A stretch of 64,000 bases of DNA from Phytophthora colocasiae. Its lineage: Eukaryota > Oomycota > Peronosporomycetes > Peronosporales > Peronosporaceae. The first letter of the stretch is position 1. Each line of letters opens with the position of its first letter. The position numbers and the translations under genes were made by a program. The notes under the pieces were generated by a model. The model was given only the letters and a program-made list of their open reading frames with translations, was not told the origin of the DNA and ran no database searches. This document shows, piece by piece, positions 1 through 64,000 of this stretch. The stretch covers positions 186,001 to 250,000 of the forward strand of contig JAGKQI010000059.1 of assembly GCA_018806915.1 (NCBI GenBank), read 5' to 3'.

Positions 1-2343
1 TGCTTTGCTACAAGCCGACGCCGACGGGCGCGAACGCGTCATTGCGTTTGAGTCTCGGCAGCTCAAGGCTGCTGAGAAGAACTATCCAGTTCATGACAAG
101 GAGCTACTTGCGATGAAGTACGCTCTCGTCAAATTCAGGGTTCACCTGCTCGGCTCCAAGCCGTTTGTGATCTACACGGATCATGCGTCACTACGCATCA
201 CTACGCACAGCGACGCAGTCGCCTCACCTCTCGCAGAGGATGGCCCGATGGCTCTCCTTCTTTGCGGAGTATAACTTCGAGGTGAAGTACAAGCCTGGCA
301 GGCAGAACGTCCTCGCTGACGCGTTATCACGTCGCCCGGACTATGAGTTATCTCATGTCACCTCGGTGACGTCGTCCGTGACGGACATGGTTCGAGCAGC
401 GTACGCTCAGGATGACTCTTGTGTCGCGCTGCTGCAAGCTCTAGGGAGCGATGAGTTTAAGGACTCAAAGGTGACTCTGTCACGACGCCTAAAGGCGAGA
501 CTTCAACGCTATAGTCTGGAAGGCGGTCTGCTGTACTACAGCACGGGTCAGAATGACCCACCACGTGTGGTGGTTCCTCACGATGAGGACCTGAAGTATC
601 GTATCCTCTATGAGGCCCACGACACGCCAACAAGCGGCCACCTCGGTCGCGAGAAGACGTACGGCTCGGTGAGCTCCATGTACTGGTGGCCGAAGATGTA
701 CAAGTGGGTCAGCACATATGTGCGCACGTGCGAGACGTGTCAGCGGGTTAAACCCTCGCCGCATGCGGCTGCGCCTTTGGCGAGCTTACCTGTACCCTCT
801 GGGTGTTGGCAGTCCATGAGTATGGACTTCGTGTTTGGCCTGCCGAAGGATACGGCAGGCAACACGGGCGTTGTGGTCTTTGTTGACCGTCTGAGCAAGA
901 TGGCTCATCTAGCGGCTGTGCCGGACACCGTCGATGGTGCTGGTACAGCGACGATCTTCATCGATCGGGTCTTCCGCCAACATGGGCTGCCTGAGACCAT
1001 TGTCTCGGATCGAGATCCCCGTTTCACGGGTCACTTCTGGACGTCCGTCTTCAAGGTGCTGGGCACTCGACTGGACATGTCCACGGCGGACCATCCGCAG
1101 ACCGACGGTCAGACCGAACGCGTGAACCGCGTTCTGGAGGACATCCTCCGCAGCGTATGCGCTGAAACGCCGAAGCGTTGGAGCGCTATGCTCCCTCTCG
1201 TTGAGTTCTCAATGAACAACGCGGTGCATGCCTCGACAGGCTTCACCCCGTTCTACGTGAACGGCCTTGCGCATCCGCGCGTCCCGCTCACTCCGCCACG
1301 CGGTAGCCTTGGGCTTGGTGGGGGAGCGGCTGTGCCGTCGCTCGACTCCGAGCTTGCTGATTGATGTCAGCCCTCTTGCTGTTCGCAAGCAAGTCGATGA
1401 CTTCCTCTCGATGAGGCTTAGCGTCTTACGCCGTGTGCGTGACGCAATGGCTGAAAGCCAAGATGTTCAAAAGGAACAAGCTGATGCCAAAGGCAGAAGC
1501 AACATGTGGGAGTTCAAGGTCGGTGACCACGTTTTATTAAACGCTAAGAACCTGCCTACACACGCAGTGTCAGCCGTCTTCAAGACGAAGTTGCGGCCGC
1601 GCTTCATTGGACCGTTCACGGTCGTGACCAAGAAGGGCCTGGCATACACGCTTGACTTGCCAAAGCGTATGCGAACACATCCTGTGTTCTACGTGGGCTT
1701 GCTTAAGCCATATCGGGACCCTGCTCTTGTGAGTTCTGAGGCGCTGGCGCCGAGTCGGACGAAGGCTGCACGGCAGCAGGTGGCAGAGCCACAGGTGGTT
1801 GCATCCGAACCAACAGGTCTTGTCGATCCGGAGCAACGTGATGCTCGAGGTCATAGACCCGCTGATGCAGCACCAGAGGCGACTCAGATCGGTCCCCGCG
1901 ACTCTAGGTCTCCTCGAGACCAGTCGCTAAGCGATGGGTCGGATGACCGACGTGGTGGTCGTGCTCCTTCACCGAGCCGACGCGGGTCTGCAAGCAATGC
2001 AGCGCGTCTACACTCGCAGCGCGAGAACCCATCGACCGCTCGTCCTCCTCCTGCTCTGCTCGATGAGCAAGGTGAGCTTTACTATCACGTGGATCGCCTG
2101 ATGGCGCGGCGTCGTCGCCAAGGACACAACCAGTATCTGGTAAAGTGGCGAGGTTAACCTCACTCACAGAACTCGTGGGAGTTTGAGGTGCCACTACGGC
2201 AGGATTGCCCCGACGTCGTTGACGCGTATGATCGTGCACACCCGGTGTCAGACCGCCCGGTGGGCGTGCGACGGAGTCGCCGGGTGCTGCCACCTCCCAC
2301 TAAGGTGGGAGTCCACAGGGTCGTTGCTGAGCTCAGGCTCTGA
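1..2343 (+). pseudogene. pol: A0 pol: RNase H, integrase and chromodomain (broken)
   Basis: C-terminal half of a gypsy polyprotein that would copy and integrate the element. RNase H shows the KNYPVHDKELLAMKYAL and TDHASLR boxes and ends in DALSRRPDYE. Integrase has a zinc-binding HHCC region (GHLGREK ... CETCQRVKP) and the DDE residues in SMDFVFG, SDRDPRF and DGQTERVNR. A GPY/F-type module (FIGPFTVV) and a chromodomain (YHVDRLM ... VKWRG) follow. Lesions: a 10-nt tandem duplication of TCACTACGCA near 190-205 shifts the frame inside RNase H; a 4-nt gain near 1362 (GATTGATGTC), shared with A3, shifts it again after integrase; and TAA at 2155-2157 stops translation in the chromodomain, whose homology continues to 2343. 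Confidence 0.9.
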
Positions 2344-3178
2344 CCCGTAGCTGCAATACCTGCAGCGAGCACGTCGGTGCCATCGACGTGGCATCGAATG
2401 CTCAAACTGCAAGCGCAGTAGAGCTACATGCGCCTCGCGCGCGTGTTTCAAGGGTCTTTGACCCCTTTAACAACACTGGCCTATGGTCCGGAGCTTCGCG
2501 ATCATGAAGCGAAGATGGTTCGTGATGAACAACCGTCTTAATGACATTCTGTCTAAGCGACAAGTGGTGATGGAAACGGATTCTATCCGATCACCTGACG
2601 CTAGAAGCGTTCAATGGGTATGACTATATCATGAGGCACTGTGGATGCCAGGGATGCCAATGCATTGGACCCCGCATGCTGCATAGCAGTAGGAGGTAGG
2701 TAAGCTCCTCCTGAGCGACAGCTTAGCTGTCTGGTGCTCGTTGTCGTGTCTACGACTGTGCTGAGCACGTGTATTCACAAGACACAGTGTCGGTGACACA
2801 TAGTGGCGCTTGCGCCTGCTTCAAGGACAACTTGGGCATCAAGCCCTGCACACAGTGCTCATCCGAGGGTCACATTAACTGTGAAGCGAGTGGGCCCCAC
2901 TGCTGTGTGGTTCTTGGAACCGTTGGTAGCCTGGAAGGCTTGCCCTATGGATCATTGATCCAGTGATATCGTCGATACGCCACTTGTGGCCTTCTCCCCA
3001 CGCCCGTAGAGTCCCTTGACTCGAGCCAGTAGGCTCCTATGCTTGGTAAGCATTGGGCCCAAGTGTGTGCCAAGTGGCATCGCGTACGGATGCGTGTAAC
3101 ACGCACGAGAGACAGCGCCGTCCGCGCAAGGCAAGGTGCCGTGGCCATCGGCCGATAATCGCGTCGTGTGTTTACACT
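2344..3178 (+). other. A0 3' non-coding region
   Basis: About 0.83 kb between the decayed chromodomain and the hairpin before the polypurine tract. I see no convincing coding sequence on either strand; the longest minus-strand frame here (to 3301) runs into the LTR and has low-complexity composition. In A1-A4 the equivalent interval holds a conserved antisense gene, so its absence marks A0 as a separate subfamily. Confidence 0.6.
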
Positions 3179-3215
3179 TTCCGGATACAGTATCCGGAAT
3201 CTTGGTGGGGGAGAG
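3179..3215 (+). promoter_or_regulatory. Hairpin and polypurine tract before the A0 3' LTR
   Basis: A perfect 10-bp inverted repeat (TTCCGGATAC, one-base loop, GTATCCGGAA; 3179-3199) stands directly before the plus-strand primer TCTTGGTGGGGGAGAG (3200-3215), which abuts the LTR start TGTAAC. The polypurine tract primes plus-strand DNA synthesis in LTR elements. The role of the hairpin is unknown; similar palindromes occur at this place in A1, A3 and F. Confidence 0.7.
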
Positions 3216-3637
3216 TGTAACGGGGATGTTACACGAATGTTTCTCGTTGGTGTGTGACACACGTGGATACATTTATGTGGGTACATAATGGTGTGTGACA
3301 CTCAAGGATACATTTATGTGGGTACACAATGGTGTGGCACACACGAGTAGATACGTGGATGGCCTCAGAGCCTCACGTTGCATTTTGATTAGGATTTAGT
3401 ATGTTAGATACTAAATCCGTTACATTTGGGATTAGGGCAATAAAGTCAATAAAAATCAGTTTGCATTTTACATAGTTAGTGTTAGTCCTTTGTTATAGGG
3501 ACACTGACTCTGTGAGTCCCGTATTAAGTGGACTACTTGGTTCTTGTATAGAACCGAAGGCAAGTGCCTTGCAAGCAGGACTCTACGAGTCAACTAAACT
3601 TCCTCTGTGCCGTGCACACCTACGCAGCCCCGCTGCA
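3216..3637 (+). repeat. 3' LTR of A0
   Basis: A 422-bp LTR from TGTAACGGGG to GCTGCA. Its second half is clearly homologous to the LTRs of A1-A4, including the GGATTTAGTAT/ATACTAAATCC hairpin, the AATAAA signal and the conserved segment before GCAGCCCCGCTGCA. The first half differs and holds a 41-bp tandem duplication of a GGATACATTTATG segment (copies starting at 3265 and 3306). Confidence 0.9.
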
Positions 3638-5472
3638 GCCCGCACCACCGCTCGGGTGGGTGCTGCCGGGGCGCTGGCCGGTGCCTTTTGTCTGTATTTC
3701 GATCCGAACGCAGATTTACGCTGTCTGCTTTTCGCCCGTTCCCGGGCCCGAAGTACTTCCTCCAGTTCATCGACGTCGCTCAGCCGGAGTAGGGTCAGCC
3801 GATCAGCTAACTCCGGATCTCCCAATGTCTCGATGTAGTGGTCTACATGTTCCCGGCGGGCCTTGGGGTTCCCATCCTTGATCTTTAGTCTAGCACGTAA
3901 AGCCGCCACGTTGAGCCGGTAGAGATAATCGAGAGGAGTTTCTTCCGATCGCTTGCGAGCGTGATAGTATTGCCACGCGACCGACATACCCAACCCACAA
4001 TATTGGGTCTGGAAACTGTCCAACAGATCCGCCCACTTGGTTTTCGTCGTTCGACTGAGCTGCTTATACCAGTTCTTTGCCGGTCCCACCATCAGATCTG
4101 CAAACGTGAGGCATTTCTCTTCTTCCGTAGCCTGATCGCGCTGGAACGCTGACTTGACCTTACTGATCCAGGCCCGAGCGCGATCTTCGTCCAGATCTTT
4201 ACCCGCAAAATCTTTCAGATCCGAGATCGCTGAGATCCGGACCCGCTGGATCATCGACGATCCTCCTTGACCGATCGCCGCGGATGCGATCGCTGCTCGG
4301 CTCGACGTCTGTCCACCGGAACTTGGTATGCCCAGATCGTCCGGATCGTATTCCCATGCATCCGGATCCGAGGCCGTGACGGACTCCATTTCAACATCCA
4401 ACTCCCCTTTGATCGGCGATCAGGGTGTCGCGAGATTCCGTTCTTTCAAGAAACGATCCATCGCCATTTGAAAGTAGTCGTCCAACTTGTTGCTCGATCC
4501 AGTGGAATTAGTCGTCGGCGCGGTCTGGTCCGTCCGGATCCGGCGATTTTCTTGTTGATCGGGCATCTTGACCTCCAGCTTCGCAGCCACCGATCGCGTA
4601 TCCTGTTTCTTCATACGCGATTTCAGGAACTTGGCGCCGGAGGGCCCTAACGACATGCGTTGCAGCCTTCTCGGGCTATCTGAGTCTGGTTCCGAGGTCG
4701 CTGACGCGTAGCATGACGACCCAGTCTGATAGCCTGGGTCGGGCGTCAGTGGGCGCTCGCCGACCAAGATCTTGAGGGAATCGAATAGATCATGGGTCGC
4801 AGATTGAATCGCTTGCAGTTCCAAGTCAAATAGAGAGTTTGGGTCGAACTCTCCAGCCACCAAACCAGCTTCTTGGAGCAGATCAAGTAGGATCTTCACC
4901 GCGTTCAGGCGGTCAGAGCTAGTCAGGGGCTTCGACACTGGGCCGGTGAGGTTACCGATCTGGCGGACTTGTATGATCGTAAGAACAGGATCGTTAAGCA
5001 AGGTCTCGCTTAGCCTCTTCCTGTAGTAGGCCTGCTCGATCGCGTCCTTGGTGATCGTTGATCCTGGGTTGATCACATCTTCTGGCTCTGAGTCTGGAGC
5101 TTTCAATTTCGTCCGGGTGCTCTTGATCTTCTTTTTCTTGGTCGATCTTGAGGCAACAGTGGACTTGGTGAGCAGATTAGGTTTCAGCTTTGCTGATTCC
5201 TTATCGCTCGTGTGCGGATCTCGATTCTCATCGAGATCCGCAATGGCCCTCGAAGGGGCCTTGGGAGGAATTCGAGGTTTTTCTTCGAGATCTGGATTGC
5301 GATCCAGGTCTGCCTCGTGCCTGTCAGTAAAGATCCTCCCAGAACTTTGCTGATCTGTGGATCTTTCCGTTTTAAGCGATGCCTCCGTCGATCCAACCTT
5401 CGTAGGAACTTCCCCTTGTTCTTCTTTAATCTTGACATCTTCTTGGGACTCACGGTGATATCCTCGGTTCAA
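3638..5472 (-). pseudogene. gag: C0 gag (nonsense mutation, 3' end lost)
   Basis: Structural capsid polyprotein, read right to left. It matches C1 gag almost along its length: a charged, Lys/Glu-rich N-terminal half, then the capsid-like part (LKDFAGKDLDEDRARAWISK, YRLNVAALRARLKIKDG). It stops at the A0 junction at APTRAVVRA, before the zinc knuckles. A single change converts CGA of C1 (...NLATPRSPIK) to TGA at about 4417-4419, cutting the protein after NLATP. No ATG is obvious at the N-terminus: the frame opens at TTG, and the C1 candidate ATG (Met-Lys-Thr-Glu) is Leu-Lys-Thr-Glu here. Confidence 0.88.
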
Positions 5473-5473
5473 A

Positions 5474-5490
5474 TCCGGGCACGCGCACCA
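5474..5490 (-). other. C0 primer-binding site
   Basis: On the minus strand, TGGTGCGCGTGCCCGGA lies one base from the LTR end. It is complementary to the 3' end of a tRNA (the CCA tail plus acceptor stem), the usual primer for minus-strand DNA. The same site is used by C1 (41353) and D (13992). Confidence 0.8.
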
Positions 5491-5491
5491 T

Positions 5492-6874
5492 TGTGGTGGA
5501 GCGGATCTGCCAAAATCTCGTTAGGGCAGGTCCCGATCACCACTTGCGCCCAGACACCGACTAACGGAGGGGGTCCCCCGATGATCCGTGATCTAGCTGT
5601 GTGTAGTATCCACCTTGTGTACCCGTCGGTAGGCGGGTTACGCTCTTCCAGGCGACTTCTGAAGGTGTCTTGTAGGTCGGAAGAAGGTCTTGGGTGACGC
5701 AGGGGTTTGAGGCGGCGTGGAAGTTCTTCACTCCACCTCGGGGTACTTGGTCCCGGTCGTAGGCGAGTTCTCGAGCCTCGATCCGGGTGCCTGGTTCTTG
5801 ATCCAGGTCTTCCAACAGTCCAATGTTCGAGATTCAGTCCCTTCCTTTCCGTTGTTTTCCGCTTCCGATAGCGGGGGTCTTGAGGGGGTGAGATTCGACG
5901 GGATCCTTAGGCTAAACAACCCCGATCCGATGTATGCACTTAAAGGATAGTTCACTAGATAGGGCAAAGCTGGCCAATATATTATCCAGACTTAACCGCT
6001 ATACTAGGTCACGTATCCTTACCTTCCTGACGCTTGTAGGGCCAATGTAGTTCCCGGTTCCAGGCGTAGCGAAGACACTTGAGTGGTTCAGGGCAAATTC
6101 GAGTCTGTTTATGGTTATTCCTATGCCTACTAATCCCATCCTGATTTACCATCCTACGATCACATGACACTGGCTACATAGCTGATCCCTAGCTTGGTTC
6201 CCCTAACCCTGATCGTGAGCCGATTCCGTACTTAACCGAAGCTTGATCTCGCACTTAACTGAAGCTTAATCTCGCACTTAACCGAAACTTGATCTCGCAC
6301 TTAACCGAAGCTTGATCTCGCACTTAACCGAAGCTTGATCTCGCACTTAACCGAAGCTTGATCTCGCACTTAATCGGGACTTGATCGCTGCCTGATCCCG
6401 CTTGGTAATCCTTCGAAGAATCCGGATCAGGCCACCAGAAGAGTCTGCGTCGCGCCTGGGGCTGAGCTTGATCCGGAGCTGATCTCGTACTTATACGGGA
6501 GAGGATCACTGCGTGATCCTGCGTGATCCCGCTTCGTCGCCGCCCGGGGAAGTAGGATCGCGCTGTTAGAGGCTTCGGGGCGCCAGGGTAAGCCGATCGT
6601 GCTCACTTGGGACCCCATCATCGCTGATCGCGCGAGAACATCCTTGATTTCCCCATTCTTCCTCCGGCAGGATTCGGATCACCCACGAACACCGCTCCAC
6701 TTGCTCCTCCGCCGGTGTCTCCGTTGCCTGTTCCCCGGCGGGACCCATCGTATCTTCGTCTGATTCGACCCAGATCCGGGGATCACAGGTCCCCCCTGTC
6801 GCTCGTTCCGACTCTATTCGGGTTCGTGGCTGATATCGCCTCTCCGGGAAAATTTTTTCGTCCGCTTCACCACA
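5492..6874 (-). repeat. 5' LTR of C0
   Basis: A 1,383-bp LTR bounded by inverted TGTGGTG/CACCACA ends, matching the C1 LTRs in blocks (the AGAGTCGGA and AGCGACAGGGG region near its start, the ATAACCATAAACAGA region, and the CGCTCCACCACA end). It carries a 23-bp minisatellite that the C1 LTRs lack. No gene of its own is seen in it. Confidence 0.85.
6231..6385. repeat. 23-bp minisatellite inside the C0 LTR
   Basis: Six tandem copies of CTTAACCGAAGCTTGATCTCGCA start at 6231, 6254, 6277, 6300, 6323 and 6346, followed by a degraded partial copy. Units differ by one to three bases. The array has no spacers, so it is a minisatellite and not a CRISPR array. Confidence 0.95.
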
Positions 6875-6969
6875 TCTGCATCAGCGCTGGCAAAGGCACT
6901 GAACCTGGTGTTGTCACCGTTGGAGGCTGGTGACGCTGAGCAACGTGCTGATGAGCTCCGTCAGCTCTG

Positions 6970-7163
6970 GCGTGTCTCGTGGGGAAAGACGGCGTGCGCC
7001 CTGACCCAGAGAAGGTCAGAGTGATCAATGAATGGCCCACGCCATCCAATGTGAAGGAACTGAGACAGTTCCTAGGGCTTGCCACGTACTTGTGCAAGTA
7101 CGTGGACAACTATGCGGGCAAGATTCGCCCGTTGTCACAGCTTCTTAGGAAAGAAGCTGAGTG
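6970..7163 (+). pseudogene. pol: F reverse transcriptase fragment
   Basis: About 65 codons from the C-terminal part of a gypsy RT: GKDGVRPDPEKVRVINEWP, then a WPTPSNVKELRQFLGLATYL-like segment and LSQLLRKEAE. This is the stretch that follows the YxDD box in A1 (RADPAKVKAIVDWPVP ... LGLANYLHKYS). It is truncated at both ends and cannot make a working enzyme. Confidence 0.85.
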
Positions 7164-7576
7164 CGCGGACGCTTCGAGCTTGAAGCGTCCGAGGCCTCAT
7201 CACGAGGTCGTCGAGAACCCACGGGTGGGTCTGACGTGTCTTCGGACGAAGACACGGGAGCGGGAGCCTTGACATCAACCTCCCCCTCCTCGACATCCTC
7301 GTCGTAGTCGAGGATGTCTTCGTAGTCCTCTCCAAAGAGTTCTTTGAGAGGGACAGCAGGATTCTTCATCTCTGCTAGAAAAGAAGACTTCTTCTTCTTC
7401 TCATGCTTCTCCTTATGGAGAGCACGGAATTTGGTGACAGAGAGTTTCTCTGTCGAACCGCTGGAAGCAGCAGTGCTAGTGGGCACTGCTGAGGTCGTTG
7501 TTCCTGCTGCAGAGGCAGCAGGTGAGGCTTGCGCGTCCGCAGAAGCGGACGGAGGCGTGGGCGTTGGCGAGTCCAT
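7145..7576 (-). CDS. F antisense ORF, C-terminally truncated
   Basis: A minus-strand ORF of 143 codons beginning with ATG about 100 bp inside the 3' LTR and reading towards pol. The protein starts MDSPTPTPPSASADAQ, has an Ala/Ser/Thr-rich N-terminus, a basic patch (HKEKHEKKKKSS), an acidic patch (DYDEDVEEGEVDV) and a basic KRPRT near the end. The last few codons run into the RT fragment, so the original C-terminus is lost. I recognise no family. Its place and strand match the antisense genes of A and C1, and EEGEV also occurs in the A protein; both may be chance resemblances in low-complexity sequence. Confidence 0.5.
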   Translation of the reverse strand: MDSPTPTPPSASADAQASPAASAAGTTTSAVPTSTAASSGSTEKLSVTKFRALHKEKHEKKKKSSFLAEMKNPAVPLKELFGEDYEDILDYDEDVEEGEVDVKAPAPVSSSEDTSDPPVGSRRPRDEASDASSSKRPRTQLLS

Positions 7577-7635
7577 TGCGAAATGAACTCGGATTTCTCT
7601 CGGGGACTTGACGGTCTTGTCAAGTTCTGTTGATT

Positions 7636-7677
7636 GACGTATCGGGACCGATACGTCGAATCTTAACGGGGGGATGG
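7636..7677 (+). promoter_or_regulatory. Hairpin and polypurine tract before the F LTR
   Basis: GACGTATCGG (7636-7645) and CCGATACGTC (7648-7657) form a perfect 10-bp stem with a two-base loop. The polypurine tract AACGGGGGGATGG (7665-7677) then abuts the LTR. The arrangement copies that of A0. Confidence 0.7.
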
Positions 7678-8068
7678 TGTAACGGGGTTACACGTACAAG
7701 TGGTTGTACCACTTGTAACTCTAACAGTTAGGATAACTGTTAGAGGTTGGAAACGGGCCTCAGACCTTGGTGTGTTGTACACATCAATGGCTACATGGGC
7801 GAACCACATTATTGGGTGGTTCGTGTGCATTTGTGCATATTATTCGTAGAAAGCAACGAGTTTCTACCAATCACTGAGCAGAGTTTCTGCCAACCACACG
7901 TTGGCAGACTCTTTAGAAATAGATAACAAACAGTTTTAGGAGGTCCATAATTGGCTTGTGCCAAATTCAATAACAGTTCTCATTTTACGGTATTTTGCAG
8001 TTTAATTTAGTTATATTTTATTTAATTATACTTATTTAAATAAGTATACTTAAATTAAGTCTATTCTA

Positions 8069-8679
8069 CCCGCATCGCCCCTATCATTGCCGACATGGTG
8101 GATTGTGGTTATGCAAAGCATGTGTAATGGGGAAGGGGTAAATTACAAAGATTTAGCTGCCAGCACATGAAGAATTATCTAGTCCGCATCTTCATCGAGC
8201 GTAAGGTCCTGCTCTTCTCGCACTGATCCGCCGACAACCCCCAATTTCTTCAGCTTTTCGACCAGTTCAGGAATATCTACGTCGCTGTCCGAAGTTTCGT
8301 CTTCATGTACTCGTGTATCACCAAGAAAACCAACTCGGGCAAATCCTCCTACAATGGTAGCTGTTGTCAGGCTTTCTATCGCTTTGCTACAGTGTAGTGT
8401 CATGAACAAGGTCCAGAAAAAGCAGTTGTGCTTATATGTAAATGACGTACGGCTGTAGGTTTTTGGCTTCCTACCCGTGCCAGTGATGCATTGGCGCCCC
8501 ATAGCAGATCTGGATCACGAAGCAGAATCAAAAATGAGTGTCAGCTACGTTTTAGCTGCGCCGGTATAGCATTTTAGTGCGGGCAGTAACCCTCAACAGA
8601 TGATCTCTATTCGGGTTCCTATTGGATGACTTGGTCTGTCGGCAATGAGAAAACGTCGGCAATGGTAGGGGCGATGCGG
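8069..8679. mobile_element. 611-bp DNA transposon with TA duplication
   Basis: Terminal inverted repeats of about 26 bp: CCGCATCGCCCCTATCATTG at the left and its near-perfect complement at the right. The element is flanked by TA on both sides (8067-8068, 8680-8681). The undisrupted site is in this window: the F LTR copy near 58683-58693 reads CTATTCTAATTGC with one TA and no insert. TA targets and the C-terminal transposase piece inside suggest the Tc1/mariner/pogo group. Confidence 0.85.
8179..8502 (-). pseudogene. Possible pogo-like transposase, C-terminal fragment
   Basis: A 107-codon minus-strand frame inside the TA-flanked element. The segment TTATIVGGFARVGFLGD resembles the C-terminal 'TI..CF..aGF' segment found after the DDE domain in pogo/Tigger transposases, followed by an acidic tail with DSDVDIPELVEKLKKLG. 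No DDE catalytic region remains. The identification rests on this short resemblance and on the TA duplication. Confidence 0.35.
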
Positions 8680-8794
8680 TAATTGCACGCTTCCTCATAT
8701 ACGTAAGCACACGTGTACGCCACCTAATAGGTCTAGGTAGACCCATTACACCGGATACCCATTTCATATTATAACTGCGTTTTTAGGAGGTTGT

Positions 8795-9076
8795 TGTTGC
8801 AGGTGATCCAATACGATCCCGCAATGATTACGGTAAGATGTTTACGCCACCGATGATTAGACGAGTAGGATGATTGGACGAGTACAGAATGTTGGTGATT
8901 GGATGCACCAAATGATTGGATGCAGACCAGGTAGAGAAAACAGTGTAAGCTCATATCAATCAATCACTTCTGAATTTCCATTCTACCCCTCAAGTGACTT
9001 CCCTCGCCTCGGCCTCCTCGCCCCAAGCTTCGGCAGTCCTCCCCTCGCAAGACAACCTCTACCACGACCTTCTTCA
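8795..9076 (+). repeat. Copia 5' LTR
   Basis: Begins TGTTGCAGGTGATCC and ends CTTCTTCA. It contains several ATGATTGGA-type short repeats near 8850-8920. A reading frame open from 8994 continues into gag. Confidence 0.95.
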
Positions 9077-9091
9077 GGTTATGAGCCCAAG
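9077..9091 (+). other. Copia primer-binding site, half-tRNA type
   Basis: GGTTATGAGCCCAAG starts directly after the LTR. From memory, it resembles the complement of the initiator-Met tRNA anticodon arm (GGTTATGGGCCCAG) rather than a tRNA 3' end. Drosophila copia is primed by such a tRNA half. The gag ATG (9081) lies inside this site. Confidence 0.65.
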
Positions 9092-12000
9092 TACCATGTC
9101 ATCTGTCCAAGATACCAAGATCTCCATCGACAAGTTCAACGGCGAGAACTACGCCACGTGGAACCGTTACATGCGTGGCGTGTTCCTGACCAAGTCGGTG
9201 TGGAATGTGGTGAACCGCGAGACGACGCCTACGTTCACGGACTCCAGGGCCAAGGACGAGTATGTCAAGTCGAGCAACGTCGCCTTCGGTCTGATGCTCC
9301 TCCACATGGACGCGGACTACCATCATGTTGTCGACGACTACGAGGAAGCCTGGGTCGCGTGGGCGCGCTTGCGTACCCTTTACGGTGGATCGCAGAAGGC
9401 TGGACGCATATATCTCAAGCGTCAGCTCTTCAGCATGGAGATGGCAGAAGGCGGAAACATCCTTCACCATTGCAACGAAGTCCTCAACATCAGCGCGAAG
9501 CTTAGCAGTATCGGCGCCAAGATGGAGGACGAGGATGTGGCGATCTGCTTGCTGCGCAGTCTGCCCAAGAGCTACGAGAACGTCGTACTCAACATGGAGA
9601 TGAGCAATGCAGAGCTGCGGACGCAAGATGTAGTGAAGGTGCTCACGAATGAGCATATCAAGCGACAAGGCGAGAAGACTGCGGCGGTGAAAATCGAGGA
9701 AGCAGCGAAGGCCTTCAACGCCGAGCGTCAAACTCGCCGGTGTGACTACTGCGGAAAATTGGGGCACGTTATCGACAAGTGCTGGACCAAGCAGAAAGAA
9801 GAAAATCGAGGAGCACGACGCGGCCGAGGTGGTCGCGGTGCCAGCAACGTTGAGTGGTGCGACGACGATGACGACTACATCGCGTTTGCAGTCTCCATGT
9901 CGACAGCGTGTGGAATGTCGTCGGGCAAGAAGTTTCAAGGCTCATGGGCGATCGACAGTGGTGCAACCCACCACATTTGCAACGACAAGTCCAAGTTCAT
10001 CGACATCAACTTGCTCGACGAAGGCGAACTCACAGTTGCCAACGGTCAAACGGCCAAGATTTTGGGAGTTGGTACCGTTGTGCAACAAGTGATTCTGCCC
10101 AACCGGAGTGTGCGCGACGTCCGAATCGAAGATGCTCTCTACGTGCCGAGTATGAACAAGAACCTGCTATCTGTGCCTCAGATCAACCGAAGTGGAGACT
10201 TCAAGGTGGTGTTTGACGGCTCCGAGATGCACATTGCGCGCAAGTCGTCGAAGAAGATCGTTGCTTCCGCAGACCTGATCGACGGACTCTACTGGCTACG
10301 AGTACCAAAGGGTTCTGCCAATTCGACGACTACGGTCTCGATCAACAGTGTAGATCTTCATGCGCGGATGGGTCATGCTCCGAACGACGTGCTACGGAAG
10401 ATGGTTTCGAGCGGCATGGTGACGGGCGCAAAAATGCCGACCTCGTCAAAGAACTCAAGCGGATGCCGCGGGTGTCAGCAAGGGAAGATGGTCCAAAACC
10501 CTTTCCGAGTAACCCGGACAAGCCCAAGTACAAGCCATTCGAGTTCCTGCACTTCGACCTTTGGCCCCATGGAGAAAGAGTCGCTTGGTGGCAGCAAGTA
10601 TCTACTGCTGATCACTGACGAAGCCAGCGGCTGCATGACGGGATTCTGTTTGCGCGCCAAGTCGGAGAGTGAAGACTGTCTGCGCAAGTTCATCGCTAAA
10701 GTGGAGCGCCAATTCGATGCCAGGGTCAAGTTCGTGCGTCATGACGGTGCCAAGGAGTTCGCGACCAACTCGCTCAAGGCCTTTACGACAATCATGGCAT
10801 TGAAGTCCAGCCGACGGTTCGATATGCGCATCAGACGAATGCTACTGCGGAACGCGCCAACCGGACGATTGTGACTATCGGGCGCAGCATGCTTCACTTC
10901 GCACGTTTGGACAAGACGTTTTGGGCGGAAGCGGCGATGACGGCAATTTACATCAAGAATCGACTGCCGTCACCCAAGGTCCCAGGGAAGACGCCGTTTG
11001 AGATTGTGTACAAGAGGAAGCCCAACGTGAAGCACATGCGCGTTTTCGGGTGCAAGGCCTACGTCCTGACGCCGAAGGAGAAGCGACTCAAGTGGGACCC
11101 CAAGGCTCGTGAAGGAATTTTCATGGGCTATGAAGAGCGTTCGAAGGCGTATCGCGTTTATGACATCGAGGCGGGCCAGGTAGTAATTTCTCGCGATGTC
11201 ACTTTCGACGAATCGACCTTCGACGACGCCAATGTTGTTGTGGATGATGATGAAGATGTCGAAGATGCTGCGGATATCCTTGAAGACCTCGAGATTTCGA
11301 ACGACCATGGAACGCGTGAATTCAAGCAGGCGGGGAAACGCAAGGCTCGTTCTAATGCTGAGGATCGTGAACATGTTCGTCGACCGCGTCGCAGCGCTGG
11401 ATTAGAAGAAGCAAGCGCTCCGGACTCTGACCATCAAGAAGCCAAATCTGAAGACAATGATGATGATGACTCGACTCAGCCGATGTACTGGCGTGCGAGT
11501 GCCAATGCAGTGGAGACGAGTGACAGCGCCGAGCCGAAGACGTTCCAAGATGCTGTGAGCGGCGAAGACCAATTCCACTGGCGGAAGGCGATCCGAGCAG
11601 AACTCAAGTCGATGCGACTTCGTGGAGTGTTTCGTGGCGCCAAATTACCGAACAACCAACGCGCGGTCGGAACCAAGTGGGTGTTCAAGATCAAGCGTAA
11701 AGCCGACGGGTCCATCGAGAAGTACAAGGCTCGACTCGTCGCGAAAGGATTTGTGCAGAAGTATGGCATCGACTACACCGAGACGTTTTCGCCGGTGGTC
11801 AAGTACGTCACGCTGCGAATGATCATCGCTGTGGCCAAGTTCTTCAATTGGCCCCTCGACCAACTTGATGTTGTCACGGCGTTCCTGTACGGCTTGATGA
11901 AGGAGAAGGTGTTCTGCAGTGTTCCAGAAGGCGTGGAACTTGATGACGGCTACGACTGCGTGGAACTGCTCAAGGCGATCTACGGTCTCAAGCAAGCTTC

Positions 12001-13071
12001 TCGAGTGTGGAATGAGACTTTTGACGAGTATGTGCGCTCTATCGGATTTCGCGTTTCGAGCTACGATCCGTGCCTCTACATCAAGATTGTCGATGGTGAC
12101 TGCGTTCTGATGCTGGTGTACGTCGACGATGTTTTGGTGACCGGGAGCTCTTCGACGATCATTGCTGAAGTCAAGAAACAGCTCAAGGCACGATTCGAGA
12201 TGACCGACAGCGGCAAATGTTCCTTCATTCTGGGGATTGAGGTGGTCGACAATGCGGATGGCAGTGTCACATTGAGTCAAGCTCGCTACATCAACGACAT
12301 CCTGGAGCGTTTTGGCATGCAGAACTGCAAACCTGCTGCCAGTCCAGCATGAAGCTCGTTGCCAGTGACGTCTCGACCAAGTTGGATGCGCCGTTCCGCG
12401 AAGCTGTCGGTGCTCTCATGCACTTGATGACGTCGACTCGCCCAGACATTGCTTTTACAGTTGGTTACGTTTCGCGCTTCATGGAGAACCCTCAAGTCGA
12501 GCACTGGATTGCAGTCAAGCGCATCTTCCGTTACCTTCAGGGCACCAAGTCGCACGGACTCCGTTTTTCGCCGATCAAGGGAATCGACTTTCGTGGCTAT
12601 TCGGATGCAGACTGGGCTGGTGACCACAGTGACCGCAAGTCGACTTCGGGCTACCTGTTTCAAGTTCTTGGCGGACCTGTGTCGTGGGGATCCAAGAAGC
12701 AATCGAGTGTGTCTCTTTCCACGAGTGAAGCCGAGTACATTGCGCTCAGTCTGGCAATCCAAGAAGGCAAGTGGGTGCACAAGCTTCTGTGTGAGATCCT
12801 TGACGCTGCAGGCGAAGACATCCCGGATCTGAAGATTTTCGAAGACAATCAGTCGTGCATCAAGATGACGAAGAACCCTGTGAACCATGGCCGCGCGAAG
12901 CACATCGACATCAAGTACCACCACATCCGTGATGAAGTCAAGCGCGGTGAAGTGATCGTCGAGTACTGCGAGACCACGACCATGCTGGCCGACATCTTGA
13001 CCAAGGGACTCGGCGGACCTCATCACAAGGACTTAACGACGGCTCTTGGCGTTCAAGCGTGTTCGCATTGA
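9081..13071 (+). pseudogene. gag-pol: Copia gag-pol polyprotein with frame lesions
   Basis: One original frame for the whole element; the first ATG after the LTR is 9081. Gag ends in a zinc knuckle ([14 protein letters not shown]). Protease has [12 protein letters not shown]. Integrase has its zinc region (HARMGH ... CRGCQQGK). RT shows DVVTAFLYG, LKQASRVWN and the catalytic YVDD (about 12120). RNase H shows SDADWAGD, STSEAEY and ADILTKGLGG. Four lesions: a base is missing near 10502 and the frame is recovered near 10556, which garbles the segment that should hold the first catalytic Asp of integrase; a T is missing near 10779 (TTTACGAC); and there is another indel at about 12349 before RNase H. 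Otherwise the protein looks fresh. Confidence 0.93.
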
Positions 13072-13078
13072 GAGGGGC

Positions 13079-13360
13079 TGTTGCAGGTGATCCAATACGA
13101 TCCCGCAATGATTACGGTAAGATGTTTACGCCACCGATGATTAGACGAGTAGGATGATTGGACGAGTACAGAATGTTGGTGATTGGATGCACCAAATGAT
13201 TGGATGCAGACCAGGTAGAGAAAACAGTGTAAGCTCATATCAATCAATCACTTCTGAATTTCCATTCTACCCCTCAAGTGACTTCCCTCGCCTCGGCCTC
13301 CTCGCCCCAAGCTTCGGCAGTCCTCCCCTCGCAAGACAACCTCTACCACGACCTTCTTCA
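13079..13360 (+). repeat. Copia 3' LTR
   Basis: 282 bp; I see no difference from the 5' copy. Confidence 0.95.
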
Positions 13361-13365
13361 GTTGT

Positions 13366-13989
13366 TAGTAGTTAGCCCCCTTGGAACTGTATTGAATTAA
13401 CTACTGTGTGATAGGATTGTATATTGAGGGTTATCCGGATTACTTTCTAGTGATTCCGGATTCCATTTGATTATTGTCTTCCGGAAGCCAAGTGGTTATT
13501 CGGAAGTGGTGCGCTTGTAAGAGTCCCGGAACCGAGCCAGTGTTCCGGAATCAGACTCCGTCGACTGGCATCTGGAGTGCCCACCGCTCAAGGGCCACAA
13601 AGAATAAGAGCGGCTGTATATTTGCATATTAACTCTCTGTATTGTATTGGTTAGCCGCTAGGGGAAGACTTTGCTAATAGTCTTTCACCGATTCCAGACG
13701 ACTGCATCTGGAAAGTACCTGGCATTTGTACATCTGGACCTGATCGGCATCCAGAAGTAACTCATTGGTGACTACACCGGATATACGAAGACAAACGACA
13801 CCCAAGAGGATACCACAAGGTCACACGCCAACTCTGCCTTCCGGATACCCATAGGATCCCGGAAGGTTGAGACTGACCCCACTTGGCATCTGGACATTTT
13901 ATTCTAGAATCCACCTGGCCACGCACTATACACTCTGGGCGACCGACTTCCAGTCCGGAAGCCGAAAAGTGTTCACCCACTTCGCCACA
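13366..13989 (+). repeat. 5' LTR of D, 3' portion
   Basis: About 620 bp with many CCGGA motifs, ending GTGTTCACCCACTTCGCCACA directly before a primer-binding site. With the 44 bp left of the copia element it gives at least 668 bp of LTR. No coding sequence is seen. Confidence 0.65.
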
Positions 13990-13991
13990 GC

Positions 13992-14013
13992 TGGTGCGCG
14001 TGCCCGGATTCGA
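13992..14013 (+). other. D primer-binding site
   Basis: TGGTGCGCGTGCCCGGATTCGA, two bases after the LTR end. It is complementary to a tRNA 3' end as far as the T-arm (TCGAATCC), a longer match than is shown by C0 or C1, which use the same tRNA. Confidence 0.85.
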
Positions 14014-14101
14014 TACCGAGTGTATCACCGAGTTACTTTATATTTGATTCGATTAGTTTCAGGGGAACTGAGTGCTAACTAACTTTCTAATCGTGGTTGT
14101 A

Positions 14102-15582
14102 ATGATTGGAAGTGAAAGCGCGCGCAAAGGGAGAGACGCGGATTCTGGATCCGGTATGGCATCCAGATCGTCGCGTCGGTTAAAGGGGCAGCTGCCTGAA
14201 GAGCACAAAGATTTAGATACGATTATGAGAAGAGCTCGTCAGGCCAACGCTGCGAAGCGAAAGGCTGCCCAGGAAGCAAAGGAGTTGCCGGATCTCCAGG
14301 AGGAGGGTTCCGAATCTGCCGTTGAGGATGCGCACTGCGCAAGTCTGGACGGAAGTGATCGGGAAGAAACTTCGGATCGAGAAGGCGACCCAGAGCAAGA
14401 AGAGTCCGGATCCGAGTCGGGTTCGGAAGAAGAGGATTCTGGATCGGAAGGTGATCTGGAAGCTGAAGAAGTTTTTTACGAGTTCAATCAGGAGGAGTCC
14501 GAAGGTGAGGAGTCTGAAGTCGTCGGGAGTGACGCTGAAGATTCCGGAAGAGAGGCATCTGAAGACGACGTTGTCGAGATTGAAGCCCCCGCGGAGGATC
14601 GAGTTCCGTATTCTCCTCCGCCGAAAAGAGTGGATCCAGATGCCATATCTGGAGTTCGAGAAGATTCGCCCCACGTGAAGCAGGAAGATCGCCCGCTGTC
14701 GCCGGTTCAGGAAGATACAGTGCTTCAAGACAATAACATGTCATCGCCAGTGATTCCAGAACTCCGGATACCAACACTGCATCCGGACCAGCCGCCGTTC
14801 CAGATGCTCTCTGAGGTGTCTCTGCAAGAACCAAGTAGATTCGACATTCCCGATTCTAAAATGGAGGAACTTCAAGATGTCCCATCTACGGCGTCCGAAG
14901 TCCAGATGACCGAAGGTCGCGCAAAGGCATATGTGGCCGAGCAGGTGAGACGCTGGGAGCGCGATAGTTCCGAAAGGGACATTCCACCTGACGTCAGATA
15001 CGACTAGCCTCCCGTGCGTCCGGATTCCAAAGCCTTCCTTCGTGCGGCTTCGAAGACTTCCGAATACCTGTGGATGTTGATGCCGGTACAGACAGACGCT
15101 TGGATTTCGAAACTTCAGATCCAGCGTCACACTTTTGGAACGGCCCAAGATCTACAAGCAGGCTTGATCCCGCCAATGGAATTCTCAGCTCGAGAATGTA
15201 TTGCCGTCCTTCAGACTCTACTTTTCGAAGCCGCGTTTGGTTTCGTGAACTTGGTACCAGGATGGTTCCGGACGCGTGCTTCAAGGTGCATCAGGATCTC
15301 GTCCGACAAGTCGTCGGTGAAGTGATACAGTTATTGACTGTGGAGATGATCGAATGGAGACAGTTAATGGTCCGGATGCAGGAGTATGCCCAGATCCTTG
15401 CGGACTTTGGTAGGGAAAGACTCTATCAAGTACATCCAGAAGCCGCTTATCAAGGTGGAAGCATATTCATTTCGAATTACGAAGCTTCTCTACTGGGACG
15501 TGATTTCACTGGGCTCCTCGTGACATCCGGATTCCGGAAATTGAGAAGTCTAAGGGATCCTGTCCATCCAGATGCAGTTTGA
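14102..15582 (+). pseudogene. D gag-like acidic protein (stop and frameshift)
   Basis: The first gene after the D primer site, so gag by position. The frame opens upstream but the first ATG is 14102 (MIGSESARKGRDADSGSG). A basic start is followed by a very acidic, Glu/Ser/Asp-rich stretch to about residue 180, then Pro-rich and mixed sequence. TAG at 15005-15007 interrupts it. The same frame resumes with a helical, capsid-like stretch (LQTLLFEAAFGFVNLVPGWF) to about 15260, where a frameshift moves homology-like sequence (QVVGEVIQLLTVEMIEWRQL) to the next frame, ending at 15582. I recognise no specific family. Confidence 0.5.
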
Positions 15583-15606
15583 AAAGTGTTCACCCACTTC
15601 GCCACA
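15581..15606 (+). repeat. Residual 26 bp of the D 3' LTR
   Basis: GAAAAGTGTTCACCCACTTC plus GCCACA repeats the end of the LTR at 13964-13989 exactly. All of the LTR upstream of it and all of pol are missing. Confidence 0.75.
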
Positions 15607-15672
15607 TTGAAGCTCCTCCATTTCAGAATCGGGAATGTCGAATCCACGTGGTTCTTGTAGAGACACCTCAGC
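15607..15672 (-). repeat. Inverted fragment of the D gag region
   Basis: About 66 bp that are the reverse complement of 14813-14876 with a few mismatches (TTCAGAATCGGGAATGTCGA here). It is evidence of a second D copy on the opposite strand, into which D or A3 was inserted. Confidence 0.75.
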
Positions 15673-17056
15673 CCTTTAAGCGAGATGCTCTGCGTCTGAG
15701 TCATCCGTGACATTGAGTGCCGACGCACAGGAGGGCTGTGGGCAGCTATACACTCTGGTTGATGGAGTGGACGGCAGTGCCGAAGGCAGCGTCCTGCTGG
15801 ACGACTTGCTAAGTGTTGACAAGCTCCTTGAGCTAGAAGAGATGTCCTTCGCCGACTTTGGCGATGCCTTGAAGGCTGGCGAATTCGCCGAGGTGGTCAT
15901 CGTTCGACCTGAGGAGGAGTTAAACTCGTCGTCCCTCGTTGACGAGTCCGTCTTGGCCGAAGTCAAGAAGGCGTTGAACGCCAGGAGTGGATCGGAGATC
16001 CTCAAGAATCCCTCGGATCCCTTCCACTCCTTGCTGAAGGAATATGGAGACGTTGTCTCGAAGGAACCACCGAGTGGCCTGCCTCCCGACCGAGGCGTTC
16101 GTCATGAGATCGACTTAGTTCCCGGAACTAAGTACTGCGTGACCCGACAGTGGCCTCTTCCTAAAGAGCAATGGCGACGTCATTGACGCCTTCTTCCGTG
16201 CGAAGTACGCGGCGGGTCTCGTGCGCGAGAGCAAGTCTCCGCACTCCGCGCCAACGTTCTGTGTCAGAAAGCCGAATGGCAAGTGGCGTATCGTTCGCAC
16301 TTTTAACAAGCTCAACGCTGCCACGATTCCGGTGCAGACGCCGATTCCTAGGAAGGATGTTCTTCAGAACAACAAGGTGGGTTGCACCATGTACAGTGCG
16401 CTCGACTTAGTCGATGGCTACTATCAGCTGCTCATGCGAGCCAGTGATATTCCGCTTACAGCGGTGAGCACCCCGAGCGGTATGCTCTGGGAGTGGCTCG
16501 TCATGCCCCAAGGGCTCTCGAACGCGCCCGCAACGTTCAATCGTCTAGTGACGCAGCTGTTCAGGCCCCTACGGGCATTCGCACAAACGTACTTTGACGA
16601 CGTGTTCGTCCACAATCAGGCCGAACACGGCAAGACTGACGTTGAGGTGCACGTGGAACACGTGAGAGCTGTGCTCGAGTGCATGCGCACGAACAAGCTG
16701 TACGCCAACGCAGACAAGTGCGTCTTTGGCGCGGAAGAAATCCCCTTCCTAGGGTGCTTCATTGGGAAGCATGGCCTTCGTGCTGATCCAGCAAAGGTCA
16801 AGTGGACTGGCCGGTTCCCTTGAACCAGAAGGACTTGCGTAAGTGGCTGGGCTTGGCCAACTACTTGCACAAGTACAGCGAGAACTACGCTGAATTGGCT
16901 CGGCCACTGTCGGATCTCCTTAAGAAGGATGCCGAATGGGTATGGCGTGCTGAGCAGGAGAGTGCGTTCACTCGTATCAAGGATAGCCTGCTTCAGGCAC
17001 CGATACTGGCGTTGCCAGACCCCGATCGTCCGTTCATCGTCGTCTGTGACGCCTCG
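15673..17056 (+). pseudogene. pol: A3 pol, part 1: RT region
   Basis: Linker, RT and the first residues of RNase H. It contains LPPDRGVRHEIDLVPG, the RT body (LDLVDGYYQLLMRASDIPLT, MPQGLSNAPATFN) and the catalytic YFDD near 16590. Lesions: an extra G at 16171-16174 (CAATGGCGAC), shared with A1, shifts the frame before RT; a 7-nt deletion near 16801 (AAGTGGACTGG) shifts it after LRADPAKVK. It ends where A2 is inserted. Confidence 0.92.
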
Positions 17057-17466
17057 TGCAGCGGGGCTGCGTAGGTGTGCACGGCACAGAGGAAGTTGGG
17101 TTGACTCGTAGAGTCCTGCTTGCAAGGCACTAGCCTTCGGTTCTATACAAGAACCAAGTAGTCCACTAAATACGGGACTCTCACAATCAGTGTCCCTATA
17201 ATAAAGGAACTAACACTAATTATGTAAAATGCAAACTGATTTTTATTTATTTTATTGCCCTAATCCTGAATGTAACGGATTTAGTATCTAACATACTAAA
17301 TCCTAATCAAATGTAATGTGTGGCTCTGAGCTAACAGCCAGCAACTGGCTACATGTGTGACGTGTGAGAAACACTATGTGTTGTACACGGATCTGTGACT
17401 TGTGACCTGGATGGTGTATACCACACCTATTGTAGCCAAGGCGCGCAGCGCCGTAACCCCGTTACA
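17057..17466 (-). repeat. 3' LTR of A2
   Basis: 410 bp, inverted, from TGCAGCGGGG to CCGTTACA. The polypurine tract lies outside it at 17467-17482 (inverted CCCTCCCCCACCAAAC), proving it is the 3' LTR of a minus-strand element. Confidence 0.95.
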
Positions 17467-17762
17467 CCCTCCCCCACCAAACCGTGGATACGGAGTATCT
17501 ACAACTGTAGACATAACTGCCTTGTCAAGGCCTGTCACCGGCAACTTTCCGATAAAAGAAATCTCTCAACGAGAGTGCGCGGGTGCGCTGGCTCAACGAG
17601 CACATTCTCCAATTCTCCCCAGCGAGCCAACCGCTCCTGAGGTGTCCAGTGACCAGGCGTCTACGCCCCAGCGCCTCAGCGCTTTCCGGTCTGGAGCCCT
17701 CGGCTCCTCTCACGCTCTCCGATTCGGAGTATTTCGCGGCGTCTCGCCTTCGCTACGGAGCG

Positions 17763-19234
17763 ATGTTCAAGGCCAGCCCGACGTCAAGTGGTAGCGGTGG
17801 CTCACCCTTCGAGTACACGACAGCGTCGCCGACGCGCGACCCACGTCGCTCTCCTACAGAGGAAGGCGAGGTCGAAGTGGACTACGAGGAGTCCGAACAG
17901 GGCGATGCCCATGCGTCTCCTGCTCCTGCGAGCCCTCGGACGACCCGATCTGAGCTGCGCTCTCCACGCGATCCGCGTCGGTACTCAATTCCTCGGCAGC
18001 TGCGGCAGCCCAATCCGTTCCCGGAGGGACCTTCGAGCCTCGTGCTCAACGCGTTGCGCAACGCACCACCGCTTCCTGCTCGCGATGAGCCAGAGTCACT
18101 CAAGGGAGTCGAAGACGCGATCACCAACCCTCTGGATGAGGCACAGGAGGCTTCCCTGAGCGGTGCTCCAGAGTCACGTCGACCGGTCCAACGGGACATC
18201 GTGGGGACTTCGTCGCGGCGCGACTACGGCTTCGAGCCTCGCGACCCTGCCGAGCAGGTGAAGCAGTTGATGGCGCAGCCAAACCTGCATGGTTACGCCA
18301 TAGGCAATCCTCCACGTACGGTGGCTGAGACTCAGCAGCGACAGGGGCTCCATGAGCGTTTCCTGACCCCGCAGGTGTGCACACTCGCCGAGTATCGGCA
18401 ACGCTTAGATAAGCAACGGCGACGGGAGTCTGTGCCTCAGATGAGGACTTATCCACTCCTGCTCCAAACCGGAGAGACCACCCGGGACTACATGGTCCAT
18501 GTGGCCACCTGGGCCGAGGCTTCACGGAAGCTCGCGTCGTTTGACCGGCTCATGGAGAGCTGCGCCGAGGTGGACGTCCGCCTCGCCCGAGGTCTACTCT
18601 TCCAGTACGCGAAGATACGCGTGCGGCCCGGCCGCTTTCCTCGTCACACGACGGCAGTGGCTCCCGCCTCTCAGGCCACTATCCCTGCTTCGCAGGATGC
18701 TCCTTCAGTCTCCGAGGGAGACTCGCTGGCTGTGCCAGCCACGGACCAGAGCCTGAGCTCGGCTGCTAGTCCGTCAGCTTCTCACACTAGTGGTGAGAAG
18801 CGGGTGTCGACCGAGTGGTCGACCTCGAGCCCTTCGGGCGCCCCCGATCTTCGCGATCAAAAGCGTCCACGACGTCAGGGCAGTCCTGCCTCAGGGACCC
18901 TTCAAACTCCCACGAGTTTTGGGAATGAGGATATCCACGCCACTTCACCAGATACTGGTTTTGACTACGGTGGCGACGCCGCGCCATCAGGCGCTCCACG
19001 TGGTAGTGGGGAGTCCCCTGCTCATCGAGCAACGGCGGAGGAGGCCGATTCGCTGCGGAACGCCGTACTCGATGAGTGTGACGAGCGCTATTTGTCGCAT
19101 CGCGCCTGGTACCAACTCGATCACTCGATCGGTACTCTCCGGAGTCAGACTCAGTCCCTTCAAGGGAACGTCGAGAGTGTTTGGCATTCGCATGCCCGTC
19201 TCGCTCATGACATGGAGGAGATTGAAAGCCGGAT
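17763..19234 (+). CDS. A2 antisense gene, N-terminal part (cut by A1)
   Basis: On the strand opposite A2 gag-pol. The frame is open from 17556; the first ATG is 17763 (MFKASPTSSGSGGSP), about 300 bp from the LTR. It runs uninterrupted to the A1 insertion at residue ...EEIESR, and its last 57 codons lie at 27108-27279. The visible protein differs from the A1 copy by one residue that I can see (Asp for His in TSP-x-TGFDYGG), far less than pol differs. Features: an acidic EEGEVEVDYEE patch, a conserved central block (VCTLAEYRQRLDKQRRR, LARGLLFQYAKIRVRPGRF) and a C-terminal heptad-like region. No known family. Confidence 0.65.
18787..19229 (-). pseudogene. pol: A2 pol C-terminus: chromodomain
   Basis: Linker and chromodomain (YHVERLMARRRHRSQNQYLV, KWRGYPHSQNSWEF) of A2 pol, separated from the rest by A1. 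Chromodomains of gypsy integrases bind histone tails and direct insertion. The frame ends at 18787 after STTRSTPASHH. The antisense gene overlaps it over its whole length. Confidence 0.88.
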
Positions 19235-19646
19235 TGTAACGGGGTTACACGGCGCTGCGCGCCTTGGCTACAATAGGTGTGGTATACACCATCCAGGTCA
19301 CAAGTCACAGATCCGTGTACAACACATAGTGTTTCTCACACGTCACATATGTAGCCAGTTGCTGGCTGTTAGCTCAGAGCCACACATTACATTTGATTAG
19401 GATTTAGTATGTTAGATACTAAATCCGTTACATTCAGGATTAGGGCAATAAAATAAATAAAAATCAGTTTGCATTTTACATAATTAGTGTTAGTTTCTTT
19501 ATTATAGGGACACTGATTGTGAGAGTCCCGTATTTAGTGGACTACTTGGTTCTTGTATAGAACCGAAGGCTAGTGCCTTGCAAGCAGGACTCTACGAGTC
19601 AACCCAACTTCCCCTGTGCCGTGCACACCTACGCAGCCCCGCTGCA
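19235..19646 (+). repeat. 5' LTR of A1
   Basis: 412 bp from TGTAACGGGGTTACAC to CCCCGCTGCA. It contains an 11-bp perfect hairpin GGATTTAGTAT/ATACTAAATCC (19400-19426) followed by AATAAA motifs (near 19446), plausibly the 3'-end formation region of the transcript. Confidence 0.96.
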
Positions 19647-19648
19647 TC

Positions 19649-19663
19649 TGGTAGCACTTGTAG
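19649..19663 (+). other. A1 primer-binding site
   Basis: TGGTAGCACTTGTAG, two bases after the LTR, complementary to a tRNA 3' end (CTACAAGTGCTACCA). The same site serves A2 (32006-32020), A4 (57731-57745) and B (59532-59546). Confidence 0.85.
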
Positions 19664-19697
19664 TCCATCCAACTCCTGAGTTGAAGACTGTTTCTCT

Positions 19698-20675
19698 GTG
19701 AGAATCGAGCCAGAAGCATACGCTCACTTGACTCCGAGTCAGCGGGACACGCTTAACAAGCTTACGTCCTTGCTGGGCCCTGAAGGTATGGCGCACCTTG
19801 CGTCTCAAGGGCCGGAGGCCGTCAACGCGCGCCTGGAGGCATTTGCCTCGTACGAGAACGCTCTCGTTGAGCACATTCAGCGGAATGTAAAAGGAGTTAA
19901 TCCCGCTCCGAGAGCTAAGCCCGTCACGCTCAGCGTGAAGACCTTTCACGGGCACGAAGGAGAGAACCTCCTATTGTGGACCCGAGAGGTCGAGATGGCT
20001 ATGGGGGCCGCTATGCTCCAGTTGGAAGGCCAACGCGTGGCGTTCGCCATCTCTAAGCTCGAAGGTCGAGCACGAGAATGGGCCTTGACATCTGGGACGT
20101 CGGTAGAAATGGCCTTCCCCACTTGGGGTGAGCTTAAGGCCAAACTTACGCAAGTATTTGCTCCACCTAACCAGGCGTATCGCGTGCGGTCACGCTTCCT
20201 CGCTTGCCGACAGGGCAAGAAGGACCTGGTGGACTATGTCCAAGAGCTGCGCACGCTCATTGCCGGCATGGCTGCCGATCCTCTACCTGAGGTGGTCACT
20301 GTGACTATCTTCATGGAAGGTCTGAGAGCTGGCGTGGCCAGGACGGAGGCATTCCGTCAGAATCCTCGCACCTTCGAGGACGCTGTTAGCGTGGCATTGA
20401 ATGCTGAACACAACTTTAAGTTGTCGAGGGTCGGTGCTAATAGCACAGGGTCCGGGGGACCCGAACCCATGGACCTCAGCTATGCTGAAGATGAAGTAGC
20501 CGAGCTACGAGCTGCGGTGCAGCGTATGAGCACTCGTCGGTGCTACATGTGTGGTAGTCCCACACACCTGAGGCCCAACTGCCCTCTGCGCAAAGAGCGC
20601 GCCGGCCAGAATGGCCGCAACCCTGTCGCGGGTCCCGCTTTGGGCTCTGCCCAGGGAAACGACGGCTCCCAGTAG
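19698..20675 (+). CDS. gag: A1 gag, ATG lost
   Basis: Capsid/nucleocapsid protein of about 323 residues, frame intact. Contains a Ty3-type capsid region ([58 protein letters not shown]) and one zinc knuckle ([14 protein letters not shown]) near the end. In A4 the start is ATG-GAG-CCA; here and in A2 that codon is ATC (19704-19706), and the next in-frame ATG is about 30 codons on (GMAHLASQ). So the start is either non-AUG or lost. The stop TAG (20673-20675) sits inside the frameshift hairpin. Confidence 0.9.
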
Positions 20676-20695
20676 ACGCGGGGCGGTCTACTGGG
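20654..20695 (+). promoter_or_regulatory. Predicted -1 frameshift signal, A1 gag-pol
   Basis: Slippery heptamer GGGAAAC (20654-20660) in the gag frame (CAG GGA AAC), a 7-nt spacer, then a perfect 10-bp stem CCCAGTAGAC/GTCTACTGGG with loop GCGGGGCG (20668-20695). This is the classical retroviral layout. Slipping back one base leads into the pol frame seen in A4. The same signal is at 30974-31015 (A2) and 56707-56748 (A4). In A1 one G of the GGGG after the stem is missing, which breaks the pol frame just downstream. Confidence 0.85.
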
Positions 20696-23600
20696 AAGAA
20701 CTGAGTTCTGCAGTGCGTGAGAGGCACTGGGGCTCAGCCCCGAAGAGCTCCGTGCTCTTGAACACGGAACGTGTGAGCAAGCAGGGCTTGCTGGTCGTCC
20801 ATGTGGACGTGAAGGGCTTCGAGAAGCCGTGGATCGTGTTGATCGATTTAGGAGCGTCTGGCAACTACGTCAGACGCTCCACCGTTGAGGGTAGTCAGCA
20901 ATATGCTGAGGCGCTTCGAGCGCGAAGAGGTGACACCGTCACTGTCCGTCTAGCGACGGGCGTCCGTGTCACGGCAGCCAAGGTCCCCATGGACCTACGG
21001 CTGAAGTTCCTGACTTCGACAGCGTGGAACGCTGCTTGGTCTTGGACCTGGATTCGAGGTACGACCTCATCCTTGGTATGGCGTGGCTGGAGCGCCACGA
21101 GCCATGGATCGACTGGAGGTCGAAGACCTTAGGTGCTACGCACTTCTCTCCTAGTGGAGCTTTGGCGAGTCATGAACCCACCTCTGCTAGGGAAGCAGAA
21201 GCGCTATTGGCGCGAGCATCGAGCCGAGTCGGCAATGATGCTGGAAGTCGGTGTGTCCGAGTTAGTGGACAGCACCGAGTGCGAGGATCGCAGCCCTGTT
21301 GAGCGCATAGCGCTGGTTGGCAGTGAGTCAACGTGTGGGCAAAGCTCACGTAACCCGAGTGACGCCGGTCATGGACCGTCACTGGATGCCGATGGCATCG
21401 GGCCTTACCAGGCCGTGAACTGTGGGGCGGCACGTACTCCGTCGAGTGATACTGGTCGTGGACCAAGTCGATCGCTGAGTGTCTCTGACACTGGACCTGT
21501 TACGGTCATTGATTGTGCAGCGGCACGTACTCCGCTGAGCGGCATCGGTCGTCGACCGAGTGGATCGCTGAGTGTCCCTGACACTGGGCCGAGAGAGGCC
21601 GAAACTTGTGCGACGGCACGTACTCCGTCGAGTAGACGATCTTCGGCTAGGCGAAGACGTCGTAAGGCCCTTCGGGCGAGACGCTCTGCGTCTGAGTCAT
21701 CCGTGACGTCAAGTGCCGACGCACCGGAGGGCTGTGGGCAGCTATACACTCTGGTTGATGGAGTGGGCGGTAGTGCCGAAGGCAGTGTCCTGCTGGACGA
21801 CTTGCCAAGTGTTGACAAGCTCCTTGAACTAGAAGAGATGTCCTTCGCCGACTTTGGCGATGCCTTGAAGGCTGGCGAATTCGCCGAGGTGGTCATCGTT
21901 CGACCTGAGGAGGAGTTAAACTCGTCGTCCCTCGTTGACGAGTCCGTCTTGGCCGAAGTCAAGAAGGCGTTGAACGCCAGGAGTGGATCGGAGATCCTCA
22001 AGAATCCCTCGGATCCCTTCCACTCCTTGCTGAAGGAATATGGAGACGTTGTCTCGAAGGAACCACCGAGTGGCCTGCCTCCCGACCGAGGCGTTCGTCA
22101 TGAGATCGACTTAGTTCCCGGAACTAAGTACTGCGTGACCCGACAGTGGCCTCTTCCTAAAGAGCAATGGCGACGTCATTGACGCCTTCTTCCGTGCGAA
22201 GTACGCGGCGGGTCTCGTGCGCGAGAGCAAGTCTCCGCACTCCGCGCCAACGTTCTGTGTCAGAAAGCCGAATGGCAAGTGGCGTATCGTTCACACTTTT
22301 AACAAGCTCAACGCTGCCACGATTCCGGTGCAGACGCCGATTCCTAGGAAGGATGTTCTTCAGAACAACATGGTGGGTTGCACCATGTACAGTGCACTCG
22401 ACTTAGTCGATGGGTACTATCAGCTGCTCATGCGAGCCAGTGATATTCCGCTTACAGCGGTGAGCACCCCGAGCGGTATGCTCTGGGAGTGGCTCGTCAT
22501 GCCCCAAGGGCTCTCGAACGCGCCCGCAACGTTCAATCGTCTAGTGACGCAGCTGTTCAGGCCCCTACGGGCATTCGCACAAACGTACTTTGACGACGTG
22601 TTCGTCCACAGTCAGGCCGAACACGGCAAGACTGACGTTGAGGTGCACGTGGAACACGTGAGAGCTGTGCTCGAGTGCATGCGCACGAACAAGCTGTACG
22701 CCAACGCAGACAAGTGCGTCTTTGGCGCGGAAGAAATCCCCTTCCTAGGGTGCTTCATTGGGAAGCATGGCCTTCGTGCTGATCCAGCAAAGGTCAAGGC
22801 CATTGTGGATTGGCCGGTTCCCTTGAACCAGAAGGACTTGCGTAAGTGGCTGGGTTTGGCCAACTATTTGCACAAGTACAGCGAGAACTACGCTGAGTTG
22901 GCTCGGCCACTGACGGATCTCCTTAAGAAGGATGCCGAGTGGGTATGGCGTGCCGAGCACGAGAATGCGTTCACTTGTATCAAGGATAGCCTGCTTCAGG
23001 CACCGATACTGGCGCTGCCAGACCCCGCTCGTCCGTTTATTGTCGTCTGTGACGCCTCGGACTTTGCCATCGGCAGTGCTTTGCTACAAGCGGACGCCGA
23101 AGGGCGCGAACGCGTCATTGCGTTTGAGTCGCGACAGCTCAAGGCTGCTGAGAAGAACTATCCAGTTCATGACAAGGAGCTACTTGCGATGAAGTACGCT
23201 CTCGTCAAATTCAGGGTTCACCTGCTCGGCTCCAAGCCGTTTGTGATCTACACGGATCATGCGTCACTACGCACAGCGACGCAGTCGCCTCACCTCTCGC
23301 AGAGGATGGCCCGATGGCTCTCCTTCTTTGCGGAGTATAACTTCGAGGTGAAGTACAAGCCTGGCAGGCAGAACGTCCTCGCTGACGCGTTATCACGTCG
23401 CCCGGACTATGAGTTATCTCATGTCACCTCGGTGACGTCGTCCGTGACGGACATGGTTCGAGCAGCGTACGCTCAGGACGACTCTTGTGTCACGTTGCTC
23501 CAAGCTCTGAGGAGCGATGAGTTTAAAGACTCAAAGGTGACTCTGTCACGACGCCTAAAGGCGAGACTCCAACGCTACAGCCTGGAAGGCGGTCTGCTGT

Positions 23601-25384
23601 ACTACAGCACGGGTCAGGATGACCCACCACGTGTGGTGGTTCCTCACGATGAGGATCTGAAGTACCGTATCCTCTATGAGGCTCACGACACACCCACAGG
23701 CGGCCACCTCGGTCGCGAGAAGACGTACGGCTCGGTGAGCTCCATGTACTGGTGGCCGAAGATGTACAAGTGGGTCAGCACATATGTGCGCACGTGCGAG
23801 ACGTGTCAGCGGGTTAAACCCTCGCCGCATGCGGCTGCGCCTTTGGCGAGCTTACCTGTACCCTCTGGGTGTTGGCAGTCCATAAGTATGGACTTTGTGT
23901 TTGGCCTGCCGAAGGACTCGGCAGGCAACACGGGCGTGGTGGTCTTTGTTGACCGTCTGAGCAAGATGGCTCATCTAGCGGCTGTGCCGGACACCGTCGA
24001 TGGTGCTGGTACAGCGACGATCTTCATCGATCGGGTCTTCCGCCAGCATGGGCTGCCTGAGACCATTGTCTCGGATCGAGATCCCCGTTTCACGGGTCAC
24101 TTCTGGACGTCCGTCTTCAAGGTGCTGGGCACTCGACTGGACATGTCCACGGCGGACCATCCGCAGACCGACGGTCAGACCGAACGCGTGAACCGCGTTC
24201 TGGAGGACATCCTCCGCAGCGTATGCGCTGAAACGCCGAAGCGTTGGAGCGCTATGCTCCCTCTCGTTGAGTTCTCCATGAACAATGCGGTGCATGCCTC
24301 GACAGGCTTCACCCCGTTCTACGTGAACGGCCTTGCGCACCCGCGCGTTCCGCTCACTCCGCCACGCGGTAGCCTTGGGCTTGGTGGGGGAGAGGCTGTG
24401 CCGTCGCTCGACTCCGAGCTTGCTGATATCAGCCCTTCTGCTGTGCGTAAACAAGTCGATGACTTCCTCTAGGTGAGATTGAGCGTCTTACGCCGTGTAC
24501 GTGACGCGATGGCTGAAAGCCAAGACGTTCAGAAGGAACAAGCGGATACAAAAGGTAGAAGCAATGTATGGGAATTTAAGGTCGGTGACCAGGTTTTATT
24601 AAACGCTAAGAACCTACCTACACATGCAGTGTCAAATGTCTTTAAGACGAAATTGCGTCCGCGTTTCATCGGACCATTTACGGTCGTGGCCAAGAAGGGC
24701 CTGGCATACACGCTTGACTTGCCAAAGCGGATGCGAACACACCCCGTGTTCTACGTCGGCTTGCTTAAGCCATATCGGGACCCCGCGGGGGTGAGCGCGG
24801 AGGCGCTGGCACCGACGACACGTGCCCAGGCTGCGTCATCTGCAGCAGCAACGTCACCTGACCTCGCAACTCAGCGAGCTGAAGCTCCTGCTGGTGCAGG
24901 CGAGCAGTCAGGGACTGAGGACCTTCGAGCCAAGCCATCCGGCTTTCAATCTCCTCCATGTCATGAGCGAGACGGGCATGCGAATGCCAAACACTTTCGA
25001 CGTTCCCTTGAAGGGACTGAGTCTGACTCCGGAGAGTACCGATCGAGTGATCGAGTTGGTACCAGGCGCGATGCGACAAATAGCGCTCGTCACACTCATC
25101 GAGTACGGCGTTCCGCAGCGAATCGGCCTCCTCCGCCGTTGCTCGATGAGCAGGGGACTCCCCACTACCACGTGGAGCGCCTGATGGCGCGGCGTCGCCA
25201 CCGTAGTCAAAACCAGTATGTGGTGAAGTGGCGTGGATATCCTCATTCCCAAAACTCGTGGGAGTTTGAAGGGTCCCTGAGGCAGGACTGCCCTGACGTC
25301 GTGGACGCTTTTGATCGCGAAGATCGGGGGCGCCCGAAGGGCTCGAGGTCGACCACTCGGTCGACACCCGCTTCTCACCACTAG
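20661..25384 (+). pseudogene. pol: A1 pol (five lesions)
   Basis: Full-length gypsy pol: protease (LIDLGASGNYVRR; Ser to Leu in the DSG motif, A2 has DSGASGNY), RT with YFDD (22586-22597), RNase H (CDASDFAIGSALL, KNYPVHDKELL, TDHASLR), integrase (GHLGREK ... CETCQ; SMDFVFG, SDRDPRF, DGQTERVNR), GPY/F module and chromodomain (YHVERLM ... VVKWRGYPHSQNSWEF). Lesions: a G lost at about 20695, a G lost near 21012, a G gained near 21191, a G gained near 22170 (shared with A3), and TCG to TAG at 24470-24472 after DDFL. All four indels are in G runs. Confidence 0.94.
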
Positions 25385-26408
25385 TGTGAGAAGCTGACGG
25401 ACTAGCAGCCGAGCTCAGGCTCTGGTCCGTGGCTGGCACAGCCAGCGAGTCTCCCTCGGAGACTGAAGGAGCATCCTGCGAAGCAGGGATAGTGGCCTGA
25501 GAGGCGGGAGCCACTGCCGTCGTGTGACGAGGAAAGCGGCCGGGCCGCACGCGTATCTTCGCGTACTGGAAGAGTAGACCTCGGGCGAGGCGGACGTCCA
25601 CCTCGGCGCAGCTCTCCATGAGCCGGTCAAACGACGCGAGCTTCCGTGAAGCCTCGGCCCAGGTGGCCACATGGACCATGTAGTCCCGGGTGGTCTCTCC
25701 GGTTTGGAGCAGGAGTGGATAAGTCCTCATCTGAGGCACAGACTCCCGTCGCCGTTGCTTATCTAAGCGTTGCCGATACTCGGCGAGTGTGCACACCTGC
25801 GGGGTCAGGAAACGCTCATGGAGCCCCTGTCGCTGCTGAGTCTCAGCCACCGTACGTGGAGGATTGCCTATGGCGTAACCATGCAGGTTTGGCTGCGCCA
25901 TCAACTGCTTCACCTGCTCGGCAGGGTCGCGAGGCTCGAAGCCGTAGTCGCGCCGCGACGAAGTCCCCACGATGTCCCGTTGGACCGGTCGACGTGACTC
26001 TGGAGCACCGCTCAGGGAAGCCTCCTGTGCCTCATCCAGAGGGTTGGTGATCGCGTCTTCGACTCCCTTGAGTGACTCTGGCTCATCGCGAGCAGGAAGC
26101 GGTGGTGCGTTGCGCAACGCGTTGAGCACGAGGCTCGAAGGTCCCTCCGGGAACGGATTGGGCTGCCGCAGCTGCCGAGGAATTGAGTACCGACGCGGAT
26201 CGCGTGGAGAGCGCAGCTCAGATCGGGTCGTCCGAGGGCTCGCAGGAGCAGGAGACGCATGGGCATCGCCCTGTTCGGACTCCTCGTAGTCCACTTCGAC
26301 CTCGCCTTCCTCTGTAGGAGAGCGACGTGGGTCGCGCGTCGGCGACGCTGTCGTGTACTCGAAGGGTGAGCCACCGCTACCACTTGACGTCGGGCTGGCC
26401 TTGAACAT
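24765..26408 (-). CDS. A1 antisense gene, overlapping the chromodomain
   Basis: Intact minus-strand ORF of 547 codons from ATG 26408 (open from about 26588 with a GTG). Its last 620 nt are antisense to the C-terminal pol including the chromodomain. In the overlap the third position of pol codons faces the second position of antisense codons, so silent changes in pol alter this protein. Features: Ser/Pro-rich N-terminus with EEGEVEVDYEE, a conserved block of about 100 residues (CTLAEYRQRLDKQRRRESV ... GLLFQYAKIRVRPGRF), Ser/Pro-rich middle, and a C-terminal coiled-coil-like region (LRSQTQSLQGNVESVW, LHQQELQLAELRGQVTLLLQ). Not recognised. Antisense ORFs at this place are known from some plant gypsy elements such as maize Grande. 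Confidence 0.7.
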   Translation of the reverse strand: MFKASPTSSGSGGSPFEYTTASPTRDPRRSPTEEGEVEVDYEESEQGDAHASPAPASPRTTRSELRSPRDPRRYSIPRQLRQPNPFPEGPSSLVLNALRNAPPLPARDEPESLKGVEDAITNPLDEAQEASLSGAPESRRPVQRDIVGTSSRRDYGFEPRDPAEQVKQLMAQPNLHGYAIGNPPRTVAETQQRQGLHERFLTPQVCTLAEYRQRLDKQRRRESVPQMRTYPLLLQTGETTRDYMVHVATWAEASRKLASFDRLMESCAEVDVRLARGLLFQYAKIRVRPGRFPRHTTAVAPASQATIPASQDAPSVSEGDSLAVPATDQSLSSAASPSASHTSGEKRVSTEWSTSSPSGAPDLRDQKRPRRQGSPASGTLQTPTSFGNEDIHATSPHTGFDYGGDAAPSGAPRGSGESPAHRATAEEADSLRNAVLDECDERYLSHRAWYQLDHSIGTLRSQTQSLQGNVESVWHSHARLAHDMEEIESRMAWLEGPQSLTARLHQQELQLAELRGQVTLLLQMTQPGHVSSVPAPPRSPPRGPDMA

Positions 26409-26704
26409 CGCTCCGTAGCGAAGGCGAGACGCCGCGAAATACTCCGAATCGGAGAGCGTGAGAGGAGCCGAGGGCTCCAGACCGGAAAGCGCTGAGGCGC
26501 TGGGGCGTAGACGCCTGGTCACTGGACACCTCAGGAGCGGTTGGCTCGCTGGGGAGAATTGGAGAATGTGCTCGTTGAGCCAGCGCACCCGCGCACTCTC
26601 GTTGAGAGATTTCTTTTATCGGAAAGTTGCCGGTGACAGGCCTTGACAAGGCAGTTATGTCTACAGTTGTAGATACTCCGTATCCACGGTTTGGTGGGGG
26701 AGGG
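26409..26704. other. A1 antisense leader, hairpin and polypurine tract
   Basis: About 300 bp between the antisense ATG and the 3' LTR, and so the likely antisense leader. An imperfect palindrome AGATACTCCGTATCC (about 26671-26685) precedes the polypurine tract TTTGGTGGGGGAGGG (26690-26704). Confidence 0.6.
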
Positions 26705-27102
26705 TGTAACGGGGTTACATTGGCTACAATAGGTGTGGTATACACCATCCAGGTCACAAGTCACAGATCCGTGTACAACACATAGTGTTTCTCACACGTC
26801 ACATATGTAGCCAGTTGCTGGCTGTTAGCTCAGAGCCACACATTACATTTGATTAGGATTTAGTATGTTAGATACTAAATCCGTTACATTCAGGATTAGG
26901 GCAATAAAATAAATAAAAATCAGTTTGCATTTTACATAATTAGTGTTAGTTCCTTTATTATAGGGACACTGATTGTGAGAGTCCCGTATTTAGTGGACTA
27001 CTTGGTTCTTGTATAGAACCGAAGGCTAGTGCCTTGCAAGCAGGACTCTACGAGTCAACCCAACTTCCTCTGTGCCGTGCACACCTACGCAGCCCCGCTG
27101 CA
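26705..27102 (+). repeat. 3' LTR of A1
   Basis: 398 bp; identical to the 5' LTR except for loss of 14 bp after GGGGTTACA and about two substitutions (TTCCTTTATT for TTTCTTTATT, TTCCTCTG for TTCCCCTG). Confidence 0.96.
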
Positions 27103-27107
27103 CGGAT

Positions 27108-27279
27108 GGCTTGGCTCGAAGGTCCTCAGTCCCTGACTGCTCGCCTGCACCAGCAGGAGCTTCAGCTCGCTGAGTTGCGAGGTCAGGTGACGTTGCTGCT
27201 GCAGATGACGCAGCCTGGGCACGTGTCGTCGGTGCCAGCGCCTCCGCGCTCACCCCCGCGGGGTCCCGATATGGCTTAA
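27108..27279 (+). CDS. A2 antisense gene, C-terminal part
   Basis: Continuation of 17763-19234 beyond A1: MAWLEGPQSLTARLHQ, then a Leu/Gln heptad stretch, ending PPRGPDMA and TAA at 27277-27279. Without A1 and one copy of CGGAT the frame is continuous. Confidence 0.7.
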
Positions 27280-30200
27280 GCAAGCCGACGTAGAACACCG
27301 GGTGTGTTCGCATCCGCTTTAGCAAGTCAAGCGTGTATGCCAGGCCCTTCTTGGCCACGACCATAAATGGTCTGTCGAGGCATGCACCGCGTTGTTCATT
27401 GAGAACTGAACGAGAGGGAGCATAGCGCTCCAACGCTTCGGCGTTTCAGCGCATACGCTGCGGAGGATGTCCTCCAAAACGCGATTTACGCGTTCAGTCT
27501 GACCGTCGGTCTGCGGATGATCCGCCGTGGACATGTCCCGTCGAGTGCCAAGCACTTTGAAGACGGACGTCCAGAAGTGACCCGTGAAACGGGGATCTCG
27601 ATCCGAGACAATGGTCTCTGGCAGCCCATGCTGGCGGAAGACCCGATCGATAAAGATCGTCGCTGTACCAGCGCCGTCGACGGTGTCCGGCACAGCCGCT
27701 AGGTGAGCCATCTTGCTTAGACGGTCAACAAAGACCACAACGCCCGTGTTGCTATCCTTCGGCAGGCCAAACACAAAGTCCATACTGAAGGACTGCCAAC
27801 ACCCAGAAGGTACAGGCAAGCTCGCCAAAGGCGCCGCCGCATGCGGCGAGGGTTTAACCCGCTGGCACGTCTCGCACGTGCGCACATATGTGCTGACCCA
27901 CTTGTACATCTTCGGCCACCAGTACATGGAGCTCACCGAGCCGTACGTCTTCTCGCGACCGAGGTGGCCGCCTGTGGGTGTGTCGTGAGCCTCATAGAGG
28001 ATACGGTACTTCAGATCCTCATCGTGAGGAACCACCACACGTGGTGGGTCATCCTGACCCGTGCTGTAGTACAGCAGACCGCCTTCCAGGCTGTAGCGTT
28101 GGAGTCTCGCCTTTAGGCGTCGTGACAGAGTCACCTTTGAGTCTTTAAACTCATCGCTCCCCAGAGCTTGGAGCAACGCGACACAAGAGTCGTCCTGAGC
28201 GTACGCTGCTCGAACCATGTCCGTCACGGACGACGTCACCGAGGTGACATGAGATAACTCATAGTCCGGGCGACGTGATAACGCGTCAGCGAGGACGTTC
28301 TGCCTGCCAGGCTTGTACTTCACCTCGAAGTTATACTCCGCAAAGAAGGAGAGCCATCGGGCCATCCTCTGCGAGAGGTGAGGCGACTGCGTCGCTGTGC
28401 GTAGTGACGCATGATCCGTGTAGATCACAAACGGCTTGGAGCCGAGCAGGTGAACCCTGAATTTGACGAGAGCGTACTTCATCGCAAGTAGCTCCTTGTC
28501 ATGAACTGGATAGTTCTTCTCAGCAGCCTTGAGCTGTCGCGACTCAAACGCAATGACGCGTTCGCGCCCTTCGGCGTCCGCTTGTAGCAAAGCACTGCCG
28601 ATGGCAAAGTCCGAGGCGTCACAGACGACAATAAACGGACGAGCGGGGTCTGGCAGCGCCAGTATCGGTGCCTGAAGCAGGCTATCCTTGATACAAGTGA
28701 ACGCATTCTCGTGCTCGGCACGCCATACCCACTCGGCATCCTTCTTAAGGAGATCCGTCAGTGGCCGAGCCAACTCAGCGTAGTTCTCGCTGTACTTGTG
28801 CAAATAGTTGGCCAAACCCAGCCACTTACGCAAGTCCTTCTGGTTCAAGGGAACCGGCCAATCCACAATGGCCTTGACCTTTGCTGGATCAGCACGAAGG
28901 CCATGCTTCCCAATGAAGCACCCTAGGAAGGGGATTTCTTCCGCGCCAAAGACGCACTTGTCTGCGTTGGCGTACAGCTTGTTCGTGCGCATGCACTCGA
29001 GCACAGCTCTCACGTGTTCCACGTGCACCTCAACGTCAGTCTTGCCGTGTTCGGCCTGACTGTGGACGAACACGTCGTCAAAGTACGTTTGTGCGAATGC
29101 CCGTAGGGGCCTGAACAGCTGCGTCACTAGACGATTGAACGCTGCGGGCGCGTTCGAGAGCCCTTGGGGCATGACGAGCCACTCCCAGAGCATACCGCTC
29201 GGGGTGCTCACCGCTGTAAGCGGAATATCACTGGCTCGCATGAGCAGCTGATAGTACCCATCGACTAAGTCGAGTGCACTGTACATGGTGCAACCCACCA
29301 TGTTGTTCTGAAGAACATCCTTCCTAGGAATCGGCGTCTGCGCCGGAATCGTGGCAGTGTTGAGCTTGTTAAAAGCGTGAACGATACGCCACTTGCCATT
29401 CGGCTTTCTGACACAGAACGTTGGCGCGGAATGCGGAGACTTGCTCTCGCGCACGAGACCCGCCGCGTGCTTAGCACGGAAGAAGGCGTCAATGACGTCG
29501 CATTGCTCTTTAGGAAGAGGCCACTGTCGGGTCACGCAGTACTTAGTTCCGGGAACTAAGTCGATCTCATGACGAACGCCTCGGTCGGGAGGCAGGCCAC
29601 TCGGTGGTTCCTTCGAGACAACGTCTCCATATTCCTTCAGCAAGGAGTGGAAGGGATCCGAGGGATTCTTGAGGATCTCCGATCCACTCCTGGCGTTCAA
29701 CGCCTTCTTGACTTCGGCCAAGACGGACTCGTCAACGAGGGACGACGAGTTTAACTCCTCCTCAGGTCGAACGATGACCACCTCGGCGAATTCGCCAGCC
29801 TTCAAGGCATCGCCAAAGTCGGCGAAGGACATCTCTTCTAGCTCAAGGAGCTTGTCAACACTTGGCAAGTCGTCCAGCAGGACACTGCCTTCGGCACTAC
29901 CGCCCACTCCATCAACCAGAGTGTATAGCTGCCCACAGCCCTCCGGTGCGTCGGCACTTGACGTCACGGATGACTCAGACGCAGAGCGTCTCGCCCGAAG
30001 GGCCTTACGACGTCTTCGCCTAGCCGAAGATCGTCTACTCGACGGAGTACGTGCCGTCGCACAAGTTTCGGCCTCTCTCGGCCCAGTGTCAGGGACACTC
30101 AGCGATCCACTCGGTCGACGACCGATGCCGCTCAGCGGAGTACGTGCCGCTGCACAATCAATGACCGTAACAGGTCCAGTGTCAGAGACACTCAGCGATC

Positions 30201-30960
30201 GACTTGGTCCACGACCAGTATCACTCGACGGAGTACGTGCCGCCCCACAGTTCACGGCCTGGTAAGGCCCGATGCCATCGGCATCCAGTGACGGTCCATG
30301 ACCGGCGTCACTCGGGTTACGTGAGCTTTGCCCACACGTTGACTCACTGCCAACCAGCGCTATGCGCTCAACAGGGCTGCGATCCTCGCACTCGGTGCTG
30401 TCCACTAACTCGGACACACCGACTTCCAGCATCATTGCCGACTCGGCTCGATGCTCGCGCCAATAGCGCTTCTGCTTCCTAGCAGAGGTGGGTTCATGAC
30501 TCGCCAAAGCTCCACTAGGAGAGAAGTGCGTAGCACCTAAGGTCTTCGACCTCCAGTCGATCCATGGCTCGTGGCGCTCCAGCCACGCCATACCAAGGAT
30601 GAGGTCGTACCTCGAATCCAGGTCCAAGACCAAGCAGCGTTCCACGCTGTCGAAGTCCAGGAACTTCAGCCGTAGGTCCATGGGGACCTTGGCTGCCGTG
30701 ACACGGACGCCCGTCGCTAGACGGACAGTGACGGTGTCACCTCTTCGCACTCGAAGCGCCTCAGCATATTGCTGACTACCCTCAACGGTGGAGCGTCTGA
30801 CGTAGTTGCCAGACGCTCCTGAATCGATCAACACGATCCACGGCTTCGAAGCCCTTCACGTCCACATGGACGACCAGCAAGCCCTGCTTGCTCACACGTT
30901 CCGTGTTCAAGAGCACGGAGCTCTTCGGGGCTGAGCCCCAGTGCCTCTCACGCACTGCAG
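27111..30960 (-). pseudogene. pol: A2 pol, main part (integrase deletion)
   Basis: Right to left: protease (IDSGASGNYVRR, LGMAWLERHEPWIDW), RT (YFDD near 29073), RNase H and integrase in a single open frame of 1,171 codons (30834 to 27319). Upstream a 2-nt loss near 30847 (GGCTTCGAAGCC for GGCTTCGAGAAGCC) separates it from the gag-overlapping start. Near 27374 a deletion of 367 nt relative to A1 removes the integrase C-terminus and GPY/F start and shifts the frame; the junction CGACAGACCATTTA is the same in A4. The GLAYTLDL-KRMRTHPVFY segment lies in the other frame up to the A1 insertion. Confidence 0.93.
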
Positions 30961-30973
30961 AACTCAGTTCTTC

Positions 30974-31015
30974 CCCAGTAGACCGCCCCGCGTCTACTGG
31001 GAGCCGTCGTTTCCC
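30974..31015 (-). promoter_or_regulatory. Predicted -1 frameshift signal, A2 gag-pol
   Basis: Inverted copy of the A1 signal: heptamer GGGAAAC (complement at 31009-31015), 7-nt spacer, 10-bp stem and loop GCGGGGCG (30974-31001). Intact. Confidence 0.85.
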
Positions 31016-31971
31016 TGGGCAGAGCCCAAAGCGGGACCCGCGACAGGGTTGCGGCCATTCTGGCCGGCGCGCTCTTTGCGCAGAGGGCAGTTGGGCCTCA
31101 GGTGTGTGGGACTACCACACGTGTAGCACCGACGAGTGCTCATACGCTGCACCGCAGCTCGTAGCTCGGCTACTTCATCTTCAGCATAGCTGAGGTCCAT
31201 GGGTTCGGGTCCCCCGGACCCTGTGCTATTAGCACCGACCCTCGACAACTTAAAGTTGTGTTCAGCATTCAATGCCACGCTAACAGCGTCCTCGAAGGTG
31301 CGAGGATTCTGACGGAATGCCTCCGTCCTGGCCACGCCAGCTCTCAGACCTTCCATGAAGATAGTCACAGTGACCACCTCAGGTAGAGGATCGGCAGCCA
31401 TGCCGGCAATGAGCGTGCGCAGCTCTTGGACATAGTCCACCAGGTCCTTCTTGCCCTGTCGGCAAGCGAGGAAGCGTGACCGCACGCGATACGCCTGGTT
31501 AGGTGGAGCAAATACTTGCGTAAGTTTGGCCTTAAGCTCACCCCAAGTGGGGAAGGCCATTTCTACCGACGTCCCAGATGTCAAGGCCCATTCTCGTGCT
31601 CGACCTTCGAGCTTAGAGATGGCGAACGCCACGCGTTGGCCTTCCAACTGGAGCATAGCGGCCCCCATAGCCATCTCGACCTCTCGGGTCCACAATAGGA
31701 GGTTCTCTCCTTCGTGCCCGTGAAAGGTCTTCACGCTGAGCGTGACGGGCTTAGCTCTCGGAGCGGGATTAACTCCTTTTACATTCCGCTGAATGTGCTC
31801 AACGAGAGCGTTCTCGTACGAGGCAAATGCCTCCAGGCGCGCGTTGACGGCCTCCGGCCCTTGAGACGCAAGGTGCGCCATACCTTCAGGGCCCAGCAAG
31901 GACGTAAGCTTGTTAAGCGTGTCCCGCTGACTCGGAGTCAAGTGAGCGTATGCTTCTGGCTCGATTCTCAC
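30994..31971 (-). CDS. gag: A2 gag
   Basis: Intact frame nearly identical to A1 gag; the zinc knuckle is [14 protein letters not shown]. As in A1 the expected ATG reads ATC (GTG-AGA-ATC-GAG). It overlaps the pol frame through the frameshift signal at 30974-31015, where GGGG after the stem is intact. Confidence 0.92.
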
Positions 31972-32022
31972 AGAGAAACAGTCTTCAACTCAGGAGTTGG
32001 ATGGACTACAAGTGCTACCAGA

Positions 32023-32434
32023 TGCAGCGGGGCTGCGTAGGTGTGCACGGCACAGGGGAAGTTGGGTTGACTCGTAGAGTCCTGCTTGCAAGGCACTAGC
32101 CTTCGGTTCTATACAAGAACCAAGTAGTCCACTAAATACGGGACTCTCACAATCAGTGTCCCTATAATAAAGAAACTAACACTAATTATGTAAAATGCAA
32201 ACTGATTTTTATTTATTTTATTGCCCTAATCCTAAATGTAACGGATTTAGTATCTAACATACTAAATCCTAATCAAATGTAATGTGCGGCTCTGAGCTAA
32301 CAGCCAGCAACTGGCTACATATGTGACGTGTGAGAAACACTATGTGTTGTACACGGATCTGTGACTTGTGACCTGGATGGTGTATACCACACCTATTGTA
32401 GCCAAGGCGCGCAGCGCCGTGTAACCCCGTTACA
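32023..32434 (-). repeat. 5' LTR of A2
   Basis: 412 bp inverted, TGCAGCGGGG to CCCCGTTACA; followed by the duplicated CCTCG (32435-32439). Its primer-binding site is at 32006-32020. Confidence 0.95.
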
Positions 32435-32439
32435 CCTCG

Positions 32440-34775
32440 GACTTTGCCATCGGCAGTGCTTTGCTACAAGCGGACGCCGACGGGCGCGAACGCGTCATTG
32501 CGTTTGAGTCTCGGCAGCTCAAGGCTACTGAGAAGAACTATCCAGTTCATGACAAGGAGCTACTTGCGATGAAGTACGCCCTCGTCAAATTCAGGGTTCA
32601 CCTGCTCGGCTCCAAGCCGTTTGTGATCTACACGGATCATGCGTCACTACGCACAGCGACGCAGTCGCCTCACCTCTCGCAGAGGATGGCCTGATGGCTC
32701 TCCTTCTTTGCGGAGTATAACTTCGAGGTGAAGTACAAGCCTGGCAGGCAGAACGTCCTCGCTGACGCGTTATCACGTCGCCCGGACTATGTGTTATCTC
32801 ATGTCACCTCGGTGACGTCGTCCGTGACGGACATGGTTCGAGCAGCGTGCGCTCAGGACGACTCTTGTGCCGCGCTGCTTCAAGCTCTAAGGAGCGATGA
32901 GTTTAAGAACTCAAAGGTGACTCTGTCACGACGCCTAAAGGCGAGGCTCCAGCGCTATAGTCTGGAAGGTGGTCTGCTGTACTACAGCACGGGTCAGGAT
33001 GACCCACCACGTGTGGTGGTTCCTCACGATGAGGACCTGAAGTATCGTATCCTCTATGAAGCCCACGACACGCCTAAGCGGCCACCTCGGTCGCGAGAAG
33101 ACCTACGGCTCGGTGAGCTCCATGTACTGGTGGCCGAAGATGTACAAGTGGGTCAGCACATATGTGCACACGTGCGAGACGTGTCAGCGGGTTAAACCCT
33201 CGCCGCATGCGGCGGCGCCTTTGGCGAGCTTGCCTGTACCCTCTGGGTGTTGGCAGTCCTTCAGTATGGACTTTGTGTTTGGCCTGCCGAAGGATAGCAA
33301 CACGGGCGTTGTGGTCTTTGTTGACCGTCTAAGCAAGATGGCTCACCTAGCGGCTGTGCCGGACACCGTCGACGGCGCTGGTACAGCGACGATCTTTATC
33401 GATCGGGTCTTCCGCCAGCATGGGCTGCCAGAGACCATTGTCTCGGATCAAGATCCCCGTTTCACGGGTCACTTCTGGACGTCCGTCTTCAAAGTGCTTG
33501 GCACTCGACTGGACATGTCCACGGCGGATCATCCGCAGACCGACGGTCAGACCGAACGCGTAAATCGCGTTTTGGAGGACATCCTCCGCAGCGTATGCGC
33601 TGAAACGCCGAGGCGTTGGAGCGCTATGCTCCCTCTCGTTGAGTTCTCGATGAACAATGCGGTGCATGCCTCGACAGGCTTCACCCCGTTCTACGTTAAC
33701 GGCCTTGCGCATCCGCGCGTCCCGCTCACTCCGCCACGCGGTAGCCTTGGGCTTGGTGGGGGAGAGGCTGTGCCGTCGCTCGACTCCGAGCTTGCTGATT
33801 GATGTCAGCCCTCTTGCTGTTCGTAAACAAGTCGATGACTTCCTCTCGACGAGATTGAGCGTCTTACGCCGTGTGTGTGACGCGATGGCTGGAAGCCGAG
33901 ATGTTCAAAAGGAACAAGCTGATGCAAAAGGCAGAGGCAATGTGTGGGAATTCAAGGTCGGTGACCAAGGTTTATTAAACGCTAAGAACCTACCTACACA
34001 TGCAGTGTCGGCCGTCTTTAAGATGAAGTTGCGCCCGCGCTTTATCGAACCGTTCACGGTCGTGGCCAAGAAGGGCCTGGCATACACGCTTGACTTGCCA
34101 AAGCGGATGCGAACACACCCCGTGTTCTACGTCGGCTTGCTTAAGCCATGTCGGGATCCCGCGGGGGTGAGCGCGGAGGCTCTAGCGCCGACGACACGCG
34201 CCCAGGCTGCGTCATCTGCAGCAGCAACGCCACCTGACCCCGCAGCTCAGCGAGCTGAAGCTCCTGCTGGTGCAGGCGAGCGGTCAGGGACTGAGGCCCC
34301 TCGAGCCAAGCCACCCGGCTTTCAATCTCCTCTATGTCATGAGCGAGACGGGCATGTGAATGCCAAACACTCTCCACGTTCCCTTGAAGGGACTGAGTCT
34401 GACTCTGGAGAGTATCGATCGGGCGATCGAGTTGATACCAGGCGCGCTGCGACAAATAGCGCTCGTCACACTCATCGAGTATTGCGTTCCGCAGCGAATC
34501 GGCCTCCTCCGCCGTTGCTCGATGAGCAGGAGACTCCCCACTACCACGTGGAGCGCTTGATGGCGCGGCGTCACCATCGTAGTCAAAACCAGTATCTGGT
34601 GAAGTGGCGTGGGTATCCTCATTCCCAAAACTCGTGGGAGTTTGAATGGAGGCAGGACTGCCTTGACGTCGTGGACGCTTTTGATTGCGAAGATCGGAGG
34701 CGCCCGAAGGGCTCGAGGTCGACCACTCGGTCGACACCCGCTTCTCACCACAAGTGTGAGAAGCTGACGGACTAG
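32440..34775 (+). pseudogene. pol: A3 pol, part 2: RNase H, integrase, chromodomain
   Basis: Continues A3 pol after A2. RNase H is stopped by TGA at 32692-32694 (CGA in A1). Near 33070 an indel (GCCTAAGCGG for GCCAACAAGCGG) shifts the frame before integrase (GHLGREK ... SMDFVFG ... SDQDPRF ... DGQTERVNR). The 4-nt gain near 33800 (GATTGATGTC), also in A0, shifts it again. GPY/F (FIEPFTVV) and chromodomain (YHVERLMARRHHRSQNQYLV) follow, ending STPASHHKCEKLTD. The WRQDCLDVV variant is shared with A4. Confidence 0.93.
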
Positions 34776-35776
34776 CAGCCGAGCTCAGGCTCTGGTCCGT
34801 GGCTGGCACAGCCAGCGAGTCTCCCTCGGAGACTGAAGGAGCATCCTGCGAAGCAGGGATAGTGGCCTGAGAGGCGGGAGCCACTGCCGTCGTGTGACGA
34901 GGAAAGCGGCCGGGCCGCACGCGTATCTTCGCGTACTGGAAGAGTAGACCTCGGGCGAGGCGGACGTCCACCTCGGCGCAGCTCTCCATGAGCCGGTCAA
35001 ACGACGCGAGCTTCCGTGAAGCCTCGGCCCAGGTGGCCACATGGACCATGTAGTCCCGGGTGGTCTCTCCGGTTTGGAGCAGGAGTGGATAAGTCCTCAT
35101 CTGAGGCACAGACTCCCGTCGCCGTTGCTTATCTAAGCGTTGCCGATACTCGGCGAGTGTGCACACCTGCGGGGTCAGGAAACGCTCATGGAGCCCCTGT
35201 CGCTGCTGAGTCTCAGCCACCGTACGTGGAGGATTGCCTATGGCGTAACCATGCAGGTTTGGCTGTGCCATGAGCTGCTTCGCCTGCTCGGCAGGATCAC
35301 GAGGCTTGAAGCCGTAGTCGCGTCGCGACGATGACCCCACGATGTTCCGAGGAACCGGGCGACGCGACCCAGAAGTGCTGCTCATAGAGGCCTCCTGCGC
35401 CTCATCGAGAGGGTTGGTAATTGCGTCTTCGACGCCCCGGGGCAGCTCTGGCTCATCGTGCAGGAAGTGGTGGTGCGTTGCGCAGCGCGTTGAGCACGTG
35501 GCTCGAGGGTCCCTCAGGGAACGGATGAGGCTGATGCAGCTGCCGAGGAAGCGTGTACCGACGCGGATCGCATGGAGAGCGTGACTCAACCGGTCGGGTC
35601 GTCTGAGGGCTCTCAAGAGCAGGTGGCTCAGGGGCATCGCCCTGTACGGACACCTCATAGTCCACTTCGATCTCGCCTTCCTCGACAGGAGAGCGACGTG
35701 TGTCGCGCGTCGGTGACGCTGTCTTGTACTCGTCGAACGACGAGCCGCCGCTATCGCTTGCAGCCGGGCTGCTCAT
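34141..35776 (-). pseudogene. A3 antisense gene (one frameshift)
   Basis: Divergent copy of the A1 antisense gene, from ATG 35776 (MSSPAASDSGGSS) to the stop at 34141. A small deletion near 35458-35466 (after APPLPAR) shifts the frame once; otherwise it is open. The C-terminal third is identical, as far as I read, to A4 (CGEKRV, SPASIQTPTSF, ESRVAWLE) and distinct from A1/A2. Confidence 0.65.
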
Positions 35777-36076
35777 GAGCTTCGCTCCGTAACGAAGGCG
35801 AGACGCCGCGATATACTCCGCGATGGAGAACGTGGAGGGAGCCGGGGGCTCAGACCGGAAAGCGCAGAGGCGCTGAGGCAGAGGTGCAAGGACACGGGAA
35901 CCCGAGGAGCGATAAGCTCGCTGGGGCAAATGGGAGAATGTGCTCGTTGAGCCAGCGCGCACGTGCACTCTCGTTGAGAGATTTCCTTTATCGGAAAGTT
36001 GCCGGTGACAGGCCTTGACAAGGCAGTTATGTCGGCAGTTGTAGATACTGCGTATCCACGGTTTGATGGGGGAGGG
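35777..36076. other. A3 antisense leader and polypurine tract
   Basis: 300 bp without a sense gene; probable antisense leader with a GATACTGCGTATC palindrome near 36045-36057 and polypurine tract TTTGATGGGGGAGGG (about 36062-36076). Confidence 0.55.
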
Positions 36077-36495
36077 TGTAAAAAAAACGGGGTTACACGG
36101 CGCTGAGAGCTATGGCTACATTAGTGTGGCAGACACAGGCCGGAGGCAAGTATCACAAATCTGTGTATGACACATCGTGTATCTCACACGTCACATATGT
36201 AGCCATCTGCTGGCGGTTAGCTCAGAGCCACACACTACATTTTGATTAGGATTTAGTATGTTAGATACTAAATCCGTTACATTTAGGATTAGGGCAATAA
36301 AGTCAATAAAAATCAGTTTGCATTTTACATAATTAGTGTCAGTTCCTTTATAATAGGGACACTGATTGTGAGAGTCCCGTAATTAGTGGACTACTTGGTT
36401 CTTGTATTGAACCGAAGGCTACTGCCTTGCAGGCAGGACTCTACGAGTCAACTAAACTTCCTCTGTGTCGTGCACACCTACGCAGCCCCGCTGCA
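36077..36495 (+). repeat. 3' LTR of A3
   Basis: 419 bp, starting TGTAAAAAAAACGGGGTTAC (an A-run expansion inside the usual TGTAACGGGG) and ending CCCCGCTGCA. More divergent from A1 in the first 120 bp. Confidence 0.92.
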
Positions 36496-36723
36496 AGCGT
36501 TCAACGTCTTACATCTACGCATATGTGAACAAGAAGGCCATGGATCGGGTTAGCAACAAGCGAACGGGTCTATTGGATAATACATGTGAACTTCATAGGA
36601 AACGTACGGCTAGAGTTGCAAGCTTCCGCCCCAGACGATGAGTATCAGAGATCCGAGGTCGCCATGTCCTTGGATCTTATGCCTGGAGAATCACGCGGGT
36701 ACTGGAAGTACCATGTCCCCAGC
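36496..36723 (+). pseudogene. E1: C-related pol relic, left piece
   Basis: Similar to the start of C1 pol (43711-43925): YAYVNKK, NTC-LH, ASF, then SLDLMPGESRGYWKY in a shifted frame. It ends at CCAGC (36719-36723), where A4 was inserted; the reading continues at 58164. The sequence starts exactly at the A3 LTR end, at the position of the C1 frameshift stem. Confidence 0.8.
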
Positions 36724-37111
36724 CGGCACAGAGGAAGTTTAGTTGACTCGTAGAGTCTTGCTTGCAAGACAGTAGCCTTCGGTTCTATACAAGAACCAAG
36801 TAGTCCACTAATTACGGGACTCTCACAATCAGTGTCCCTATTATAAAGGAACTGACACTAATTATGTAAAATGCAAACTGATTTTTATTGATTTTATTGC
36901 CCTAATCCTAAATGTAACGGATTTAGTATCTAACATACTAAATCCTAGTCTAAATGCAATGTGTGGCTCTGAGCTAACTGCCAACAAGTGGCTACATATG
37001 TGACGTGTGAGAAACACTATGTGTTGTACACGGATCTGTGACTTGTGACCTGGATGGTGTATACCACACCTATTGTAGCCAAGGCGCGCAGCGCCGTGTA
37101 ACCCCGTTACA
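36724..37111 (-). repeat. 3' LTR of A4, outer 25 bp missing
   Basis: 388 bp inverted, starting at CGGCACAGAGG and lacking the outer TGCAGCGGGGCTGCG end, yet the target duplication directly abuts it. The inner end is ...CCCCGTTACA, followed by the inverted polypurine tract at 37112-37127. Confidence 0.92.
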
Positions 37112-37406
37112 CCCTCCCCCACCAAACCGTGGATACGCAGTATCTACAACTGCAGACATAACTGCCTTGTCAAGGCCTGTCACCGGCAACTTTCCGATAA
37201 AAGAACTCTCTCGACGAGAGTGCGCGTGCGCGCTGGCTCAACGAGCACATTCTCCCATTCGCCCCAGCGAGCCTACCGCTCCTCGGGTGTCCCGTGTTCT
37301 GACTTCACAGCCTCAGCGCCTCCGCGCTTCCCCGCCTGAGCCCTCGGCTCCTCTCACGCTCTCCGTCTCGGAGTACTTCGCGGCGTCTCGCCTTCGCTAC
37401 GGAGCG

Positions 37407-39044
37407 ATGTTCAAGAGCAGCCCGACTACAAGTGGTAGTGGTGGCTCGCCGTTCGAGTACACGACAGCGTCGCCGACGCGCGACCCGCGTCGCTCTCCTG
37501 CCGAGGACGGCGAGATCGAAGTGGACTAAGAGGAGTCCGTACCGGGCGATGCCCCTGCGTCTCCTGCTCCTGCGAGCCCTCGGACGACTCGATCTGAGCA
37601 GCGCTCTCCACGCGATCCGCGTCGGTATTCCATTCCACGGCAATTGCGACAGCCCAATCCGTTCCCTGAGGGACCCTCGAGCCTGGTGCTCAACGCATTG
37701 CGCGACGCGCCACCACTTCCTGCTCGCGATGAGCCCGAACCGCCCGGAGGCGTAGAGGTGACGATCTCCAACCCGCTCGATGAGGCGCAGGAGGCCTCCA
37801 TGAGCAGTCCCCCAGGGACGCGTCGACCGGTTCCTCGGAGTATCGTAGGGACTTCGTCGCGGCGCGACTACGGCTTCGAGCCTCGTGACCCTGCCGAGCA
37901 GGTGAAACAGTTGATGGCCCAGCCAAACCTGCATGGTTACACCATAGGCGGACCTCCTCGTACGGTGGCTGAGACTCAGCAGCGACAGGGGCTCCATGAG
38001 CGTTTCCTGACCCCGCAGGTGTGCACACTCGCCGAGTATCGGCAACGCTTAGATAAGCAACGGCGACGGGAGTCTGTGCCTCAGATGAGGACTTATCCAC
38101 TCCTGCTCCAAACCGGAGAGACCACCCGGGACTACATGGTCCATGTGGCCACCTGGGCCGAGGCTTCACGGAAGCTCGCGTCGTTCGACCGGCTCATGGA
38201 GAGCTGCGCCGAGGTGGACGTCCGCCTCGCTCGAGGTCTACTCTTCCAGTACGCGAAGATACGCGTGCGGCCTGGCCGCTTTCCTCGCTACACAACGGCA
38301 GTGGCTCCCGCCTCTCAGACCACCCTCCCTGCTTCGCAGGACGCTCCTCCAGTCTCCGAGGGAGACTCGCTGGCTGTGCCAGCCACGGACCAGAGCCTGA
38401 GCTCGGCTGCTAGTCCGTCAGCTTCTCACACTTGTGGTGAGAAGCGGGTGTCGACCGAGTGGTCGACCTCGAGCCCTTCGGGCGCCTCCGATCTTCGCAA
38501 TCAAAAGCGTCCACGACGTCAAGGCAGTCCTGCCTCCATTCAAACTCCCACGAGTTTTGGGAATGAGGATACCCACGCCACTTCACCAGATACTGGTTTT
38601 GACTACGATGGTGACGCCGCGCCATCAAGCGCTCCACGTGGTAGTGGGGAGTCTCCTGCTCATCGAGCAACGGCGGAGGAGGCCGATTCGCTGCGGAACG
38701 CAATACTCGATGAGTGTGACGAGCGCTATTTGTCGCAGCGCGCCTGGTATCAACTCGATCGCCCGATCGATACTCTCCAGAGTCAGACTCAGTCCCTTCA
38801 AGGGAACGTGGAGAGTGTTTGGCATTCACATGCCCGTCTCGCTCATGACATAGAGGAGATTGAAAGCCGGGTGGCTTGGCTCGAAGGTCCTCAGTCCCTG
38901 ACTGCTCGCCTGCACCAGCAGGAGCTTCAGCTCGCTGAGCTACGGGGTCAGGTGACGTTGCTGCTGCAGATGACGCAGCCTGGGCGCGTGTCGTCGGCGC
39001 CAGCGCCTCCGCGCTCACCCCCGCAGGGTCCCGATATGGCTTAA
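37407..39044 (+). pseudogene. A4 antisense gene (one nonsense codon)
   Basis: From ATG 37407 (MFKSSPTTSGSGGSP) to TAA 39044, 545 codons in one frame, broken only by TAA at 37527-37529 (TAC in A1: EVDYEE). Same domain plan as A1: acidic EDGEIEVD, central LAEYRQRLDKQRRR block, C-terminal coiled-coil-like end GPDMA. Antisense to the A4 chromodomain. Confidence 0.68.
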
Positions 39045-39835
39045 GCAAGCCGACGTAGAACACAGGGTGTGTTCGCATCCGCTTTGGCAAGTCAAGCGTG
39101 TATGCCAGGCCCTTCTTGGCCACGACCGTAAATGGTCTGTCGAGGCATGCACCGCGTTGTTCATTGAGAACTCAACGAGAGGGAGCATAGCGCTCCAACG
39201 CTTCGGCGTTTCAGCGCATACGCTGCGGAGGATGTCCTCCAGGACGCGGTTCACGCGTTCAGTCTGACCGTCGGTCTGCGGATGATCCGCCGTGGACATG
39301 TCCCGTCGAGTGCCAAGCACTTTGAAGACGGACGTCCAGAAGTGACCCGTGAAACGGGGATCTCGATCCGAGACAATGGTCTCTGGCAGCCCATGCTGGC
39401 GGAAGACCCGATCGATAAAGATCGTCGCTGTACCAGCGCCGTCGACGGTGTCCGGCACAGCCGCTAGGTGAGCCATCTTGCTTAGACGGTCAACAAAGAC
39501 CACAACGCCCGTGTTGCTATCCTTCGGCAGGCCAAACACAAAGTCCATACTGAAGGACTGCCAACACCCAGAAGGTACAGGCAAGCTCGCCAAAGGCGCC
39601 GCCGCATGCGGCGAGGGTTTAACCCGCTGGCACGTCTCGCACGTGTGCACATATGTGCTGACCCACTTGTACATCTTCGGCCACCAGTACATGGAGCTCA
39701 CCGAGCCGTAGGTCTTCTCGCGACCGAGGTGGCCGCTTGTGGGCGTGTCGTGGGCCTCATAGAGGATGCGATACTTCAGGTCCTCATCATGAGGAACCAC
39801 CACACGTGGTGGGTCATCCTGACCCGTGCTGTAGT
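38410..39835 (-). pseudogene. pol: A4 pol, C-terminal part: integrase and chromodomain
   Basis: Integrase from VVPHDEDLKYR to FSMNNAVHAST, with SMDFVFGLP, SDRDPRF and DGQTERVNR. The 367-nt deletion follows (junction near 39145, identical to A2), then GLAYTLDLPKRMRTHPVFY, and the chromodomain (YHVERLMARRHHRSQNQYLV), ending STPASHHKCEKLTD at 38410. C1 interrupts it at 39836. Confidence 0.92.
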
Positions 39836-41351
39836 TGTGGTGAAGCGCGAATAAGAAATCCGAGAAAAGGCAACATCAGGCCCAGAGAGAGTCGGATCAA
39901 GCGACAGGGGCCTCTGGCGAAGCAAGATGTCAGTTGATGACCCCAGATTGCGCGAACGATGGCTGACGAATGGATCCAGATCGATGTTCGTCTGGATCTC
40001 GCCAGCGATGAATGGATGGCGTCTTGGTCGAGTGAGACTAAGTGATTGGAGAACCCGCCGTGCGGTCCCGCGTGGCGGCTCAGGGTCGGAGGAGAAAAGG
40101 GCGCCTTGCCTGAGATCGCATGAGACGGAGATCAAGACAGCAGAGGGTCGGGACCGGTGCGATCTATGGTGGGCCGGTGACAACATAACCGTGAGATGCT
40201 GCCGAGGGGACCTGGTGGCAGTGTTAGTCGCATGGGGAGTGGTGATCAAGTCCGGGAAGCTCAAGACCTGGAATGTCGACGACACAGGCACGCGAGATCA
40301 AGTATGAAGGCTGCTGATCGAGATCATTGTTCAAGGCGGTGGACCAAGATCGATGACCGAGATGGTTGATCGAGATCGGCTGATCGCCAGATCGGCTGAT
40401 CGGCAGATCGAGATCGCGATCAGGGGTTAGGTGAGATCAAGATCGAAGATCGGAGGGGCAGCTGTGTAGCCGGATGTCAGGTAATCGTAGGATAGCAGAT
40501 GAGGATGGGGCTGGTAGACATAGGAATAACCATAAACAGAATCGAATTTGCTCTCTAGTGCGCAAGTGGACTACTTCAGGGACCAAGACAAGGGAAGAGG
40601 ATAGCACATTGGCCTCCCCTTAGTGTTCCTACACTTCGCACACCTAGCTACAGCTAAGACCGGATCCCCGATTTGGCCGGCTTACCTTATGCTAGTGTGA
40701 GGATCTCTCGGTATCTCAACAACCCCCAAGAATCGAATTTGCTCTGGACATCACAAGTGCCTTCATCCAAGACTGGAACCGGGAATTACATTGGCCCATC
40801 AGCATCAAGAAGGTAAGGAGAAGAGATCTAGCATAGAGGTTAATTCTGGATAATACATTGGCCAGTTTTACCCTATCTAGTGATCTATCCTTTAAGTGCT
40901 TATTACGGATCGGAAGGAATTGGCTGCTTGGCTGGACGATCCCGTCGACTCTCGCCCCCTCAAGACCCCCGCTATAGGAAGCGGCAAGCATCGTAAAGGA
41001 AGGGATCAGATCCCCAACATTGGACCTTTGGAAGACCTGGATCGAAGGCCAGGCGACCGGATCAAGGCTCGAGAACTCGCCTACGACCCGGATCAACCCC
41101 TTCGAGGTAGAGTGAAGTATTCCCACGCTATCTCAAACCCCTGCGTCACCCAAGACATTCTTCTCGTCCCAAGACATCTTCAGAAGTTACCTGGAAGAGC
41201 GTAACCCGCCTACCGACGGGTACACAAGGTGAACACTACACGCAACACGATCACGGATCATCGGGGGACCCCCTCCGTTAGTCGGTGTCTGGGCGCAAGT
41301 GGCGATCGCGATCGGCCTCAACCGGATTTTGGTCAGATCCGCTCCACCACA
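39836..41351 (+). repeat. 5' LTR of C1
   Basis: 1,516 bp with TGTGGTG/CACCACA ends. A GATC-rich stretch near 40310-40440 differs in repeat number from the 3' LTR (8 bp). The first part repeats the LTR-encoded antisense ORF extension seen at the 3' end. No independent gene. Confidence 0.93.
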
Positions 41352-41352
41352 A

Positions 41353-41370
41353 TGGTGCGCGTGCCCGGAT
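41353..41370 (+). other. C1 primer-binding site
   Basis: TGGTGCGCGTGCCCGGAT, one base after the LTR; complement of a tRNA 3' end, as in C0 and D. Confidence 0.85.
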
Positions 41371-41469
41371 CTTCTGGTGACTTCGGACCGTGAGTCCCAA
41401 GAAGATGTCAAGATTAAGGAAGAACAAGGGGAAGAAGTGCCTACGAAAGTTGGATCGACGGAGGCACCG

Positions 41470-43677
41470 ATGAAAACAGAAAGATCCACAGATCAGCAGA
41501 GTTCTGGGAGGATCTCTACTGACAGGCACGAGGCAGACCTGGATCGCAATCCAGATCTTGAAGAAAAACCTCGAATTCCTCCCAAGGCCCCTTCGAGGGC
41601 CACCGCGGATCTCGATGAGAATCGAGATCCGCACACAAGCGATAAGGAATCAGCAAAGCTGAAACCTAATCTGCTCACCAAGTCCACTGTTGCCTCAAGA
41701 TCGACCAAGAAAAAGAAGATCAAGAGCACCCGGACGAAACTGAAAGCTCCAGACTCAGAGCCAGAAGATGTGATCAGCCCAGGATCGACGATTACCAAGG
41801 ACGCGATCGAGCAGGCCTATTACAGGAAGATGCTAAGCGAGACCTTGCTTAACGATCCCGTTCTTACGATCATACAAGTCCGCCAGATCGGTAACCTCAC
41901 CGGCCCAGTGTCGAAACCCCGGACTAGCTCGGACCGCCTGAACGCGGTGAAGATTCTACTTGATCTGCTCCAAGAGGCTGGTTTAGTGGCTGGAGAATTC
42001 GACCTGAACTCTCTATTTGATCTGGAACTGGAAGCGATTCAATCTGCGACCCATGACCTATTCAACTCTCTCAAAGTCTTGGTCGGCGAACGCCCACTGA
42101 CGCCCGATCTAGGTTATCAGACTGGATCGTCATGCTACGCGTCAGCGACTTCGGAACCAGATTCCGACAGCCCGAGAAGGTTGCAACGCATGTCGCTGGG
42201 CCCCTCCGGTGCCAAATTCCTGAAGTCGCGTATGAAGAAACAAGATACACGATCGGTGACCACGAAACTGGAGGCTAAGACACCTGATCAGCAAGAAAAT
42301 CGCCGGATCCGGACAGACCAGACCGCGCCGACGACTAATTCCACTGGATCGAGCAACAAGTTGGACGACTACTTTCAAATGGCGATGGATCGTTTCTTAA
42401 AAGAACGGAATCTCGCGACACCCCGATCGCCGATCAAAGGGGAATTGGATGTTGAGATGGAGTCCGTTACGGCCTCGGATCCGGATGCATGGGAATACGA
42501 TCCAGACGACATGGGCATACCAAGTTCCGGTGGACAGACGTCGAGCCGAGCAGCGATCGCATCCGCGGCGATCGGTCAAGGAGGATCGTCGATGATCCAG
42601 CGGGTCCGGATCTCAGCGATCTCGGATCTGAAAGATTTTGCGGGTAAAGATCTGGACGAAGATCGCGCTCGGGCCTGGATCAGTAAAGTCAAGTCAGCGT
42701 TCCAGCGCGATCAGGCTACGGAAGAAGAAAAATGCCTCACATTTGCAGATCTGATGGTGGGACCGGCAAAGAACTGGTACAGGCAGCTCAGTCGAACGAC
42801 GAAAACCAAGTGGGCAGATCTGTTGGACAGTTTCCAGACCCAGTATTGTGGGTTGGGTATGTCGGTCGCGTGGCAATACTATCACGCTCGCAAGCGATCG
42901 GAAGAAACTCCCCTTGACTATCTCTACCGGCTCAACGTGGCGGCTTTACGTGCTAGACTGAAGATCAAGGATGGGAGCCCTAAGGCCCGCCGGGAACATG
43001 TAGACCACTATATCGAGACATTGGGAGATCCGGAGTTAGCTGATCGGCTGACCCTACTCCGGCTGAATGACGTCGATGAACTTGAGGAGGTACTTCGTGC
43101 CCGGGAACGGGCGAAAAGCAGACAGCGTAAATCTGCGTTCGGATCGAAATACAGACAAAAGGCACCGGCCAGTGCCCCGGCGGCACCCACCCGAGCGGTG
43201 GTACGGGCGATCCAAACCCGAGATCCGAGCTCGGAATCAGAGGAAATATCCGGATCGGACGGATCCGATTCTGAAGGCGATCTCCGGAGGATATATCTTG
43301 CCGCGTCGGAAGACAAGCAGATCGGCACTGGGGGCGTTCCCCACCAACAGGATCAGTCGCGATCGCAGGTGAACGCGCAAGATCGAGGCCGGATCGCGGA
43401 TCGCAGGGGTACGTCAGACCACGATCGAGGTCGCTGTTCACACTGTGGATCGCGGAAGCATACGGATCTGGACTGCTGGAGACGTCTAACCTGTGAAAAG
43501 TGCGGGAAGAGGGGTCACCCAACGGATCGCTGTCTGTATACCTGCCGTGGTTGTGGGGAGATCCATGAAGCTGGAGAATGCCCCATGGAAGAATTCTACA
43601 ACCAGATCCGCAAGTGGTACGACCCGACCCGACATGCCGGATTGTTCCCCGAGAAGGTGGAAAAGATGTTAAACTAG
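41470..43677 (+). CDS. gag: C1 gag
   Basis: Capsid polyprotein, 735 residues from ATG 41470; the frame is open from the LTR, so the start is uncertain. A long charged N-terminal domain (Lys/Glu/Asp-rich, KSTRTKLKAPDSEPEDV), then a capsid-like region (WISKVKSAFQRDQ, NWYRQL, WADLLDSFQTQY, RLNVAALRARLKIKDG, LEEVLRARERAK), an acidic Ser-rich linker, and three zinc knuckles: CSHCGSRKHTDLDC, CEKCGKRGHPTDRC and CRGCGEIHEAGEC. Three knuckles are more than A or B gag carry. It ends KMLN then TAG, directly after the slippery site. Confidence 0.93.
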   Translation: MKTERSTDQQSSGRISTDRHEADLDRNPDLEEKPRIPPKAPSRATADLDENRDPHTSDKESAKLKPNLLTKSTVASRSTKKKKIKSTRTKLKAPDSEPEDVISPGSTITKDAIEQAYYRKMLSETLLNDPVLTIIQVRQIGNLTGPVSKPRTSSDRLNAVKILLDLLQEAGLVAGEFDLNSLFDLELEAIQSATHDLFNSLKVLVGERPLTPDLGYQTGSSCYASATSEPDSDSPRRLQRMSLGPSGAKFLKSRMKKQDTRSVTTKLEAKTPDQQENRRIRTDQTAPTTNSTGSSNKLDDYFQMAMDRFLKERNLATPRSPIKGELDVEMESVTASDPDAWEYDPDDMGIPSSGGQTSSRAAIASAAIGQGGSSMIQRVRISAISDLKDFAGKDLDEDRARAWISKVKSAFQRDQATEEEKCLTFADLMVGPAKNWYRQLSRTTKTKWADLLDSFQTQYCGLGMSVAWQYYHARKRSEETPLDYLYRLNVAALRARLKIKDGSPKARREHVDHYIETLGDPELADRLTLLRLNDVDELEEVLRARERAKSRQRKSAFGSKYRQKAPASAPAAPTRAVVRAIQTRDPSSESEEISGSDGSDSEGDLRRIYLAASEDKQIGTGGVPHQQDQSRSQVNAQDRGRIADRRGTSDHDRGRCSHCGSRKHTDLDCWRRLTCEKCGKRGHPTDRCLYTCRGCGEIHEAGECPMEEFYNQIRKWYDPTRHAGLFPEKVEKMLN

Positions 43678-43715
43678 GACGCTCGCCGGTTTGGAAACCG
43701 GTACGAGCCGAGCGT
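43668..43715 (+). promoter_or_regulatory. Predicted -1 frameshift signal, C1 gag-pol
   Basis: GTTAAAC (43668-43674) in the gag frame, immediately before the stop TAG; the same heptamer is used by equine arteritis virus. After a 4-nt spacer, stem ACGCTCG (43679-43685) pairs with CGAGCGT (43709-43715) around a second hairpin CCGGTT/AACCGG (43686-43701). Slipping back one base enters the pol frame at VKLGRSPVW. Confidence 0.8.
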
Positions 43716-46700
43716 TCTGAGTACTGCATCTATGCATATGTGAACAAGAAATCGAGAGATCAAGATAGGGAGAATTCGGATCTGCGCGGTAATACATGTA
43801 AGTTGCATTCGTATACTGCTAAGATCGCGAGTCTTCCCCGGATCGATGAGTTCTCTCGATCTGGTGCGGAAGTGGCTCTGGATCTCAAGGAAGGAGAGTC
43901 CAGGGGGTATTGGAAATACCACGCACCCGGAAAATGGTTCCGCCAAGCCAAGATCTCAGGCAAGATCAATCACGAAAGAGCGATCTTGCTCCTGGACACT
44001 GGCGCCGAGGTATCCATCTTGGATACCACCTTTGCTCGTAAGGTCGGGTGCCACTTTGACACTAGTCAGAGACAGGAGTGTGTTGGGATCGGTGATAATG
44101 TGTACACCACCGAGGGAAGAACGAGGATCAAGATCACGCTTGCGGGATACTTGGTCTACTTTTTCGATATTTGGATCGGGGATCTATCCGGGCAAGATGC
44201 GATCCTGGGTATGGATTTCATGATCCCGGCTGGGGTCCGGATGGATCTTGCGAAGGGATCGATGTGCTTACCTAATGAAGTGGGGATCCCACTTAGTGGT
44301 CGCAAGAGATTATACGGGGAGAAGGTAAGATCGGTAAAATTGGAGGAAGACCTACATATCCCAGTTGGGGGATCTGAAGAGATCGCATCGAGAGTGAAAT
44401 TATCGGCGACAGAGAAATTGTGGGTGACCAGAGGCGACCGGTGGGTACCTACCGTGGTAAATGGACCCGGCCGAACTCGGTACTTAGTGATCACGAATTT
44501 GAGCGAGAAGATTTTACGACTGGATCACAGATTACATGTCGGAATGGTACTTGATCAAGAAAAAGTTCCTCGATACCCCGGGTTTGTGTCGGTCGGATCC
44601 CGGCGTTACATGGAGTGGCAGAATCTAGCTCTAGAAGCGACTGTGGACGCAAGACCAGAACCTCAGGAAACCGTAGAGATCCCCTTACCGTCGGTCGAAC
44701 GGCCGACCTACGTTACGCCGCGATCCATACTCCGCCGAGGTGGAACGACCAAGACCGATCCTGATCCTGCACCAATATCGACATTGGAACCGCGATCACC
44801 AACCGATACAGCCGAAGTCAAGGTCGCATTCATCGATCCCCAACCGGATCCCATGGATACCCCACCGATTACGATCAGTTCCGACAAGACCCCGAGTGGC
44901 GAAGCTGGGGGCGGGGAGACTGAGACGAATGAGAGCTTGCCAGATCAGGCCCCAGATCGGACAGATCGGACATGCGAAGAAGAGATCGAGGTAAAAACAG
45001 AAAAACCAGATTTTCAAATCGAGATCAAACATGAATCCGACGCCGATGCCGTCCCCATGGTTAAAGACACCCCGATCTTGACAGCCAAGGACGATAGGCT
45101 GCGTGATCAATCAACGGATGAACCGGATCCGACATCTCCTGAAGGGATCGAGAACGCCGATCAGACCCACTTACACGAAAGTGGCGATTTTTCGGCCGAA
45201 GATCTAGCCGATAATCTCGCAGTAGTACCAGAGATCCAGATCTCCACCACCGAAGAAGTCAGGATTGAAGATCTGCAAGTAGGGAATCCGGGATCGGCGA
45301 CCCCGGAGGAGATCGAGAAACTTCGACAGATTATTTGGAAGAAGCGACATCTCCTGATCGGAAAGGGAAACGCACTTCCTCCAGCGGCCAAGGGTGTTAT
45401 ATGCGATATCGACGTGGGTGATGCAAAGCCGATCGCACAACGAGTCCGAAAGGTGGCGCCACAGTTTCGCGAGAAAGTATCAGATCTTATCAAAGGACTC
45501 CTAGCTGCCAAGATCATTCGGCCATCGACATCGCCATGGGCATCTCCGATCGTGGTGATCATCAAGAAGAACGGTGTAGACATCCGACTATGTATCGATT
45601 ATCGGTTGGTGAACGGTCTCACAAGGCTGATGATCTACCCAATGCCCCTGATCAGTGACCTGCTAGAAGATCTTGACAAGGTTCTTTGGTATTGCTCATT
45701 AGACATGGCGAGTGGATTCTGGGTCGTATCAATGACCGATCGAGCTCGCGCGATCTCGGCTTTCATCACTCCATTTGGCCTTTTCGAGTGGAATCGCATG
45801 CCGTTCGGGCTGAAGAACGCCCCTCAGATCTATCAACGCCTTGTGGACAATGCCCTATATGGATTTTTGAAGATCTCCCAGTCCGGAGACGTGGAAGGCG
45901 CTGCGGATGTGTTCGAGTCAGGAATCCCGGAAGGTCCCGGTCGCCCGTCGGTGCTAGGACGGAGATCATACATCGATGATATCTTGATCACGGCTGGATC
46001 ATGGGATCAAATGTGCGATCGGGTGGAAGACCTATTGGAGGCCTGTGATAAGTGGAATCTCTCGATCAGTGTGGCAAAGAGCTTCTGGGGCATGGATAAG
46101 GTGGAATATCTCGGACACAAAGTGTCGATCGATGGATTGGAAGCAAACCCGAAAGACCTGAAGTCTCTGACGGATCTACCATTCCCTGGATCACTCCGAT
46201 CTATGCAATCGTTCCTTGGAAGTTTGAATTACTATAGTCGGTTCATCGAGGATTATGCGATCTATGCATCGGTCCTATATGAACTACGTGAGGTAGAGTT
46301 CGCAGAACTGAAGAAGCGACCAGAACTACGAAAGATCATGGATAGCGTGGACCTGATCACTCAAGATCCCGTCGCGCTTAAGTCGGATCGGGATAGATCA
46401 CTAGATATCCCGACTCAGGGACGCGATAGTACACCAGATCCTGACTTGGGGGCGATGTCTTCACCCTGTTCGAGCGAGATCGGAGCCAACCTGGGCCTAA
46501 AGACTGGTGACGAGAGGTGGGGTAGGGCATACAGGGCGTTTACAGCCTTGAAGACCAAGATCGCGTCGACCCCGATCCTTCGTCACTTCGACACGACGAA
46601 GTTACCCGTGGTGATCGTGTACGCTAGTGACTGGGCGATTTCCGCCGCACTAATGCAGGAACACGACCAGATCTACCACCCGGTCGCGTTTGCCAGCCGA

Positions 46701-49262
46701 ACCTTGAAGACCAACGAGCTGAATTATAATGTTGCCGAAAAGGAGGTGTTGGCTCTACTTCGGATCTTGGATCTACACTACACCTTGCTGGTGGGACGTC
46801 GGATCAAGGTCCTAACCCGACACTCCACGCTTGCCTGGCTGTTCAAGTCTGCCGGCCTCCAAGGACGTCTGGGACAATGGTCTGCTCTCCTGTCCCCGTG
46901 GACACTCGAGATCACGAAGTGTACGAAAGGAGAGGATGAAATACTGGGGGCGATCGCAGCTAACATAACGCCCAGATCGGAGATCGACGAAGCTCTGATC
47001 GCGATCGCGCCACGAAAGGAGCCAAAACGGCGGATCCAGATGCCGATCCCCACCGTAGACCCAGATGAGGAGTTGTGGGTTATAAGTTTCGACGGATCGG
47101 CACGCGTGAAACGAGGAGGAGGCGCTTTCAGCGCGATCGTGTGGAGTTTACCAGAGTGGAAAGTGATCAAGGCTAGATCGGATTATGCTGAAAGCCTTAC
47201 TGTCAATGAAGCGGAATACCGTGTGCTAGGTCTTGGCATGATCGCACAGTTAGAACGCCGCCGTTTGGTCGTTTGTGGCGATTCGAATCTGGTGATCCGA
47301 CAAGTCCGGGGCGAGATCGACTGCAAGGCGCCAGGATTGACGTTACTGAAACAGAAGGTGCTAGATCACTTGCGGAATTGGGGAGATCATGAGCTGGTCC
47401 ATGTGAAGAGAGACTGGAATGGGAGCGCAGATAGCTTGGCGAGTGCCGCACTGCAGCGAGGAAGCGGGATCGAGGTCCACGATGAGGCAGATCGGTGCGA
47501 TCTGATCACCCTAAATCGGCTCGATGAGGTGTTGGTCCCTCGAGTTGAAGATCGAACTGCACGAGTGTCGGCAGTAGCCACGCGTGCAGCCCGAGCGCGA
47601 CCTGGCGTAGCTGTCCTGCGAGAGGAACTGATCCGGGAGATGCGGATTGATCGGATCAGGCGAGCCCAGGACGAGGAGGTCTGGATCGCCGGACTAAAGA
47701 GGTACCTGGCTGGGCAGATCGCGGATCTTACTCGAGCCGAATCTGTATCCTACGCCAAGATCGCCTCCGAGTACGAGGTAGACGAACAAGATCTGCTGTT
47801 TTACTGCCCACCAGGGCCGAGATCAAGTGGTGATCGCGACCGCCTGATGAGACTCGTAATTCCAGAAACACTACAGCAGGATGTCCTCCACCACTACCAT
47901 ACGACTCTGGAAGGGGGACATCAGGGGATCGGACGTACTTATCAGCGGATCCGAGATCATTTCCACTGGAGGGGATTATATCGGAGCGTGCAGCGATACG
48001 TAGGCGAGTGTGTAGACTGTGAGACCGGAAAGGGGAGACCCACGATCCGGGGCGAGTCACCTGGGAATCTGCAAGCGACATACCCATTCCAGATCATAGC
48101 GATGGATCACATACCCTCCCTACCCAGATCTAACAAGGGCAACACCGAACTACTGATCTGGGTCGATCTGTTCACGGGATATGTGATCGCGAAGGCCAGT
48201 TCCTCCCGATCGACCCAGACCGTCGCAGAATCTTATGAAGAATGCGTGTTCCGCAGATTTGGTGCTAGCGAGATGATCAGGCACGATCGAGAACCGGGTT
48301 TCATGTCCGACTTCTTCAGATCGTTCAATAAGATCCTGGGGCAGCGACAACGGGCGACGATGGCCTACCAGCCACAAGCCAATAGGACCGCAGAACGGAT
48401 GGTGCAAACGGCGACTAGGGCGATCAAGATGTATGTTCAAGATCTCGATCAGAAGGACTGGGATGAGTATGCGGAGAGACTGACGTTCGCTATTAACACG
48501 GCTCACGATCGGGTTCGGGGAGATACCCCTCACTATTTGGTACACGGATGGGATCCGAGATCGACGTTGGAAGCAACGATTCCGATTGGGTCGACCAGAC
48601 GCCACGATTGCGATCCAAGACGATGGAGATATCGGGTTCAGAGATACTACCAGCAGTCGCGAGAACAGGTCAACGCTAGACTACGAGAGGCGATTGCAGA
48701 TCGAGCCGATCGGCACAATGAGGATGTCGATCCGCATCAGATCGAAGCTGGATCACGAGTTTGGCTATACCTAGATCGTGTGAAGGAAGGGTATGCACGT
48801 AAACTCGCTCACCTTTGGCACGGCCCGTTCCGTGTTGCAGAGAAGCTCAACGAATTCACGATCAAGCTGGAGATCGCGGGATCTGATTACCATATCTTCC
48901 CAGTGGTCCATGTTTCTAAGCTAAAGCTGGTGCGGAGTTTCCCGGATCGACCGCGGATCGAGTTGACAGTAGATGAAGCAGATCGGCTCGATTTCGATGA
49001 GATCCTCCTCCCGGAGGACAGTTGGGTCCCAGATCTGGATGCCGATGAGTACGAGGTCGAACGGATCTCGGACATGCGAAGTGGGAAACGAACTCGCTAC
49101 GGCCGGATCTATCGTGAATTCCTGGTACACTGGGTCGGTTATGACGAACCGACTTGGGTTGATGAAGCTGGTCTTAACTGTGGAGCCATACTGAGTGCGT
49201 TCCTACGTGATCATGCTAACCGAAATCGGTTTGGCGTGATGCAGTCGCACGAAGAGGTGTAG
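43671..49262 (+). CDS. pol: C1 pol with dual RNase H and chromodomain
   Basis: Uninterrupted pol of about 1,860 residues after the frameshift. Protease LLLDTGAEVSILD (about 43988). RT: LCIDYRLVNG, SLDMASGFW, MPFGLKNAPQIYQ and YIDD (about 45969), with some 35 extra residues (VEGAADVFESG...) just before YIDD. First RNase H: YASDWAISAAL and AEKEVLALL, but the usual TDH reads LTRHSTLAW, losing an Asp. Second RNase H (about 47085): FDGSARVKRGGG, NEAEYRVLGLG, CGDSNLVIRQV and NGSADSLA, complete. Integrase: zinc region HHYHTTLEGGHQG ... CVDC, then AMDHIPS, RHDREPG, NRTAERM. GPY/F module (HGPFRVAEKL) and chromodomain (YEVERISDMR ... FLVHWVGYDEPTWV). The first RNase H probably serves as a connection domain, as in retroviruses. 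Confidence 0.95.
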   Translation, partial: KLGRSPVWKPVRAERSEYCIYAYVNKKSRDQDRENSDLRGNTCKLHSYTAKIASLPRIDEFSRSGAEVALDLKEGESRGYWKYHAPGKWFRQAKISGKINHERAILLLDTGAEVSILDTTFARKVGCHFDTSQRQECVGIGDNVYTTEGRTRIKITLAGYLVYFFDIWIGDLSGQDAILGMDFMIPAGVRMDLAKGSMCLPNEVGIPLSGRKRLYGEKVRSVKLEEDLHIPVGGSEEIASRVKLSATEKLWVTRGDRWVPTVVNGPGRTRYLVITNLSEKILRLDHRLHVGMVLDQEKVPRYPGFVSVGSRRYMEWQNLALEATVDARPEPQETVEIPLPSVERPTYVTPRSILRRGGTTKTDPDPAPISTLEPRSPTDTAEVKVAFIDPQPDPMDTPPITISSDKTPSGEAGGGETETNESLPDQAPDRTDRTCEEEIEVKTEKPDFQIEIKHESDADAVPMVKDTPILTAKDDRLRDQSTDEPDPTSPEGIENADQTHLHESGDFSAEDLADNLAVVPEIQISTTEEVRIEDLQVGNPGSATPEEIEKLRQIIWKKRHLLIGKGNALPPAAKGVICDIDVGDAKPIAQRVRKVAPQFREKVSDLIKGLLAAKIIRPSTSPWASPIVVIIKKNGVDIRLCIDYRLVNGLTRLMIYPMPLISDLLEDLDKVLWYCSLDMASGFWVVSMTDRARAISAFITPFGLFEWNRMPFGLKNAPQIYQRLVDNALYGFLKISQSGDVEGAADVFESGIPEGPGRPSVLGRRSYIDDILITAGSWDQMCDRVEDLLEACDKWNLSISVAKSFWGMDKVEYLGHKVSIDGLEANPKDLKSLTDLPFPGSLRSMQSFLGSLNYYSRFIEDYAIYASVLYELREVEFAELKKRPELRKIMDSVDLITQDPVALKSDRDRSLDIPTQGRDSTPDPDLGAMSSPCSSEIGANLGLKTGDERWGRAYRAFTALKTKIASTPILRHFDTTKLPVVIVYASDWAISAALMQEHDQIYHPVAFASRTLKTNELNYNVAEKEVLALLRILDLHYTLLVGRRIKVLTRHSTLAWLFKSAGLQGRLGQWSALLSPWTLEITKCTKGEDEILGAIAANITPRSEIDEALIAIAPRKEPKRRIQMPIPTVDPDEELWVISFDGSARVKRGGGAFSAIVWSLPEWKVIKARSDYAESLTVNEAEYRVLGLGMIAQLERRRLVVCGDSNLVIRQVRGEIDCKAPGLTLLKQKVLDHLRNWGDHELVHVKRDWNGSADSLASAALQRGSGIEVHDEADRCDLITLNRLDEVLVPRVEDRTARVSAVATRAARARPGVAVLREELIREMRIDRIRRAQDEEVWIAGLKRYLAGQIADLTRAESVSYAKIASEYEVDEQDLLFYCPPGPRSSGDRDRLMRLVIPETLQQDVLHHYHTTLEGGHQGIGRTYQRIRDHFHWRGLYRSVQRYVGECVDCETGKGRPTIRGESPGNLQATYPFQIIAMDHIPSLPRSNKGNTELLIWVDLFTGYVIAKASSSRSTQTVAESYEECVFRRFGASEMIRHDREPGFMSDFFRSFNKILGQRQRATMAYQPQANRTAERMVQTATRAIKMYVQDLDQKDWDEYAERLTFAINTAHDRVRGDTPHYLVHGWDPRSTLEATIPIGSTRRHDCDPRRWRYRVQRYYQQSREQVNARLREAIADRADRHNEDVDPHQIEAGSRVWLYLDRVKEGYARKLAHLWHGPFRVAEKLNEFTIKLEIAGSDYHIFPVVHVSKLKLVRSFPDRPRIELTVDEADRLDFDEILLPEDSWVPDLDADEYEVERISDMRSGKRTRYGRIYREFLVHWVGYDEPTWVDEAGLNCGAILSAFLRDHANRNRFGVMQSHEEV

Positions 49263-49637
49263 ACGCGAAGAGGGCGATGTGACCAGGTCACAACGCCGAG
49301 ATCGCGGATGCAGATCTGGATGTCTATCTGGATCGGATGTGGAGATTTTATATTTTTCGTGGAGTTTTTATATTTTTCTGGTATATGCATGTGAAACCGG
49401 AGTGATTGGATGGAAGGTGTGGAGATTTCGAAGATGTTAAATGGAGATCGAAACTGTGGAGTAAGTATGGAGAAGAACGCTGGTCTTTGAAGTTGGAAAG
49501 GTTAGGTGGAATTGAAAAGAGGCTAGGCTGGAGTCGGGATCGCGTGACGAAGTACCGGATCATGATAAAGAATATGTAAGCGTGCTGATCGACTCCAGGT
49601 TCGGCTGATCACCTCCGGACTGGTCGAGATCGCGAGA
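49263..49637. other. Convergent gap between C1 pol and the antisense gene
   Basis: 375 bp between the two stop codons, more AT-rich than its surroundings, with short repeats (TTTTTATATTTTTC near 49346-49378). It probably holds the 3' ends of both the sense and the antisense transcript. No gene seen. Confidence 0.5.
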
Positions 49638-52226
49638 TCAGGGAGTCCCAGGAGATGTAGGGGGAGCAGGCGGGTTAAACTTGTTTTCGAGCCGTGGGAT
49701 CTGCCGAGACGGGTGATCTGCCGGCCGATCGCGGTAATGGTTGCGCCAAAGGTCCTCCTGATCGCATTCTGCCAACGCAGAGATCAGATCGGTGGGCTCC
49801 GGTCGGTTCAGAGTCGGCTGGGCCAGGTTAGCCATTCGGGAGGCCGATCCGGGGTACCAGTATACCCGATCACGGATAGTGGGGAAGTGCAGGAAGTAGG
49901 GATCGAGCAGAAGATCGATGTCCGCCCACATCGCCCGCATCATGGGCAGGAATCGTCCCAACAGCAGCCGCCAACGTTCTCCGGTACGGCTACGCCGTTG
50001 CTGACGCTCGAGGTAATACCGACGGAGATCAGGATCAGCCTCATACATCGCCTTCGTGATCTCGAGATAATGGGTCGATTCCCAGTAGGCCTGCAGGTGA
50101 TCTGACTCGAAGGCGGCGTAGGCATCCGCGATCTGCCCCAGCAAAGTCCCAGCACGACGATGTAGACCGAGATCGAAGGTGAGGGGGGCCGGTCGGTTGC
50201 GGAGCACCTCCCAAGGTCGGGTAGCAAGTAGGGCCTGCACGTTGGGCCCAGTGATCAGGCTAACCAACCAACCGACCCCAGCTCGGGAAGGGCGATTAGC
50301 CGGTGATCTCGCTGGGTAAAGGAATCCGGGAGGTAGCTGCAGCCTCTTGGACAATGTGGAGAGGATCATACCGACGATCGCCAAAGTTCCGACGAACATC
50401 GGATCCCACGGGAAGACATCACCAGCCGCAAACTGCCGGACGTTCGCATACCCGGGAATAGACGAGCTGATCGCGAACAGAGGAGGGCGTAGCTGGGGGC
50501 GCGGCGAGCCGCCGGGAGAGCCGCCACCCGGAGATCCCCCACCGGGAGGGCTCCCGCCAGCTGGACTACCCCTCGAGGACCCCTGAGGAGAAGTGATCGG
50601 AGTCTGTGGGGAACTGCCGCCCGGAGGTGTCGGCTGCGCCGGAGGCGTCGAAGGAGCCGAACCCCCTTGATCACCGGATGCTGGAGGAGGATTTCCATGC
50701 CGGCGGTGCCACGACAGCGATCGGAGTATCGTAGCCCGAAGAGCGTCGTCGGATCCAGCGCCAGAATCCTCCGCGTCATCGTCATGCTCCGGATCGGGTT
50801 TACGTTTGGACCGATCCGAGCCACCCTTCTTCGGGGAAGGTGCTTCCACGGTCACTTGCGAGATGGCCTGGGTGCGATCTGCTTCCTCCGCATCTGGCCC
50901 AGTCGGGATCGCGGGTTCAGGACCCAGATCGAAGGGGTCTGGGCCTTCCTCGTGCTTTTCTTCGAGCTCGGTCGCCTGGGCCTGGCCACCGGGTTGGTCT
51001 CCAGCGGGAACATCAGGTGGGGCCGCGTCGTGATCGGTCGGGGGAGGCTCCGTCCGCGAGGTCTTGTGCGGGGGCGATGTAGCAGGAGATGGGGGCGGAC
51101 TGAGAGCACGTTTGACCCCCCGTTCATCTTGAGCAGCGCGGAGCCGAGACACCATTTCGGTCAGGACGTTGGTAGTCGCCGATATGTTATCTTCCGCTTG
51201 ATCGTAGTTCTCCTGCAGTGCTTGAAGACTCGCTTCTAACTCCTGCACTTCGGCATGGGTACCGATCAGATCATCCTCTACGACAAACAGAATATGAGTG
51301 ATCATGGTCAGGTGGAAGGGGATCTAGACTATGTACGCACCTAGACGAGTGGATCGCTGTCGCTCGGTGCTGAGATCCGCCTGTGCTCTGTCGCGATCTG
51401 CGAACGCTTGGTCTCGTTCCACGAGTAGGCGATCCCGCTCCGAAGTGACTCGGTTCAGTTCGGAGTTAGCGTGGACGAGTTGATCGGTGGCTAGGTCACG
51501 TTCACCAGCGATACTGGTCAGGGAAGCGATCGCTCGGGCGGAGTCCGCCAAGGCTCGATCTCGCTCAGCCAGGGCCAATCGGGTGGGAGCCCCTGTCGAA
51601 GGCGTGGGGCTGGAATCCAGTTGGAGATGTGCAAGATCAGCCGAGATCCGGTTGTAGCTGGCCTTGGCAGTGACGGAGTCTTGCTTCGCCTCAGCCAGAT
51701 CGCAAGCATGGATCCGGGCTTCCGCCTGAAGATCCTGGATCTCGTTGGTGGCTTGTTCCATCTCTTCAGTCAAACGATCCCGGTCCTCTGTAGCTCGCTC
51801 TAGGTCTGCCTGGGCAGAGTTGAGACGCCGCGCGAACTCGTCGCGTTCCGATCGGAGCTGGTGAACCTGCATACGCAATCCATCGAGATCAGAGGCTTCC
51901 TCCGCGAGATCAGCGATCTCGCGCTCCAGACGCGCAATCTCGCCCTGCTGGTCTGCCCGGAACCGCTCCATAGCGTCGACATGCGCCCGAAGTTCCATGG
52001 CTTCACGACTTAGTTGATCACGTTCGCGCACCAGGCGATCCCGCCCTGGACTGCCCGGCATCGGCCCAGCCTCATCGGATGAGAGCGGACGTGCGTGGTC
52101 TGGAGCCGGACCCGACGAACGTCGCGAGATGTCGGAATGGGGAGATGGCGGACCGTCGGGGGATCTTGGGGAATCGGGAGGTGTAGGCAAATAATCGCTC
52201 CCGGGATCACTTCCTTGCTGGCTCAT
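49638..52226 (-). CDS. C1 antisense gene, two exons, coiled-coil protein
   Basis: Exon 1 52226-51341, intron 51340-51278, exon 2 51277-49638; 2,526 nt, 841 residues. ATG 52226 (MSQQGSDPGSDYLPTPPDSP) lies 127 bp inside the 3' LTR; the frame is also open into the LTR, with another ATG at 52703. Residues about 1-60 are Pro/Ser-rich; about 65-350 form a long coiled coil (LVRERDQLSREAMELR, EIARLEREIADLAEE, VQELEASLQALQENY) that continues without a break across the exon junction. A Pro/Gly-rich linker with PPGGGSPGGGSPGGSP follows, then a C-terminal region of about 280 residues with a hydrophobic stretch (MFVGTLAIVGMILSTL) and aromatic-rich helices. No known family recognised. Confidence 0.75.
51278..51340 (-). 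other. Predicted 63-nt intron in the C1 antisense gene
   Basis: Donor GTGCGT after CTAG, branch-like CTGAC, pyrimidine-rich TATTCTGTTTGTCG and acceptor TAG. It contains the in-frame stop that would end exon 1. Removing it joins the frames as Arg-Leu-Glu-Asp-Asp and keeps the coiled coil in register. Confidence 0.75.
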
Positions 52227-52336
52227 GGAGACTGGAAGGGATCCGTTGATGGTGGTCGAAGTGTTGTCGGGGTGACTTGTGCCTTGGGCTGAAGATTGGA
52301 GAATGAGACCTGAAGTGGACCGAGACGGACCAACTT

Positions 52337-52352
52337 GCAGGCTGGGGGCGGA
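52337..52352 (+). other. C1 polypurine tract
   Basis: GCAGGCTGGGGGCGGA ends directly at the 3' LTR start TGTGGTG. Plus-strand primer by position and composition. Confidence 0.65.
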
Positions 52353-53860
52353 TGTGGTGAAGCGCGAATAAGAAATCCGAGAAAAGGCAACGTCAGGCCC
52401 AGAGAGAGTCGGATCAAGCGACAGGGGCCTCTGGCGAAGCAAGATGTCAGTTGATGACCCCAGATTGCGCGAACGATGGCTGACGAATGGATCCAGATCG
52501 ATGTTCGTCTGGATCTCGCCAGCGATGAATGGATGGCGTCTTGGTCGAGTGAGACTAAGTGATTGGAGAACCCGCCGTGCGGTCCCGCGTGGCGGCTCAG
52601 GGTCGGAGGAGAAAAGGGCGCCTTGCCTGAGATCGCATGAGACGGAGATCAAGACAGCAGAGGGTCGGGACCGGTGCGATCTATGGTGGGCCGGTGACAA
52701 CATAACCGTGAGATGCTGCCGAGGGGACCTGGTGGCAGTGTTAGTCGCATGGGGAGTGGTGATCAAGTCCGGGAAGCTCAAGACCTGGAATGTCGACGAC
52801 ACAGGCACGCGAGATCAAGTATGAAGGCTGCTGATCGAGATCATTGTTCAAGGCGGTGGACCAAGATCGATGACCGAGATGGTTGATCGAGATCGGCTGA
52901 TCGCCAGATCGGCAGATCGAGATCGCGATCAGGGGTTAGGTGAGATCAAGATCGAAGATCGGAGGGGCAGCTGTGTAGCCGGATGTCAGGTAATCGTAGG
53001 ATAGCAGATGAGGATGGGGCTGGTAGACATAGGAATAACCATAAACAGAATCGAATTTGCTCTCTAGTGCGCAAGTGGACTACTTCAGGGACCAAGACAA
53101 GGGAAGAGGATAGCACATTGGCCTCCCCTTAGTGTTCCTACACTTCGCACACCTAGCTACAGCTAAGACCGGATCCCCGATTTGGCCGGCTTACCTTACG
53201 CTAGTGTGAGGATCTCTCGGTATCTCAACAACCCCCAAGAATCGAATTTGCTCTGGACATCACAAGTGCCTTCATCCAAGACTGGAACCGGGAATTACAT
53301 TGGCCCATCAGCATCAAGAAGGTAAGGAGAAGAGATCTAGCATAGAGGTTAATTCTGGATAATACATTGGCCAGTTTTACCCTATCTAGTGATCTATCCT
53401 TTACGTGCGAACTACGGATCGGAAGGAATTGGCTGCTTGGCCTGACGATCTCGTCGACTCTCAACCCATCAAGACACCCGCTACAGGAAGCGGCAAGCAT
53501 CGTAAAGGAAGGGATCAGATCCCCAACATTGGACCTTTGGAAGACCTGGATCGAAGATCAGGCGACCGGATCAAGGCTCGAGTATTCGCCTGTGACCCGG
53601 ATCAACCCCTTCGAGGTAGAGTGAAGTATTCCCACGCTATCTCAAACCCCTGCGTCACCCAAGACATTCTTCTCGTCCCAAGACATCTTCAGAAGTTACC
53701 TGGAAGAGCGTAACCCGCCTACCGACGGGTACACAAGGTGAACACTACACGCAACACGATCACGGATCATCGGGGGACTCCCTCCGTTAGTCGGTGTCTG
53801 GGCGCAAGTGGCGATCGCGATCGGCCTCAACCGGATTTTGGTCAGATCCGCTCCACCACA
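52353..53860 (+). repeat. 3' LTR of C1
   Basis: 1,508 bp. Nearly identical to the 5' LTR except for an 8-bp repeat-number change and a cluster of about 20 substitutions confined to 53404-53600. Its minus strand would have to supply the promoter of the antisense gene. Confidence 0.93.
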
Positions 53861-56745
53861 TAGTACAGCAGACCGCCTTCCAGGCTATAGCGTTGGAGTC
53901 TCGCCTTTAGGAGTCGTGACAGAGTCACCTTTGAGTCCTTAAACTCATCGCTCCCTAGAGCTTGAAGCAGCGCGACACAAGAGTCATCCTGAGCGTACGC
54001 TGCTCGAACCATGTCCGTCACGGACGACGTCACCGAAGTGACATGAGATAACTCATAGTCCGGACGACGTGATAGCGCGTCAGCGAGGACGTTCTGCCTG
54101 CCAGGCTTGTACTTCACCTCGAAGTTATACTCCGCAAAGAAGGAGAGCCATCGGGCCATCCTCTGCGAGAGGTGAGGCGACTGCGTCGCTGTGCGTAGTG
54201 ACGCATGATCCGTGTAGATCACAAACGGCTTGGAGCCGAGCAGGTGAACCCTGAATTTGACGAGGGCGTACTTCATCGCAAGTAGCTCCTTGTCATGAAC
54301 TGGATAGTTCTTCTCAGCAGCCTTGAGCTGCCGAGACTCAAACGCAATGACGCGTTCGCGCCCGTCGGCGTCCGCTTGTAGCAAAGTACTGCCGATGGCA
54401 AAGTCCGAGGCGTCACAGACGACGATGAACGGACGATCGGGGTCTGGCAACGCCAGTATCGGTGCCTGAAGCAGGCTATCCTTGATACGAGTGAACGCAC
54501 TCTCCTGCTCAGCACGCCATACCCATTCGGCATCCTTCTTAAGGAGATCCGACAGTGGCCGAGCCAATTCAGCGTAGTTCTCGCTGTACTTGTGCAAGTA
54601 GTTGGCCAAGCCCAGCCACTTCCGCAAGTCCTTCTGGTTCAAGGGAACCGGCCAGTCCACAATGGCCTTGACCTTTGCTGGATCAGCACGAAGGCCATGC
54701 TTCCCAATGAAGCACCCTAGGAAGGGGATTTCTTCCGCGCCAAAGACGCACTTGTCTGCGTTGGCGTACAATTTGTTCGTGCGCATGCACTCGAGCACAG
54801 CTCTCACGTGTTCCACGTGCACCTCAACGTCAGTCTTGCCGTGTTCGGCCTGACTGTGGACGAACACGTCGTCAAAGTACGTTTGTGCGAATGCCCGTAG
54901 GGGCCTGAACAGCTGCGTCACTAGACGATTGAACGTTGCGGGCGCGTTCGAGAGCCCTTGGGGCATGACGAGCCACTCCCAGAGCATACCGCTCGGGGTG
55001 CTCACCGCTGTAAGCGGAATATCACTGGCTCGCATGAGCAGCTGATAGTAGCCATCGACTAAGTCGAGCGCACTGTACATGGTGCAACCCACCATGTTGT
55101 TCTGAAGAACATCCTTCCTAGGAATCGGCGTCTGCGCCGGAATCGTGGCAGCGTTGAGCTTGTTAAAAGCGTGAACGATACGCCACTTGCCATTCGGCTT
55201 TCTGACACAGAACGTAGGCGCGGAGTGCGGAGACTTGCTCTCGCGCACGAGACCCGCCGCGTGCTTCGCACGGAAGAAGGCGTCAATGACGTCGCGTTGC
55301 TCTTTAGGAAGAGGCCACTGTCGGGTCACGCAGTATTTAGTTCCGGGACCTAAGTCTATCTCGTGACGAACGCCTCGGTCAGGAGGCAGGCCACTCGGTG
55401 GTTCCTTCGAGACAACGTCTCCATATTCCTTCAGCAAGGAGTAGAAGGGATCCGAGGGATTCTTGAGGATCTCCGATCCACTCCTGGCGCTCAACGCCTT
55501 CTTGACCTCGGCCAAGACGGACTCGTCAACGAGGGACGATTAGTTTAACTCCTCTTCAGGTCGAACCATGACCACCTCGGCGAGTTCGCCAGCCTTCAAG
55601 GCATCGCCAAAGTCGGCGAACGACATCTCCCCTAGCTCAAGGAGCTTGTCAACACTCGGCAGTTCGTCCAGCAGGACGCTGCCTTCGGCACTGCCGTCCA
55701 CTCCATCAACCAGAGTGTATAGCTGCCCACAGCCCTCCTGTGCGTCGGCACTCGACGCCACGGATGACTCAGACGCAGAGCGTCTCGCCCATAGGGCCTT
55801 ACGACGTCGTCGTCTAGCCGACGAACGTCCACTCGACGGAGTACGTGCCGTCGCACAAGTTTCGGCCTCACCAGGCCCAGTGTCGGAGACACTCAGCGAC
55901 CTACTCGGTCGATTACCGATGTCGCTCAGCGGAGTACGTGCCGCTGCACAATCAATAACCGTAGCTGGTCCAATGTCAGAGACATTCAGCGATCGACTTG
56001 GTCCACGACCAGTATCGCTCGGCGGAGTACGTGCCGCCCCACAGGGATTACGTGGGCTCTGCCCACACGTTGACTCACTGTCAACCAGCGCTACGCGCTC
56101 AACAGGACTGCGGTCCTCACACTCGGTGCTGTCCATCAGCTCGGACACACCGACCTCCAGCATCATAGCCGACTCGGCTCGATGCTCGCGCCAATAGCGC
56201 TTCTGCTTCCTAGCAGAGGTGGGTTCATGACTCGCCAAAGCTCCACTAGGAGAGAAGTGCGTAGCACCTAAGGTCTTCGGCCTCCAATCGATCCAGGGCT
56301 CGTGGCGCTCCAGCCACGCCATACCAAGGATGAGGTCGTACCTCGAATCCAGGTCCAAGACCAAGCAGCGTTCCACGCTGTCGAAGTCCAGGAACCTCAG
56401 CCGCAGGTCCATGGGGACCTTGGCTGCCGTGACACGGACGCCCGTCGCTAGACGGACAGTGACGGTGTCACCTCTTCGCGCTCGAAGCGCCTCAGCATAT
56501 TGCTGGCTACCCTCAACGGTGGAGCGTCTGACATAGTTGTCAGACGCTCCCGAATCGATCAACACGATCCACGGCTTCTCAAAGCCCTTCACGTCCACAT
56601 GGACGACCAGCAAGCCCTGCCTGCCCACTCGTTCCGTGTTCAAGAGCGCGGAGCTCTTCGGGGCTGAGCCCCAGTGCCTCTCACGCACTGTAGAACTCAG
56701 TTCTTCCCCAGTAGACCGCCCCGCGTCTACTGGGAGCCGTCGTTT
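53861..56745 (-). pseudogene. pol: A4 pol, N-terminal part: protease, RT, RNase H
   Basis: Right to left: after the frameshift signal, protease (IDSGASDNYVRR, LGMAWLERHEPWIDW) and linker to TAA at 55540-55542 (TCG in A1, ...EEELN/SS), then RT (KEQRDVIDAFF, YFDD near 54868) and RNase H (CDASDFAIGSTLL, TDHASLR) in one frame to GGLLYY, where C1 is inserted. The rest of pol lies left of C1. Apart from that stop this part is clean. Confidence 0.93.
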
Positions 56746-56748
56746 CCC
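56707..56748 (-). promoter_or_regulatory. Predicted -1 frameshift signal, A4 gag-pol
   Basis: GGGAAAC (complement at 56742-56748), 7-nt spacer, 10-bp stem with loop GCGGGGCG (56707-56734). From here the pol frame is open through protease, so A4 shows the intended gag-pol fusion best ([20 protein letters not shown]). Confidence 0.87.
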
Positions 56749-57690
56749 TGGGCAGAGCCCAAAGCGGGACCCGCGGCAGGGTTGCGGCCATTCTGGCCGG
56801 TGCGCTCTTTGCGCAGAGGGCAGTTGGGCCTCAGGTGTGTGGGACTGCCACACGTGTAGCACCGGCGGGTGCTCATACGCCGCACCGCAGCTCGTAGCTC
56901 GGCTACTTCATCTTCAGCATAGCTGAGGTCCATGGGCTCGGGTCCCCCGGACCCTGTGCTGTTAGCACCGACCCTCGACAACTTAAAGTTGTGTTCGGCA
57001 TTCAATGCCACGCTGACAGCGTCCTCGAAGGTGCGAGGATTCTGACGGAATGCCTCCGTCCTGGCCACGCCAGCTCGTAAGCCTTCCATGAAGATGGTCA
57101 CGGTGACCACCTCAGGTAGAGGGTCGGCAGCCATGCCGGCAATGAGCGTGCGCAGCTCTTGGACATAGTCCACCAGGTCCTTCTTGCCCTGTCGGCAAGC
57201 AAGGAAGCGTGACCGCACGCGATACGCCTGGTTAGGTGGAGCAAACACTTGCGTAAGCTTGGCCTTAAGCTCACCCCAAGTGGGGATGGCCATTTCTACC
57301 GACGTCCCAGACGTCAAGGCCCATTCTCGTGCTCGACCTTCGAGCTTAGAGATCCACGCGTTGGCCTTCCAACTGGAGCATAGCGGCCCCCATGGCCATT
57401 TCGACCTCTCGGGTCCACAATAGGAGGTTCTCTCCTTCGTGCCCGTGAAAGGTCTTCACGCTGAGCGTGACGGGCTTAGCTCTCGGAGCGGGGTTAACTC
57501 CTTTTACATTCCGTTGGATGTGCTCAACGAGAGCGTTTTCGTACGAGGCAAATGCCTCAAGGCGCGCGTTGACGGCCTCCGGCCCTTGGGACGCAAGGTG
57601 CGCCATACCTTCGGGGCCCAGCAAGGACGTAAGCTTGTTAAGCGTGTCCCGCTGACTCGGAGTCAAGTGAGCGTATGCTTGTGGCTCCAT
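56727..57690 (-). pseudogene. gag: A4 gag (8-nt deletion)
   Basis: The only A copy here with the ancestral ATG (57690, [20 protein letters not shown]). An 8-nt deletion near 57354 (GAGATCCACGCG for GAGATGGCGAACGCCACGCG) shifts the frame inside the capsid region; the rest, to the zinc knuckle [14 protein letters not shown], is open. Confidence 0.92.
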
Positions 57691-57747
57691 TCTCACAGAG
57701 AAACAGTCTTCAACTCAGGAGTTGGATTGACTACAAGTGCTACCAGA

Positions 57748-58158
57748 TGCAGCGGGGCTGCGTAGGTGTGCACGGCACAGAGGAAATTTAGTTGACTCGT
57801 AGAGTCTTGCTTGCAAGGCAGTAGCCTTCGGTTCTATACAAGAAGCAAGTAGTCCACTAATTACGGGACTCTCACAATCAGTGTCCCTATTATAAAGGAA
57901 CTGACACTAATTATGTAAAATGCAAACTGATTTTTATTTATTTTATTGCCCTAATCCTAAATGTAACGGATTTAGTATCTAACATACTAAATCCTAATCA
58001 AAATGTAGTGTGTGGCTCTGAGCTAACTGCCAACAAGTGGCTACATATGTGACGTGTGGGAAACACGATGTGTCATACACAGATCTGTGACGTGTGATAG
58101 TCGGTGTGTACCACACCAACTGTAGCCAAGGCGCACAGCGCCGTGTAACCCCGTTACA
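57748..58158 (-). repeat. 5' LTR of A4
   Basis: 411 bp inverted, TGCAGCGGGG to CCCCGTTACA, with the primer site at 57731-57745 and target duplication CCAGC at 58159-58163. Confidence 0.95.
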
Positions 58159-58163
58159 CCAGC

Positions 58164-58447
58164 AAACACTTCAAGCAGGCCAAGGCAACGTGCAAGATCA
58201 ACAATGCCAAGTCCACCGTGCTTCTTGACTCGGGATCCGAGGTGTCGATCATCGATGCCGCCTTTGCTCTCGGACTCAAAGACAACCTCAGCGGCGACGT
58301 CGTCGTCGTTGATACTGTTGCATGCGTACAACAGTATCGGGTTCGGTGGCGAGCTAGCACCGGACCACTCATGGATCTGTGCCTCAGTAGGCATCCATGG
58401 TGCACGCACTGGATGATCAGTGTGTGGAGCAGTGAGCGCCCTCAACA
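58164..58447 (+). pseudogene. E1: C-related protease relic, right piece
   Basis: Continues 36496-36723: FKQAK, CKINN, then the protease active site TVLLDSGSEVSIIDAAFAL, matching C1 LLLDTGAEVSILDTTFA. After about 58300 similarity fades and frames shift (LMDLCLS resembles C1 RMDLAKGSMCL). It ends at an F LTR fragment. Confidence 0.8.
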
Positions 58448-58760
58448 GCATTTGTGCATATTATTGGTAGAAAGTAACGGATTTCTACCAATCACTGAGC
58501 AGAGTTTCTGCCAACCACACGTTGGCAGACCCTTTAGAAATAGATAACAAACAGTTTTAGGAGGTCCATAATTGGCTTATGCCAAATTCAAAAACAGTTC
58601 TCATTTTACGGTATTTTTGCAGTTTAATTTAGTTAGATTTGATTTAATTATACTTATTTAAATAAGTATACTTAAATTAAGTCTATTCTAATTGCACGCT
58701 TCCTCATACACGTAAAGCGCACGTGTACGCCACCTAATAGGTCTAGGTAGACCCGTTACA
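58448..58760 (+). repeat. F LTR fragment, 3' portion
   Basis: Matches 7833-8068 plus 8680-8750 of the other F LTR without the DNA transposon, ending GACCCGTTACA. Truncated at its left end. Includes the palindrome around TTATTTAAATAA and the CTGCCAAC/GTTGGCAG hairpin. Confidence 0.9.
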
Positions 58761-59214
58761 CACACCACCACCACCATAGACCCTCCCCCATTTTGGCGAC
58801 GCATGCAGCGATGAGGAGGGTCCCTCACGTCTCTCCAGTAGTTGTTGTAGCCGTTGGATCCTTCTAAGTCGAACTTCTTTTCGTCTGAAAAGATGATCAA
58901 CGACCAGACAGCCTCCTTTTGCGCCGCTGTTGGAACCTTTCGGCGAATTCAAGACGAGTAGCCATGTGCTCCTTCGTAAGCGGTAGCGTACGGTCCATTT
59001 TAGAGTAAACAAGGAAGTCTATCCGAGACAGAAGTCTCTGGACCGTACGCACGGAACACGGTAGCTTGTAGTCAACCTACAACTGGGCCGCAGAGAACTT
59101 GCCGGTGGCAGTAGCACGCTATTTGTCTGTCAGCAAGTGCCGACGGTTGCCCTCCCTTCTTCTTGCGCTTCCCCATGGTCTTGATGGCGTAGCTGACTCC
59201 GTTGGGCGAGCGCT
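58761..59214 (-). pseudogene. Tc1/mariner transposase relic
   Basis: Minus strand: an N-terminal piece with KRKKKGGQPSALADRQIA, then TRLEFAERFQQRRKRRLSG, and the diagnostic central DDE segment IIFSDEKKFDLEGSNGYNNY followed by WRDVRDPPH, with several stops and frameshifts. It is cut at both ends, by the F LTR and by element B. No terminal repeats visible. Confidence 0.85.
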
Positions 59215-59529
59215 TGTAACGGGGTTACATTGAAGAGTGACTTTAGTTACTCTTCCGAAGTGGATACATTTGGTGTGTCACACATAATGGTGACACGTGG
59301 CAGGTGGCTCCGCAGCCACCTATCACCTTCTATATAGGTTACACTATAGATATCTTTTAGTTTGTATTGCAGGCCAAGCTAACAAGTATCTATAATATAT
59401 TTAGTCTTAAATCTACCTAATCTTTAGTTAGTCTCCCCAAGTCTTTGGGGACCGAGTGAACTGCCGTTCACTAGGAGTTTGTATACTCCAAGCCTTCCTC
59501 TGTGTGAAGTGCTGTGTGACCCCGTCACA
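59215..59529 (+). repeat. 5' LTR of B
   Basis: 315 bp from TGTAACGGGGTTACA to TGTGACCCCGTCACA; both ends are themselves 6-bp hairpins. A TATA-like TATATAGGTTACACTATAG lies near 59332-59350, plausibly the promoter. Confidence 0.92.
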
Positions 59530-59613
59530 CTTGGTAGCACTTGTAGTCAATCCTACGCCTACGCGGGTAGATTGATTACCTGAATCCTCTGTGGCCAGAA
59601 GTAGTTGGCCATC

Positions 59614-60618
59614 ATGGATCGAAGTGAGTTTCCTCACTTGACCGACTCTCAGTTTGAGTCGGTCCGGAAGATGGCGGGCATCTTTGGGATGGATGCCTTC
59701 CGAAGCTTGGCGGCGGCGACGCCGGCCGAGCAGGTCGAACGCGTGGCGGCGTTCGACATGTACGAACGTGGGCTCATTGAGCACGTTCGAGGAACCTTTG
59801 AGGCTCCTGTGGTTGAACCGAGGCCGGTTCAGCCCAAGCCTTTAAGACTCAAGGTTCTTCCCTATGAAGGGAAAGAAGGTGAAAACCTTCACTTCTGGAT
59901 CCGAGAAGTTGAGCTCGCCATGGAGGCGGCTCTCATCTCGGTGGAGCGACTTCGGGTCGCTTTCGCGCTGTCTAACCTCGGGGGTCGAGCGAAGACATGG
60001 GCGTACACGCGCGAAGCGACGTCGCCTGGATGTTTTACATCCTGGGCCCAGCTGTGCGAACAGCTTCGGGCCGCATTCCTCCCGGCGAACTATGAGTATC
60101 GCCAGCGGTCACGCTTCCTAGCCTGCAAGCAAGGGAAACGTGACCTGCACGAGTACATCCAAGAGATGCGTGTTCTCGCGGCATCTCTGGTAGGAAACCC
60201 CCTACCTGAACACATCCAAGTAACTGTGTTCATGGACGGCTTAAGAGTAAGCCCGGCCCGCACGCAACTGTTCCGCGTGCAGGTCAACACGATGGAGGAG
60301 GCGATTCAAGTCGCGCTCCAGGAGGAGTACAGCCATACACAGGCTCAGACTCCTGCCTCTGCGTGGCAAGGCCACAGCGGGCCGACGACGGTGTCGGCCA
60401 GTGCTCCTGGGAATGGAGCAGGCTCGGGACCAGCCCCTATGGACTTGGGGCTCGCCGAGCAGAAACGCATCCGCTGTTTCGAGTGCGGCCGTTTCGGACA
60501 CTTCGCACGTGTCTGCCCCTCTGGGGGTCAATGGAAGAGGTCTTCCAAGCCTCAGGGCTCTAAGGGCCGCTGGAAGAAGCCGGCGCCCAAGAGTCAGGGG
60601 AACTCCGGGGACCAGTAG
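59614..60618 (+). CDS. gag: B gag
   Basis: 334 residues from ATG 59614 (MDRSEFPHLTDSQFESVRKM). The capsid region parallels A gag (VRGTFEAP, AALISVERLRVAFALSNLGG, SRFLACKQGKRDLHEYIQEM, VTVFMDGLRVSPARTQLF). A single zinc knuckle CFECGRFGHFARVC is followed by a basic tail. The frame is intact. TAG (60616-60618) falls inside the conserved hairpin, as in A. Confidence 0.95.
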   Translation: MDRSEFPHLTDSQFESVRKMAGIFGMDAFRSLAAATPAEQVERVAAFDMYERGLIEHVRGTFEAPVVEPRPVQPKPLRLKVLPYEGKEGENLHFWIREVELAMEAALISVERLRVAFALSNLGGRAKTWAYTREATSPGCFTSWAQLCEQLRAAFLPANYEYRQRSRFLACKQGKRDLHEYIQEMRVLAASLVGNPLPEHIQVTVFMDGLRVSPARTQLFRVQVNTMEEAIQVALQEEYSHTQAQTPASAWQGHSGPTTVSASAPGNGAGSGPAPMDLGLAEQKRIRCFECGRFGHFARVCPSGGQWKRSSKPQGSKGRWKKPAPKSQGNSGDQ

Positions 60619-60638
60619 GGGCGGGGCGCCCTAATGGG
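60597..60638 (+). promoter_or_regulatory. Predicted -1 frameshift signal, B gag-pol
   Basis: GGGGAAC (60597-60603; CAG GGG AAC in frame) takes the place of the A heptamer GGGAAAC, at the same 7-nt distance from a stem ACCAGTAGGG/CCCTAATGGG with the same loop GCGGGGCG (60611-60638). Two stem pairs differ from A by compensatory changes; one internal pair and the basal pair are mismatched. Pol is open in the -1 frame. Confidence 0.65.
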
Positions 60639-63600
60639 GAAACACTAAGTCCCCATGCGGGTGGTGCGGGAGGCACACGCAGTGGAGACTTAGCCCCAGA
60701 GAGTCTTGGGACTCTCAAAGCGGAGAAGGGCAGCGGTGGGCTGCTGGTGGTACACGCGAGTGTACGGGGGTTTAACAACCCCTTTAGAGTCTTGATAGAC
60801 TCTGGGGCGAGCAAGAACTTTGCTCGCCGACAAACTGTCGCGAGGAATCGCGGCAAGTTTGAGGACGCTCTACGTGAGAGCGAGGGAAGTGGGCTAGTCG
60901 CCGTACGACTAGCCGATGGTACGGTGGTGGAAGTACCAAAGGTCCAGGTGGACCTGGCTGTGAAGTTTGAGGACTTCGACAGCGTGGAGTCGTTCATTGT
61001 CCTCGAGATGGACAAGTACGACTTGATCCTAGGGATGCCGTGGCTTGAGAAGCACGAGCCCTGGATCGATTGGCGCGGCAAAGCCATTGGGGCTAGCCGG
61101 CCTGCAGTCTCTGACAGAGCTTTGGTGAGTCATGTTCCCACCTCTGTCAGGACTAAGGGCGTTCGCTGGAACCGCCAGGACGCGGCAGCGTCCGAGGAGT
61201 ATTTGGGGGCTGGTGTAGTCGGTGGTACATCGCCCCACACGAGAAGTGATCGTGGGCCATGGATGGCCGGGGCAACGGGCGGAGGCCCTTGACTACGTGT
61301 GGGTCTGCAACGATAGCAGGGCCCCACGCACGAAGTCGCAGCGACGTACAGGCTGCGACTGTGGTAGTGCCCGAGAGCACTAACCAGGTGGGTAACTTAG
61401 GTCCACAAGCGGATCAAAGAGTTCCGCAGGAAGCCAAGATGGCTCGCGATGCCGAAGTAGTGGCATCGCCAGGCGTACGAGAAGTAGTTCGACGCCAGGT
61501 TGCTCAGACCATAACTGATGCGGGTAACAGAGTTCCGCATGGAGCCACGAGGGCTCGTGATGCCATCGTAGTGGAATCACCGGGCGTGGGTAAGCTAACC
61601 CCACGCCATGGTCGTAAGCCGGGGTTGGTAGAATACCATCCCGAAGAAGTCCACGAGGACTTGGGACAGGAGCTAAAGGCTCCTAGGTCACAGCCGGTCG
61701 AAGAATGCTATCACATCTTCGACGGCGTGACCGGGCATCGCGTGAAGGCGGGGGCCATCGAGTTGGCACCCCTGCCTGAGGTATCAGAGCTATTGAACCT
61801 CGAGGAAGTCGCGATGGAGGACTTCCTGGTCGAGTTGAAGGCCGGGGAGATATCGGAGATGGTTCTCCTTAGGCCGGAGCCCACTCCAGAGGAGTTGAAC
61901 TCCTCCTCAGTGATGGACGAAGACGTCCTGGAGGAGTTCCGGAAGCAGCGTGCGTCGCGCACGGGCTCCGAGATTCTGAAGAATCCGAAGGATCCGTTGT
62001 ATCCTTTAGTGAAGGAGTTTGAGGACGTGGTGTCTAAGGACCCACCCTCAAAGCTCCCACCAGACCGAGGGATCAGGCACGAGATTGATCTCGTGCCAGG
62101 CACAAAGTATTGTGTCACGCGTCAATGGCCCCTGCCCCGAGGGCAGAGCGACGTCATTGACGCGTTCTTCGCCGCTAAGGCGAAAGCGGGAATGGTGCGG
62201 GAATCGAAGTCCCCGCACTCGACGCCAACCGTCTGCGTTCGCAAGCCGAACGGGAAGTGGCGTCTGGTTCATGCTTACAACAAGCTGAACAGCGCGACTG
62301 TGCCAGCACAGACGCCGATCCCTCGCAAGGATGTGTTGTTGAACAACATGGCCGGCTGCACGCTGTATAGCGCGCTGGATCTGGTGGATGGATATTACCA
62401 GATCCTGATGCGGGAGTGTGATATCCCGCTCACGGCCGTGAGCACGCCGAGCGGTATGCTCTGGGAGTGGCTGGTAATGCCACAAGGTCTATCCAACGCA
62501 CCAGCGACCTTCAATCGCTTGGTCACACAGTTGTTTTGACCTTTGCGTGCGTTCACGCAGACGTACTTTGACGATATATTCGTCCATAGCCGTGCCGAGG
62601 GAGGCAAGACGGCTATAGAGGTGCATCGAGAGCACCTCCGTCGAGTGTTTGAGGTCATGAGAGCTAACAAGCTCTATGCCAACATCGACAAGTGCGTCTT
62701 CGCAGCTGAGGAGATTAAGGTCCTCGGCTGCTTCGTCAGCAGCGTCGGGGTCCGAGCGGATCCTGACAAGGTCAAAGCCATTGCGGCATGGCCTGTTCCT
62801 CGGTCACAGAAGGACCTGAGGAAGTGGTTGGGCTTAGCCAACTACTTGCACAAGTACAGTGCTGGCTATGCGGGACTCGCAAAGCCTTTGTTGGACCTTC
62901 TGAAGAAGGAGGCCGAGTGGTGCTGGGAGCGCCAGCACCAGGATGCTTTTGACAGCATCAAGGCGAGCTTGCAATGCGCGCCCGTCCTGGCGTTGCCGGA
63001 CGATGCCAAGTCGTTTAGCGTTGTCTGTGACGCTTCCGACTATGCAATTGGCTGTGCGCTATTGCAACAGGACGATGAGGGACGAGATAGGGTGATCTCG
63101 TTCCAGTCCAGGCAGCTGAAGGCTGCCGAACGGAATTATCCCGTTCACGACAAGGAACTCTTGTCGATGAAGTATGCCCTTGTCAAGTTCAGGGTGCATC
63201 TTCTGGGCTCAAGGCCCTTTGTGGTCTATACGGACTACGCGTCCTTGCGGACAGCCATCCATACGCCGCACTTATCGCAGCGGATGGCGCGTTGGCTGTC
63301 ATTCTTCGCGGAGTATAACTTCCGCGTTGAATACAAGCCTGGCAAGCTCAACACGCTTGCCGACGCTTTGTCGCGCAGGCCCGACTATGAGTTCGCTCAT
63401 ATTAGTCGGGCCACGACGGATCTTTACGATCGAATACGCTTGGCGTATCGGGACGATGACATCCTCGCCCCTATTGTGCGGTATTTGTCCGCTGGCACAG
63501 ATGCCAAGGTCGAATGGCTTACGCCTCGACAGCGGGCACGGCTCCACCGCTATGAGTGGGCCGATGGCCTGCTCCACTATCGGGTGGAGCCCGGGGATCC

Positions 63601-64000
63601 TCCGCGGGTCGTTGTTCCGAACGACGAGGATCTGAAGTATGATATACTTCACGAGGCACACGATGTGCCTTCGAGTGGCCACTTGGGCCGAGAGAAGACC
63701 TATCATGGGGTATCTCTGATGTTTTGGTGGGCCCACATGTACAAGTGGGTGGCCAAGTACATCAAGACATGTGAAACATGTCAGCGCGTGAAGCCTGCGG
63801 GGCACGCGTCGGCTCCGCTGCAGAGCCTGCCAGTCCCACTGGACTGCTGGAAGTCGATGAGTCTCGACTTTGTCTTCGGCCTTCCGGCCGATGACCAGAA
63901 GAACACCGGCATTGTGGTGTTTGTATGCCGGTTGAGCAAGATGGTGCATCTTGCTCCGGTCTCTGAGACCATTACCGGGGAACAAACTGCGAAGTTGTTC
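60600..64000 (+). pseudogene. pol: B pol (frameshift and nonsense), 3' end outside
   Basis: Protease LIDSGASKNFARR and LGMPWLEKHEPWIDW in the -1 frame to TGA at 61290-61292; homology moves to another frame near 61260-61290. RT follows: LPPDRGIRHEIDLVPG, LDLVDGYYQILMRECDIPLT, then TGA at 62537-62539 where A has Arg (LF-R-PLRAF), then YFDD (about 62564-62575). RNase H has CDASDYAIGCALL, RNYPVHDKELL and TDYASLR (Tyr for His). Integrase begins GHLGREKTYHGVS ... CETCQRVKP, SLDFVFG; the window ends before the remaining catalytic residues. After 62540 the frame is open. Confidence 0.92.

Follow-up and report, generated by a model that had tools for sequence, protein, structure and literature searches.

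Antisense genes of LTR retrotransposons

To date, antisense genes located between pol and the 3' LTR are known from plant elements and from Boty, as described in excerpts of two accounts (PMC7264820; Boty via PMC8365987). One of the plant genes, gene23 of Grande, has its own promoter and encodes a nuclear protein (PMC7264820). No function has been agreed on for the antisense accessory genes of LTR elements. The Grande, RIRE2 and Retand elements belong to the Tat lineage. According to part of the description in PMC5348765, this lineage also has a second, archaeal-type RNase H. A literature search found no antisense gene at this position for oomycete elements.

The window analysed here is a stretch of 64,000 nucleotides from Phytophthora colocasiae. 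It contains a 14-kb Gypsy element with an antisense gene between pol and the 3' LTR. The locus as a whole is most likely a Ty3/Gypsy retrotransposon of the Chronos type that carries an accessory gene in antisense orientation. What the case contributes is a host group remote from plants and fungi, clear evidence of selection measured against pol, and candidates for both a promoter and an intron.

The host element

All parts of the element proper lie on the plus strand. The 5' LTR (39836–41351, with TG...CA ends TGTGGTG/CACCACA) and the 3' LTR (52353–53860) are 98.1% identical over 1516 columns, with 21 substitutions in 1508 aligned bases, and are flanked by the target site duplication TAGT at 39832–39835 and 53861–53864. 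A purine-rich stretch resembling a polypurine tract, recognized by eye, directly precedes the 3' LTR and ends at 52352. The open frame at 41233–43677 (814 aa) holds gag, with a weak Retrotrans_gag match (E 0.012) that falls under the curated cut-off. The pol frame (43569–49262) was shown by a Pfam scan to contain protease, reverse transcriptase, a degenerate Gypsy RNase H, a second RNase H of the archaeal type, integrase and a chromodomain. The first RNase H is matched by PF17917 and PF17919 at pol residues 1013–1109 and 989–1081, respectively, and by eye lacks the usual aspartates. The second (47088–47450; PF13456 RVT_3, E 4.5e-8, pol residues 1174–1294) displays a D-E-D-R-D pattern, again by eye. 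The chromodomain at the pol C terminus (49050–49202; PF00385, E 5.6e-5, pol residues 1828–1878) scores 23.4 bits, slightly below the curated cut-off of 25.1, and follows the integrase as expected. By its domain order, with two adjacent RNase H domains of which the second is archaeal-type and a C-terminal chromodomain after the integrase (its score just under the cut-off), the element fits the Chronos lineage of oomycete Ty3/Gypsy elements.

As a separate observation on the host, a TIM and a GAPDH domain occupy two open frames of 635 aa each on the same contig and strand (C32), with 0.5 kb between them. A TPI-GAPDH fusion is a hallmark of stramenopiles, and this arrangement is consistent with it. 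Promoter motifs of the INR+FPR type, described below, are a further observation bearing on an oomycete host.

The antisense gene and its product

The gene is arranged tail-to-tail with pol, whose stop (49260–49262, plus strand) forms the left boundary of the region. Two minus-strand ORFs, 49638–51323 and 51324–52814, lie in one frame. The coding sequence runs on the minus strand from ATG 52226 to the TGA at 49640–49638, which is a TGA in all 41 aligned rows, and yields 841 aa uninterrupted by any stop once a 63-nt GT-AG intron is removed. Exon 1 (51341–52226, 886 nt) encodes a disordered N terminus and most of a coiled coil. The predicted intron (51278–51340) has a GTGCGT donor, a CTGAC branch-like site, a TCGTAG acceptor and an in-frame TAG at 51324–51326. 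Exon 2 (49638–51277) encodes the end of the coiled coil, a Pro/Gly linker with an NLS-like stretch and a basic C-terminal region. The original prediction of an antisense gene for a coiled-coil protein is supported in its core, and its coordinates, ORFs, ATG, splice signals and product length all check. Its feature extended to 52808, which was too far: the open frame above ATG 52226 continues into the LTR and is not conserved, varying so much between copies (exon 1 open frames of 305 to 496 aa in match rows spanning all of exon 1) that 52227–52808 is placed outside the gene.

The coiled coil covers residues about 61–345, where the 3.5-residue periodicity was reached by only one of 2000 shuffles; for residues 211–305 alone the periodicity is non-significant (377/2000). 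The C-terminal part is basic (pI 9.4), and the NLS-like stretch is of the type KKGGSDRSKRK. AlphaFold gave no usable fold for the last 275 residues (pLDDT 38), a PDB search returned one chance-level match only (E 0.69), and a search of IMG/VR gave no relative. Exon 1 has weak SMC matches in NCBIfam, far under the cut-offs, and bZIP is absent among the Pfam matches listed for it (the best 25 of 40). PF04195 (Transposase_28) is likewise absent among the Pfam matches listed (one for exon 2, the best 25 of 40 for exon 1); it had no match in the genome either, yet 14 controls also gave none.

Copy number and selection

Exon 1 is represented in the genome by at least 146 match rows and exon 2 by at least 97, fragments included in both cases; 25 of the latter are full length without a stop. 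Variants shared between copies were counted by codon position in 35 of the 41 aligned rows. They fall at 43/39/114 in exon 1 and at 67/48/198 in exon 2, and the pooled UTRs and intron (47/51/44) show no excess at position 3. On the other side, singletons in exon 2 also deviate from an even spread over the codon positions (p 0.008). Of 534 shared variants, only two introduce a stop into the antisense frame, compared with 13, 26, 12, 21 and 21 in the other five frames (Fisher 8.5e-6, pooled); individual decayed copies do contain stops. Fifteen of 40 fetched copies carried pol pieces. In the nine more diverged of these, dN/dS was 0.14–0.26 for exon 1, 0.18–0.24 for exon 2 and 0.08–0.17 for pol.

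Judging from these alignments, many copies carry the gene, and purifying selection acting while the element replicates has preserved its amino-acid sequence; by dN/dS, the protein is kept almost as strictly as the element's own enzymes. The ORF is almost certainly a selected protein gene. It had been argued beforehand that the frame was hard to dismiss as a chance ORF, that dN/dS should lie below 1 and that random stops in related elements would speak against it. On the sequence side, the codon-position, stop and dN/dS tests on copies within this genome bear this out, with values well below 1 across both exons and next to no shared stops.

The intron: splicing or readthrough

The 63-nt interval is probably a spliced intron, as its signals suggest. 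Of the 41 rows, 40 have the GT, all have the AG and 39 have CTGAY. Shared variants in the donor are restricted to the third (G/A) and sixth (T/C) bases, and in the branch site to the final C/T. The interval thus has the GT-AG ends, the branch site and the host-typical length of a spliceosomal intron, kept across diverged copies. The yardstick for length is the published statistics for Phytophthora; these give a median of 74–78 nt, with CTGAC-type branch sites, in the part of PMC2483917 that reports them. A search for a processed copy across the exon junction found none at up to three mismatches.

The original prediction also drew on the observation that taking the interval out brings the two frames exactly together and lets the coiled-coil heptads continue. 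This is true, and it is equally expected if one stop is simply read through: the ORFs already share one frame, and 63 nt make 21 codons, or three heptads. Arguments from frame and heptads therefore fail to separate the two possibilities. A spliced gene remains the most likely reading, with these two supporting arguments weaker than was stated. Readthrough is still a live rival because the interval has a length divisible by three and contains a single TAG in frame. In that case the 63 nt would be translated without any splicing, and the conserved TAG, read through at some rate, would usually end a 300-aa coiled-coil protein and more rarely allow an 862-residue fusion. In favour of this, the exons share a frame, 33 of the 41 rows have a 3n interval (among them the diverged copy L029, which has a 12-nt insertion), and 40 of 41 have a single in-frame TAG at the sixth codon of the intron. 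The eight rows with a non-3n interval are undecisive, because each has 7–68 gap openings. Against readthrough, the 19 shared-variable sites in the intron are spread 6/6/7 over the codon positions of the readthrough frame, unlike those of the exons. This lack of bias is marginal (Fisher p 0.053); 35 of 798 overlapping exon segments of that size are equally unbiased, and the last 63 nt of exon 1 before the donor also have little codon bias (9/6/7). The donor, branch site and acceptor vary only as splice-site degeneracy permits, and the inserted peptide would, by eye, place a Pro and a beta-branched run within the coiled coil. Readthrough is judged unlikely.

If splicing is accepted, the persistence of an intron in a retrotransposon could follow from its orientation. 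The RNA copied by reverse transcription would run the opposite way and, lacking these splice sites in the right orientation, would stay unspliced at the antisense sites.

Alternatives to a single spliced protein

The antisense RNA itself may be functional, controlling the sense transcript through dsRNA or small RNAs, with the protein secondary. Such an RNA would complement the 3' end of the genomic RNA, LTR elements of P. infestans yield small RNAs from both strands according to part of PMC3522703, and RNA and protein functions can coexist (PMC7264820). An RNA role leaves the codon-position selection, the stop avoidance and a dN/dS near 0.2 unexplained, and as the main function it is quite improbable.

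Still less probable are two separate proteins, one of 300 aa from exon 1 that stops at the TAG of the intron and one translated from exon 2 with its own start. The window copy offers a Met codon after the TAG within the 63 nt, but this codon is replaced in L016, L029, L031, L033, L036, L037, L038, L041, L042 and L044. In the window copy the following Met comes only at codon 41, where the second 63-nt segment of exon 2 ends, yet the first two such segments are already strongly biased to position 3 (3/2/10 and 5/3/9).

A chance open frame in GC-rich DNA, or the shadow of a sense gene, is rejected on shared-variant stops and dN/dS and has practically no probability left: the mirror sense frame, which has its third codon positions in common with the antisense frame, does have a dN/dS of 0.22–0.31, but it has 21 stop-creating shared variants against two, plus-strand open frames in the region reach 248 aa at most, and the other four frames have dN/dS of 0.96–2.22 (six copies).

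A candidate promoter

A match to the oomycete INR+FPR core promoter, with motif definitions taken from PMC3599244, was found on the minus strand at 52293–52308 (INR TCATTCT at 52306–52300). It lies 67–82 nt upstream of ATG 52226, within the internal region and not in the LTR. The 16-mer has two mismatches. At this threshold the 64 kb contain four matches versus 0.47 expected, and four were reached in one of 100 shuffles. All four lie 67–167 nt upstream of antisense ORF starts. They amount to two independent sites rather than four, because three are copies of one other family; the motif of that family lies 148–163 nt above its ATG, outside the published range of transcription starts, and one of the three copies is frameshifted. 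In the present family, INR is intact in 37 of the 40 rows holding the region and all 16 bases are identical in 30. The 5' UTR would be 78 nt, within the published 32–144 nt. These findings point to an internal promoter of the gene's own as the probable source of transcription, in preference to the 3' LTR proposed earlier.

A possible mode of action

Transcription of the antisense RNA would start at this core promoter of oomycete type, which sits between the reading frame and the 3' LTR, and removal of the 63-nt intron would give the 841-aa protein. The protein would oligomerise through its coiled coil (residues about 61–345) and may enter the nucleus through the NLS-like signal, a guess from composition. 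The basic C-terminal region could then bind nucleic acid, also guessed from composition, or pol/integrase. The analysis tentatively suggests, at somewhat less than an even chance, a nuclear accessory or regulatory factor in the element's own cycle. Such a role is likened to that of maize Grande gene23 and, loosely, to that of HTLV-1 HBZ.

Other Gypsy families in the same genome

A second Gypsy family carries its own selected antisense ORF, and a third also carries an antisense ORF. For the third, the codon-position test on five close sequences revealed no bias (singletons 40/38/37, shared variants 3/2/1). Pairwise BLASTP found no similarity between exon 2 of family 1 and family 2, between families 3 and 2, or between exon 2 of family 1 and family 3. 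Should unrelated antisense genes have arisen repeatedly in a single host, the antisense position beside the 3' LTR would reflect a recurrent need of such elements, and its role would therefore become testable by comparison.

Comparison with known systems

Boty of Botrytis cinerea, with its antisense gene brtn (Zhao 2011, as cited in excerpts of PMC8365987 and PMC7264820), has a fungal host, unlike the element here, and is set beside it by description only. ORF2 of PvRetro13 from common bean is an antisense aORF with an SMC domain (PMC7264820), which recalls the weak SMC matches of exon 1; SMC matches of coiled coils are generic, and the likeness is one of description, not homology. HTLV-1 HBZ, as far as the consulted portion of PMC10186651 describes it, serves as an analogy and not as a sign of membership: it is antisense, has spliced and unspliced forms and a zipper-type coiled coil, and is a nuclear regulator. 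Unlike the gene here, with its seemingly internal promoter and no bZIP in the Pfam matches listed, HBZ has a bZIP domain and is driven from the 3' LTR. With Chronos (Ustyantsev et al. 2017, PMC5348765, seen in part), the element shares dual RNase H domains, the first degenerate and the second archaeal-type, and the chromodomain after the integrase. The Chronos figure legend gives the domains of ORF1 and ORF2, and the word "antisense" appears nowhere in that paper.

A close parallel is the plant aORF-3R (maize Grande gene23, rice RIRE2, Silene Retand; PMC7264820, PMC11963269). The gene described here has the same place and orientation, between pol and the 3' LTR. It is likewise found in most copies, and its product bears no clear resemblance to other proteins in the domain and PDB searches. 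Its copies are many, with a conservation like that of gag-pol as judged by comparison with pol. The differences are the stramenopile host and the predicted coding intron; the word "intron" is absent from the Retand paper and from the aORF review. A wider reading, which may hold or fail with equal chance, is that oomycete Gypsy elements repeatedly gained unrelated antisense accessory genes by the 3' LTR, which contain coiled-coil stretches and in some cases have INR+FPR promoters of their own (two selected here, a third a candidate). The Chronos gene would be the first among them to have a coding intron under selection, retained because introns in antisense orientation are not lost by reverse transcription, and Chronos would have converged on plant Tat in a further feature, the antisense gene, beyond the second RNase H.

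Organization of the element and its antisense gene

The genome assembly comprises 92.5 Mb in 105 contigs, and the window is part of contig C52. The Chronos-like element is flanked by a TAGT target duplication, and its LTRs (5', 39836-41351; 3', 52353-53860) are 98.1% identical, with 21 substitutions in 1508 aligned bases. It is inserted in a Gypsy element of another family, family 2, with boundaries at 39835/39836 and 53860/53861. The gag and pol frames occupy the plus strand, pol ending at 49262; a Pfam scan found protease, RT, two RNase H domains, integrase and a chromodomain in pol. On the minus strand, between pol and the 3' LTR, exon 1 (51341-52226) and exon 2 (49638-51277) are separated by 63 nt (51278-51340). 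Removal of this interval yields the 841-aa frame of the original prediction, from ATG 52226 to TGA 49638. The tail-to-tail arrangement could hold the antisense mRNA clear of the gag-pol coding region, and such a layout would be more fitting for a protein gene than for an RNA with a purely silencing role.

Copies and selection

The genome was searched with each exon separately. Since match rows include fragments, the counts are lower bounds: at least 146 rows for exon 1 and at least 97 for exon 2, 25 of the latter full length without a stop. Forty fetched copies were aligned with the window copy (41 rows), and six rows rich in small gaps (L030, L043, L045-L048) were dropped, leaving 35 of 41 for variant counts. 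Five of these (L043, L045-L048) are 86-96% identical in aligned bases, yet within about 3 kb each has 20-91 gap openings; errors in local assembly or an unusual mode of decay could be the cause.

Variants common to at least two copies presumably arose mostly during element replication. By codon position they number 43/39/114 in exon 1 and 67/48/198 in exon 2, against 47/51/44 in the pooled 5' UTR, intron and 3' UTR. Singletons, mostly post-insertion changes, are flatter (41/46/64 and 70/96/112), although those of exon 2 are nonetheless uneven (p 0.008). The random stops that would have spoken against the gene are scarce: 2 of 534 shared variants create a stop in the antisense frame, compared with 13, 26, 12, 21 and 21 in the other five.

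The dN/dS ratio was calculated against the window copy, with pol pieces obtained for 15 of the 40 copies. For the nine more diverged copies (L029, L031, L033, L036, L037, L038, L041, L042, L044) it was 0.14-0.26 in exon 1, 0.18-0.24 in exon 2 and 0.08-0.17 in pol; for six younger copies, 0.11-0.34, 0.20-0.34 and 0.09-0.14. Both exons thus stay below 1 (0.11-0.34) across 15 copies of the same genome. Four other frames of exon 2 gave 0.96-2.22 (six copies). The mirror sense frame shares its third codon positions with the antisense frame; it gave 0.22-0.31, yet it has 21 stop-creating shared variants. Because of these ratios and stop counts, the antisense protein is concluded to be under purifying selection, somewhat weaker than that on pol. 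Both selection on the gene and its copy number are shown by these data.

Splicing of the 63-nt interval

The splice signals first proposed for the interval proved to be conserved, GT in 40 of 41 rows, AG in all 41 and the CTGAY branch-like site in 39. Shared variants are confined to the third (G/A) and sixth (T/C) bases of the donor and the final C/T of the branch site. According to PMC2483917, median intron length is 78 nt in Phytophthora sojae and 74 nt in P. ramorum, with CTGAC-type branch motifs. An intron is therefore supported, and the interval is quite probably spliced out. Translation of the 63 nt by stop readthrough is unlikely: besides the retained signals, the 19 shared-variable sites (34 of 41 rows) fall 6/6/7 in the readthrough phase, without codon bias, and of 798 overlapping exon windows no more than 17 reach this number of variable first and second positions (2 of 39 non-overlapping ones). 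This difference from the exons is only marginal, however (p 0.053), and the 63 nt at the end of exon 1 are equally unbiased (9/6/7). Readthrough would also agree with an interval length of 3n in 33 of 41 rows and with an in-frame TAG as its sixth codon in 40. A processed copy of the spliced junction was sought in the genome, allowing up to three mismatches, and not found. Were the intron retained, translation would stop after 300 aa and a short form with the coiled coil would result, which makes regulated splicing possible.

A candidate core promoter

In oomycetes, INR and FPR form a combined core promoter with a 16-mer consensus. The elements are given as YCAYTYY and MWTTTNC in PMC3599244. 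Searching the 64 kb with up to two mismatches returned four matches against 0.47 expected; as many occurred in 1 of 100 shuffles. The match on the minus strand at 52293-52308 had been spotted by eye ahead of the search; it is 44 nt inward of the LTR and 67-82 nt upstream of the antisense ATG. The remaining three had not been spotted. They represent a single motif that recurs 148-167 nt upstream of family-2 antisense ORF starts, and one of the three copies bearing it is frameshifted. The INR of the antisense gene, TCATTCT, is the commonest form (PMC3599244), and 37 of the 40 rows preserve it unchanged. The inferred 78 nt from TSS to ATG lies within the 32-144 nt of the best set in that source, and the family-2 distance lies outside it. 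The open frame above ATG 52226 that runs on into the LTR is not conserved. Motif and position support a candidate INR+FPR promoter of the antisense gene. Transcription had been predicted to start probably in the 3' LTR; the candidate promoter is in the internal region.

The predicted protein

Residues 1-60 are Pro/Ser-rich. The proposed coiled coil is borne out by a 3.5-residue periodicity over residues 61-345 (matched by 1 of 2000 shuffles; Pro+Gly 3%), although residues 211-305 taken alone fall below significance. Residues 346-560 (Pro+Gly 33%) hold an NLS-like stretch at 445-455, and residues 561-841 are basic (pI 9.4) and form the lower-dN/dS part of exon 2 in eight of nine diverged copies. 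The Pfam and NCBIfam matches listed were all of the generic coiled-coil kind and below cut-offs. From the sequence features, we infer that the product may be an oligomeric protein that acts in the nucleus as an accessory or regulator of the element.

Antisense ORFs in two further families

The family-2 element (about 19235-27102; LTR match of 19264-19646 with 26720-27102, 99.5%) carries a 547-aa antisense ORF at 24768-26408 (minus), with an INR+FPR match at 26556-26571; further copies lie at 17763-19238 (+) and 37407-39041 (+). Its pol has a chromodomain and a single RNase H, so antisense genes are not tied to a second RNase H. Among 16 sequences, shared variants number 39/24/107 in the part clear of pol, none stop-creating, and 13/18/33 in the part overlapping pol. 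When the 16 rows are read singly, seven contain one or more stops. The codon-position pattern indicates that this ORF, too, is under purifying selection. Family-2 sequence also forms an inverted repeat at 34049-39136, its 1.4-kb arms 95% complementary and 2268 nt apart.

Family 3 spans 59605-64000, with gag at 59605, and continues through 1-2314 of L077, a fetched sequence into which pol runs. Its antisense ORF (L077:2314-902), judged by eye, overlaps the chromodomain end of pol and has a coiled-coil-like stretch; it has at least 96 match rows and is extended upstream in copies elsewhere. Codon-position bias was absent in five close sequences, and INR+FPR was not found in four further copies. 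BLASTP among the antisense proteins of the three families, with exon 2 standing for the Chronos-like element, found no similarity.

Elsewhere in the genome (C32:1234941-1236620), TIM and GAPDH domains lie in open frames, both of 635 aa, about 0.5 kb apart on one strand. A TPI-GAPDH fusion is a stramenopile hallmark, and the arrangement would be consistent with one.

Comparison with known systems

Dual RNase H and a chromodomain, stated as marks of Chronos in PMC5348765, are both present in pol of the element. No oomycete antisense gene of this kind was found among the titles and abstract openings listed from a library without Repbase and subscription papers. Plant elements and Boty also have antisense genes at this site, with a function described as unsettled in PMC11963269 and PMC8365987. 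The Grande antisense product is nuclear, and its gene has its own promoter (PMC7264820). The best worked analogue of the antisense gene is HBZ of HTLV-1 (PMC10186651).
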